A stretch of DNA of 64,000 bases from Antedon mediterranea (taxonomy: Eukaryota > Echinodermata > Crinoidea > Comatulida > Antedonidae), in the NCBI RefSeq assembly GCF_964355755.1, contig NC_092671.1, forward strand, positions 11,605,001 through 11,669,000, given 5' to 3'. This document shows, one piece after another, positions 1 to 64,000 of the stretch. Both the position numbers and the translations under genes were made by a program. The notes beneath the pieces were generated by a model that saw only the letters and a list, made by a program, of their open reading frames with translations, had not been told where the DNA came from and made no database searches. Each line of letters starts with the position of its first letter. Position 1 is the stretch's first letter.

Positions 1-3000
1 GCTAGAGCTAGCTATCACCAACCTGCAATATCACAAAAACTATTAAATAACACAATAAGCCTAGCCTAGGCCTATATAAAAAGCATGTCACTTTTGCGTC
101 GTGTGTATATATATGTAAATAGCGTGATCGAATTTTTAATGAAATATTTTTTTCGATGCGCGCGCGTGTTGTCAAGTCAAGCGCCCTCTAAAAATGTTAA
201 GACAGAAACAATTTTGGTTATATTTTGTTGCTATATTATTGATTTTTAATAAAATATAATGCAAGTTCTTATTGTAAATTGCTGGACCAATTTTTCAAAA
301 ACCACACGTATTTTATTTTCATATATTCATAAAACACTTTATCATGCTTATCATGGGAATTGGGTAAGGAAGTGTCACGGGCGGATAAATGTATTGATGA
401 TGCGATTACAAAAAAACAATATAGGCCTAGTATTCATATTTATATTTTTTTTCTAATTCATTTTGGAGTATACAATACACGGTATCGGATACTTCTGTTC
501 ACATTAATTAAGATCGATTTCATCGCGCTCTCTTTTCACTGTAATGTTTCAGGAGTTCGCCGTATCGCTTTGGCACTCCTGGAATGTGTATCGTGCGAAG
601 AGGCCAACAGGGTTGTTTAGGAATTTCCTCTGAGAAATAGGGCAATGATGCTAATTGGTTCGTCATCCACCACTCTGGAAAATGATCGTTGATTTCTTTT
701 TTTCGGCTGATATCCATAATGATCCATCAAAAGCCGTAGTTTTCTAATAAATTACCACCATACATGCATTTTTAAAATGCGGAATTTCCACGAAAATCTG
801 TTTCAACGAAAAATTATTTTTTAACTAACTAAATTGTATTCCTTTAATGTTTCTCCATTACGTAACCGTTGTTTTTTTGTATACTGTATATAAAGGCAAA
901 ATTTCGCCATTTCAATCATAAAAATAAGAACATTATTTGTATATATTTCATATTGTGAGATACACGAATGCATCCGGTTTAGGCATATGATGTTTTCACT
1001 TGAGGAAACGCTAAGTAAATATTTGTCTTGCCGATTTTTGTCAATGAATCTCAAATGTTAGAATAATGTAATCAATCTCATCTATCACTTTAATAAATAT
1101 AGTTATAGTTTCGCTGCAATTGACCCTTTGTTAATAAATAACTTTTAATGATAAATTAAAGAGCGGGTATTGACCTTTTTTGTTCACAAAAATCAAGTAA
1201 ACAAGTACAATGTTACGTTTTTACAGATTGTCTTTAATGTCGCGGCGCAACGGGAATGTGCTCTATTTTGAAATCTATTTTTGTCGCAATGGCCACATTA
1301 GTTTCAGGTGGTTCGTAATACAATTTTAAGGAAAGATAGTTGAGGACAGGTAAAACGATCAGTCACAAGATGCCCTAATCATTCCTGTAACCAGATCTCA
1401 TTTTTTACGGAACTTACTCAGTATTTTCAGCCAATGTGCCTCAGAGGAAGTAGGCGCGCCTATTGGTGATGCCACGACCGATAGCGTCGCCGTAAGATAA
1501 TATTTGAATGTTTTCCTTTTCATTGTAAAATCTCTTTGCTTTTACAACGGTCACCAACATTATTAGTTATTTCCTTATATTTACTACACACGTTCTCTCG
1601 GTCGGCAGCATCCGCGGGTTCTTATAAAAATATTTCGTATAAAACACAACCATATTCGTGCCGTCCTATTTTTCCGCCGAAGGCATTCCCTGCCGCGAGT
1701 TTTTCATCATAAAAGAATGCCTTGCTGAAATTCCACAGAATATAATTACGACATAGGTCAGCCATATCGGATGTAGGCTCCCATTATTGTTTCCGAGTAC
1801 TGTATTTATATTCCACCTCGTTCGCTGCTGGCTGTATGGAAGGTTCATTTATCAATCTTCCTAAGCAGGTTTTGCCAGTAAGATTTACCGGAATAAATTG
1901 GCTCTAACCGGTATTAACCTTTTTTTTTAATGCACCTTGTAAAACATTCAGTATAGTTCTATAGACACAAACACATTTAATAGACCTACTTTTGTTTCTA
2001 GGCCAGGCTTGAAATTAAAGTCGGAATGTTTTGGATCGAAAATTGCAGTTAACACAAAAAAAAAATAGATCAGATTTATGATTATAATATGAGTAAAGAA
2101 ATCACCTGGAGTCGGTAGAAAAGTTGGTTTACTTTTCCGGAATTGATCCATACTGAGAGAACACAAACAAAATGTTCAAATGGTTTTGCCGACAATGAAA
2201 TGTATAAAACATATTCAATGAAAATATCCAATACACTTTAAAGCCGCACGCATTAAATGTAATAACATATTTATGATGATAATGATACATTGTCAATACA
2301 GTATTTAATATTCAATTGTATTAAGAATCGTAATGTACGTATCTAGATCATTCCAACGATGATTAGAACATGATATAATAAGTATTGTTCGAAAAACTCT
2401 AGTACAATGAGGAGGAAATACATTTAAAGTCTCACTTTAAAAAGAACACCCAAAAATATACTGTAAATGGGCATTAAAAGAAACTTTGGTCATTTTAAAG
2501 CCTGTCGGTTTTTATGCTTTCAACAAAAACTTTAAGGCGGAAATAGCAAGAAAAATTCATAACCACGTGTTCGAGAACAAAAGATCTTATTTATATTTAG
2601 TCAATAATTTATTTTAAACATGTTTGGTTAATTCATTATTTTTCTCGAATAATACCTTACTTAATGTATACATTTTCACTACTCAGGTTTTGTTTAAGAT
2701 AATTTGGAACGGTCGATGTTATTCAACTCAATGAATACGGTACTGGCCTTTTGTATATTATAGATTTGTGTCTCCCAACATGGCCGACAATTTAAGTTCA
2801 TTTAGCAGCGATTTAAAATACAAAAGCTACGATTTACTTACCGAAAATGATAGTCAAATACACAAAACAAGTTAATTTGTAGTTTTTAGCAAATATTATT
2901 AACAATTTAGGCGCGGCAAACTGAATGTTACCTCGTAAGCAACGACTTCTCCTTCCGTATGTCAGGTTTTAGAACAACGCGATTGCATTCACGGTCAAGA

Positions 3001-4150
3001 CCAACCCCAACCAAGAGCATGGCGAACTCATGCATTATTCATTAAACCTTATTACGTAGGCGAAAGGAAAATGGCAATAATTGTTATGCACCAGTAGAAT
3101 CTTTCAGATCGTGATAAGTGATGAAGCATGTTTGGTGGTATGGTGTGCTTCTATTTTGAGGCTCACAGTATTGATTCATACCAAACAATACAAAAACAAC
3201 AATACCGTTATAATTGATGACCAGAAGGGATAGGAACAATATCGTCTCCTGACAAATAATGTTAAAAATTAAAAGAGTTGTGTAGGAACTACATATTTGA
3301 TTATTCAAAAAATACATTTGGTATATATAATAGTTAAAACAGAATCTGGTAAGTTCGTTATTAAAAATACATTTCCATGTAATCATTGCGCAACATGCAT
3401 ATTACAAATCAATATCGTATTTCAGTAATTATCCCATATTTGTTACGATAATTAGTTTTCGGAACATCCGTACGCTAACAAACCCTTTTTTAAAACTAGC
3501 CTCACTTAAAAAAAAAAAAAAAAAACAGAAACGAGCTCTTCTCCTAAACTAAATACTATAATACTATGTGGTGAATATTATAATAATCCTTTATTTTCTG
3601 TATCAATTGCATATGCATGAATTATCAAGCTTACTAATTTGGCCATGAACTCATGACATATGTGATTTGTTGCGGTAGTAATTAATTTAGTTGTTTATTC
3701 AGGGCTATTCATTTTATGAGATGACATGTCAAAAATTTCCATTACATCATTCTGATAATGTTCTGATACGTGAAATAAATTTCAAATAGACAGAGTTCGA
3801 TTCTCGGCGACACGAATTGTTTTCGCTCTCTCGGCGGCAAATTTCTAATCGTTATAATAATGAAAGTTTCGCATTAGTATATTAAAGTATCACTGCCGGT
3901 TTATTTGGAGATTTATTTATTTTTTTTCAAACAAAAATCGGGATTAAATTGACAAGCAGGGATGTTCAAATTTCAAAACCAAAAGATGATTTTGTAGCAA
4001 CAACAAAAGGTAAAAGACAATTTGAGCCAGGGAAAGACGTAGGCCTGTGATTCTTATTTTAAATCGGATAGTTGTATTGAGATTTAATACAAATCCAGCT
4101 TGGCAGCAGGACCAGGGAGGTATTACAATAGTATTACAGTAAAAAAATAA
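1..4150. other. intergenic, no gene recognised
   Basis: AT-rich DNA with short TAGGCCTAG-like runs at the left edge and a poly-A run near 3507-3525. No ORF here resembles a known family. Two weak candidates are noted: the minus-strand ORF at 520-717, and a 34-codon plus-strand ORF starting in a good Kozak context near 2780 (MADNLSS...). Confidence 0.5.
520..717 (-). CDS. possible small protein or exon, unknown
   Basis: A 65-codon ORF with a protein-like composition (motifs FPEWWMTNQLA, PYFSEEIP and PGVPKRYGELL). It is richer in Trp, Pro and Tyr than random AT-rich translations. I do not recognise the family. No strong splice acceptor or donor frames it, and the neighbourhood has no other coding sign, so it could be chance. 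It is listed because its amino-acid make-up stands out from the surrounding shadow ORFs. Confidence 0.2.
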   Translation of the reverse strand: MDISRKKEINDHFPEWWMTNQLASLPYFSEEIPKQPCWPLRTIHIPGVPKRYGELLKHYSEKRAR

Positions 4151-4152
4151 TA

Positions 4153-4787
4153 TAAGTTGTTATTGAACAACATTTGAATCGCGACTCTCTAACATAATTA
4201 TCGGATAAATTAGAACATTATTCGGGATTTAGTATCCGAACCGTTCTTCTTCCAATGTCACATGCGACGGATTGTCAGAATGCGATTTATCAGAATTATA
4301 ATTCTGGTCCTGTGATTCTTTTCAGATTTATTTTAAATCGGATAGTTGGATTGAGATTTAATCCAACTATCACAACTTTGAACTGTTTTATTTTAAAAAT
4401 GTGTGTTTTCTTTTCCATTGCTGTTGCAAAATTAGTAGTTTTTTAATTATAGTTTTGTAATAGCGTTGAGTCAAATTTTATGTTTTTAGTTCATAATCAA
4501 ATATGAAAAATGATTTAGTTTCAGTTTTTATTTTCCATTATTTTTGTATTCAATTTTGTAATTTGTATGGACGCGTGCCACTGTTGAAAGAGTGTTGTTC
4601 AAAATAAATAGTATATTATTATATAAGTTGTTATTGAACAACATTTGAATCGCGATCTAACATTATTATTATCGGATAACAATAGGAACATTATTTCGGG
4701 ATTTAGTATCCGAACCGTTGTTCTTCCAAATGCCACATGCGACGGATTGCCAGAATGCGATTATATCCGAATTTTAATTCTGGTCCA
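4153..4787. repeat. pair of diverged ~155-bp direct repeats
   Basis: The segment at about 4153-4310 (TTGTTATTGAACAACATTTG...AATTCTGGTCC) recurs at about 4623-4787 with small indels. A shorter block with AAATCGGATAGTTG followed by GAGATTTAAT occurs at about 4062 and again at about 4335. The layout suggests a degenerate dispersed or local duplication. No coding capacity is seen between the copies. Confidence 0.6.
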
Positions 4788-5535
4788 TTTCGGAAAAAAC
4801 TTGAAAGTCAGTTTATTGATAACCATATTTTATTATTGTTACATCCGGCCATCTATCAGTAAATGGTAAAAATTTGATTTTATCTGTCATATTCGTTACA
4901 GCGGATGGCATGTTTGCTTGATTTTCTGCCAAATTACAATATGGTGTTTGATTGATTGATTTGATATTTGGTTGTTATCTATTTTGTAGGACTATTATTA
5001 TTATTCATTGGAGTAGTGCATTGTTGTACTTGTTTTCTTGGCAGAGAAATACATGAAAACATATATAAAACAACATTAATATATTTGGAACTCATTTATT
5101 ATTATGTATTCTGAAACCATCATCTTTCATGACCTACCAAATAAGTTTTTTGGGAAAAATGATTTTTAATAACAAAGAATGATCCCTATAATTTGCCACG
5201 TGACGAATTCAAACCTACTGTACAGTGTTATTAAATATTATTGTGTTTATGACATGGTCAATGAACGAATTTCAACAAGGGGTTTTTACAAAATTTCGTT
5301 TCGGAAGTTATACAGAAAATAGATTATCCGTACCTTTCCTCCTTTTAATTCATAAAGGTCGTGGAACCTTAGTAAACAGAGTTGTGATTTTGTATAAGGA
5401 TTTTGAATACCGACTACATACAGTACTGTAAATATTATTTTACAACTCCCTGGTACTTGTAACTACTGTATTTCTGAAATCCGTTGTCCACCTGGTGTGT
5501 ATACATAATAAAAAGATTTATAACATTGCTGTGCA

Positions 5536-5829
5536 TTAGTGACATTTTAAAGGGATCATGTTCAATGTTTGAAAGCTTTGGCAAATTCGTATGGTGGGCC
5601 TAATACGTGTACAGGAATATTGCCTTTTCTCGGGCTTCTTCTGCTCTGGGTCATGTATTTGGAATTTGGGAACAAGCAACTGGTGAAATTTAAACCCTGG
5701 AGGTGGAATGGAATACTTTTGCTGTGGTTTAGTTAAGAGTTTCTTCCGGAAAAAGAATTTGAAATTTGCTTTTCGCAATATAGAAATTTGCATCCCTTGC
5801 ACTAGTGTATCCTGATCGTATTGACCTTT
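5536..5829 (-). CDS. possible unassigned terminal exon
   Basis: Reading minus, a good acceptor (pyrimidine-rich TTGGTTGTGTTTTCAG at 5830-5845) opens directly into a 97-codon frame rich in Lys, Pro and Phe (GMQISILRKANFKFFF, then PQQKYSIPPPGFKFHQLLV). The composition looks more protein-like than neighbouring ORFs. No upstream exon or family match could be found. It may be a last exon of an unrecognised gene or chance. Confidence 0.2.
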   Translation of the reverse strand, partial: KGQYDQDTLVQGMQISILRKANFKFFFRKKLLTKPQQKYSIPPPGFKFHQLLVPKFQIHDPEQKKPEKRQYSCTRIRPTIRICQSFQTLNMIPLKCH

Positions 5830-7767
5830 CTGAAAACACAACCAAGACAAAGACAGTATTGTTTAATTGCCTTGTTGAACACAGTGAACATGAAGCACGA
5901 ATAAAAACGATTAAATTAATATTACCTGTATACATTCGTTTCGTTTAAAAAACCCCACGTTTCTTAACGCCACAGCATGAAGGAGGTAAAGAAGAATTAT
6001 ATTGCGCAATATTTAATACAACACGATCAATAAAAGGTCTCCATTTAATCAATTCAGAATCCATTGATTTCCCATCACCAAGCGATTTAACAAACAGTAT
6101 TTAATTATACAAAACAAATACTACTAATATATACAATGATTATTTAAGAATAAATGATAAATTAAGTAGTATATGTAAAAAAGGTCATCGAGATTAATGC
6201 CATGGTCAAGTAAAAACATTAACAATAACAATAATGACCACTGGAAACGTAATCCCGCAAGCGTATTGAACAAATGGCCTTTACACGACAACTGACCGGA
6301 AAAAAATCTGTAAAAATCAATATAAAATTTCTCCGAGTTTAACCTACACTTGAGTAGGTCGTGTGTGTTTGTTCTCATCGGTAGTGTGTGAACAAAATTC
6401 CACATGTTATTGTTCGCGAGTGTCTTGTAGTGTGACGTCATACAAAAGGAACAATGTGACAAAAGGAAAACCCCGCGAAAATATATGCGGAATGAAGAAA
6501 TTCTTTAAGCAATGTTTGAGTCATAAATATCTTCATTGGAAACATGTTTTATTGTATACAGAGTAGCAGACAGTGACGGGGATTTAAGTGAGAAGACGGA
6601 GACGCTATATCGACATAAGCCTAAAATAAAAGAAATTACGGATCCGAAATTACTAATGTAACAACGAATTGTACTTAGTAAAATACGGTGCGTTGATGGA
6701 ATCCGTATACAACGATTTTACAATAACTGTTACCACACACGTACGTTTACAGAAACCATGCATAAACACTGCTGGCCACCGCCCAAAAGTGTTAACCATC
6801 AACGACATTCTTTTAACAAAAGATTTATTTCCTAATTTACTTCAATAAAAATAAAAGTACAGGTACATACTAATCTGCCAATAATGTACAATATATAATA
6901 GTATATATCTTAAGATAGAGCAATAACGAATTGGTATAATAAATAAAGTACAGTATTATATAATAAAACTGCAAGAATATATATCGGTTTAACACTAAAT
7001 AAAAGTAATTAACAATACGTACTTCTGAGAAAGCGAAAAGCGGTTTAAGCATGATCATAACCAAAAATAAGTTTGGTAAACAAGTGAATTCTTATAAAAG
7101 GAAAAAATACGAACCTTTTTATTATGGTTTTGTAATAGCTTTCAGTAAATCTCTATTTTCACAAGACCAGGCGTTGCTGCTTACGCGATGGGGTTTTTTC
7201 AGTTATGGCGATGGAAAAGAATTTGCTCATATTTTTTCTCCGTTCAACGAATGGACAGCTTTCATTACCCAGTCATAGAAGAGGTCAAATGAATATTCAT
7301 AGCAATCTGATTGACACGCTTTCGTGATGCATGATGGTTGTCACGGTGAAATAGGCATACCGAGTGAAATGTTTTCCCCACGCTTCATCGATTTTGACTT
7401 CGTCAGGAATGTTTCTATGGCTACAAAAGCTTTTTTAAATAATCGATCCATGCCATGGAGAAGAAAATAATTCGTTAATCTAGTCCGATGTTGTATTTTT
7501 GAAATATCATTTATTTGGTACCATAGTATCAGGAGCAATTAAATGTTTCCACAATAATTATTACCAAAAAGAAAAGGAATAAAAAACCAGTTTTAACTAC
7601 CGATTGGTATTGACCACGCCCAATAACACAGAACAGAATATGAACGTCACGCCCAAATTGACAATTCTTTTGTTATTAATGAAAGTAACAAGCACGAATG
7701 TGCAATACTCGGGGTACAGCGAAAGAAGCTGTATACAGACGTATACAGTTAGAAAGTAAAGAAAAAT

Positions 7768-7839
7768 AGGTTTCGCCAGGGCTCGAACCGGGAATTTCTG
7801 CGTGTTAAGCAGACTTGACAACCACTACACTACGAAACC
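7768..7839 (-). tRNA. tRNA-Val(AAC), slightly degenerate
   Basis: The minus strand folds as a cloverleaf. The acceptor GGTTTCG/CGAAACC is perfect, the anticodon stem TCTGC/GCAGA is perfect, and the loop TTAACAC carries AAC (anticodon at + strand 7804-7806). The T arm has the GGTTCGAGC B box. Two weak spots are visible: a mismatch in the T stem (CCCGG versus CCTGG) and loss of one D-stem pair (TCAA where TCAC is usual). It may be a functional variant or an early pseudogene. Confidence 0.7.
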
Positions 7840-8050
7840 TCTTACATTAAAAATGTGGGTTACAGAAAGTTTTTTAATCCATTTAAATTACAAATAAATG
7901 GTAATAAGCACAAAGCAAAATAAACATGTGTAAAAGTGATAATTACCGATTACACAAAATAAGTATTTTAAAAAATAATAAAAATAAAATATACTCTGTA
8001 TAATTATCATATTGCGTATACAGTACTTTTCACCATAAAGTAAAAAAAAA

Positions 8051-8123
8051 AGGTTTCGTCCGGGCTCGAACCAGGTACCTTCTGCGTGTTAAGCAAACGT
8101 GATAACCACTACGCCAATAATCC
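8051..8123 (-). pseudogene. tRNA-Val(AAC) pseudogene
   Basis: This is a second Val-type tRNA copy 211 bp beyond the first, on the same strand. The anticodon arm (TTTGC-TTAACAC-GCAGA), D arm (GTAGTGGTTATCAC) and B box (GGTTCGAGCC) are recognisable. The 3' acceptor strand CGAAACC no longer pairs with the 5' side (GGATTAT; three of seven pairs lost), so mature-end formation should fail. Confidence 0.65.
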
Positions 8124-8301
8124 GCATATAACCATATAACTACATAACGCTGTGGTGTGTGTCACACATTGTGGCTTCTTAATTAAACAAATTAATTAAC
8201 AAAAAATTAAAAATCCGGCTCTATAGCTTTGAGGACATGTCCCTGTAGTATGTTCATGCCAAATCCCAGCTCAATACTATAACGAATAAGGGAGGAGTAG
8301 T

Positions 8302-8479
8302 ACTTTAAAAATCGCACTTTTTACTCAATAGTGTCCAGATGGAGGAAGAGAAGGAGAAAATGAGTAAGTACTAGACTCGGGTACCCCGAGACTTTAAAAA
8401 TCGCACTTTTTACTCAATAGTGTCCAGATGGAGGAAGAGAAGGAGAAAATGAGTAAGTACTAGACTCGGGTACCCCGAG
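8302..8479. repeat. exact 89-bp tandem duplication
   Basis: Two identical 89-bp units (8302-8390 and 8391-8479) begin ACTTTAAAAATCGCAC and end GGGTACCCCGAG. The lack of any difference implies a very recent duplication. No coding potential is seen. Confidence 0.9.
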
Positions 8480-9340
8480 TAAAAATCTTGTGAATACATT
8501 ATTGTTTGGTGCAATGATTCAGTTGCTGGGATTGAATTGTTGTCTTTAGTTTGAACTTAAGTTTATAAGGGAATGTACTATAAAATTGAGTTTTAACATT
8601 TATAAAAATAATAATTAGAGCAAAAGTCCTCGTGTTCTATGAAGCTGAACTAATAGTATTTTATACACTGTAATACCTTATACCATAGAGATATTAATAT
8701 CTCTATGCTTATACAGCACATAACAGTAAAATACAATACTAGGCTTACTGTAGGTAAATCTTTGGAAGGTCATAGGTAAGATTACTTAATCTTAGTTGCA
8801 GGAACTACTGTATCATGTTATGTGAATACCATTTGCATTTGATCATTTGTTAGGTTTGTCATTAAAGTTAGCTTTATAGCAGATTACATCCAAAATTCTT
8901 TCAAGATTATATTAATACCACTGTTGTCATTTTAACTGTCATAATAGTGACAGTATTTAAAAGGTAGAATAAGCACACAGACAAAAAACAAATCCACAAA
9001 CACACATTCTAATTTATTTCTTTATTTTATACCAACTAAGTATAGCCCACTCCTTTTGCACACTTACAGTATAGTAGTATGTAAATTATAAATATTTTTT
9101 TTAATTTAGGCATATCTTATAATATGCTGGTAAAGATATTATCTTTAATAATTATGCTACTATGCTGGTAAAGAATATTATTTTTCCTTTAAACAATACA
9201 ATTCTGTAATTTTATAATCAATTTCATTTATTGAGTTATAATGGATAAATTAAAACACATTTAAATAATTCTAATATATTTTGTTACACAACATTTATTT
9301 TGTGATTTTTGATTAAAACAATGTAAAATTTATTTGTAAC

Positions 9341-10216
9341 TTATAGAAATATTTCAGATGGCCAGAATTTATCATCCATGTATGATACATTATTTTCTTC
9401 ATCTTTTTCCTTTTCTTGATTTTTAACTTCTTCTTCCCAATGGTTTTCAACAAGTTTATATACGTCCAGTGCTGCCCTAGCATCTGCAACTGAACAGTGC
9501 TCTCCCCCTTGAATGTCCCGGCCTAGCAAGCACCTGGCTAGACACCGTAACGAAGGTGTACATGAACTTTGACCCATGTTTGTGAACTCCTTCAGTAGTT
9601 CGTACTCGGCTGTATCCCTTATACGATGTTGAGAGTGTCGTAATTTAAGTACGGCAAAGTCGTGATGAAGACTGTGTCCAACAATAATGCTTCCATTAAG
9701 AACGTCCTTCACTTCCGTCTGAACTTGATTGAAGCAAGGCGCCCCCGCAAGATCTTTCTCACGAATGCCGCTCCATTTAGTCCTATAATCCGTAACAGGA
9801 TTTGACGGTTTAACATACTTGTCATATATAACATCACCTTTATAGTTAACTATACTGCATCTAGCTAGTGTGCTGACACACCCTTTAATACCTGTGCCAA
9901 CCATCTCACAGTCCAATGCTACTATGTCATCTTCGTGCTCATTTAACAGACAATTATTTGCATCATAGCTTTTAATGTGCGTTTTCATAAACTCCGTAAA
10001 GACTGGATATTTGTTTAAGTCATTCTTATTTGTGCACATTTTATGATTTGCATTGTTTTTCTTTACTTTATTTTGTTTTTCTTTCCATTTTAGTAATCGT
10101 TGAATTCTTCTAGGAAGTAATTTTGAACTATTCGTCTTTGATTTTTTAGCTAAATGTTCATAGTGAGCTTGGTTTGACCTTTTAATAGAGGCCTTAGTAT
10201 TCTGGAGTTCATTCAT
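9341..10216 (-). CDS. AEN/ISG20L2-type 3'-5' exonuclease
   Basis: A single-exon gene of 291 residues. The N-terminal ~95 residues are Lys/Arg rich, as expected for a nuclear or nucleolar protein. The exonuclease domain spans about residues 97-262. DEDDh catalytic residues are visible: D102 and E104 in LDCEMVG, D186 in GHSLHHDF, H240 and D245 in EHCSVADA. The segments LARCSIVNYKGDVIYDKYV and DYRTKWSGI resemble AEN and ISG20L2 more than REXO4. Known family roles are RNA/DNA 3' end trimming, including 12S pre-rRNA processing by ISG20L2 and apoptotic nuclease activity of AEN; which applies here is unknown. An acceptor (TTTTTTCAG at ~10246) precedes a short leader, so a 5' UTR intron is likely. 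A 12-codon upstream ORF in that leader overlaps the start codon. Poly-A signals (AATAAA on minus) lie at 9329-9334 and 9294-9299. Confidence 0.9.
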   Translation of the reverse strand: MNELQNTKASIKRSNQAHYEHLAKKSKTNSSKLLPRRIQRLLKWKEKQNKVKKNNANHKMCTNKNDLNKYPVFTEFMKTHIKSYDANNCLLNEHEDDIVALDCEMVGTGIKGCVSTLARCSIVNYKGDVIYDKYVKPSNPVTDYRTKWSGIREKDLAGAPCFNQVQTEVKDVLNGSIIVGHSLHHDFAVLKLRHSQHRIRDTAEYELLKEFTNMGQSSCTPSLRCLARCLLGRDIQGGEHCSVADARAALDVYKLVENHWEEEVKNQEKEKDEENNVSYMDDKFWPSEIFL

Positions 10217-12746
10217 TTTGGAACAATGTTGTGATGAAAATCATGATCTGAAAAAATAAAAAAGTTAAATTGTTAGTTTATATTAAATAGAATAATCACC
10301 AGTTTACTCCAAAAATGTGTAAAATTGTATATTATCAATTATTGCTAATGTTTTCTATTTTAACGATATCAATTAATATTTGATAAATTATAAAAATACA
10401 AGACAAATTCATAACGATAAATTTGTGAAGAGCAGTAGAGATAGTCTTCTCTGAACAAATAATAACAAACAAATAATAGTAATATTTTACATTGTTAATT
10501 CAAATTACTATAATTCAAATTACTATAAAAGGAAAATGACAACAATGAACAATAACAATCAGGCTTTGCAGCAGGTCAATAGGAAACGTGTATACAGTGA
10601 TGGAAAAGTACAGAATATCCAATTATAATGATTCATAAACTGCAGAGTAGGCAAGTCAATACTGTCTTCTATAGGTTATACTTTATATGCTGGTAGTATT
10701 GTATAATTAATTTAAGTTAATAGAACTAGGAGGATAATTGCAAAATTTCAATCATATAATTTACCAAGACAATAATTTGCATTAATTATTAACAAGTTAA
10801 AGTGTAGTAGTAATAAATACAGGTACTGTACTTTAATAATAGAGAAAATATCTATATATATATATTTCCTCCATGGTACAGTATATACATAGTTTGCTGC
10901 ATCGTGTTTGTAATTTAAACTTGTGATGGATAGGAATTATTTATAATAATTATTATTTACTGTATTTAGTACAGAGAGATATGAAAACATGTCTAATTTA
11001 CTGATGTGAAAATAGCAAATTAGATACTGTATGACCTCAAAAAGATGCCCATTTAAAACACTTTTGAGTGGGCTTTGTTTTGGGATGGACTGATTTCAAG
11101 ATTAAATATTGCAATGCAAAACTAGGCTTCTTTTCAAGGGTTTACAGTACAGTATACAATTAGTCAACATCTTATTAAGAACAAATATTTGATTTCACTG
11201 AATTTAGGCAATAAGGAATGTTAGTTTATTAAAATCTCATTTTAATTATATATATATTATATATATATATATAACTTTTAGTTTTTACGCTGTTATTTAT
11301 TTGTTTTTCTCATTTGTTTATGTGGTTGTGCAACTAAACTAATAATAAATAAATATTAATTTATAAAAAAATCTCAATTTGTGCATGGTTCACAACACTT
11401 TTTACTTATATTATAATTATATCTCTAGCTAGGTGTAATGTAATTAGCCTAGCAATTTTATATTAGTTAAAAAATATATATATTATTAATAATTATTAGG
11501 CCTAGCTAGGCCTATTAATTATAATACAGAAAAAATCATAATTAATAATACACAAAAAATACGCTTAAATTAAACCTAACTACAGTAATCAGGGGCCTAG
11601 CCTCTAGCCCTACTCTACTACTATAGTATCCGTACTAGCGAGTTTAATGGTTTATAGGCTAATATGGCCCGTCAGTGACGCGAGTCAAGATGCCGGGCGG
11701 GCTTAATTGGTCCGGCGGATGATCAATCAAGGCGAGAGAGAGAACACCCCTCCCTATCTACATATTTTTAGGCCTAGGCATAGGTACACTATAGTATAGG
11801 CTAGCTTCATTTTAAATTAGCCTACCTACTACCTAGTACTACTTAAATATTTACTAGCCTACTAGGCATATAGGCCTAGCTAGGCCTAGCCTACTCCGGA
11901 TGACAATTTAGAGAAGTGTGAGGTCATATTGGCCTAGCTTAATATTCATAATAATTATATATATTAATGCATACCTACATCTATTATTGTACTAATTTAC
12001 ATCTATTTACTACACGTCCGTCAAATTTTATTTACTGAATTAGGCCTATTAAATATACGTATTTTTGTAAAAACAGATGACACGTGTTGTTATAATTGCA
12101 CAACCCCCACCACTCTGACACATTGAGGGCGTGTTGAAAGGTCGTTTGGGTTGAGGGCGTCATCAACAAAGATACAAGGTGTAGTAGAGGAGGCCAGATA
12201 GTCAGTAGTACTGAATGTTTATACAGTATTTATATTATATTTTGTTAATGATATTATAATCTTTTACTGTACTTTGTTAGTCTAATGTATTATATATATA
12301 TTTTATATTATCTCCACTTTAAAGCGTATGGCATTAGGTATACAGAAATATGAAGTATCATGATAAACACATTCTCTCAGACTCGGAGATGATGAACTGA
12401 CACTGACAGACAGTGACAAATTACCACCTTGCCTTTTTGCTGCTGCCTTTGCTGCTTGCTTTGGTAGCTTATTTTATTCCATGCCCTAATAAAGAATATT
12501 ATTATTATTAGGTACAGCTCCCTGATTAGGGTTCCACTCTGTCAATTGCCCCCTGTCCTTTGGTCACCCAGCCAGAGGATAAAAGACCTAAAAAAGGTTT
12601 CAAAAGACCCGGTTGCTCACTGACCGCAAAACATTACCGGCCAGTAACAAAATTTAACAATTGTTCACCCATTTTTTCCAATATCTTTTATTATTATACA
12701 ATAGACAAAAGGAATGACATCAGGTGAGGTCTATTAGTTACTAACT
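10217..12746. other. intergenic / probable divergent promoter region
   Basis: AT-rich spacer between the exonuclease gene (-) and HDHD2 (+). It contains (TA)n stretches near 10854 and 11258, dense CCTAGG palindromic runs at 11490-11900, and a GC-richer patch at 11670-11720. A sequence near 12470-12510 (CCATGCCCTAATAAAG then ATTATTATT) resembles the tail of a non-LTR element. No gene is seen. Confidence 0.5.
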
Positions 12747-15700
12747 ATGACGACAAGAGTGGTAACAGGCTGTCGTTTGAAAGCAGTACTTGTTGACTTG
12801 AGCAGTACTATCCATGTTGAAGATTATGCAATACCTGGTGCAATACAAGCTATTCAACGGTATATATTTGTATCTTTTTGCCAATACCCTCTGTATATTT
12901 ACTTTTTTTTAAATTGTTCATAGGTGTTGAAATCATTCCGTTTGTTTTTGTATAATCATTGTTATGAATTGTGTCATTAGATTCAGATTTGTTTATTGAG
13001 TCAAGTCATATGCCTACATTCATGGCAGAAATACAGAACAAAAATATTAAAACATACACATTATTGTACATCGATATAGAACACAAAAATAACAAAAACA
13101 TTTTTATATACAAAAGTCCAATGACTAATTGAAATTCATTGTTGTGTAGTCAAATAATAAGTAATACATATACATTTATTAGATTACTTTTAAAATATTA
13201 TATTAAAATAATACTGTAAGATGTTTGTTTATTTCCACAACATCAGAACGGGATTGAAAAAATAGGATTTTCACCCAATGTCCTTGTAAACATTTTTAAC
13301 AAATCACAATTTTTAACTGTTCCATGATCTTAGAATATTAAATAATCTAAATTTGTTTTTAATGGAATTGAAAACAAGTTTATGTGTTGTACATTAATCT
13401 TTTTTTTTTTCAAGCACAAGAAAAAAATAATTGAAAGAGGAAAAGTTTCCTTATGTTAAAATTCATCAAATAGCATAGTGATAGTGTATTTGTGTACAGT
13501 AGCCACAGACTCTGTAGTTATTTAGCTTGGAGTCACGTTGCTAATCGATACCACATGCTAAAAATACATTTAATTAGCAAATTCCTTTGTCATAAATGTA
13601 TGGAATTGATTATAGGCAATTCTACTAAAACCACTATTCCAGGAAGTGTTAATGTAAACTATGAAACTTGTAAAAACCATGAAATATATTAATATCGTTT
13701 CCTCTTAATAATAATATTGTATATAGGTTTACTAAATAGTTAATTTATATAAGACAAAGGAGCAATTATGGTGATCAACCTAAATTAACAGAATTGTAGC
13801 TTGATTTTAACAAATTATTTTTTAAATCAATAAAAACATGGACAACATACATATAAATTGGATTTCCTTTGTAGAAAATTTTGCCCGTCCAAAGACTGGC
13901 AACGCCCATAATATATACAACTACGGTCTCAGCCAGTGGCTGCGTGTGTCATTTCTTGGAATAAAGATTATAATTATTATATTAAATTTATATGTATACT
14001 AAAAAGAGATCGTTAACTTAACCTTCTACTTGAAATATACAGTATCTAATTTATCATAAACTCTATTTATTTTACAACTGATAAGACCTACTACCAATAA
14101 TTCTCATTAAATTATAATTTAATACATATCATATAAACATATTTTACAACCTATTATTTGCATATATTAATAAAAACCTTCCTTTATAACTCTATCTGGT
14201 TGTTGAAAATAGTTGAGAGGATAAGGCAGTGTGGAACCGGGAATGGTCACCCTACCACATAATGCGAAGGCTTAGTGCATAAGCTCCTAACTTCTCAAAT
14301 CATACAAGACTATACATATTTTATATTAAGATCAATGAAACAAAGTCAATTACCAATCAACAATTTTTGTTTAAATAAAGATATTCACACTTATATTTAC
14401 TGATACCTTTCAGGCCTGGCTTACTTCATGCCTCTATCGTTTGTTTGTACAGGAGCAGCACATTTATACCCTATTCAGTGTGCAAGATGAGACAAATAAT
14501 AATGATTGCACTATCTATAGCAGATTAGTACTGTACTGTAGTAGAATAGATATAGATAAACTAGAGCGTCTCCAGCTCCAAATGGCGCGTTATATCCCAA
14601 TTAACAAGATTCATAACGCTCTTCGTATGAAATACTTCCATAGAATTATAAAGATGGAAAACTATCGATGGCCAAAAATTATGTTTATTGGAATGCTACA
14701 ACTTAATTGTGAATTTAAAGACTTAAGGTATAAGTTTCTATCTTGTATAAACTATATTCTCTTGAAGTGTAATTGTGAATCCAAAAATATTTTCACCACT
14801 CTCTCAAATTATAAAGAAGTCTACTTTCCAATTTCTGAAATCTTAAGAAAACTTAACTATATAATGATAGATGAATGGAGAATTGAATTACAAAATAAAT
14901 CAAGTCTCCACATCTATGAAACATTAAAATCAAAACCTGACTTGAAAATTACCTAATGGATAAAACTAATTTTGAAGGTGCTGCATTAAAATTTAAAGCT
15001 CGTTCAAATACTCTACCTTTGAATGATAGAACTGCAAATTGGAATATTGATAATAATAAAAAATGTAAATTATGCGGTACAAATTCGGACGAAGACATCC
15101 ATCATTTCATCCTTAATTGTCCAGCTTTAAATAATATACGTAATCAGGAATTATTTAATTTATATGTGGACATGTATAGAAATGGCAGCAAAGATATGTT
15201 TGATACTTTTTATACTTCTCATGAGAATGACAAACTTAAATATATTTTGGGATACTCAGATAATTTAATTGATGAAGAGTGTGAAAATATTTTGGATAGT
15301 TTTTGTAAAAGATACCTAAAACAAGCATGGAAATTTCAAAATGATTCACTGAATTCCATTTCGTGAATAAGCTGTGTTTATCAGTTGATTTTATTTATAC
15401 ACTTTTACTATATCTTGTTTTGTATTCATTGTGTAAAGTAATGATCTACTGTATGTATCGATGTAAATGGGGGGGGGGGGGGTAGGATAGGGGTTGATAG
15501 TTGCTTTTGCCTTTTTTTACTTTTCTGTTAATTGTTATATTTTATATTGTGAAGGATGCACCTTTGTGGTAAGTGTGCCACCGATCTAAAGGTGTAATTC
15601 CAAATAAATAAATAAATAAATATAAACAAGTTTGATTTTCATACCATTACAAACAGTAATAATTATGTTTTTCATTTATTCTAGACTGAAAGATTCATCT

Positions 15701-18700
15701 CTTGATGTGAAATTTGTAACAAACACAACAAAAGAGAGCAAGAATCGTCTTCATGAGAGAATTCATCGTCTGGGGTTTAACATACAAAAGAATGAGATTT
15801 TTACTTCATTGACTGCTGCAAGAAATTTGGTTGATGAGCAGAAGTTAAGGCCTATGTTACTTCTGGAAGATGAAGCATTGGAAGACTTTGAGGGTAAAAT
15901 TGATTGAGTTATATCCTGTTTTGTTATTTCATATACATTTACAGAGAATGAACTATAATTTATAGGTAGGTATCATGAGTGTCAGGGAGTGGAGTAGAAA
16001 CAATGATGAGGTACAACCCTGGTTCTAGGTCAGGAATGAACCCTGGTCCTACTGTAAGTCAGGAATGAACCCTGGTCCTACTGTAGGTCAGGAATGAACC
16101 CTGGTCCTATTGTAGGTCAGGAATAAACCCTGGACTAGTACAGGAATGAACCCTGGTCCTACTGTAGGTCAAGAATGAACCCTGGACTAGTACAGGAATG
16201 AACCCTGGTCCTAGGGCAGGAATGAACCCTTGTCCTAGGTCATGAATGAACCCTGGACTAGTACAGGAATGAACCTCTGTCTACACTATTAAACTAGTTT
16301 GACAAAAAATGTGTGTTGTGCCCAAATATGGTAGTAATAAGATGTCATCGTCCATATCATACTTTTTTGTCAAACTAGTTCTGAGTTAACATTATTCAAA
16401 CTAACTCGGATTGATTGTATAATTAGTATTTTATGCTTTAATGATGATATTCCAAAACAATGTATCTAGGCACAATAGGAAATTGATTCTGTTATTGCAT
16501 TAGTCACAGTAAGATTCTTTTATTAATAGAGTAATAAGCAACAGTTTTCTCCTCCTCAAGTTTGTGATAAGATTTGGGAGTGTTGGCAAAAGCTCAGCCT
16601 CTAGTAATTTTTTACAGTAAATTAAAAATTTAGATACACAATAAACCTGTGTATTAATATTTTTGTGAGGTAGTGGGGAAGGGGAACCCTCAATTTGAAT
16701 GATATTAAATAAGTTAAGCGTATAACTATAATATATTTACAATTTGCACTGAAAATGATAAACATATTTAATCTATCTATGTACAGTTTTTTTGTATTTT
16801 GTAATTCATTATGATTGCACTCAATTTCCATGAATACTTCAGTTGTATTTTATCTTATCTTTTTTTGTTTTTTTTTTCAGGAATTTCACAAGAAAACCTA
16901 AATTCAGTTGTAGTTGGCTTAGCCCCTGGATGTTTCAATTATGAGAAGCTTAATGTTGCTTTTAGGTAAACAATGTGATTTTATTTTTATTACTACTGTA
17001 CTTATTTTTGGCAAATTTGTGTTGTTGTTTGTGTTTTTGAAATAAATCAATATTAAATTATTATGTTTTTCTTTAATTTCAGATTATTAATGCAAGGTCA
17101 CCCATTGATTGCTGTACATAAAGCCCGATATTACAAGAGACCAGATGGGCTAGCGCTAGGACCAGGAGGGTTTGTTAGTGGTCTAGAGTTTGCTACTGGT
17201 ACCACCGCAACAGTGGTTGGCAAGCCTCAAGAAGCTTTCTTTCTCAGTGCTCTTAAGACAGTCAATTGTAAGCCTTGCGAGGCAGTAATGATTGGAGATG
17301 TAAGTGTAGCTGTAGCTAGTGTTCTTCTCCCATATCAGCTATTTGATTTCAGATGACAAACAAATTTTAATGCATAAACATCTTAGGTAAAATAACATCT
17401 ATTAACATTCTTCACCTGAATGTATTTGATTAGTTGTGTCAGATGTGGTTGACTATTAGTTCTATTGCACAGCACAGTACTATTTAATGATTCTATTACA
17501 TGGTAGCTTTTTGTAAACATTTTTAGAATTGCCAATTGTAGAATTCCTACTCTTTAAAGTCGTGAAAATATTTTCCCCATTCAACACATAAACATTATTC
17601 AATCTGTATATATCATTCTTTGTGCCTTGTGGGCTAGTGAAAAAATGGAACCAGTTACCACATCCAGGCTAATTTAACGACATAGTCTAGAGATAACGTG
17701 GGCTATTAACCATCTCATTAGTCTTTTTGGTAATTTCTGATTAACATAATTTCTCTTTTAATGATGACTGGAATCTTTATTATGTCTTAAAAGGATCTAA
17801 CTGATGATGTTGAAGGAGCAAATAAGATTGGAATGAAAAGCATTCTCGTAAAAACTGGTAAGTTTCTACTTATGAATGAATTATTCAACAGAGCTCTGTC
17901 TTCTTTATTTTATAGAGCCTAGCTTGGATATATTTGACATGACACTTTGACGTAGGCTAAAACCACAATATATTTGTATCATTCACACTTCTTATTCTTC
18001 GGTATTAACAATAGCAATGTAGTTTAACCATGAAGGAATTTGTTCCGTGGTTTAACCAAATAACATGATATCATTATGCATTGTTTTTACATCAATATGC
18101 ATTAGTTTCTTGTTTTATGAGAAAAATAGCTCAAAATATTCTGAAAGTTATTAAATTCAGATACTAAGACTTTCATTAGACATGAAGTAGACATCAAATG
18201 CAATCATGTTTTCTCATTAAAATTGTCTAAAAATACTTCTATTATGAATATTATGTACTACCTCGATGGAAAACTTGTTATGCAAGAATATTTTTTTGTT
18301 CTTGCCGATTTTTAAGATTAAACAAATTTTCATGTGATGAGACATTTAAATAATCATCATGGCTTAACACAAACAAACTATACCACTGATTTTATAAAGA
18401 AACATTTTTTATATTTATATGCAAACAATTTTGACTTTCTTTATTTTCCTTATATTATTTTTAAGAGTATATGCAGAAATATATATCAAAATTATAGATC
18501 AGAAAAAAACTATAAACAAATATTATACAGTCAACTCTCCCAAGCACATTTCAAAAACCTTGTAATATGAATTATAACTATTTATTTGTTTTTAGGTAAG
18601 TATAGAGAAGGTGACGATAAGAAAGTTGACCCTTTTCACAGTGCTGTATGTAGTGATATCAAATCAGCAGTAGATTTGCTATTAAATGAATGGATGCATT

Positions 18701-18702
18701 AG
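12747..18702 (+). CDS. HDHD2: HDHD2, HAD-family hydrolase
   Basis: Six coding exons in continuous phase: 12747-12859, 15685-15893, 16881-16965, 17083-17299, 17794-17857 and 18596-18702 (stop TAG). They give 264 aa; human HDHD2 is about 259. The sequence shows HAD motif I DLSST (nucleophile D17; Ser replaces the second Asp, as in HDHD2), a motif II Thr in FVTNTTKES, a VGKPQEAFF Lys segment, and motif IV MIGDDLTDD at about 206-213. [16 protein letters not shown] and [15 protein letters not shown] are HDHD2 signatures. The family (C2-cap HADs related to LHPP) hydrolyses phosphate esters; the physiological substrate of HDHD2 is not established. Introns hold a LINE remnant (14.4-15.6 kb), a minisatellite (16.0-16.3 kb) and a MITE fragment. 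Motif I has SST where vertebrates usually have SGT. Confidence 0.93.
14441..15625 (+). mobile_element. 5'-truncated non-LTR retrotransposon in HDHD2 intron 1
   Basis: Two ORFs in different frames (14441-14956 and 14956-15366) read as the C-terminal part of a LINE ORF2. The segment [15 protein letters not shown] is typical just after the reverse-transcriptase domain. The second ORF has a zf-RVT-like knuckle CKLCG...HHFILNC. A one-base frame break sits at the TAATG junction (~14955). A 3' UTR ends in GTGCCACCGATCTAAAGGTG followed by an (AAAT)n tail at 15601-15622, as in CR1/Jockey-like elements. There is no RT or endonuclease domain, so it is dead on arrival. Confidence 0.7.
16009..16275. repeat. 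minisatellite in HDHD2 intron 2
   Basis: About ten imperfect copies of a 20-29 bp unit, GAATGAACCCTGGTCCTACT with variable tails (GTAGGTCAG or AGTACAG). The intron continues normally on both sides. Confidence 0.8.
16275..16395. mobile_element. MITE family 1 copy (partial)
   Basis: Starts CTCTGTCTACACTA, continues ACTAGTTTGACAAAAAA, has the internal CCCAAATATGGTAGTAAT block, and ends TTTTTTGTCAAACTAGTT. The same layout recurs near 22.8, 37.6, 39.3 and 52.5 kb. The 3' terminal repeat is worn. Confidence 0.6.
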
Positions 18703-21700
18703 ATAATTGAGGTAAATGAAAAACATTGATAAAACATTCAACAAAATTACCATGATTTTCCAGACCTCCTTACTAAACCAGAGGGAGCAATTTAAATCTC
18801 ATTTATTTTTTATTTAACTACATCCTCGGCAAATCAAAAGGCCTTGTAATTTCTTTTCAATGAGCTCCAAAGGGCTTCAATAAAATGTTTTTCCTTTTAT
18901 TTTACAACAACCACAACGTTTCTTTTACGTCTTTTACTGCTCAATTTTGAAATAGCAGAGTACTGTAGCAAATATTTGCTTATTTTAAAAAGATCATCAG
19001 AACGTTTATAGAATTCTTTAAAAACAGGAAAAGATTAGATCAAAAGCTAAATGGAAGCCTAGTGATTACTGGCTAAAATTAAGAAAATGCGTCAAAAGAC
19101 TCCTTCTAGAATAATTAAATTATGCCATGTTTCCGAACAAAGTCAATCTAAGCATGTAATGTGATTATAAATATTAAACACAGAGACTTTTCTTTTAATA
19201 TTGTTTTCTGCAATGTCCACACATGATGGAACAAAGATATTGTCAGAATTCAGTAGACCGTATTGCTTTGAATAAAACCCTTATATATCACAACTTTTGA
19301 AGCGGGTTGCTATTTTTCTGGTTCGATGATAATTGGATTCCATTTGTAAACCTGTAAAAGCTTAAAGATGTATTGTCGCCCTGAAAAAATAATTATTGAA
19401 CAACTTTTTGTTGATTATGCCATTTTAATAGTTAATTATAATAGTAATATATAGTATATATAGTAAAATTATTTACCTGAAAAAATTTAAAGCAAAAAAT
19501 AGTCAAATTGGCTGCCAGCCAATGGATTTTTGGTTGAATTTAACCATTTTTTTTGGTCATTTTATAGTGAAAACATTTTTTTCTTTGTATTTTTTTTTCT
19601 ACAGAAGTGATTAACTTTGTTAAATCTACAAAATAACCTATTCCAAGTCTAATTTAATTAATCTTCATTTTTGATGTTTTTTGGGGACAATACATCTTTA
19701 ATTCTACATACCAACTTAATAGTAATATATTTTTTTATTTATTGTGGATGAGCAAATCTAATTATTAATATTAAATAGTTAGCAATCAATTCAAGATCGA
19801 AGTCTTCCTTAACTTTAGACATAAATCATTTTGAAGATTTAAATACAGTAGAACCTCTGTTAAGGAGACACCTTGGAACCTAAGTCTGTGAGCATTTAGT
19901 GTATGTTCAGATCCATGGAGTTATTCTTCCGTATTGCAAGCATTGTCATATTATAATTAGGTTCATAACAGCAAAGTGTTCAGACTCGCTTGACTAACGC
20001 TCATTTCGTTAGAAACTGAAATGTCACCGATTTGGGCGAACATCTGGTATGTAAATTTGGAGGTCAAAAATGTTGATGTGTGATCTTCATGTCGTTCACT
20101 AATTTTGTACATTAGACTGTTTGTAATGAACAAAAGATCAGTGTCATAATCTTTTTCTGGTTCAGACCTATGGAGTTGTATGCCATGTACGATACGACGG
20201 AAGCATAACCCTGTATGTCTGGACAGACCCTTAATAGGTGTATCCAATTAATAGGGGTGTCACCTGAATCAGGGTTTACCATAGTGTAAAACATTTCCTC
20301 TCATCATTTCACAATGAAAAGCTGCACTCAATAGTGGAGTTGTCCACTGAATTGTGGTTTCCCAATAGAAGGGTTCTACTGAATATGAAACAAGATCATT
20401 ACAAATTTAAAACTACCTCACAAACAAAACGTTACATGAACTATTTTTATTTCTAAAACATGAATATCACAGTGTTACTGATAATATCATATTTGATGTC
20501 ATTGTCATCGTTTGAAGCTAAAACAGGCGTTTGATTTTACACAAATTGGAACACATCGCTATGGTAATAATTTATTGTTAATAATTCTGAAGGAAATTTA
20601 ATGAAAGTGGTGACTTTGACAAGGACAGGACAGACACACACCGCTAGATTATTACCTTTGAATTTCCTGTTTAAGATTTTGGCAATTATTGCTTTTGACG
20701 TACTCAAATTCATGCAACCTTAAAGTAGAAAATTAATTTATTTAACACAACCGGATTTACAGTCAAGTTTGTTATGTTTTTTCCCATGACTTTTTTTAAC
20801 CTTTTAATTTTAACCTGTGCCAATTTTCTCTTTATTCTATTTTCCATCTTTTCCCCTTAGTTGCCATTATACACAATTTGATTTGTTCTATTTGTATTTT
20901 AACAGTACTAGGCCCTAGACAAAAATTGAATTCGTTATGTTAAAGAATTATGAGTGATTTTAAACATAATAAAAATAGAATATTTGTTATACAATATGCC
21001 TACAACATTTCAACATTATCCCTTTATCATCAGAGGAAATGATGATAAAGTAAAACACATTTCTCTATGCTAAATGTTTAACTTATACTCTCAAATTACA
21101 TATACAAGGAAATCGTAAATAACATTGATGGAACCTGCCCAACATGTATCATCAAAATGTCGAAATTGGTATTGAGAACAGCTTTAGGGGTAATCTTAAT
21201 GTACTATTAAGGGGTGGATATCAAATAACACAGTTTCCAATATACGTTGTATGTCATAATTGAAGTTTCCTATATTTAAATTTCAATTTTTTTTTGTATC
21301 ATACATGCTAATATCCAAAGATAAAGTGCTGAAATTGGAACCTAGATATGTTCTCTGATATCATTGCATTTATGTACATCATCTTGTCTCATCCCTGGCA
21401 TATCGATTACAAAATTGTCTTCAGATGATAAACTTGACAATAATTTTATTTATTTGATATATTCTTCATCACTTGAATCTCTGTTAATAAAACAATATTC
21501 AGTCAATTCAAAAATTAAAATAATGATTTTAAAATGGTAATACAGTACCACTGAATTTTGTGAGATGGAAAATAACGAATAACATTAACAGAGAATAAAT
21601 AAATATATTCAAGAAACATGGTATTGAAAGTGAACTGTCTGACTGAAACTAGATCGAAAGTGAGATATTATGAGCTACAGCTATTTATATAATAGATGAT

Positions 21701-21801
21701 AATATATAAAATAATAAATACTGGTAGGCCTAGTATAATTATAGGTCATATGAAACCAATCCTGTTGTAAAAAAATAATAAAAAATTGATAGTACTATAA
21801 T
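18703..21801. other. convergent intergenic region
   Basis: Spacer between the 3' ends of HDHD2 (+) and the DC-STAMP gene (-). AT-rich, and it holds the TIR-flanked element at 19846-20381. No coding sign otherwise. Confidence 0.5.
19846..20381. mobile_element. probable non-autonomous DNA element with short TIRs
   Basis: Left end CAGTAGAACCTCTGTTAAGGAGACACC and right end (reverse complement) CAGTAGAACCCTTCTATTGGGAAACC share an imperfect inverted terminus. Internal CTATTAAGGG and ACACCCCTATTAA blocks repeat the terminal theme. No transposase is seen, and no clear target-site duplication could be assigned. Confidence 0.5.
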
Positions 21802-24800
21802 CTAGGAAATTGTCCAAAAGTTATAGTACCTTTCCTCGCTTAGTTCGTCAAGTCCAACTATATCGATTGGTCTGTAACACAGCAAACACATGTTGTTCAA
21901 ATCCGCCATACATTCTAAACAATAACAACCTGCAATCGAAAGATAACAAATTGGGATAATAGATTTATTCTATTTATTTAAAAGAATTGTTTTCAGTTTG
22001 CTAAAAATAAACCTCTACAATTAAAAGCCACACTCTGTTTAGGTAGATTGATTTCAACGTTTATGTCTTGTAAAAAACACATATCATTGCAAATGTTTCC
22101 CTTTCCACAAAAAAAAAAACAAACATACAAACTAGAATAGGGCCTGCATAAGATGCAATATTTTAGTCTATCATACTTGTTAGCCTACTTATAAATGCAT
22201 CGACACGCATATATTTATATATGTATATATTTCATACACATCCGTCAATTACTAAACTCGTAGTGTACGTTGACACTGATTTTAGCACAAGTCAAGTAGC
22301 CTAGATTGTGCACACATAGGAACATGCACATTTTAATTTTAATAGTAAATTAACAGGATTAATGGTAACACGAAAAATCCATAATAATTTACGCTCGCAA
22401 TTTCTGTGAACGACAAAATAACATCACGATTACACCACACGGAAAATATGGCAAGCGAGTTTCTAAATGAATAAATGCGATACTTGTTTAGGTACACTTT
22501 ATATACATCCTAACAAAATCTGTAAAATATATAACGTAACCTACTTTTGCAATTTGGATTGTCGCAGTGTCTAAAGTTTTTCTTATCTTTCTTTTTCCCT
22601 GGTTTCGCACAACCCACGCAGTATTTCTTGGACTTCAGCCCCATAAACTTAAATATTTTTCTCCAGAATTTCGATCTATAAAAGTAAAATAAGTATCAAA
22701 TGCTTAGATAAAATATAATGACTATTGATCGAAAATATTATTGATCTAAAGCTCTGTCTACACTAGTTTGACAAAAAAGTGTGATGTGCCTAAATAAGGT
22801 AGTGGTATGCCCAACTATGGTAGTGATATGACATCATCATGTCCATGGGCACATCACGTCACATAAAGTTTGATAGTGTCGACAGAGCTTAAAGTTACGT
22901 TTGCGGTACACCATGTATTTACAAAAAGAATAATTATGGGTGAGAATGTTTCGGCTGTATGCTTCAACTTTGGAATCTTCCTACCTTGCCGCTATTCTAT
23001 CCACAATGCTAATTTTCTCTATATCTGCTGTCGGGTCAAACTTGGCTTTCATCTGTTTTCGTAAATACTTTAGAAAACCTCCACGTTTTTTCAAGATGCT
23101 GTTATAAAGCCATACGACCCGTTGTCGTTCTCTTTGAGGATAGTACCATGACGTCACCACTCGTCGAAGACGTAACCCATAGGCTTCAGTCACAACCATG
23201 ATTAGAGTACATGCAAAAACTATAACTGTTAAAAAATATAATTTAGATATAACATGACTATGCTTACTAAACCAAACCCGTCATACTTTTGTCCAAAAGG
23301 TTAAATTCACACCAATGTTTTGGTATGGCTAATTAACTGAACACCACAACCCCCTCCTCCCCTTTTGACCACCGAAATTCCTTTTCGGATTTTGTGTGCA
23401 TGCAGATTAGTATTAATTTCAGTTTCTCCGGTCAGTTATTGTAGATTTAATTTGTATTTATTCTACTTTATTGCAAATGGGTAGCTCTAAAAGCTGACTC
23501 GAAGATGCCCTCTACATTTTGATTATACCCTTTTTAGTGTAACAGGGGCTCATGGATTTTTTTATATTTTATTTTATTTTTGTTCTGTCAAAAATAGAAA
23601 TCAAAAATGTATAGTTCATTTCATCTGTCCAAAGCGAGGAGCACTCGCCCAAGTGAACACGTACCTATCGTTTCATAGGAGCCATAATTCGGTGGTACCG
23701 GCTCTGGAAGACACTTTGTCACGTCAAGTGTTACATTTTCTTCGTTAAGTGCTTCAAAGGAATCTATCAGACGTCGGTAAATGTTTGCAATTAAACCATC
23801 TCCCTCCACGCGTACTTTAAACGGTGCCGGTGCTTTAAATAGAAAACAAAATGCGTAAAAAAAGCTACTCTTTTATTAAAATCGAAGTGGAGATGAGTGT
23901 TCAGAGAACATTTCTAATAGCTTTTCACTGGACTGGAGATATGTCTGTTAAGAAAACATAGTTCATCTAGAAAAGAGTGAATTTCACTCTTGGTTTATTT
24001 TCCAAGTGGAAATTAGTGTTTGAGAACACATTTATTTTAGTTTATCAAGAGTGAATTTCACTCTTCCTTGGTTTATTTTCCCAAGTGGAAATTAGTGTTT
24101 GAAAACACATTTGTTTTAGTTTATCCAGAGAGGAGTGAATTTCGCTCTTCATTTCCAAGTGGAAATTGGTGTTTGAGAACACATTGTTTTAGCTTATTCA
24201 GAAAAGAGTGAATTTCTCTCTTCCTTGTTCTATCTTTCAAGTGTTTATCATTTGTTAGTTTAAACACGAGTAATTCACTCTTCTGCATTTTATCTTACCG
24301 TCTAGTTGTATTTTGATACTGGCATGTTTTCGTATGACTGTGAGAAACCAAAAAATAAAAGAATCGGTGCCAATTATCATTCCAGTGTAAAGTGCGTGAG
24401 TACACCATATGACCAGACCTATCGACAGTTTTCTTTTTTCCGGTTTAGCCATTCGAAACGAAGCTGAAAAACAAATGATTTTTTAATGTTTTCTCCTAAA
24501 TCTCACTTATTATCAACTGTGTTATTCATTCTACCCAATTTGTACAAAGTAATACAAATGTTGCTTACTTGGCTGAACGTAATTAAAACTCTCCTTCCAC
24601 TTAAGTGGAAATATTGTCTCCTTGAAAAGTGCTTTCCGACGCTCTTCGATCTTGAAAAAGTCCGGTGTGATATACCAATTGTCGAATTTGTCCTTTGTCA
24701 AATATTTCTTCCGATACATAGCAGCCCTGCAAAAATTAAAACATTCATTTATTTAAGTAATAATCATCACCACCATGATGATAAGTAACTGGTGCTGACC

Positions 24801-27800
24801 GGTGTTCAATTAGACCGATCCCTGGTTAGCGACGAAGGCGTATCCCCTTACTTCGCTTTGGGGTGTTTTTTTTTTTTGGCATGGTTGGAATCCCTTTTAT
24901 CGTATTAGTTTTTGTACAGCGCTTAGAGGTTTCACAACATTAGGCGCTATTTAAATCCAGGATATTATTATTTTTATTATTAACTTTATGGGAGTTAGTT
25001 GATCAGATGTTTGCTCTTCTCTGACGTAATTGTATCACGTAGTTAATACTGACATACTCATGCATACCAAAACCAGGTTTGTGATAAAAAGCGTGGTTTC
25101 CACTAGCGACGCAACGCAAGGACGTAACGCAACGCAAGTGAATTGACCAATCACAAGCGATGACTTATTCGCTTGTGATTGCTAAAGCGTGGTTCCCACT
25201 AGCGACGCAACACAAGGACGTAACGCAACGCAAGTGAATTGACCAATCACAAGCGATGGCTTATTCGCTTGCGATTGCTAACTGTCTATAACTTCGCTTG
25301 TCATTGGTTAACACGCTTGCGTTGCGTTTACGTCCTTGCGTTACGTTCTAGTGGGAACCAAGCTTAACTGTCTATAACTTCGCTTGTCATTGGTTAAAAC
25401 GCTTGCGTTGCGTTTACGCCCTTGCGTTACGTTCTAGTGGGAATTAAGCTTAAACGTGGTTCCCACTAGCGACGCAACGCAAGGACGTAACGCAACGCAA
25501 GTGAATTGACCAATCACAAGCGATGGCTTATTCGCTTGTGATTGCTAACTGTCTATAACTTCGTTTGTCATTGGTTAAAACGCTTACGTTGCGTTTACGT
25601 CCTTGCGTTACGTTCTAGTGGGAACCAAGCTTTAGGGGGAACCACGCTTAAGACCCGTTCGGACAATTTAAGTATTAACATCTGATCAAATAAACCAACA
25701 CCATCTCAGTTGATGTCTAATTTTGTGATATTGGTGATTTTTGTTGTTTTTATGTGTTTGTTAAATAATAAACTTACTTTACAAAGAGCCATATGAAAGT
25801 AAGCGTGAGTAACTGGTTAATGATGCGGAGAACGAATCGAAACTGTTTAGTACGACTTTTGATTTCATCAATCATCCCACCTGTAATGTTCCCCACTGAA
25901 CGGGATAATGTGTTGTCCATTGTAAAACTGTGCTTTAATTTGATTTCAACATAAAATTCGTCTTTTATCTCATTAACCATGCCTGTAGTCTCTAAAAGAA
26001 TAAAGTTTATACTAGTTGTTTTTTTTTTGATGATTTTTCTAATAAAAGTATTTAGGATTCAACTAAAAGATAAACACTCAATATCAAATCACTTACTTGT
26101 TGATGCGTAGCTCATTACTTTACCGGGAATATAACAAAGTAATTTACCAACTGTAATTTAAACAGAATATGTCGTGGTTAACAATTATAGCTTTAATCAA
26201 TTATTTCTTTTCTTTTTTAATACAGTAGGCCTATTAAAAAAAAATTCGAATATAGCAAGGTTGGGGCACAACTCATCCAATTACAGAGCTTGGTCCATTT
26301 AATTAAAACTGCATACCTCTAAGTAAGTTGCATATGGGCTTAGCAATATTCACTATTTTACACATAAATTTCAGACGAAACTTCTTTTCGCAATTTTTCT
26401 TTCCTTTGTATATTGCATTTAAGCACGCCCTCTCAGGTTTTCCGAACTTGTCGTTACATCGTGTAACAATATCCTTTAACCATTTATGAACATCGTTCAT
26501 TATACCACCTGTAAAAAAAATATGTCGGCTTTCAAATGAGGATTGAGGTGAAAATGTAAAATGGAAGGTATTTACATTCTTCGTTTATGAAAACAATTGC
26601 AACCATCATATTTAGGCCTACAAGTGTAATCAATTACAATAATTTAAAGTTGTTAATCTAGAAATACTATTAATCAACATGTTACCTATAGAAGAAAGTG
26701 CTTTATTCAAAGCACGAAAGGATTCCGCAATTTTGTCTGTAACTTTCTTCACATCGTCTACCGTTTGCGTCAAACGATCGAAGATAACTAAAAGTAATTT
26801 TAAATAAAGTTATATGTTTATGCGGTTTGTGTCTGTAATTACATTAAGTCACAAAATTCAATAATACTGCTGATCAGTATTGATTCATCGGCTTACGTCA
26901 AAGTTGGGAAAAACCTACTTAACTTTCGAAACAATGAATGCGCATATAGTTAATGAGATTTTATTTAGTTTTTTATTTAATACTGTTAGTCAACAATTTA
27001 TACACATGGGCCTATATGGACCAAAGTTGTGAAAAGAATTCACATGTACTGGCGGTAATAAACTGAATATTTTTGAAAGAAAAAATAAACGTATAGGCCT
27101 AAATAAACAACATGTTGAAAAACACTATTTATGCTTGTGAACAACACTAAAATGTATATAGTAAAATATCGTTTCTTGCTAACTTTATTTAATTTATGTT
27201 GTGTTTTATTGTTTTATGTTTTTATGTAAAAGGGTCCTCCGAAAACAGAATTGTAAACATTTTTATGCAGGACCCTTGTCATCAATTATAATATACTGAA
27301 ATTGTAATTATAAACGATGAATAAATAAATGTAAATTGAACTGAACTGTTAATTGTTTGAAGTTTTGAAATAGGAAAAGACCGAGAAGCCAAACCTGCAA
27401 GTGGAGCTGTTGCCATTTCAAACAGTTCCCGCGTTTGGTTGGCGGCTAACTGACCACTGCAAAGTTGACTCTGACTCGCAATATCCATATTCTCCGTTAG
27501 GTTTGCCATGGGACCAGCCATGACCAATAGGAATCCATATGCCATAAGTATGGAACGCCCCTTGCCTGAAAACAACAATATTTTGTAATTATAAAATTAT
27601 AATATAGCTCCGCAATATTCAAATAAAAAAGGAATAGCAGGCCCGTAGCCAGGGGGGGGGGGGGTTTTATGGTGGGCGAACCCCCCCCCCCCCCCTTTAC
27701 AGCGAACCCCCTTAACCGACTGCGAACCCCCATCCCCGACATGCCCAATACCTCACCCTCATCTCCGAAAATCGTCCAAATACGTGCCCCACAGTACAAA

Positions 27801-29758
27801 AAGTTGTTCGTAAATTGAAAAATTCGTAAACTCGTTCGAAATAACTCATACAGTACCTTCTTCCCCGTATGAGCGTACTTCGAGCGATACGTGTCTGTAA
27901 ATTTCTAAGATTTGCAAATGAATTGCCGATTTTAACCTGAAAAATAAATGTTTGGTCCCTGCATGTAACATGATATTGACGCGTCTCACAGCGAGCTGGG
28001 GCACGAACGATTCGTACAAAGGACACCGCCAGACAACTGCGTACCAATTGTTTAGATCACTGGCAGTCAGACAGCATGCATAAAGTATATAGCCTTCCGA
28101 CATACATCAGTATTTATGTGTGGCTATGAAGTGTAATGTATCATAGAGGATTATAGTGAATATTAATATTTTACACTATAATATCTATGGTATCATGTAC
28201 TGTAGTTCACATTATGGCATCCGATTATTTTTTTCTAGACCACCAGCCGATACGTACTCAAATGTATCAATATCACCTATTTACATTGGCATAATTAATT
28301 TCCTCAACAAATTGCTGTAAATAAATATTCAGATAGAGCTATAATAAGAATTGCATTTGCCTTCACCCAGTGTGCTTTTTTCGGGGCTTCTCCTAGACGT
28401 ACGTTCGCATTGAACTTGAACGCAAAATAAAATACCGAGTAAATGATCAAACAATCGGCGGCTCCGCACAGAGCACGCGCATCTAACATACGGCAACAAA
28501 TGTTATCGTTTAAATAGTCCACGAGTCCAAGTACGATCGTTTTGCTCATGCTGCATGAGAGTGTCTTTTCCGGCCATCTAGGGGTGTCATTTAACAAAAT
28601 TCGCTTCGCCTCAGGCCCCACCCCAGGGGGGGGGGGGGGGTTGACCCAAATACTTAGTGTCCGAACCCCCCCTTGACAAATCCTGGCTACGGCCCTGGAA
28701 TGTGACACCACTGGCTTTGTTTAATGTTGTTTATTTGATGGGTTTTTTTTCAATTCAAACTTACTGGAAAAAAGTTGAGGAACTGTTAACAAAACGATGC
28801 ACCGCACATCTTTTGAGAACGCCATCCCGAAACTCATAACACCTCCCATCACAGTCGTAACAGCAAGTGCAAAGTACGGTTCATAATCTTTTCCAAATAC
28901 AAATATGTAATAGAAAATATAAACCATAAAACATCCCGTTATGAAGCCTATGACGTTACTAATAGCTTCATATTCGTACGTGCCAGGTACGCACATACGT
29001 GTGACCCACCAGTCCGATTCAGTGCGAACTGTACATGTGCAGTACTGCTTTATCTCGTTGATGCAAGGCGCAAATATTCTTTTGATTACGTTGACGAAGT
29101 ACATACACGGAGCGCACATACTCCCACAGCAGTCTGATACCATTTCATTTTTCTTTAAACGAAAAAAAAGAATAACGTACATTAGGCCTAGGCCTACGTA
29201 AAACATTACACGTTTTCATCTGTTAGAATTAGCTTATTATGGTGTCTGACTAAATGCCTAGGCCTAGGTACTTGTTTAATAAAAACTTACCATATTATCC
29301 ACCCTTCCTTGTATTCCTTTCGGTTTTTTCTTCTCTCGGAACATAAACTGTTCCTGTGGGATTCCGCTTTTGTCTTTTCGACCAAAGAAATCCCCTATCT
29401 CGTCTTCCACTGCCTCCTGTATACGGTCTTCAACTTCATCGCGAATCTTTTCTTTAACTTTCTTCTTTACCTTATTCTTTACCTTTTCTTTTGCTTTCTT
29501 CTTAGCTTTGTCTTTTACCTTCGATTTCACCTTTTCCTTTGCTTTTTTCTTCACCTTTTCTTTCGCTTTCTTCTTAGCCTTGTCTTTCACCTTCTGTTGA
29601 ACCTTAGCTTTTACTTTCTTCTTTGCTTTTTGTTTCATTTTCTTCTGCATTTGTTGCTTCATCTTTTTCTTGACTTGCTTTTTAACCTGTTTCTTTGCTT
29701 GCTTTTTAGCTTGTTGTTTGACAACCTGTTTCCCCGCTTGCTTCGCAACAACTTGCAT
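21802..29758 (-). CDS. DC-STAMP domain protein (DCST1/DCST2/SPE-42/sneaky family)
   Basis: Thirteen exons in unbroken phase: 29758-29291, 29152-28765, 27565-27395, 26787-26686, 26508-26317, 26150-26097, 25991-25778, 24726-24569, 24463-24299, 23832-23665, 23225-22985, 22675-22545 and 21929-21802, giving 859 aa. After a Lys-rich N-terminus (about residues 1-115) come about five or six hydrophobic segments, the conserved GPMANLTEN...CSGQLAANQT block, Cys-rich ectodomain segments, DKFDNWYITPDF and CLPEPVPPNY. The C-terminus has a C4C4 RING-like finger (YCVGC, HCDNPNC, CYCLEC, MCLLC). Known members sit in sperm membranes and are needed for gamete fusion or acrosome breakdown. An in-frame TAA lies 12 nt upstream of the ATG, supporting the start. 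The last exon could splice on at AAAG|GTAC, so the extreme C-terminus is uncertain. DCST1 versus DCST2 cannot be decided by eye. Confidence 0.88.
22749..22890. mobile_element. MITE family 1 copy (complete)
   Basis: Terminal inverted repeats AAGCTCTGTCTACACTA and TAGTGTCGACAGAGCTT enclose CAAAAAAGTGTGATGTGCC and two near-copies of a TATGGTAGTGATATG block. It lies in a DC-STAMP gene intron. Confidence 0.75.
23885..24290. repeat. intronic ~75-bp repeat with internal palindrome
   Basis: Four to five imperfect units, each with AGAGTGAATTTCACTCT (arms AGAGTGAA/TTCACTCT around one base) followed by CAAGTGGAAATTAGTGTTTG and AGAACACATT. They lie in the DC-STAMP intron between exons 9 and 10. Confidence 0.7.
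24787..24985 (+). mobile_element. non-LTR/SINE 3' tail
   Basis: Contains TTTGTACAGCGCTTAGAGG, then TTAGGCGCTATTTAAATCC and an (ATT)n end, the widespread tail of L2/CR1-like LINEs and their SINE partners. No coding part remains. Confidence 0.55.
25089..25650. mobile_element. cluster of foldback MITEs (MITE family 2)
   Basis: At least three arrays of one TIR element: left end GCGTGGTTCCCACTAGCGAC, right end GTTCTAGTGGGAACCAAGCTT, inner arms CGCAACGCAAGGACGTAACG and CGTCCTTGCGTTACG, and a central hairpin CAATCACAAGCGATGGCTTATTCGCTTG-like. Full units run about 25190-25365 and 25457-25632, with partial copies at 25089-25190 and 25366-25450. They are nested in a DC-STAMP intron. Confidence 0.75.
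27638..28697. mobile_element. TIR-flanked ~1.06-kb non-autonomous transposon
   Basis: Ends CAGGCCCGTAGCCAGG (27638) and CCTGGCTACGGCCCTG (28697) are inverted repeats. G and C homopolymer runs sit just inside both ends (27653-27664, 27680-27695, 28625-28640). The CAGGG-type start suggests a hAT-like or related superfamily. Internal ORFs have no recognisable transposase. No exact 8-bp target duplication could be confirmed. It lies in DC-STAMP intron 2. Confidence 0.6.
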
Positions 29759-30489
29759 TGTGAAAGGTTTTTAACGTCTATTTTACTAATCTATAAAATA
29801 TGTGGCATAAGGCCCTGGCTAAAATAATTGAGTCTAAAAAAAGATTGTAACATGTGCTTTTAAAATTACCGCTTTAACTATGAAAGGTGAAGCGTTCTAT
29901 TCTTATTGGTTAATTGTTCTACAGGCGCAGGGCTGGCGCGCACGCTGCGCGCATATCCACACCCACGGGGCCTGCTGCAAAAGGACAAAATTGCCGCATA
30001 TAATTATAAGGAAAATATTTAAGCCGTTTTTATATATAGGCCTAGTATATTACCTAATAATAAGATAATTTTTTGTAGCTCTCTCGCGTCTTGTGAACAC
30101 GATGTGGTGATGACATTTCTCATTTATAATAAAATTGCCTTTTATAGTAGGCCTATACAATAAGCAAAAACCTTTGAATCGTTGATGAATTTACCGCATC
30201 AGCCTATGAATATACACAATATTATGTATTCCAAATTGTGTATTTTTTTTAGCTGTACACTAACCAGGGAGTTTTTAACAGTTGAGAAGAAAGCAATAAG
30301 CACAGGTACCGTACGGTATGCCCTATACACAAGAAGCATAACGTTGGTGGGCTTGTCTCCTAAACACAAAATATCATTAAAAATATTTCAACAAAAAAAA
30401 AGTGAATGGTACAATAACAATATAAGGTGAAATAAATTCTCCGCATTTAATTTTAAAAAAAAAATAATTAAAAAAAACTTGACATTGAA

Positions 30490-30561
30490 AGGCCCGAGAG
30501 GGATTTGAACCCTCGATCTTCTGTTTACGAGACAGACGCCTTGCCACTTGGCCATCGAGCC
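30490..30561 (-). tRNA. tRNA-Thr(CGT)
   Basis: The minus strand gives a full cloverleaf: acceptor GGCTCGA/TCGGGCC (seven pairs, one G-U), anticodon stem TCTGT/ACAGA with loop CTCGTAA (CGT, reads ACG), and T arm GAGGG-TTCAAAT-CCCTC perfect. A T-rich run just downstream on the minus strand fits a Pol III terminator. It lies about 250 bp from the putative TIMELESS promoter. Confidence 0.93.
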
Positions 30562-30746
30562 AAAGTCATTGAACTGAGGTGCGTATACCTACTCAATTAT
30601 TATTTACTCTTATACAAAATAATTGTTGTGCTTTTAATGTTTACTTGATTTGCTTTGATAGTTTATTAAAATACCTCAACAAATAACGAGACTGAGTTCG
30701 AATAGACTTTATTTTAGGCGAGAAAAGGCGATCTGTCTTTACAAAA

Positions 30747-30754
30747 TGACGTCA
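30747..30754. promoter_or_regulatory. CRE/ATF palindrome TGACGTCA
   Basis: A perfect TGACGTCA lies 48 bp upstream of an E2F-type palindrome, about 2.1 kb before the TIMELESS start codon. It is plausibly in the core promoter of the non-coding first exon. The binding factor is inferred only from the consensus. Confidence 0.4.
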
Positions 30755-30801
30755 GTGAGCCGGATATTGAGGTTGTAACCTTTGAACTTTGACGGGATAA
30801 A

Positions 30802-30813
30802 TTTCGCGCGAAA
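30802..30813. promoter_or_regulatory. E2F-like palindrome, putative TIMELESS promoter
   Basis: TTTCGCGCGAAA is a perfect palindrome matching the E2F consensus. A possible non-coding first exon follows, with a donor AAAG|GTGACA at 30893/30894. The TIMELESS start-codon exon has its own acceptor at 32860-32861, so an upstream UTR exon must exist. A nine-codon upstream ORF (30815-30844) lies in that leader. E2F control would suit a replication-fork gene. Confidence 0.45.
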
Positions 30814-30893
30814 CATGAAGTTGCCAAAGCGAAGAGGTTCGTAGTTGTTTCCGTTGTTTTTGGTTTAAAAATTGTGATCAATAACCATTAAAG

Positions 30894-32861
30894 GTGACAC
30901 TATTATTTCATTGATACTGATTATCTATTATTATTATGTCTATTGGATCGATCCTGTCTATTTAATTAGATAAAGTAGGCTAGGCTAGGCCTATGAGTTC
31001 TTAATTGAAAATGCAGATCGTTCGTTCGGCAGGTAATACTAATTAATAGTATAGCCTTATAATTATATAGGGGCTAGCCCCTCTGGATTCCCGCCCCTCT
31101 CTAGAGACTACTGTAGTAAGGTAGTCTAGCCTTGATTGCTAGGCCGTGATCTCTGCCACACTCACTTACTACTACAAAATAGTGGAGGTGTATCTATATA
31201 TAAATTATGGTTAATTCTGACATAGGCCTAGGCGAGCACAATGCAAAAACTTCGGTACAAATCTCCGCCTTGGATACCTACCTTATCTATCCGAGATGTA
31301 CCGCGAAACGTAGATTTGATAATATTAGTGTGCACGCCGACGCTATTGTTCCATATTTATATCTTAGGAAGATATTATAAAGAGTTTTTTAACAACATTT
31401 ATGATTTCAACATTGGATTTTCCTCTCAATTTCAATTCTTCCCGGTCAAAGTAATTTCCGGGTTTAATACAGTGTCCCTTTGGAAGACGAAAAAAATATT
31501 GGCCATTAATCATAGCCATTTCAGTTTTTTGTTTATTTTAAAACATACCACACGTGTGTGAAGGTACAGTAGTTAAATAATAGGAATTATACTGCAAATT
31601 AATAAAGATCAAATTAAATATACGCTATAAAGAATCAGAATATATTGTGGGGAATAGTATTATAAAATTACATAGGGAGATTTGATAAGACATTTTTCGA
31701 GTGAAATCCCGATAGCTGAGTTTTATTGAGTAAGCTTGCAGGAATAACTGTAGGCTATCTTCCTGTGTCCCGTTAGGACCGAGATGTCTGCCCATGTTGC
31801 AAGCCGTAATGTCTTCTTTCTTGGGCCCACTCTGTCACGGCAGTTAGTTTCAAAAGATGATTAAATTAAATAATGTATTAATAATTATTAGGATGGTATT
31901 CATTTGAATAAACGCCTCTCCAATAAAACATCACTTTGAATAATAACCCCCCCCCCCCATAACCCAACTATCTAATAAATGTCCATCCACATATTTATAA
32001 TAACACAATTATACTATTTGTAGTAGAATTCACCGCACTGTTATCTGCAATTTACCAAGCATTTGTTATTCTTTTTTACCACTTTTCATATCTATGAGAG
32101 GATTTCATTTGATTATAAATGTTACCATATTATTAGAACTAAAAAATTTAACATATATCCCTCGAATAAGCACCTCCCTCAAATGACCTCCGCCTCCCCA
32201 AAGGGCCCTACCAAACAATAAAAACTATACTTTAAAATGTTATTAATCATCTAAAACACTGTGAAACAAAGTAGTTTAGTTTTACGAATGTCAAGCATTT
32301 TCAATAATGGTAACCGACAGAAAATGTATAAGGAGAACATTATCATTCCGAGAACCATCGTCTACACTTCCTAGAGGGGGAGCGAGCGAAGCGAGCTCAC
32401 CCTCTAGTTACTATCAATTAGCCTTGTTTATAGTATTATATTTTGTTATATAAAGTTTACGGTCATACCACATATATATAATATAGCCTACGTACGCCTA
32501 CTGTACCTACACTAGGCATAGGCTCTATATTTATAATAATATTAATAGTTCTGAAAATAATCTCGAGTTTCTCGACATTTCAATCAATATACTTTTTTGA
32601 TCGGATTATAGCAGAATTATTATCAATAGTCTACAGACCGTACTACTAGACAGGCTATCCTGTCCTGGATTTGATTGCAACTTTTGTTGTTGAGTAATAT
32701 TTTAATATTAAAAACCACCCGCCTATTAAGAGCCAGGCCTAGTTGTAGTAGTGTGCAAGATATTTGGTATAGACTACTAATGGGCCTAGTAGTAGGTCAA
32801 ACCTAATAGAATTTTTACTTTATAAATCTTGAAATAAACTTTCTTCTTGTAATATTTTTAG
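30894..32861 (+). other. probable 5' UTR intron of TIMELESS
   Basis: Bounded by a candidate donor at 30894 and the acceptor TTTTTAG at 32855-32861. It contains CCTAGG-type runs, a C homopolymer (31949-31958) and no convincing ORF; the 106-codon ORF at 31241-31561 shows no family features. Confidence 0.4.
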
Positions 32862-32883
32862 TAATTTAAAACCAAAAGCATAC

Positions 32884-35800
32884 ATGGATTGTGAACTCCT
32901 AGCTACTTGTAATGGATTGGGATTTCTGGAAGAAGGAAGAATATACAAAAAGGAACCAGATTGTTTAGGTATAAATGACTAATAACTTAATAAAGTTAAT
33001 TCAAACTATTGGTTTTATATGTATAATAATTCATATGTTGTTTAACAATCTTTATTACAATCCGCGTGCAGTGCAGCATGCTGGTATTTATAGCGGGCTG
33101 CTTAAATTATTAGAATTGACTTATTTTTCACATTTCTATCGTTTAAAGATGAAAAAAATTATCTCAATATGCCCATATAGTATTTATTTTTAAATATAAT
33201 GCAGTTTGTGACATTAAATTTGATCGGAAAAAAAGTGTCTTAACAATAAAATAACACAAAAGTGAACGATTGAACACACTAATAAGTCTATAGCCATGTT
33301 GGAAAAAGGGCGACTTGAATGCTTCAACTGAAAATGCTTTATGTTTTTATAATTGTATGTTTGTAGAGACTATTAAAGATCTTATAAAATTTTTACGACG
33401 TGAAGATGACACAAAAGAGATCCGACGCCAACTTGGGCAGGCTCAAATTCTGCAGAGTGATTTATTGCATATCGTGAAGCAGTATTCTAATGATGAGACA
33501 CTATTTGAAGCAACTATCAGGTCAGTGTAACATTTTTCCAGGACCAAGTTTTTTCATTCAAAATAAACTTATTGACATAAGAATCCTGTTATGAGAAAAG
33601 GATTTACAATATAGTAGGTATTCAGGTTTCCATTAATTTGTCATTGTTGTTAAAATTGGAATGCTATCGTCATCTTCTAAAATATTTTCAGAATTAGGTT
33701 AATGATAGGATTATTAAATGTGCTTAGCAAACAAAAATTATTTAACTTTGTTTTAAGGCAATATTTTAAAAAATAACCTACTGTATACATTCTTTTTCTT
33801 AAATCTGGTCCAATTCATAAGATAAATGAACTGGCTTGGTCTGGTCCAATTCATAAGATAAATGAACTGGCTTGATCTGGTCCAATTCATAAGATAAATG
33901 AACTGGCTTGATAAATAAAAACCTCCACAAAGCAATTATGAAACAAGGTTCACGATACAGTGATATTATTTTGTTGTTTTTAAAGGTTGATGGTTAACAT
34001 TACTACTCCAGCTGAGGTTTGTTTTGGTAAAATTCCTGAGGATAAAACCTTTCATCAGTATTATCTTGACATAATATCTCATCTTCAACAGTACAAAGAA
34101 GCATACACAGATGATGAGTTTATGAGTATATTGGCTTCCAAGCTTAAGTCACTGTTGGATAGGGTAAGGATTCTAAAAAAAGTCACCAACATGATAGATG
34201 TACTATAAGATGCTCGGCTACCTATCTCATGGGTTCAAATCCTTGACAGGAATTTTTTATAAACTTAATTCCAAAAGATTTGTAATAAGATATTGTGTAG
34301 AGCATCCTCTGTATATGTTTGTTTTCTGAACAGGGTTGTCATGTTTGAGGAGAGTAATCCTTGGTAATATGCCTAAAGTTTAGATTAAATTAATCAGCCT
34401 ATCTCTTAACCATGGTACTTGCAAAAGTAAAAATTTAAATCTTAAATTTGTAACATGTCATCATTCCTTCTTTTTTTATGATGATTTGTATATATTCCCA
34501 GGAATGGGAAGACAGACGTGATGAGCATACACTTTTAATGGAGCGAATTCTGCTCTTAATTCGCAATATACTTCATGTTCCAGCTAATCCAGAACAGGAG
34601 ATGGTAAGCTTTTATACATCTGCGTATATGGCTGAAATAAGGATTGTGCATAGTCTTTTCCTGAGGTTACCTTTACAGATTTCAATGACACTGTCCTTCA
34701 TTCCTTGAGATGACATATATAAAAGCTTAACAAAGATCCTGCTCATGCTAAATAATGTAGTTCACCTTGTGCAGCTGCAGCCTGATGTTATGATGATGGC
34801 TATCAATCCTATAGTCTCCAAATCTTAATTGCTACACTAACTCCTGTTCACACTGAACCATCAGCTACTGTATATTCATACTTATTCTGGTTCACATAAT
34901 GGAAGCACCATTCAACAAAATGACTTCGTCTCCAATTCTGTTCCAAGTGTCAATATAACCTATATGTTAATCATGTATTTAACTTAATTTTTTTTGTTAA
35001 GCGAACCGATGATGATGCATCCGTGCATGACCAGGTACTTTGGGCGTTCAACATCAGTGGAATGGATAAATTAATACTGTACATTGCTAGTTCAGATGAT
35101 GAGCAACAGTGGTGTATGCATGCCGTTGAAATTGTGTCTCTCATGTTTAGAGAACAGGTAAGAATTACTTACTTACAATCAACACTAAATTATGCTATTA
35201 ACAGGTAAGAATTACTTACTTACAATCAACACTAAATTATGCTATTAACAGGTAAGAATTACTTATTGACAATCAACACTAAATTACACTATTAACAGGT
35301 AAGAATTACTTACTTACAATCAACACTAAATTACACTATTAACAGGTAAGAATTACTTGCTTACAATCAACACTAAATTATGCTACTAACAGGTAAGAAT
35401 TACTTACTTACAATCAACACTAAATTATGCTATTAACAGGTAAGAATTACTTATTGACAATCAACACTAAATTATGCTATTTACAGGTAAGAATTACTTA
35501 CTTACAATCAACACTAAATTATGCTATTAACAGGTAAGCATTACTTACTTACAATCAACACTAAATTATGCTATTAACAGGTAAGAATTACTTACTTACA
35601 ATCAACACTGAATTACACTATTAACTGGTAAGAATTACTTATTGACAATCAACACTAAATTACACTATTAACAGGTAAGAATTACTTATTGACAATCAAC
35701 ACTAAAGTACACTATTAACACTAACAGGTAAGAATTTCTTATTTACAATTGGTGATTACACATCAAGTTGGATTTAAAAATCAATTACTGTCATGGTTAT

Positions 35801-38800
35801 CTCATTTTACATTAGAGTTAATTTTAAGTATTTTAATTGCCTGTTTTATTCTAAGACACCAGAACAGTTAGCAAAAGCTGGAGTGGCAAAGTCCTTGACC
35901 GAGAGGCAAAATGATCAGCGTGAGTTAGAGACGATTCGACAGAGGGAGCTTGCTAAGCAAAGAGAAGTAGTAATGAAGAGAAGTTCAAGGTAACAGCATG
36001 TTGCTTCTTCATAAATACAGTATCTCCTTCCAATAAAGGACCGGATTTGTACCATACATTTATCCTTTATCAGTTTGTTGAAATCCTGTATAAAAGAGTA
36101 GCATAAAATTGTAAAATTATCGGAGGAATGAAGTAAAGAAAGGAATGAAACTGCTATTCATAATAATTTTTAAAATGAGCATTACATTTATCTTTTTATA
36201 GGCATTCTAGATTTGGCGGATCGTTTAGCGTGAAGAACATGAAATCAATCAGCGACCGTGATCTGGTATATCACCATTCAGTGAATCAAGCAAAACAAAT
36301 CAACTTTGACCTTGACAAGAAACCAGCAAAGAAGGCAAAGAACCGTATGCCGATGAAGGAAAAATCTGTCTCACGTCGATCAACCCTCAGTATTCGCCTT
36401 TTCCTGAAGGATTTTTGTGTGCTGTTTTTAGAAAATTGTTATAACCCGTTGATGCATAATGTTAAGGTATAATTCTCATTATAATCAATGTTCAGACCAT
36501 TTAGATTTGATCTAGACCTTGTGAGCACTTTGTTCACATAACAATAGACTCCAAAGGATTTTATGTGAATGCCTTTATCACACCTATGATTTTGAAACAA
36601 ATTATAAGATTAAAAAATATATATATATTGTTAAAATATTTAGTTATCTTTAATATGGGCTGAAATATTAAATAGTATGCTCTCTGCATTTCATCCTCTA
36701 TGCAATTTGCCAAGTTTTTGAGAAGGTGATTTTTAAATTTTTATTTAGGACCATATTTTGCATGATCGAGCACAACAAAATGACGAGACCTACTATTTAT
36801 GGGTGATGCATTTCTTTATGGAGTTCAACAGAATATACAAGTTTAGAGTTGATATTGTCAGGTGAGACGTTTACGATTTAGCTTATTGCTAAGGGAAAAT
36901 ATATATAAGGAGATGAGATTCTTGTATGAAAGATTAACTGTGGCAACAAACACCATCAAACTGACTTTAAGACACAAAACACATTGATATTGCATATTCA
37001 TTTTCATATACGCTTCTGGTTTCTCTTAGTGAGACATTCTCAGTTCAAGCTTTCCATTTTATTGAGACTCAAATCACAAAATACCTGGATATGATGATGA
37101 CAGAGAAGAAAGAAGTGGTTTCTTGGTCCAGAAGGTAATTACAATATTTCATGTTTAGAACATTTTTAATATGAACAAATACTGTATGTAAAATGTCAAC
37201 ATAGTTGTAGAGAATGTGTAAAAGTTGTTATAACATATGTACAGTATAACACAAAGAAGTTAAACAAGCTTATTAATTATCCTAATTAACTTACAGACTT
37301 CATATGTGCCTTCGATGCTATAAGGAACTCCTCTTGACCCTTGACACTATGGGACAATCAAAAGATGAGTCTCTGCGCGATACTGCACATGTTATCATCA
37401 GCAATGTTGTGTATGTTATAGAATACAGAGAAGTCTTTATTAGCCTATTGAAGAAGTTTGATGAAACTAAATTTACAGAGTGAGTAAAAGCTCTATCTAC
37501 ACTATCAAATATGGTAATGATATGCACAAATATGGTAGTGATTGCACAAATATGGTAGTGATATGCACAAATATGGTAGTGATATGCACAAATATGGTAG
37601 TGATATGACATGTCTACATATTGGCATGGCACATTTTTTTGTCACATAAAGTTTGATAGTGTGACAGAGCTTAAGAAAAAAAGTTCATCAGCCAGGTGCA
37701 TGAGTTTAACAAAATATTAATTTTATTGTTTAGGCTACTTCAAAGTGTAATATATACATAATACCTCAAATTGGAAAGAGAAACATTTTTATTGTTTCTA
37801 AAATGTATTTGTTATTGTTGTAGAGTTTACTTAAAAGATCTTGTTGAAACAACTCATGTATTTCTGAAAATGCTGGAATCATTTTGTAAGAACAAGAACA
37901 AAGTTATTGTGCAGAAAAAGGCCAGAAAGAAACGCAAGAAGAAAAAGAAAGGTTAGTATCATATAAAAGTCTCATAAATTGTACATTTAATTGCATTATG
38001 CAAAAATCGGTTAAACTTAACTTCTTTTAACTTTCAGTCAATGTGCAGAACAGTCAACCTGAAGAAGACTTGGATGCTCTATGGAGTGGCGTGTCCAGCA
38101 CTCTGTCAGCCATGGTTGAGGGCAGTGAGGAAGTACCTGACGATATCACTCCATTTGATGCAACTTCTGATCGTCCTGTTGAAGAACAAAGGTAGACATT
38201 TTTTATAGTTGTAGCCACATAGATTTTTTTTTTCAATAATCAATTTACTACTGACCACAATTAACTTTTTATTTTGTTATTCAGATCAGATGCCGTCGTC
38301 AGAATCCAGCAATGTCTTAAAAGTGGCAAGGCAGGAGAAGCATTAGGACTTCTTAGAGCAGCAAGGTTAGTGTGTAGACAGTGCTGTGGGATTTAGACCT
38401 GCCATCAATAATGTAAAATGATGGATTATAGGGTCATTCTTCATAGATTTGAATCTACTTTGAGTAATTAGAATGAGTAGATTTGAGATAGTCTGTTTAC
38501 AGCAGTATAGAATGACAGTAGTAGAGCAGCTAGATTAGATTCATGCTTCAGAAAGGTGTATTGGGAGATTCCTTGTGTGTATTTGATTGTTTATAAGCAT
38601 CCAGAACATTTAAAAATAGGTTATTTTTGTATCATACTTCAGGGAAGTATGGTCAGATGGAGACGTGTTTGGTGCAGTGGATATTGAACCACAAGAAGAA
38701 TTGATGGCACTTCGTGAAATTCTTACAACCAATCTAAATGGTAAAATTTTGCTTTACTGAACATATACAGTAACACTGCACTTCATTGCAATTACCATTC

Positions 38801-41800
38801 ATAGTTTTCCCTTATTTTTTCTTTTTATTTTCTCTACAGTGGATAATACTGTACAAGACAGAAGTATAAATGAAGAAGGTAATTGTTGTCTGTCATAGAG
38901 TTTGTTGTTTTTTTTCCCACTAATAATACATATATTCCGTAACTTTAAATCAATGGTAAATGAATATTGAATGCACATCAGTAGTAGACAAAATTGTGGT
39001 ATTGTTTTAGTTTCATAAATTTGTTACACATTTGTTACACATTTGTTAGAGGATGATGATGATGATGAGGAAGACGAAGAAGATGAATTAATGACGGCAA
39101 ACTATGCTGAGGAAACCTTTAATCTTAAACAATATTTAAACAGGTATGGAAGTTGTATTCCTATTTTCAAAAATACATAGATTCCTAATAATATTCATAT
39201 TAAGCTAAGCCTACACTATCAAACTTTTATGTGACAGAAAATCTGATGTGCCCATATACAGACATGATGATGTCACTACCATATTTGGGCATATCACTAC
39301 CATATTTGGGCACATCACACTTTTTTTGTCAAACTAGTTTAATGTGTAGACAGAGCTTTAAGCAACAAAGCCAAGTAAATTTTCCATCACTGTATGGATT
39401 TTTTAGTCCATGAATTGCAATACTGGATAACCAATTTGATATTTTTTTTTCTTAATAATTTTTTTTTATTTCAGATTTGCTCATTACAAGATTATCCAGG
39501 CATATGTGCACCTGTTGAAATTCTTTAGAAAAAACTCAACGCATACCAACCACTGCATTTTGAAGCTGTTACATCGTGTTGCCTTTGACCTTCACATGGA
39601 ACCACTTCTCTTCCAGTTGTCATTATTTCGCGTCTTTCAGAAGTTGTTAAACGACTCAATGGCCAAGTTACCTGAATACAAGGTGGGTTAAGCATTTTGA
39701 ATAATTGATTACTGAATGAGTATATAAATAATGAATGTCTTGAATGGGAAGAATATTCATTGTTTGGTTTTTAACATATATATTGCACTCGATTTTGCCC
39801 ATGGATGTGGTAAAACTTTTTTTTATCGTTATTATTAAATATAGATATAGCTAAACATTTCCTGAACTGTGCCATGATAAAGATGTGCTGCATTTTATAT
39901 TGTGTTGTTTATTATTATTTTATATTTAGGAAATGGTGACATTTGCAAAGTACATTATGAGAAAATTCTTTGAGAAGTTGGAGACAAACAAGAAACTGTA
40001 TGTTGAGATTCTATTTTGGAAGGACGTTAAAGAGGCGTATGAGCTTTCAGAAGGCTACGGTAGTCTAGCCAGTGATAATGCAAACAGACAAAAGACAAGT
40101 TTCTGGGCAGAGGAAGAGGAGGAGGAACTACGAATGCTGTATGATCAATATAAAGACAAAGAAGACGAAGATATAGGTTAGTTTATAAAGTGGATCACCT
40201 TCCTCCTCCATATTCAGGCACCCTCATATGGACACCTTCAGAACCCATCAAAAGATATCTACTGTATCAGAATTCAAAATATCAGTAATAACAAAGAACT
40301 TATAACACAAGAATCTCCTGTTCGTCCGAAGCGCGTAACAATTTCGAAAGGCATTGTGGGATAGAATAGAGCTATGGGTAGCGCCATTGTGAGCCATGGA
40401 GTAGGGCGCCCGCATCAAATTAGAAAGTCAAGATCATAGAGGGGATCTGCTAATACTCTAGGGGGGTAGAGTAATTGACTTCCTAGTTTGGAGGGGGCGC
40501 TGCTCCATGCTGTGAAATGGCGTCGCCCAGTTTGACCTTTTAACCCTGTACTTCCGATACTGTGTTTTGAATGCAAATTGAAGAACAGGAGATTCTTGTG
40601 TTATAAGTTCTTTGGTACTAGTAATAGAATCTTGGTCTGTGAGTAGTTTCCAGTCTCTCGCTTCATAATCAGCCTTATTCTCATACGATATATCCATTAT
40701 TGTTTTTCACAGAGTTAGATGTTGTGGATCATATTATGAAAGACATTATCAACCAGGGACGTACACGCAGACAGGTAAATGATTTATATCAATATTATTT
40801 TAGGTATCATATATATTTTTAGTGAGTTCAAATCTATCCCACATTTTAGTTCATTCTACAATAATGATGCTTGGAAACATTGCTTCCAACTTTATATTTG
40901 GGATTTGTTTTTGTTTTTTTCGTAAACGTTTCAGTCTTACTTTTTGTTTTATTCCCATATCAGATTATTGCGCAGCTCATCAGAATGGACATTATCTCAT
41001 CTACCAAAGATATTAAAAAGAAAAGAGTGTAAGTCAGAATTTTTATTTATTAAGTTTTTTATTTTATTATCATTATGATCTATATATATTGACATAACAT
41101 GACATGACATATATAATTGCACACTTACCAATATAAAAGTGTGTATTGCTTTGCATTGCCTTTTTAATTCTATGGTAAATTTTTTTAATTATATTTTCAC
41201 AGAGAAAAGCGACCAGGAGTTTGGCTGGAAGAACACGAGTATGAATTAAGAAATCTGTTTGACCAATTTAAAGGGTCTAATGGTAAGATTTAATTTTACA
41301 TCGCAAAATAGATTTGACACTTGTGCAATTTAAAAGATCAGAAGCTTAAATTGCTATTGCTATTATTTATTTTCATCTTAGACGTTGTTGGAAGTATATT
41401 AGAAAACATGACAGTAAAGCGATCGAAAAACAAAGTTATTGAGAAAATAATGAGTATGGAACTAGTAAATGATAAAAAAGAACTTTACAAGAAAAGAGAG
41501 AAGAAGGCCGGAAATGAAGGAAGGCGACGAAGAAGAAAGAAAGGAAGTGATGAGGATGATGAGGTAATCATTTCAACTTTTCTTTATATTCTTTTGCCCC
41601 ATGAAAGAACAACCATGTGTTGATCTTGGCCTCCATGGTTAAATAAAGTTTAATTGCTCGCGACCAATCAGAAATAGTGGGTATAGATTTGTAAACAAAT
41701 CGAACACCTCTCGCTTAGTGCGTGTTGAAGCATAGCGAAATGGCGGCTGCCGAGTGCTTTTGTTGCAAGGTGCATCATAAATGTTGTATATGTTGGATAA

Positions 41801-44800
41801 ATCGTGAATTTAACTACACAAAATCACTGAATAATATTCCTGTTTTTAATTTTCAAACACTTGCTGAGTGGTTTGCGTCGGCTCCGAAGGATAGTGGCGC
41901 AAAATCTTGGAAATTTTTCAAGGAAAGGTACGTCCACGATGTGGTCGTGCCTCTCCGCCCGCCCGGTGGCGTTGCCTGATGCGGTACTTCGTCTACTAGG
42001 CCTAGGAGGCTTGGGTGTCTGTTTAAGCGCCGAAGAACATCACATAATACATGGAAGATGCAATAGGAGCATGAAGAAGAATGAAAGATAATAATTAATA
42101 TATTTACGCAACATTTGTAAATAAAATCAACAGTTAACATGTATTAAATGCACCGTAATATATATGTGTCAAACCAAAAATGACAATACATAAATAAAGT
42201 CGATGATTCCGAACCAAATGCCCAAATAATTCTACAGTGAATATAAAACATAAGTTTAGAAAATAAATAACATCCTTACCATGCCATTCCATCAAAAGGC
42301 TAGTTTTGACGATTGCTTTTTAAGATGATCATCTCTCAGTTCTCCCATGCTTTAACATACCTCTCGCTGTGTTTGTTTACCATTGTATACCCACTAAAAG
42401 GTCAAACTGACGGTGACCTCGCGAGCGCGAAACGTGTCTATTGTCTGCAAGAATAATCATATCTTCCGAAATATGGAAAATTGGAACATAGCACTGAAGG
42501 AACATTTAGAAAGAGAGAAGCTTTTAAAAACATATTTTTTATTCTACATATTTATTTACATTTTTATATTTATATTATAGGATGATGACATAGTTGACAA
42601 CACAAAAACATTAGAATTTCAACGTAAGTGACACAGTTTGAACTTTTGAATTTAGTAAATAATCAGTATTAAATGAAACATCAAAATAAAGATCAGATTA
42701 GAGCCATTTTTCAGAGGTAATCAACTTTCGTTCTGCAACCTGTACTCGTTCCCTCCGGTCAACATCTGACTTAACCACTCTTTGACTATTCACAGTGTAG
42801 GTTGAAGTCATAAGGGGCGTGATCTTTTGTTATCGCTGTTCCAAAATTCTCCCTCTGTTTCGGTCTTCAAACTTGTTTCGTTCTGTGTGAATTCATTATA
42901 TGCATTGCATTTTATTCATTTTATTGTTTGTTAGGCAGGATAGTCAGATGCTCACATCATGACACTTGACAAGTTAGTGAAACAGTGTGGTGATGTGAGA
43001 CTCCATTTTCTGACTTTTTTCTGTTGTCTTGTTCAATTTGTTTTTACACGTGTGTTAAACAGCGCATAGAGACTATTTGTATTTTGTGCTATACAAATTT
43101 AAAACCATTAACCTGAGAATATGGGATGGATGGATGTGAGCTCTGTTAACATCTCCTCTTTACCTCTGAATATACCACTGGAGTGAAACAAAGAAACTGT
43201 CGTGACCCAGATTTAAAGTACACTTTGTTTTGTCATTTCTGTAGAGGGACTGCCATCAGACTTTGAAGAACCAGAAGCTTCAGCAACCTCAGACTCTGGG
43301 TCAGAAAGTGATGGAGAGGTCAAGACAACAGAATCAATGCTTATGAATGCTCAACGTGAAGGTAAGTTGTTAACAATGTATTAAAACTTGTCACAAAGAT
43401 CATGCATGATTCGCTATAGTGATTAGATTGTTTTCATGTAGAAATGGAACTTTAACCACAATTCAGTAAAGCTATAAAATACATCATGTTTTTATGGAAA
43501 TTTCTTTTGCTGTTGACTATGTTGAAAGTGCTATTGACTATTCTGATTTCTTTTGAAATAGGTTTGACCAATCAGGTGAGGTGGATACAGGATCTGCTCA
43601 GAACAACTGCCAATGATTTAGATGAGGAAGGTATATAAGATGGTTATTTATAATGACAATAGTATATAATATATGATGATGATTTTCAACAATTTGACTA
43701 CAGAATTTGACTTTTACTGTTTTAGTCATGTTAATATGTTTTACATATAATTTATGATTCTTTAATAATTTACACACTTTATAGTATTCCTTTATCCTTA
43801 ATTGTTCTCAATGTACATCTTTTAAAAGAAGAGTGAAACTGTATTTTTTATTTGTTTTTAGATGAAGATGATGATGACGAGGAAGATGTTCCCATTGTGA
43901 CGTTTAGCGAGGAGCACAACACAGCTATTAGCAACCGCACTTTTCAGAAGTTTCTCAAACAACTTGGTGTGAAGGCTCCATCTAATCACCAGGTTGGTGT
44001 CATAATCATCTCTTTTTCTAATTAATAAATAACTAAATTAATGTCTTTTATACGACTATAACCTTTGACCCTGCATTTATAACTCATAACATTATATTTG
44101 TTATTGATTGGAATGAATTCTTTGTACACAGGAACAATTTTGGAGAATCCCAGGTCATCTGACTTCTGCTGACCTTCGAAGGCTTGCCGATGAAATTGAA
44201 CCAAAAGATGACATCACCGAGGTTGACAAGAAAGCTCAATCTCGTAAAGATATGTTGAAAGAGATGTCAAAAGCAAAAAGGAAGGAAAATAAAGCTGCAA
44301 AAAGAGCTGAACGGGAAAGAAAGAGAGAAGAGCAGAGAAAGAAATTCTTTAAGGAAAAGGGAGGCGATGTAGTGAAAGAGAATGGAGTGTCAAAGAAGAG
44401 GAAAAAACAGAAAAACAAGATCATTAGAACAGCAGACAGTAGTAGCAGTGACAGGTAAGTCTTTATCAAATCTTGAATTTTTACAAACTTCCCTTTCAAC
44501 CAAACCTTCGTCATTTAAAAATAAATACAATTGTTTAAAATTTAATTGTTTTCAGTGATGACAAATTGTCTAATTTGAGATCAAAACCTTCTAAAAAACA
44601 ACCAAACGTAAATAACCTAGGAGATAGTGATGAGGATGATGTACCTATCAATTCAACAAGCGTTCCAGTAGAGAGGGCATCTAAGAAGAGAATGCTGAGT
44701 GAGTCGTCTAGCAGCGATGATGGGCAGGCGATAAGAAGTCATTCTAAACAAGCAAAGAAGTCTAGGTTAATGAGCGACAGTGAAGAAGAAGAAAAAGTAA

Positions 44801-45650
44801 CTACAAAAAGTGGTTCCAAAAAACAGAACAGGACATTGATTTCAAGCGATGAAGAAGACATGGTTGTAGATGAACAACCTAAAACTGTAGGATTAGGTGA
44901 TGATGAGGAAGATAGTGTAAATGTAAAAAGTAGTTCCAAGAGATTAAAAAAGTCATTGGTTTCAAGTGATGAAGAAAACATGGTTGTGGATGAGAAATCT
45001 GATCAAGTCGATGGTAAGACCGATAGTTTGAAGCAAGATAAAGAGAAAAGAATGTCAAATGATGAAGGCAATTCGAATGAACCAAAGAGAGCACATAAAT
45101 TTAGGATGATAAGTGATAGTGAAGTAGAAGAAGACACAGTTAATGATAGTCATTCAAAAGATGAAGATGATGTAGAGATAAAAAAAAACACCTCTGATCA
45201 AAGTATGAAGCTAAGATACAGTGACAGCGAAGAGGAAATGACATCACACGACAGGAATCAGATGGACAAGGAAGAAACAGTTGGTAGAACAAGTCGTAGG
45301 CAGAAGTCATGGTTACTAGATAGTGATAGTGAGGACGACGAAAGTGAACAGTTAGATAAAGCAAGAACTGTAGAAGAAGAAAATTCAAAGACAAATACTA
45401 GTGATGTAAATGAAGGTATGTTTTATCTATTTAATAGACACATCTGACATATATATATATATATAAAGAGCGTGTGACACAGTGTGTTAGATCGGTAGAG
45501 TCCAAGTCTGATGCTCATCTCACTCTGTCGTCGTTTTTCTAGTACCTAATATTTTGTGTTGTTTTTTTTTCAGGTTCAAGTTCAGATTCTGATGACAATA
45601 TACCTATTAAAAAGCGGTTTAACAAAATAGATGATTCGGATAGTGATTAA
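32884..45650 (+). CDS. TIMELESS: TIMELESS, replication-fork protection protein
   Basis: Twenty-nine coding exons, all in phase: 32884-32968, 33367-33520, 33986-34163, 34502-34603, 35002-35157, 35856-35989, 36202-36466, 36749-36861, 37030-37134, 37297-37479, 37824-37951, 38038-38191, 38285-38365, 38643-38740, 38840-38878, 39050-39143, 39475-39682, 39930-40176, 40713-40774, 40964-41028, 41203-41282, 41392-41573, 42581-42623, 43245-43361, 43562-43630, 43862-43992, 44132-44454, 44556-45415 and 45574-45650. Product 1510 aa (human ~1208). The N-terminal TIMELESS domain starts [18 protein letters not shown]; later come [21 protein letters not shown], a Lys/Arg patch (~520-534), an acidic stretch (~660-670), [10 protein letters not shown] and the PARP1-binding-like segment (~1048-1130, [13 protein letters not shown]...FWRIPGHL). 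Known role: with TIPIN at the fork, for checkpoint and cohesion. It matches the replication-type TIMELESS, not Drosophila clock TIM. The Ser/Asp/Glu-rich tail is longer than in vertebrates. Confidence 0.95.
33804..33911. repeat. three 36-bp tandem repeats in a TIMELESS intron
   Basis: Three nearly identical units containing CTGGTCCAATTCATAAGAT and AAATGAACTGGCTTG. Purely intronic. Confidence 0.85.
35158..35745 (+). repeat. 47-bp minisatellite carrying fused splice sites
   Basis: Twelve full units (35158-35727; the last has a 6-bp insertion) plus a partial one. Each unit begins GTAAGAATTACTTACTTAC and ends ATGCTATTAACAG or a close variant, so most unit borders read ACAG|GTAAG, an acceptor joined directly to a donor. 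The first unit's GTAAG is the genuine donor of TIMELESS coding exon 5. The array therefore arose by amplifying the exon-intron border region. Confidence 0.92.
37488..37672. mobile_element. MITE family 1 copy, expanded inner repeat
   Basis: Ends AAGCTCTATCTACACTATC and GATAGTGTGACAGAGCTT are inverted. The inner block TGCACAAATATGGTAGTGAT is repeated four times, showing that copy-number change inside the element drives its length. In a TIMELESS intron. Confidence 0.75.
39202..39358. mobile_element. MITE family 1 copy
   Basis: Ends AAGCTAAGCCTACACTATC and GTGTAGACAGAGCTT, with two copies of an ACTACCATATTTGGGCA block (the reverse of the unit seen in other copies). In the TIMELESS intron before exon 39475-39682. 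Confidence 0.7.
40291..40619. mobile_element. MITE family 3, perfect 31-bp TIRs and target duplication
   Basis: Arms at 40293-40323 and 40583-40613 are perfect inverted repeats (AAAGAACTTATAACACAAGA and on). They are flanked by direct AGTAATA copies at 40284-40290 and 40620-40626, a likely target-site duplication. No ORF of note. It lies in the TIMELESS intron after exon 39930-40176. Perfect arms suggest recent movement. Confidence 0.85.
41656..42440. mobile_element. intronic element with inverted ends and a Cys-rich ORF
   Basis: Left end GCTCGCGACC followed by AGTGGGTATAGATTTGTAAACAAA; right end (reversed) GCTCGCGAGG and AGTGGGTATACAATGGTAAACAAA. Inside is a plus ORF at 41722-41979 that, from the good-context ATG at 41740, encodes a Cys-rich start (ECFCC, then CCICW) and a Trp-rich segment [16 protein letters not shown]. 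The ORF is not recognised. It may be a domesticated or captured exon, or a transposon-encoded protein. It lies inside a TIMELESS intron. Confidence 0.5.
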
Positions 45651-45688
45651 ATTAATCAAACCGAAATTACTCCCTGTTAATTTTCTAC

Positions 45689-45694
45689 AATAAA
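45689..45694 (+). terminator. TIMELESS poly-A signal
   Basis: AATAAA, 39 bp after the TAA stop of the last TIMELESS exon. Confidence 0.75.
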
Positions 45695-46772
45695 GTACTG
45701 TAACCATTGCCATTTTATGATTTAAACATTGAAAATTTTCACTACCACATTTTTACATAGCAAGCATGGATTGTAGTTTGTGTCACAAGAATCTGGTACA
45801 GTATGTGTCTGAACACACTCTGTCTCCTGTCTGGGACTTTTGACTTTCGATTTACGCTGTGATTCCAGTTTTGGTAGACTCTGAATAGGTCCTATGCCTA
45901 CAGTACGCCATAGACCGTCGCAAATCAAAAGCTATGTGTTTCGAAAGTTGTATTAGACGACTGTAAATAATTGTATTTGAATAAATATTACACATAACAC
46001 ATAATAACACTATTGTCTGTTTCATTTAGATATTTTCCCAGCATTCTAATTTATAGATGATGGTGTCCTATTGACTTATGGGCCAAACATCATTATATTT
46101 CTCTTGCGCTCATGTTGCATTTGCGTGGATACCCATCTCCGCTTTTATCTTCAATCACAACGATGACCTATAATTTGTCAAACTAGTTCATATTAGAGTT
46201 GCTTTGAGATCAATACAGTGCTTATAGTTGTATTATCAAAGACAAAACTTGATACTGATTAATTTTATTCCATGCATTTGCCCTTTTATTCTTCTTACAT
46301 TGTGTCTATATTAAACACAATTTGTCGATTTTATTTACAAAAACTAATATCAGTGAATCAAAAAGATTGATTACTCTGAACTTTTGTTGAATTTACAATA
46401 AACTGTTACATTGTATATCAATCATTAAACTGAACTAATTTCATCTTAATTAACTTTGATTATATGACCGTGTATTAACGAAATTTCAAATACATGCAAA
46501 ACGGATGACCTATGTTTTTATTTTATTATAGGGGTTAGGGTTAAGGATTACAATAACTTGGTGGTAATTCCCTGATACAGGGGCTATTTTATATACTATG
46601 CCGGTAACCCATTAACCGCTCAGCCATTTTCCTGGTAACTTTTATTAAGAGTCACTTCTGTAAACCACCTGTGGTGTTCCTCCATTTCAAATGATACATT
46701 TTTTTCAGATTGACGCGGTGTTTCTGTTAGTTAATAGGAGAGGAGGTCTCTAAATACCGAAGGCCCATATAA
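45695..46772. other. convergent intergenic region
   Basis: AT-rich spacer between TIMELESS (+) and the LamG protein gene (-). A short piece of MITE family 1 end (TTTGTCAAACTAGTT) occurs at about 46174. AATAAA on the minus strand at 46641-46646 is a likely poly-A signal for the LamG gene. Confidence 0.5.
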
Positions 46773-47927
46773 CTAATTTATGATGTTATAATAATAATCG
46801 CTAACTTCATTTTCAGACAAAACTTTATTATAAAACTTGACTTCATCAATCAATCCAACAAACCAACGATGAATACGTACGTTTGAGCCTCCAATGCAGA
46901 CTGTTCTGTTAAGTGGTGGAATCGGACCGGAGCAGCAACCAGAGTTAGCCACTATTTGTCCATTTAGGTATATAAATACCGCGCTTCCATTGTATGTCAT
47001 AACTACGTGATACCATTCATCGTGCGTTGAGTTGACAAAAATGGTGTCATTTTTATTCATAGAAAATAGTTTTGCTCTGAGTCTTTCGGGTTTTGACCCA
47101 TGACCAATCATTATTTCAAATGTGCTAATTTTATGTCCACCATTATTCAATATGTACGCTCTGTAACATGAATTGTCGTATTTGTACCAGGCACTAACGG
47201 AAAAATCTGCTCCAAAATTAAAATTACGAAAAGCGTCTATTAAGAGCGTCTGTGAACCTGTAAACGCACCAGCACTACCCTTCACTCCATCAGCGTAAGT
47301 AAAGTTGTTCCCAGTTACGATGCCGTGGCGTGCGTTTCCGGAAACATCGTCTACGTTTCCTTCAAAGGCATAGTATGCCAACAAATTGTCACTTCTTTCA
47401 GAATCATTAGTTACTACGGTGCTTTGATTAACGTCTGGTGTTACAGATGTCATACGCACACCAACGCCTGACGTCAAAGATGTGTTGTTGTCGACGTCTG
47501 GTGTTACATATGTCATACGCACGCCGACGCCTGACGTCAAAGATGTGTTCCTGTCAACGTCTGGTGTTAGAGATGTCATACGCACGCCTACGCCTGACGT
47601 CAAAGATGTATTCTCGTCGACGTCTGGTGTTACAGATGCCATGCGCACGCCAACGCCTGACGTCAAAGATGTGTTATTGTCTACGCCTGGTGTTACACTC
47701 ACAGACAGCGATCCTTTTGTATAACATTTTGTACCAAATGTTCCCGGTTTATCTGCGAGTACCGTTAGTTTCCAAAAGTTTGGATAACTAATGCATTTTC
47801 TTCCACTAACAAGTACTTTCACACAAGCAGGCATACCGTCTATTGTCAATAGCACTTGGTCGTGTCGACAACTAGGTGTACTTTTAACAGTCAAACCCAG
47901 CAAGAGAAATAATATTAACCGAAGCAT
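46773..47927 (-). CDS. secreted protein with 21-aa repeats and LamG-like domain
   Basis: 384 aa from the ATG at 47927, which follows a splice acceptor (TTTGTTTTCCAG|GGT), so the longer upstream frame is probably intron. Residues 1-16 form a signal peptide (MLRLILFLLLGLTVKS). Residues 18-72 hold paired Cys (CRHDQVLLTIDGMPAC, KCISY, KCYTKG). Residues 77-160 are four 21-residue repeats of the form SVTPDVDxNTSLTSGVGVRMT, each with an N-glycosylation sequon, plus a degenerate fifth. Residues ~183-380 form a concanavalin/LamG-like jelly roll (LLAYYAFEGNVDDVSG, DFSVSAWYKY, WYHVVMTYNG, GLIDEVKFYNKVLSENEV). A glycosylated extracellular adhesion or lectin-like role is inferred; no named orthologue is recognised. 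Upstream UTR exon(s) were not located. Confidence 0.8.
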   Translation of the reverse strand: MLRLILFLLLGLTVKSTPSCRHDQVLLTIDGMPACVKVLVSGRKCISYPNFWKLTVLADKPGTFGTKCYTKGSLSVSVTPGVDNNTSLTSGVGVRMASVTPDVDENTSLTSGVGVRMTSLTPDVDRNTSLTSGVGVRMTYVTPDVDNNTSLTSGVGVRMTSVTPDVNQSTVVTNDSERSDNLLAYYAFEGNVDDVSGNARHGIVTGNNFTYADGVKGSAGAFTGSQTLLIDAFRNFNFGADFSVSAWYKYDNSCYRAYILNNGGHKISTFEIMIGHGSKPERLRAKLFSMNKNDTIFVNSTHDEWYHVVMTYNGSAVFIYLNGQIVANSGCCSGPIPPLNRTVCIGGSNVRIHRWFVGLIDEVKFYNKVLSENEVSDYYYNIIN

Positions 47928-48435
47928 ACCCTGGAAAACAAATGAAATTAAAATATGATTAGGTTGTATATATGTAGAAATATATGGGAATACTAGTGGA
48001 TTAAAGGGATGGTAAAGATATTGTTGGAAGGAAAACAGAAACATAGTGGTGGAATAGAAATAACCTGTTGTTTGTCCATGAGTCAAAATGTTAAAAAAAA
48101 TAGTCGTGTTTCAAAACTCACTGTTGCAAAATTAGTGATTGCAAGAGTACCTACAAAAAGTTGAAATCAATCTGAACAGCGATTTGCAGTAAAATAATAC
48201 AATAGTCTTCGTATCACATCGTTTCCTGACAGGCAAATATAGAAATTCGTTTGATTTGCTTTACCACTAACAATATCTATCTAATCAATAATACATGTGG
48301 CGCTATAGGCTCTTTTGTATAAAGACTTGTCTAATAAGAGGCGCACAAAATCAAAATTTGCTTGTTTTTCGAGAAATTTTATATTATGCGCTTATAATTA
48401 CTTGTCGGTCTTTAATCAACTTGATTAAAGTATTG
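47928..48435. other. upstream region of the LamG gene
   Basis: Presumed intron and promoter of the LamG protein gene. Nothing else is recognised. Confidence 0.4.
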
Positions 48436-49850
48436 ATTAAGAAATCCCTGTACTATAATAGTACAGGAATTTTCAAAAAATGCCCAAATGGTTACGGTAG
48501 GCCTATATCATAATGTGTTCTGCGCATGTTACCTTTAATACTATTTTAAAAGGTCGATATTTTGGCAATTAACGAAAAAAATCAGTGATTTTTACGGAAA
48601 ATGGTCAAATTTCGATCCTTTTATTTTTTGACATAACTATAGTTACTATTATCATAATCTGACATGCGCAGACGCACATAATGTGTTCTGGGCATTATAC
48701 CTCAACACGTTTAAAAGGTCGATATTTTGGCCATTATGCACTAATATTGCTATATGCGCACGTATAGTGCCATGTCATCATCTTATAGTGTCAAGGTACC
48801 ACTTTATGTCTAAAAATAAAAAGTTCAAAATTTTGGTAATTTTTTGAGAAACCATGTACTATAGTAGGGCCTACAGGGATTTTTTTGCAAAAACACCAAC
48901 ATTTCGACCTTTTTCAAATCCAATTATTATGCACTAATATTGCTATATGTGGACGTATAGTGCCATATCATCATCTTATAGTGTCATGGGACCACTTAAT
49001 TATGTCGAAAATAAAAAGGTCAAAATTTGGTCATTTTTAGAGAAAATCCCTGTACAGGGATTTTTTTGCACAAATCACCCAAATTTCGACCTTTTTCAAA
49101 TCCAATTATTATGCAGTAATATTGCTATATGTGCACGTATAGCGCCATATCATCATCTTATAGTGCCATGGGACCACTTTATGTCGAAAAATAAAAATTT
49201 CAAAATTTTGTCATTTTTCGAGAAAATCCCTGTACTATCTACAGGGATTTTTTGCAAAATCACCAAATTTTCGACCTTTTTCAAATCCAATTATTATGCA
49301 GTAAGATTGCTATATGTGCACGTATAGCGCCATATCATCATCTTATAGAGTCATGGGACCACTTTATGTAAAAAATAAAAAGGTCTAAATTTGGTTATTT
49401 TTCGAGAAAATCCCTGTACTATAGTACAGGGATTTTTTGCAAAATCACCAAATTTTGACGTTTTTCAAATCCAATTATTATGTAAAAGAGGTATATAAGG
49501 GTGCAAGAAATCCCTGTACTATAATAGTACAGGATTTTTAAGAACCCTTTATTTTTCAAAATAACTGGTTGCTATGGTTACTATATCATAATGTGTTCCG
49601 CACATTACCTTAATACTACAGTATTTTAAAAATATTTTGGCCATTTTCGAAAACCAGGCCTAACTGGTTACATCATAATCTGACAAACTATAATGTTACT
49701 ATATAAAGTATGTATAGTACAGGGATTTTACGGAAAATGGTCGAATTTGGATGTTTATTTTTTGATACAACTGGTTACTATATCACAATTTGACATGCAG
49801 ACAGACAGACATACTGTATTCTTTTAAAAAGGCATTTTGTTTTTTGACAC
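48436..49850. repeat. satellite-like array, ~183-bp period, with palindromes
   Basis: About four and a half units of ~183 bp (48.7-49.5 kb) share TTTTTCAAATCCAATTATTATG, TTGCTATATGTGCACGTATA, CATCATCTTATAGTGTCATG and a hairpin AATCCCTGTACTATAGTACAGGGATT. The array is flanked by a pair of longer related blocks (48440-48700 and 49507-49800; shared CATAATGTGTTC, GGAAAATGGTC and TTATTTTTTGA motifs) in direct orientation. No real coding capacity. Confidence 0.8.
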
Positions 49851-50551
49851 AAACAATAATTACACAGTAGTAACAGTAGTGCTTTAGCCTGGATTTATTC
49901 ATTGCACATTTTTATCTGTGAACATGAGGCCATGTTTTATATACACTAATGCTTTGCAAGTATATCAGTTTGCGTATTAAAAGAGTGGATAATCTCTTTA
50001 GTCCATTCTAGGAGCACATAACAGGGCAGATAGTCTAGTTACCGTGCATACATTCCTAGATAATAGTATCGATAAATACACTTTGTAGGGAATAACATTT
50101 GGCATGGGACACATTATTTAAACGATGTAAAGAGAACATACATATTTGGCACACATTTCACAGGATCTGCTTTGAAATTTCCAAGCTTTTAGATGGTCAT
50201 AAAGTAAAAAAACTAAACTTAAAGCTGCTCAAAAAAGCTATTATGCATCCCTGACTAAACGCATGTAGAGTCTACACAGTGTATTATTAAACCTGCATCG
50301 GGAATCCTTATCATTTTAGCAACAACAAACCCACAACACTGACAACATTAATACTCCTACAGTAAAAGTTTCAGACTGATATATTGTCATCAAATCTGTA
50401 AATTTATAAATGCAGAAGATCATCTTCTAATAATACATTATAATAAATTATTGTACAAAAAGAAGAGTAAATTAAAGGGTGTCTGTATTCCTGCATCCTT
50501 TAGTATCTGATAACAGCACAAGTAGCATTTCAAACAATTAGACAATTTCAT

Positions 50552-53500
50552 TTAATACTGTTCTGCTGGTGATCGGATGTCATCGATTTTGAGAATCATT
50601 CTGACCAACTGCGTGGCTAATTGAATCTGTTGCTTTTTGCCTATTAGCGTCTCTATAACATGTTGCTCCTTCATATCTGCAATAAGTACGATATTATTAT
50701 TATTGAATGCAAGAAACTGTTATATATATAACAGTGCGGCCAGATACATGCTGGTCGTATGAAACAAATTTGTAGTGATTAAAACAATGAAGTAACCAAG
50801 TTTTCTGCTGTTATTTTATTTATTTATGCTCTACCTTGGTATTGAGCACTCTATCCTAACGGTCTGATAATTTCAACCTGTATATATATATATATAAAAT
50901 GAACCTAAATGTAAGTACAATGATATATTTACAAGTGTAGCACCATAATCAGTATGCAGGGCGCATGGTAAGCTGCCCGACAATGGTTCTTGGTGCTTTA
51001 ATATCGCATAACATATGGTCTAAACACGCATTAAATAGCATGATTAGAAATCCTGTTTGTCATGCAGTCTCATGATTTTAAAAAATACCTGTAACTATGT
51101 ATAAATATAAATTGAATGATGGTGTCTTACCATTGGTACCACTGTTGAGGCAATCAATACCTAAACGTGGGTTGTTCTCTTTCAGCTGTTTAGATTTCAC
51201 CTCCGATAGAGTGCGAATCGGGTGCAGGCCGCTGTTCTCAGCCAGGGCCATTGGAATGCTTTCCAAAGCGTCTGCAAAGGCTCTCATTGCATACTGTTCA
51301 ATGCTGGATATCTAAAAAGAATATCAAAATGTGTGCTTACATGTGTATCAATCAATATTACTACTATTAACACTGTCTTACATATTAAATACAGTTCCTA
51401 AGATGAGTATCTGTTACAATGTAGCACCATAATCAGTATGCAGGGGCGCACGGTAGGCTGCCCGACAATGGTTCTTGGTGCTTTAATCTTGCATGACATA
51501 TGGTCTAAACACACATTAAATAGCATGATTAGAAATCCTGATTGTCATGCATACATATTTGCCAAATACTGTATATTTCTTTAGAATGGTTTGTCTTTGC
51601 GAATGAATCAAAGTCCTCTTACATTGTCGGCTCTTTCGCTAACTGCTAGTGCACAGGCAATCTCGGCAGCTCCGCCACCATACACGATATGATTACTACG
51701 TACAAGATTACGTGTAACACACAGAGCATCATGCAGCGCTCTTTTAGCTTCTTCAATAATCTGTAAGAAAATAGTACATTATTCATTATAAATTCAATTT
51801 GAATAAGATGCAAGATAATTATTTGCAGTAATGTTACAGTCATATCAGTATGCAGGGTCTACAATAAATGACCCGACAATGGTTCAGACTGTTGATTGCT
51901 TTAGCATGAACTCTAGCCTGAAAAGTTACAAATTAACCAATCAGGAATTCCGATAGTCATGCAGATTTCTACACACCACATGTATGTTAAAAAAAAAAAG
52001 AAATTATCTCACCATTCTGTTTCCTCCTCTGATAAAGATGGTAACAGCTTTAGTATTTGGACAGTCTTCTATGACAAGCATGTGGTCTTTAGTTGTGCCA
52101 AATGACAACTCTCTTACGATGCCAGCTGTGCCAAGCTTTTCTGCCGTTAACTCTTGGAATCTGGGTACGATCCTTCCACCGGTTGCAATGGCAATTAACT
52201 GCAATTAATATTAATACAAGAGAAACATTATTCATACAATTACGTAAATTGAAACAAGAAATAAGAAAATTCAGAATTGTAACTATTATCACAGTCATAT
52301 CAGTATGCAGGGCCTACAATAAATGACCCGACAATGGTTCAGACTGTTGGTTGCTATAGCATGAACTCTAGCCTGAAAAGTTATAGATTAACCAATCAGG
52401 AATTCCGATAGCCATGCAGAATCTTGATTTACTTTTGTAATAAACTGGAAACATGTAAATTTTACACATATCAAAGTTTATGTGACAACAAAATGTGATG
52501 TGCCCATGTGGATACCACCATATTTGGGTATTTTTTTGTCAAACTAGCTAGTACCATTACGACAACAACAATGCGGTATCACTGATTACCTCAATTTCCG
52601 GTCCTCCAACCCATCGTACAGCAGGTAGTTCATTCTGTAACAGTAAATGATTGGCTTCATCATCAAATCCCCATTGACAGATTGCTAGGTTAGCTCCAGT
52701 GTCCTTCACTTGTTTGATCATCTCTGTAAACTTCTCTTTCTCGTAAGCCTGCAGCTTTTTGTAGTCTTCAACAGACTTAATGTCCAGTTTGTGCGTCGTC
52801 TTTGGTTTCGGTGGCTCAAAAGGACACGTCAAAATGGCCATCTTCGCATCCTTGATTTCCTAAAGTGATAATTCATGCAAAGTTTTATTGCAACTTATTG
52901 AATTTAATATACCTAAGCAAACTTTTCATAACTAGTTTTTAGTATTTTTCAGAGTGATAATTTCACTTGATAAATATTTAAGGTACTTATGATGTAGCAC
53001 CATAATCAGTATGCAGGGGCACACGGTAGGCTGCCCGACAATGGTTCTTGGTGCTTTAATCTTGCATGACATATGGTCTAAACACACATTAAATAGCATG
53101 ATTAGAAATCCTGTTTGTCATGCTAAATAAATATAGCTTAATAACAGGTATCTAAACAACATGAGGTAATGAGGTATGTCTTACTTTTGGCATCTGTGGG
53201 TGGCTGAAATCTTTATCAACTACTACTCCCTTCACCAACATTGTGTCTTCCAGTTTTCCTCCTACTTTGCCGTCAACTTTGATCAGTTCAAAATCAACAT
53301 CTTTTCTTTCAAAGTCTGCGACAGACATGATTGCTTTTACAGCAATTTCTGCCATCTGCTTATGACAACGATTGATACTGTAGGACAGGGACAAAATATA
53401 GTTTAAAGTGAATAATATATTTACTTATTTAAACATTACACAATGAATTGTTAGAAGTGTAGCACCATAATCAGTATGCAGGGACGCACGGTAGGCTGCC

Positions 53501-56500
53501 CGACAATGGTTCTTGGTGCTTTAATCTTGCATGACATATGGTCTAAACACACATTAAATAACATGCTTAGAAATCCTGTTTGTCATGCACTTTAAGTGGA
53601 AAATTTATTAACACTAGAATCCCTAGTAAACAAAACGTCCCCACTTCAATATGGGTACTATACGAAGACTCCCATACTTACATTTTAGAACCTAGTGTTG
53701 TCATTGCCACTTTCACTAGTGGTTCTATGTTATCCTTACTAACTTCAAAGCTTTCAGCTATCTTGTCCAGCCTGGCACTGGCAATTTGAGATGCTAATTC
53801 GTAACCATCGGCGATGCGAATCGGGTGAATTCCACGATCTAAAAGTTGCTCAGCTTGTTCAAGTAAAGATCCAGCCAACACTTTAAACATAGGATAACAA
53901 CTTATTAATTGCAAAAAATAATGGCAAAAACAGATGGAGGTGAAATTGAGATAATGTTACTGGAGTTTTTCTTTGTAAAAAAAATCATCCTCACCTACAA
54001 CTCCTGTTGTGCCATCACCAATTTCATCATCTTGTGATTTGGAAAGTTCCACCATCAACTTTGCTATTTGATGCTGTACATCCATTTGTCCAAGAATAGT
54101 GGCTCCATCGTTTGTGACTGTTACATCACCATCAGGACTAACTATTAATTTGTCCAAACCTAGATATTTAAGAGAAAATACCTGATAATAACCTCTGGTA
54201 AAAAGTAATTTATACTGTAGAAGAAATTTGCTTGATTAATTAACAATGAAAATATTTATTATGAATCAGATCAACTTCTTTCTATTGTTCTCACCATTTG
54301 GTCCAAGTGATGTTTTTAAAGTGTTTGCTACAGCTTTTGCTGCCATGATATGCGACTAAAAAAAACAAAGAGAAAAGTAATCAAGCATAACATTATTTAG
54401 TGCACAGCTGATATACTTTGTAGCCTATGTATGTGGTCAAACCATATCGTTTAAAATTAGAACAGTAAAATACAAGTAACAACGTGCAACATTTAACTTT
54501 TGGGTCGAAACATCCCAATTTGTGGGCCGAAATGTCTCACTTGCCTCACTTTAGACCAAATTCATATTAATTTTTTTTGGTATTTATCAAGTTTTTAAAG
54601 GTGTTTATCAATCAAACCAAAGAATATATATAACAAGAATGAGTATTCCGCGATTTTTCCATGAGAAATTTGTAACAGAGAGCTCCAGAGAGTGATGCCC
54701 GCCCTCATAAGGGCGGATGTATAGAGTACAGAAAGAAAATACTGCAACTTTACCTACGAAGTAGCTTCGTAGATAGAACGTAGGCTACGTTGTTGGCTTC
54801 GTAGGTTCCATTGTTTGGCTTCGTAACCTCAATAAACAACTTTCAATGAGCTACGTTCTGAACTTCGTAGGGAGTTCGTAACCAAAATAAACAACCCTAC
54901 GATGTTCTTAGTGAAGTAAGGTGTGAAATTAATGTGTTAAATTTAATTGGCGGAGGACAAAGTTGTAAATTAATAAAAAATAAATAATATTTTTTAATCG
55001 TAATATTTTCCTTCGTGCGTGTTTACCTACTCAACGGCAAATATAAATTTCCCACGATGTATAACGTAGAGAGAGACACGATCCAACACAGGTGAACCGC
55101 AATGAACAGGCCAACTAATAAACATAATATAGCGAACGTCCCATCCAGAAACGATGCCGAGAAAAAAAGATCGTAAACAATTCATTCTAAATATAGCATC
55201 AGGACGTTCAATCGGTCGTTCAAAAAGACTGCCGACAGAACGACCGTAATTAATACAGACCTAGTTTTTTTTTGGGTCACTTGGCATGAAACGCGATACT
55301 CTCTGCTTACCCGCAATCTCTCACATGTTTTTTTTTTTTAGGGTGGCTACCGTCTGACGACGATAAAACAGTAATTAAGATCGTGTACCTGGATTTTGTG
55401 TCACATGACATGAAACATAATACTCTCTTTAAACTGCTCAGCTCACATGTTTTTTCCCCTCCAAATTCTGGTCGGGCCTTTTTCTTTATACATGTCGTAA
55501 TCATTTTAAAAGGCCTATTTATTTATGTTAAATCTTAATATGGAATATATATTTATTTTGCATATATTTTGTTGGTGTCCTAGCCTAGTTGTCGTTTTTA
55601 TAATTCGCTAACCCAACAAGGTAGGAATAAATAATTTATAGTGTAGGCCGCCGAAACAGGCTAGTTAGGCCTAGCCTAGCCTCGACTCTCTCTACGTGAG
55701 CTGATGTCCACCGGCCCGATGTCGTTTCGTCGGCGGATTTCCGTCCAAATTAGGATAACAAACAATACATCGTAGGCTACAAACAATACATCGTAGGAGA
55801 GAACAATTGCCTACGATGTAGGGCGGCTACAAAAATTGACCTACTATCTTTAGGTAGGATTTTAATTAGCAAACAATACATTGTTTGTTTGCATTGTCCA
55901 TGCCATGCCATGCTTCTACGAACCACCCTACGATCGAGGCGTAGCCTAGATTTCATAACAATACATCGTAGGCTACGAACAATACATCGTAGGTAGGAGA
56001 GAACAATACATCGTAGGCTACGAACAATACATCGTAGGAGAGAACAATACATCGTAGGTAGGAGAGAACAATACATCGTAGGCTACGAACAATACATCGT
56101 AGGAGAGAACAATACATCGTAGGCTACAAACAATACATCGTAGGAGAGAACAATGACCTACGTTCTACCTACGATCTACCTACGAAAGCCTACGCGTAGA
56201 TACGAAGCAGTAATTTCTTTCTGTACTGTACATACTAAATAAGACTTGATTTAATAGATATTGTACATGTCACATTAAATAGAATTATGATAATATATTT
56301 CGCAATTGTAAACTATTTTATAATACATATTTATTAACAAACTAGTGTACATTCACTTACAGACAGTTATTTACTAACATGCTAAATTAGTTCACAAAAA
56401 AGGCCTAACACAGCAACACCAAAATCAACGAATCGTTACTCAGCACGGCCTATTCTTTACCATTGCAGCGTACTACTCTACGCCCGGTAAATTAAGTATT

Positions 56501-57315
56501 GTTTTAATGATATAAATTAGTATAAAATACATGTTATTTATAGGATAAAATGTTAAATGTCATTAACATTTATTTGTTTTACCAGAAACAAGTTAAATAT
56601 AGGAATATTATTAAACTATCCTTCGTGAAAATGCGTAAACACCAACACGCCCGGTCACGCTATCGTAGCGCCCGGTTGATAAAGCGAACTGTTTATACGG
56701 CAGTTTTTACTAAATAAATTGCATAAAACGAACAATTAAATATCCAAATAGCATTTAACATGATGTTGGCATGTAGTTGATAACATTTTTTATCATGAAA
56801 ATACTACCGGTGGTCCAGCCCTTGATTAGTGAAACCGTCACAAACAGTTGTATACATCCCAGATACATCCTCACTTATGGCGGCGCCCTACCACATGGAC
56901 AATATTACTGTTACAGGGAAAATCGCGGATTACTCATTCTTGTTATATATATTCTTTGATCAAACCAACTCGTACTCGCTAGCAGTAGCCTATTTTAGGC
57001 TGATAGGAGTCTAGGCCTAGCCTATCTTTTTATTAGGTAGCCTACTAGACTCTAGCTAGCCCTACCTACTCATAATTAGCCATTAGTCTACTCCTAGATA
57101 AATAAACAATTGCTGGCAGAGGCATGGCCTATACCCTCCTACACTAGCCTAGACCATCAGTCATGGCTGCAGCCCATTATAGGCCTAGCCGTGGGACAGT
57201 TAGCTACCTTGTGTGCATCAATTCCAGATAGTCGTGTTTTGGATTCTTGATCTTTGATGATAATAAACGGTCTGCCATATTCATCAAATGCCAGTGAACC
57301 CATAGATCCACTCAT
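50552..57315 (-). CDS. CCT5: CCT5, TCP-1 chaperonin subunit epsilon
   Basis: Ten exons in phase: 57315-57208, 54355-54295, 54159-53995, 53880-53682, 53377-53185, 52859-52590, 52198-52013, 51760-51623, 51311-51131 and 50676-50552 (TAA). They give 541 aa, the same length as human CCT5. Epsilon-type start [13 protein letters not shown]; chaperonin signatures [26 protein letters not shown] (ATP site), [58 protein letters not shown] and [11 protein letters not shown]. The product is one of eight subunits of the cytosolic TRiC ring that folds actin, tubulin and other clients. Its six downstream introns each host one H/ACA snoRNA, and intron 1 holds a 1.5-kb repeat element. The start lies 505 bp from a divergent gene, suggesting a shared promoter. 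Confidence 0.97.
50933..51067 (-). ncRNA. H/ACA snoRNA, family A, CCT5 intron 9
   Basis: Minus strand: 5' hairpin closed by GCATGACA/TGTTATGC (one G-U), H box ATATTA, and 3' hairpin closed by GCACCA/TGGTGC followed by T-ACA. The 3' pocket has GAACCAT on the left and CTGATT on the right, the latter starting 14 nt before ACA, matching 18S rRNA AAUCAG-UU-AUGGUUC. The 5' pocket CAGGAT/CCAT fits LSU AUGG-UA-AUCCUG. The G-U change keeps the stem paired, as expected under RNA selection. Confidence 0.85.
51417..51552 (-). ncRNA. H/ACA snoRNA, family A, CCT5 intron 8
   Basis: Same design as the intron 9 copy: 5' stem GCATGACA/TGTCATGC, upper stem TCTAA/TTAGA, H box AGATTA, 3' stem GCACCA/TGGTGC, ACA at 51422-51420. 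The 5' pocket reads ATCAGGATT rather than AACAGGATT. The RNA end is about 105 nt from the intron acceptor, a usual distance for intron-processed snoRNAs. Confidence 0.87.
51829..51963 (-). ncRNA. H/ACA snoRNA, family B, CCT5 intron 7
   Basis: 5' hairpin GCATG/CATGC with upper stem CCTGA/TCAGG. The left guide TATCGGAATT is complementary over 10 bases to 18S AAUUCCGAUA and the right guide CTAGA pairs with UCUGG. H box AAAGCA lies 14 nt from the pocket. 3' hairpin ACAGTC/GACTGT with upper stem GGGTC/GACCC, guides GAACCAT and CTGAT, and ACA at 51834-51832. Confidence 0.88.
52284..52419 (-). ncRNA. H/ACA snoRNA, family B, CCT5 intron 6
   Basis: Same layout as the intron 7 copy: guide TATCGGAATT, upper stem CCTGA/TCAGG, H box ATAGCA, 3' stem ACAGTC/GACTGT. 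The 3' upper stem is GGGTC/GGCCC, a G-U for A-U change that keeps pairing. The terminal box is ATA instead of ACA at the same 14-nt spacing, a known permitted variant. A MITE fragment lies just upstream in the same intron (52467-52550). Confidence 0.82.
52467..52550. mobile_element. MITE family 1 fragment in CCT5 intron 6
   Basis: Reads TCAAAGTTTATGTGACA, then TGTGATGTGCCCA, CACCATATTTGGG and TTTTTTGTCAAACTAG: the core of the family seen near 22.8 and 39.3 kb, with both outer ends missing. Confidence 0.6.
52990..53124 (-). ncRNA. H/ACA snoRNA, family A, CCT5 intron 5
   Basis: 5' stem GCATGACA/TGTCATGC, H box AGATTA, 3' stem GCACCA/TGGTGC, ACA at 52995-52993, with the same 18S and LSU guide pockets as the other family A copies. 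About 60 nt of intron lie before it and 130 nt after it. Confidence 0.87.
53455..53590 (-). ncRNA. H/ACA snoRNA, family A, CCT5 intron 4
   Basis: Family A layout with GCATGACA/TGTCATGC, H box AGATTA, GCACCA/TGGTGC and ACA at 53460-53458. The upper part of the 5' hairpin has changed (TCTAAGCATG where others have TCTAATCATG) without touching guides or boxes. Confidence 0.86.
54726..56229. mobile_element. 1.5-kb TIR element with CTACGA arrays in CCT5 intron 1
   Basis: Left end AGTACAGAAAGAAAATACTGC and right end (reversed) AGTACAGAAAGAAATTACTGC form inverted termini. Inside are dense TAGCTTCGTAG/CTACGAAG motifs at 54755-54900, and at 55764-56160 more than ten copies of ACAATACATCGTAGG with GAGAGA or CTACGA spacers. 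No transposase. The subterminal motif arrays resemble those transposases bind in non-autonomous elements. Confidence 0.6.
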
Positions 57316-57819
57316 TTTGGTTTCAAATGTGTTAAATTCTTGAAAGAAATGAGAACAAAGCTATACGATTACAACGGATTTTATACTTCGTTCTTCCAAA
57401 AATCCTTCTAGAATCCTCCACACACACACGACGACCGACCAAACCCCATGCGCGCACTCGGTGCAGTTACGGGTCACTGGGTTTCTAGTTAAGATGGACA
57501 TGCGTACAAAATATTTAAATACAGAACCTTGCTGGTAAAAAAAGTGATATCTTTATTTTTTTTTCCCTATTTCTTTTTATGTAAATTAAAATTATTTTTA
57601 TTGATTGTTTTATATACTAGATTGTAAAAGTAATTGGGATAATTTTTAGATTAATGTTGGTAATTAGAATTTTTTCAGACTGAATAGGTCATATAGAAGT
57701 TACCGTGGGAACCATAGACGCAATTAAATCACTTCCTGTTTCGATTGGTAAACAAACGCTGCTGCCAGAGAGCACACACGGCTTTTATTATTATCCAATT
57801 TTCTACCTTTTCTCGGAAA
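57316..57819. promoter_or_regulatory. divergent CCT5 / axonemal-protein promoter
   Basis: 504 bp separate the CCT5 start codon (-) from the start codon of the small three-exon gene (+). The middle has a CACACACACGACGACCGACC stretch and no TATA box in an obvious position. A shared bidirectional promoter is inferred from the distance only. Confidence 0.35.
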
Positions 57820-58688
57820 ATGTCTTTCTTCAATGTGACTGCTTTGGGCTACCAGGATCCTATTAGAGCTCAAGCTATCAATCCTAATCCAGAATACTCG
57901 TACAGTCTCGTGCATAAAATCCCAGACAATTCATACGTATCGTTTAGGCCACCGACTTCGCGTTTACCACCAATCAACATGGATCAGCATAACAAAGTCG
58001 TTCAACCTGGCGATTATTCAGAACACAAGGGGTCATACGTGGAATACACAAGAAGGCTAACTAAGCATACAAGAACACAAAATGGTATGTATGGCCCGGG
58101 GGTAGGGCCTATGCCTGGGTCTAGAATAGGTTATGTAACAGAATAAAATGTTGTTTGTAAGTCTAGGCCTAGGGCCTATAGAGGCTAGCTAGGCCTAGAG
58201 AGGCTAGCTAGGCCTATTCAATATTATATTCTAGGCCTAGCTTAGGCCTATTCTGATTCTCCATTTTACATTTTTTTTAGCACCAAATGACCTGTATAGA
58301 AATCCTTTAACATCCGCTCAAGGACATGGATGGTGGGATAAAAAAGACAACATAGAAAAACGAGAACCCTGGACACACGTACCCCGACATCGGCATGTTA
58401 ATAGTGAGATGACAAGGTAATTACTAGACTAGGCCTATATTATTATTAATATTATTAATTAATATAATAATAAATAGTTTATAAATTCAATAATTATACA
58501 AAAATTAAAGGTATGAAATAACATTATAACAATAGTATGTAACGCAAGATTAAGTTAAATGTAAACATACCTTTTGAACAAAGGCCTTAATAATAATTTG
58601 TCATGATAAAGTATCATTTTTTTCTGTCTTCTTTTACAGCTTTGTGAATGAAATGGCAATTACCAACAGGGAATTTTCCTTATTTTGA
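57820..58688 (+). CDS. small protein, possibly sperm microtubule inner protein
   Basis: Three exons in phase (57820-58084, 58281-58416, 58640-58688 with TGA) give 149 aa. It starts MSFFNVTALGYQDPIRAQ, with the ATG in an AAAATG context; a longer in-frame start at 57745 exists but lacks support. The chain is rich in Pro, Tyr, His and Arg, with short motifs DNSYVSFRPPTSRLPP, GSYVEYTRRLTKHTR, GHGWWDKKD and a C-terminal NEMAITNREFSLF. It has no signal peptide or membrane segment. This composition resembles axonemal microtubule-inner proteins; TEX49/SPMIP11 is my best guess by size and style but is not verified. AATAAA lies at 58764-58769. Confidence 0.72.
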
Positions 58689-58956
58689 ATCAAAGGTGCT
58701 GGGTATGCTGCCCTCTGTAATCACAAAAGTAGTTGCCAAAGAATTTTTGTAATCGCTTTTTTCAATAAAAAAAAAAAAAGATTTGTTAAATATTTTTATA
58801 CCCATTTATGCCAGTAACCATAGTTTCCTTGCAAACATTTGTAGTAGTAATAATGCAATGTACAGTATATAGAGTTTCCAAAGTATAGCATTGTAAACTC
58901 ATGTTGAATTAAAAAAAACTAAATATACTAGTAATTATTTTGTTTTTGCATTAATT

Positions 58957-60572
58957 ATGTCTTCGTTAAAGATTATGTCAACTTGGAACCATTTGTGCAT
59001 GAGAGTTTATGTTAACTTTCGAGAAACTGTAAAGATTCAGTGTGCTGAAAGAGGAACCAGTGTGCTGAAAGAGGAACCACTGTTCACGAGTGCTAATGTT
59101 GACATTAAACTGACCGGGGGTCATCCATACTGCATGTATTCATATTTATTGTCCAGAAACATAATTAACACATACAATAAAAAACAACAAGTAAACATGA
59201 TAGATAACAATACAAACCCCTACGACACCATTCTAGCGGATTGTCAAAAAGCAATAAAAAATATCGCTGTAGACAGACCATCCCAATAGTGCTATTGGCA
59301 AAAAAACCATAATTAAGCACGATACAATTCATGGTTTTTAGTTGCATATAGCTCCTTTCATCAGTTCCGAAACATCTTCGACTCGATACAACATAACCCC
59401 GCTTATGATTACCTATTCTGCGGAATTGTGTGCTACTTTGAGTTGACTGCAGCTTTGTTCATATTTGGAATAATTATGTCCACACGGTTGATTTAAGTGT
59501 TAGTTTCTCCCTACAAACCCATTTTAAAAAAACCATTGAAACTTGCTTTACATGCCAATTTATATTTCAACATGAACTGCTATAAATACATACAAAATAT
59601 TTGTACAATCTAAAAAGATATATCACACACTGCTAAAATAAATCACATTAAAACACAATGTAAGTGTCTATAATACAATATATAATCCTATGCATTTTAA
59701 ATGCACTGTATAGCATGACTTTCTTGACACATGATACTTTACATTAGTGCTCGTCACCCTCGTCACCATTGTCATACTGTATATTCAAATACTATCCTCT
59801 AACTTCAGACACCAGACTAATTAAATTTTACTCAATTATAATATATTAACTAAATCTAATACTTTACATTTATAATATATTTGTTCATATGATATAACAT
59901 ACTATTTCTATGAAGTTCTTAAAATATCATTCACATTGTCATAATTATACATTTGTTTTATGTTTATAATTACATTCTCTGCAGACATAATAGCAATTAT
60001 AACACCTTATAAATGTCTTTTTTTATCAGTTGTTTAGAGATATTTAATAAAAAGTATACCTAGTCAATAATTTGGCACAATCTGAGGAATTCTAAAATGG
60101 TGTCTTGTTTGTGTCCTTTTTCACATGTAATATTATCTATTAATAAAATAATGTTCTACCTTTAGATAACTTGTATAAACACACCTGGAATAGCCATAGT
60201 TACCTTATTCACAATGCCTTTAAGGTATATTAATCAAATTGTGACTTATCAACTAAATGACTTAAATAATAAAATGAATGTTTAAAAAAATTAATATTTT
60301 TACTTTTGGAATGTAAACATAAAAAACTGAAAATGTTAAATTTACAGAATATAAAAAAACCAAATATCACAATAATATTATCTTACACACGATATAAAAT
60401 AGTACCAACACACAGACCCTATAATCACACCCCTAAGGACCATGTGATGTACTGAGTTCCCTAACACCATGAATTATTTTGTAGGAAAGCTACTACACAT
60501 TTGGGGTATTCAGTCACTGTGTCCAGGTTAATGTACCATCTATAGAAACAATTTCCAATGTCTGCCTGTTGG
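58957..60572. other. intergenic and probable TRPM2 3' UTR
   Basis: AT-rich. The 110-codon ORF at 58957-59289 contains an 18-bp tandem duplication (GTGCTGAAAGAGGAACCA) and no recognisable domain, so it is not called as a gene. The right part likely includes the TRPM2 3' UTR. Confidence 0.4.
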
Positions 60573-63500
60573 TTAAAAAGCTGCATTATGTAATTCAGCA
60601 ACTTTGCGTAACATTGCTGTATGACTAGCAAATAGCGGAAGCTTTGAACTTACTCGTTGCCATCGTACACTTTGGGCATCATCCCCAGCCTGCAAAGAGA
60701 AAAATAGCCATAAACATTTTCATTCCATTTTAGTTTGTGTGTGTGTAATTATTGTCGCATACAGCTTAAAGCTGCTTTCACATCACGCCTAGATTCAGTT
60801 TGGTGCTGACAGGCCGTGTTTACTAAAATACACTCAAGCATTGAGAATGCTTTCACATCGAGCATGAATTCGGTTATCCTTTGTCAGATGAGGTCATTTA
60901 TGTTCTACCTACCTCAAGTTTAAACTCCCCAAATGCGGCCCCTGTGTCATCATGGAAGTTCATAGCAACCGTTTCCATCCAGGCGTTGTCTGTGTTTCGA
61001 GGGTCGTCAACATACCCTCTGTAAATCTATTCAAGGAACAATTTTTTCAAGGTTAATAAATGTACATGCATTTAATATTCTCCATTTCAAATTTCTCAAT
61101 AGATAAGCCTAGGCCTACAGCATGATCACTTACCTCAATTCCGTTTGAAAAGAGTGTTTTAATATGTTCCCCTATTTCCGCTCTCTCTTCCTCGCTTTTT
61201 GATAGTTGGCCAAGAGCCTCTTCACTAAACTCACGTTTTAGGGTTTCACTGACCTTCTGACCTGGTTCAACCATACCCTGATTAAAAAACAGACATTATA
61301 TAAATATGCTATTCAAATATAATATGTTAGTTGGTTACAAACAATTTAATTTATTTTCCAACCAATAAGTAAGAAATACTGTACATACTCCAGGTATTGC
61401 CCATTGTTGGTTGTCCTTGCGTTGAATAGCTATAAACTCCAGAACTTTCTTGTCTTTGTCAAGCAATGGTGACCCATCTGTTTTCAATTTCCATCTAAAA
61501 TACATTTCACAAATCAATTAAATGTATTGAAATATTCAGAAAATAAGAACTGAATTTAGAAACTTTATAGAGCTCACAATAAAACTTAAATATTTCAGGA
61601 TTGCCTTAACAAAGTTTCTATAAAATTATTTATAGTGTATAAATTATAAATATTTATATTTTAATGTGACAATAATTTAAAAAAAAAAAACGAAATTCTT
61701 TATGTTTGTTTACTGTACCTTGTTGCTATTGGATCTGCTGCATGATTTGGACCAAAACGTCCAAGAAGACCACGGCCTGTCATACCAGTTCTGCCTTTTG
61801 GATTCCTGCAAGACAAATCAATCATAGCTTTAGCAAAGCTAAACCACAAACATGACAACACTTCTATGCCTCATTTTCCACACATTGATAGTGCTTTATA
61901 CCAATGAGGCTCAGAACAACCTGATAATTAATTCAGTAATACTGATAGTTTCAAATTGAAATGTTGAGAAACATTAAAACATGACAACTTACAACGGAAG
62001 GCCATCCTTTACAGTGTAAATTTGTAAATAACTTCTACGATCAACTTTACAGGTTGAATCTTCACAGTTGAAAGGTAACATGGGTCGTTTATCTGATGAC
62101 ATGGCCATCAGGTCAACATCTGCCCAGTGAGGCATTGCAAGAACACATTCATGTGTGTATTCTTTTGGTGTGTAATTAGAAAAATCCGCCTTTATAAACA
62201 AAAAACATTTAATTATATTTATTTAAAAAAATTGTAATTTCAAAATGTACCACCTTTAATATAATAAGATATAAAAATTGTTCAAATACCTCCCATGGAA
62301 CTTTACTGTCGGGCACATAGCTCCTACGTATGGCTGTTCCGGGGTACGGACTCTGTCGCGCTTTCTTGTGGATCATGATACCAATCTCTTCCAAAGTTGT
62401 GGGCACTTTGTAAGCCTCTTCCTCGTCAGCAATGAAGTCATCTTTGCCTGGAAAATTATAAGGAAATAGCATTTAGTACCAAAACACTAGCTATAATCAC
62501 AACAGTTTAATTCAAATTCTATTCATTGTAATAGTGAACTAAAAAGCATGACAAAGAGCCAGCTAGAATTTCATATACTAAATGTGATCGTTGCAGGGGT
62601 AAAGGTCACATGCTATTTAAATTATTTGTAATAACCACACCACATTTTATATCCAACTTCCATTGTACTCACTTTCTTTGTATGCAATCTCTTTTAATTT
62701 TGGTGCACCACTTTTACATCCTATTCCATGTTCTATGTGTGCTTGGATTAACCAGTCTATTGCCATATTAATACGATCCATCTGTTAATGGAAAAAGTTA
62801 ACATTGGTTCATTACCAAAAATGTTAATATCACATGATTCATGTGATATTAACATTTTTGATATTGTAAAATGTTCCATAGTAAGCGTTCTGAAAAGTCT
62901 TTAGATTCTACAGTTTTATAAAGCATCACATTTATCTAACCGTTTTTTTTAAAACTTCGCATAAAATAAACAAAAAGGAAAAGAAGTTTTATAAAAAGCA
63001 TAGAATCAGAAACCTGATCTTCGAGTCTATCGATTCGTGCATTAGAAGCAGCTCCCCCAAGTACTGCCTGTTGCGGTCCTACTTCTACTTTCTGATTAAT
63101 TTCATCAACTCTAAAAATTAACAAATTAAATGTTTTGAACATTCAAATGGGGAATTGTTATGCAGTATTCATACAAGGCACTATATCATTTTAGAAGTAA
63201 TAAAATTGCTATTTTTAAATAGAAAAGTTTTTTTCATTTTCTGTGCATGCCTCACTGGGTTTTGTTATTTTCATAATTATTTTAGGCAATTTATATGGTA
63301 ATAATTGATACATACTTTTCCATCAATGACAGCACTCTTTCATTGATATCTTGTTGCTGTTTTTGTCGTTCTCCTGCCATGTAATTCTCGCCGTTCAGCG
63401 ACTCCCACAACGACAAATGTTTGATTTCAGCTTCTGACACTCGTTGCTCTAAGACAAATAATTTAAAGCAAAAGGGTAAAAAAACCACAAATATTATCAT

Positions 63501-63736
63501 GGAGTATTTTGTCAAACAAAGGTGTGGTATTATACTTACTGAGACTTCCGGAGGAACTATCTAACCATTTTAAATTCCCAAAGTGACGTAGAATATACGC
63601 AATTAGAATGTATACATGCGATATGGCGATGAATGGGGGTGCCAGAGGTGGACGACTGAAATACTCTTGAATAATCTCAAAACGCTGGAACTTCCAGTAT
63701 TGGTCAGTGTTATCTTGAACTGCTGAGAATGTGTAA
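60573..63736 (-). CDS. TRPM2: TRPM2 channel, C-terminal part with NUDT9-H domain (partial)
   Basis: Eleven 3' exons in phase: 63736-63540, 63448-63316, 63110-63014, 62781-62673, 62447-62290, 62189-61993, 61805-61719, 61494-61389, 61277-61134, 61026-60913 and 60689-60573 (TAA). They give 485 aa; the 5' gene is outside the window. The first exon is the end of S6 and the TRP helix ([21 protein letters not shown]). A coiled-coil stretch follows ([35 protein letters not shown]). Then comes the NUDT9-H module: [66 protein letters not shown] and PLFASH. TRPM2 is an ADP-ribose-gated Ca2+ channel. Unlike human TRPM2 (RIL), this one keeps REF-x-EE, so ADP-ribose hydrolysis may be retained as in the sea anemone channel. 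The Nudix box has Gln where NUDT9 has its first Glu. Confidence 0.93.
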
Positions 63737-64000
63737 CTGAAAGAAAAAAACACAAATTAGACACGAGAAATAAAGTGGTACAGTTTTTGTAAGAAAGCCA
63801 CTGGGCCTCTGTGAAAAAGTGGTCAGGTCGAAACCAGGTGGCTACAGCCCTGCAAATATGTATACATTATAATTTAGTATATGGTTGAATGGCAATTTGG
63901 GGAAAAGGCATAGTGCATTTAGTTATCTTCACCTATGCCATCTCCTGCTAGACATTCTTGGGCCTACACTGTGTTAGAGATCTGCAACCAATAGTGAACA
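63737..64000. other. TRPM2 intron
   Basis: No further coding exon is visible on the minus strand before the window edge. The first exon's acceptor (TTTCTTTCAG, 63737-63746) shows that the gene continues beyond it. Confidence 0.7.

Follow-up and report, generated by a model that had tools for sequence, protein, structure and literature searches.

Six probable intronic H/ACA snoRNA genes in CCT5 of the crinoid Antedon mediterranea and their predicted 18S rRNA targets

The window analysed here, a 64,000-nucleotide stretch of Antedon mediterranea DNA (NC_092671.1, positions 11,605,001 to 11,669,000), contains six similar blocks within one protein-coding gene, which raises the question of what these blocks are, what they might guide and how they came to lie one to an intron. 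The answer that we consider very probable is a cis-duplicated array of pseudouridylation-guide H/ACA RNAs, released from the introns of CCT5, with one subfamily retargeted; we infer its expression, RNP assembly, modification activity and copying mechanism.

Host gene and the six intronic blocks

When joined, exons 1-10 of the host gene encode a single 541-aa protein, which scored 970.5 bits against the NCBIfam model of T-complex protein 1 epsilon (cut-off 710.5) and whose top PDB matches were CCT epsilon chains. On this sequence evidence, the host gene is CCT5 (T-complex protein 1 epsilon). Its introns were numbered by counting coding exons, and any 5' non-coding exon would shift the numbering.

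50552..57315, minus strand: CCT5 coding part, ATG to stop, ten coding exons
57208-57315, minus strand: exon 1
54295-54355, minus strand: exon 2
53995-54159, minus strand: exon 3
53682-53880, minus strand: exon 4
53378-53681, minus strand: intron 4, GT...AG
53185-53377, minus strand: exon 5
52860-53184, minus strand: intron 5, GT...AG
52590-52859, minus strand: exon 6
52199-52589, minus strand: intron 6, GT...AG
52013-52198, minus strand: exon 7
51761-52012, minus strand: intron 7, GT...AG
51623-51760, minus strand: exon 8
51312-51622, minus strand: intron 8, GT...AG
51131-51311, minus strand: exon 9
50677-51130, minus strand: intron 9, GT...AG
50552-50676, minus strand: exon 10

The mapped coordinates bore out an earlier note on this DNA, which had placed one block of ~133 nt on the host strand in each of introns 4-9. 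With block limits running from the first GCATG through three bases past the box, the blocks were 133-134 nt long and lay on the minus strand, as does CCT5. They fell into four type-A copies (introns 4, 5, 8 and 9), the most diverged of which was the intron-9 copy (93%), and two type-B copies (introns 6 and 7).

53455..53588, minus strand: type A, intron 4; hinge AGATTA, ACA; 3' pocket to 18S U109/U110
52990..53123, minus strand: type A, intron 5; hinge AGATTA, ACA; 3' pocket to 18S U109/U110
52284..52417, minus strand: type B, intron 6; hinge ATAGCA, AUA replacing ACA; 5' pocket to own 18S U1308, 3' pocket to U109/U110
51829..51962, minus strand: type B, intron 7; hinge AAAGCA, ACA; 5' pocket to own 18S U1308, 3' pocket to U109/U110
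51417..51550, minus strand: type A, intron 8; hinge AGATTA, ACA; 3' pocket to 18S U109/U110
50933..51065, minus strand: type A, intron 9; hinge ATATTA, ACA; 3' pocket to 18S U109/U110

Structure and family relationship

The blocks showed the hairpin-hinge-hairpin-tail fold of box H/ACA snoRNAs; in the free fold of the intron-6 copy, the 5' stem ran on into the hinge. An ANANNA H box was present in every hinge (AGATTA three times; ATATTA, AAAGCA and ATAGCA once each). ACA stood three bases before the block end in five of the six copies and AUA in intron 6, the 3' end being set by definition and not from RNA. The stems, hinges and boxes were as the earlier note had described them. The fold energies of the six blocks were 2.2 to 4.8 SD below those of shuffled sequences, of which 0-8 of 200 folded equally well.

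The note had also claimed that substitutions between copies keep pairing, and the pair test agreed. Standard pairs filled 160 of the 162 pair cells across the six copies (98.8%), as against 29-47% in slid-structure controls, a comparison that favours the actual structure because it was drawn from these blocks' own folds. Both sides had changed between copies in 8 of the 27 pairs, a count reached by 7 of 500 shuffles, and this was so for four of the six pairs of the 3' basal stem; the covariation mostly represents a single split between the four A copies and the two B copies. Further pair types showed no excess in the same test (12 versus a shuffle mean of 12.3).

The closest relative in Rfam was SNORA42/SNORA80 (RF00406, human ACA42), also a two-hairpin RNA, which was the best match for all six copies. 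Using cmscan, we matched every copy to this model on the host strand, at 49.2 (the intron-7 copy), 47.3, 31.5, 31.0, 27.2 and 24.7 bits; none reached the curated gathering score of 70. Both type-B copies additionally matched RF00398 (SNORA15, human ACA15) at 30.0 and 26.3 bits, under its gathering score of 47. Within the window, only two tRNAs were matched at the Rfam gathering cut-off.

When the 354-Mb assembly was searched directly at the DNA level, four type-A and two type-B places came up, every one of them in CCT5. The RF00406 genome search recovered two of the six copies, and the RF00398 search of the whole genome returned zero matches, although in a search of small extent the two type-B copies do reach 26-30 bits; because known copies were missed, neither search is sensitive enough at this level to show absence. 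The sole other RF00406 candidate in the genome (24.8 bits) was rejected as a simple repeat. Taken together, the structure, boxes, paired changes, Rfam relative, copy number at the sensitivity of the searches, and guide fit at the expected box distance (see below) support the identification of the blocks as H/ACA snoRNA genes, relatives of SNORA42/SNORA80 below the cut-off.

Predicted targets of the two pockets

An H/ACA guide pocket is expected to pair with RNA flanking a uridine on either side, at some 14-16 nt from the box. We scanned the species' own 18S, 5.8S and most of the 28S rRNA (the 28S outside model positions 2349-2390) at box distances of 13-16 nt. For the 3' pocket of all six copies, U109 and U110 of the own 18S tied for the top score, which 0-3 of 200 shuffles matched; with 1000 shuffles, run for two copies only, it was reached by 14 (intron-8 type A) and 26 (intron-7 type B). 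This result depends on the pocket limits, which were re-set by the box-distance rule after the U109 match had been noticed by eye; an earlier scan with other limits missed U109 in all six 3' hairpins, its top score being equalled or exceeded by 52-59 of 60 shuffles. As a control without shuffles, the Rfam SNORA42 consensus 3' pocket placed own 18S 109/110 at ranks 2-3, outranked by one 28S site (28.0 vs 27.0). The CCT5 copies fit 18S-109 through a GAACCAUUG stretch that they have in common with SNORA42/SNORA80. PMC6466398 lists 18S-109 and -572 as the sites of human SNORA42 and KHDC4 as its host. By complementarity, the 3' pocket is a putative guide for U109, the site of human SNORA42, tied with U110. 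Across the genome, the U109 pocket pattern occurred five times within the array, whose remaining copy has no ACA, and once elsewhere, at a locus rejected for not folding as a pocket.

The 5' pockets differed between the types. In both type-B copies, own 18S U1308 ranked first, with 10+5 pairs and 14 nt to the H box, and 3 of 200 shuffles did as well for each; for the intron-7 copy, 9 of 1000 shuffles reached the top score. In the box-distance scan a 28S site came near to equalling U1308 (32.5 vs 33.5). U1308 was also at the top in the first scan with other pocket limits (reached by 4 and 1 of 60 shuffles). The type-B pocket ranked 1308 first and 1309 third, and the SNORA15 consensus 5' pocket, a control without shuffles, ranked 1309 first, so that the two fits agree within one base. 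Human 18S-1367 is given as a guide site (SNORA15) in PMC6466398, and own 18S 1308/1309 would correspond to it, beside or at the SNORA15 place. The type-B copies nevertheless differ from SNORA15 in having a 3' hairpin that fits the SNORA42 site, in their host and in their scores under 47.

For the type-A 5' pocket, no site in the scanned rRNA exceeded shuffles, of which 87, 117, 92 and 104 of 200 reached the top score (introns 9, 8, 5 and 4) and 553 of 1000 for the intron-8 copy. At own 18S U532, which the SNORA42 consensus 5' pocket ranked first (control without shuffles), the left arm formed 7/7 pairs and the right arm one pair in all four copies, whereas the type-B pocket formed 5 and 2 pairs there. 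Since the right arm for SNORA42's other site is missing, we called this pocket an orphan that keeps one 7-base arm for that site. It is nearly an even question whether it is instead a worn or one-armed 18S-572 guide, or has a target beyond the scanned rRNA, such as an snRNA, an mRNA or the remaining part of the 28S: the left arm lies in register at the SNORA42 consensus place and matches its counterpart in the alignment to the RF00406 model, but the right arm is reduced to its one pair, and the 18S, 5.8S and 28S scanned hold no site above shuffles. A fit of the type-A 5' pocket to the vertebrate 28S sequence near the sarcin-ricin loop was dropped, as the two corresponding places found in the own genome differ upstream.

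Two-sided fits around a pocket uridine in the own 18S were thus found for the 3' pocket in 6/6 copies and for the 5' pocket in 2/6, and none of the six 5' pockets gave the two-sided 572 fit that would be expected of SNORA42. The targets, the SNORA42 kinship and the guide difference between types A and B were absent from the earlier note and are added here.

Origin of the array and its place among known snoRNA hosts

In the explanation that we favour, the six snoRNA genes would have arisen through copying inside one gene. After splicing of the CCT5 pre-mRNA, every excised intron would be trimmed to a two-hairpin RNA, which, judging from its class, would be held by dyskerin, GAR1, NHP2 and NOP10. 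All six 3' pockets would pair with 18S around U109 (or the equally scoring U110) and direct formation of pseudouridine; the two type-B 5' pockets would also act at U1308, with U1309 close behind, and the four type-A 5' pockets would be left with their single arm. Such an array would raise the dose of one guide and couple it to chaperonin gene expression, while the 5' hairpin would be free to switch target. A fuller version, which we put forward tentatively and regard as somewhat improbable in its entirety, makes CCT5 the sole genomic source of 18S-109 guides. Two of the six copies in the array would then be composites (SNORA42 site in the 3' hairpin, SNORA15 site in the 5' hairpin), and the other four would keep half of SNORA42's second guide. 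Copying would have carried just the snoRNA unit between introns, perhaps via RNA, and the dose of two 18S pseudouridines would be set by chaperonin expression.

Repeated chance insertion into CCT5 of a small mobile element, such as a snoRNA-derived retroposon or SINE, would also leave the introns sharing the snoRNA unit alone, with flanks lacking clear similarity, which is what the introns show. The earlier note had named scattered high-copy transposon blocks as the outcome that would overturn its proposal, and the direct searches of the assembly gave the six CCT5 places only. Each intron carries a single copy, oriented like the host; none of the copies is followed by a poly(A) run within 40 bases, and target-site repeats were unconvincing (shared words of at most 4-8 nt, with uncorrected shuffle frequencies no lower than 0.028); this reading is largely refuted and, in our judgement, scarcely credible. 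We likewise give very little weight to the blocks acting primarily in cis, on the splicing or expression of CCT5, with guiding secondary. Intronic snoRNAs that pair with the nearby intron are reported to alter host splicing (PMC10324135), but the CCT5 introns share the snoRNA itself and have unlike flanks.

It is a more serious, though still unlikely, prospect that only some copies are functional and that gene conversion maintains the similarity of the rest, which would be duplicates in decay; the AUA copy and the type-A copies, with their orphan 5' pockets, are candidates. The loss of ACA in one copy and the type-A 5' pocket without a complete rRNA partner would fit such decay. However, decay would not spare the structure, which is still paired in all but two cells, and the 5' hairpins were as alike as the 3' hairpins in the pairs compared (58/60 and 57/59 for introns 5 and 4; 56/59 and 57/58 for introns 7 and 6).

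H/ACA snoRNAs are hosted by the chaperonin genes TCP1 and CCT6A, the latter being the host of human SNORA15, and CCT5, if its copies are expressed, would join these hosts; like SNORA15, the copies lie in a chaperonin subunit gene. This host and the copy arrangement set them apart from human SNORA42 in KHDC4. The array would also provide a natural series for studying target retention in one hairpin alongside target change in the other, and the number of guide copies that a cell keeps.

The earlier note had considered the array apparently undescribed. Its view of CCT5 was not contradicted, as our literature search found no report of this gene as a snoRNA host, but novelty was overrated, since cis-duplicated snoRNA paralogues that sit one to an intron are already known (PMC2653536, PMC1821038 and PMC5932544). 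According to the first of these, chicken paralogues occupy successive introns and guide changes occur between them; the second describes a C/D snoRNA of Drosophila mfl in four copies, one per intron. Both resemble the CCT5 paralogues in occupying neighbouring introns of a single protein gene, and mfl differs in its RNA class and copy number from the six H/ACA copies of CCT5. Among human families with at least two expressed members, 7.3% of H/ACA families lie entirely in one host gene, versus 59.5% of C/D families (PMC8178906); as far as our searches show, the CCT5 array is an H/ACA family cleanly confined to one gene.

The CCT5 gene and its intronic snoRNA copies

The minus-strand CCT5 gene was found to comprise ten coding exons that join into one open protein of 541 amino acids, which matched T-complex protein 1 epsilon in NCBIfam (970.5 bits; cut-off, 710.5) and whose best solved-structure matches were CCT epsilon chains. 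A single two-hairpin block of 133-134 nt is present in each of introns 4-9, the lengths of which are 304, 325, 391, 252, 311 and 454 nt, respectively. Introns 2 (135 nt) and 3 (114 nt) lack a block, and a covariance model of the six copies revealed none in intron 1 (54356-57207) at E-values up to 5; a copy is present in six of the seven CCT5 introns longer than 140 nt.

All six copies matched Rfam SNORA42/SNORA80 on the host strand, each below the 70-bit cut-off. Two of them, in introns 6 and 7 (type B), also matched SNORA15 weakly, with 30.0 and 26.3 bits against a cut-off of 47. Pairwise identity was 93-98% among the copies in introns 4, 5, 8 and 9 (type A), 94% between the type-B copies and 62-65% across the types, so that the order along CCT5 reads A A B B A A. 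The covariance model retrieved, by construction, the same six copies in the window at 132-158 bits, and the next match scored 13 bits.

Each block folds into two hairpins (z of -2.2 to -4.8), with standard pairs in 98.8% of the 162 pair cells; the two exceptions fall at the same position of the 5' basal stem, one in each type-B copy. The covariation score of the six-copy alignment was reached by 0 of 500 shuffles. Both-sided differences were present at 8 of the 27 pairs (reached by 7 of 500 shuffles) and in 15 cells (0 of 500), and because most of these paired changes fall on the single A/B split, they should be read as a single strong comparison and not as a series of separate events. Further pair types among the copies showed no excess (12 versus 12.3 in shuffles). 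The earlier note had identified the six blocks as H/ACA snoRNAs, and it was right in this: they are real, well-formed genes.

In DNA searches of the 354,431,138-base assembly, type A was found at four places and type B at two, all within CCT5, a count that is not proof of absence elsewhere, as the assembly contains N stretches and the search skips common words. The shared 3' pocket pattern was matched genome-wide by five of the six copies and one other place, compared with one match for a control pattern; the intron-6 copy cannot match because AUA replaces ACA. The other place was rejected, as it does not fold as a pocket.

Predicted rRNA targets

The guide scan, with the box distance fixed at 13-16 nt, covered rRNA genes of the same genome: the complete 18S (1681 bits), 5.8S and 28S model positions 24-1888 and 1904-2348 at one place (L019), and 28S positions 2391-3399 at another (L020). 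A further 28S match (L018) lay outside the scan. With the 3' pocket, U109 and U110 of 18S tied for first in all six copies. U109 lies 14 nt from the box and is flanked by 7 pairs on one side and, on the other, by 6 pairs in type A or by 5 pairs, one mismatch and 3 pairs in type B. The top score was reached by 0 of 200 shuffles for introns 9 and 6 and by 3 of 200 for introns 8, 7, 5 and 4. U109 did not emerge from an earlier scan in which the pockets were delimited differently.

For the 5' pocket of both type-B copies, 18S U1308 ranked first (10+5 pairs, H box 14 nt away, 3 of 200 shuffles each), followed by a 28S site (32.5 versus 33.5 for U1308) and U1309 (32.0). In a 1000-shuffle run with one copy per type, the top was reached by 14 shuffles for the intron-8 3' pocket and by 26 and 9 for the intron-7 3' and 5' pockets; these shuffle figures are moderate alone, and the weight of the assignment comes from the SNORA42 and SNORA15 consensus controls. 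The SNORA42 5' pocket ranked 18S 532 first, its 3' pocket placed 109/110 at ranks 2-3 (27.0) behind a 28S site (28.0), and the SNORA15 5' pocket ranked 18S 1309 first. These picks agree with the reported human guide sites 18S-109, -572 and -1367 (PMC6466398), an agreement from which we infer that 532 corresponds to human 572 and 1308/1309 to human 1367.

The type-A 5' pocket had no site above shuffles in the scanned rRNA (553 of 1000 reach the top for the intron-8 copy). At U532, its left arm forms 7 pairs in the right register and its right arm 1 pair in all four copies; judged by this pairing, type-A copies appear to retain half of SNORA42's second guide. A guide switch between the copy types is plausible.

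Additionally, an 18S core pattern had 16 matches in the assembly, of which 15 lie scattered over the window's own contig. Two rRNA places on this contig are L013, where the 18S match spans about 600 bases only, and L019, where 18S and 5.8S are complete.

Origin, mode of action and known systems

Beyond the blocks, the CCT5 introns showed no clear likeness to one another (best between-intron match, E = 0.028), and the strongest flank match was between both flanks of intron 9. As the copies share only the snoRNA unit and lie between different exons, the array is not accounted for by simple tandem duplication of exons together with their introns; copying of the snoRNA unit alone, via DNA or RNA, would be the simpler account. 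No retroposition marks were found around the six copies.

Intronic H/ACA snoRNAs follow an established pathway of splicing, exonuclease trimming and pseudouridylation. By analogy, CCT5 splicing would most likely release each intron for exonuclease trimming, leaving an H/ACA particle that would pseudouridylate 18S; six copies in one transcript would raise the guide dose.

In chicken, TCP1 and CCT6A are reported to host H/ACA snoRNAs, and nearly all snoRNA paralogues are ascribed to intragenic duplication; the substitutions they carry may confer new guide functions (PMC2653536). The Drosophila mfl gene is described as carrying a one-per-intron cluster with one C/D snoRNA in four copies, a single ncRNA gene per intron being a rule seen widely in animals (PMC1821038), and for 7.3% of human H/ACA families a single host gene is reported to contain every expressed member (PMC8178906). 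CCT5 as a snoRNA host was not found as a subject in the open-licence literature, judged by titles and abstracts among the matches listed. The arrangement in CCT5 is modestly unusual. Some Drosophila H/ACA guides also occur in several lettered copies, which would further reduce its novelty; snoRNA:Psi18S-1377b is a named guide of this kind (PMC13228274).

Other features of the window

The following features were also present in the window:

7767-7840, minus strand, tRNA-Val (AAC) gene
9341-10240, minus strand, open frame encoding an RNase_T exonuclease domain
30490-30561, minus strand, tRNA-Thr (CGT) gene
46773-48110, minus strand, open frame encoding repeated 'TPDVD.NTSLTSGVGVRMT'-like units followed by a Laminin_G_3 domain at the C terminus

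The open frame at 57718-58146, which adjoins CCT5 exon 1 on the opposite strand, matched sperm microtubule inner protein 11 (SPMIP11). Just downstream of CCT5, 49000-49482 contains direct repeats spaced by about 180-185 nt, with a 145-nt unit 88% alike and related 56-nt and 112-nt repeat families.
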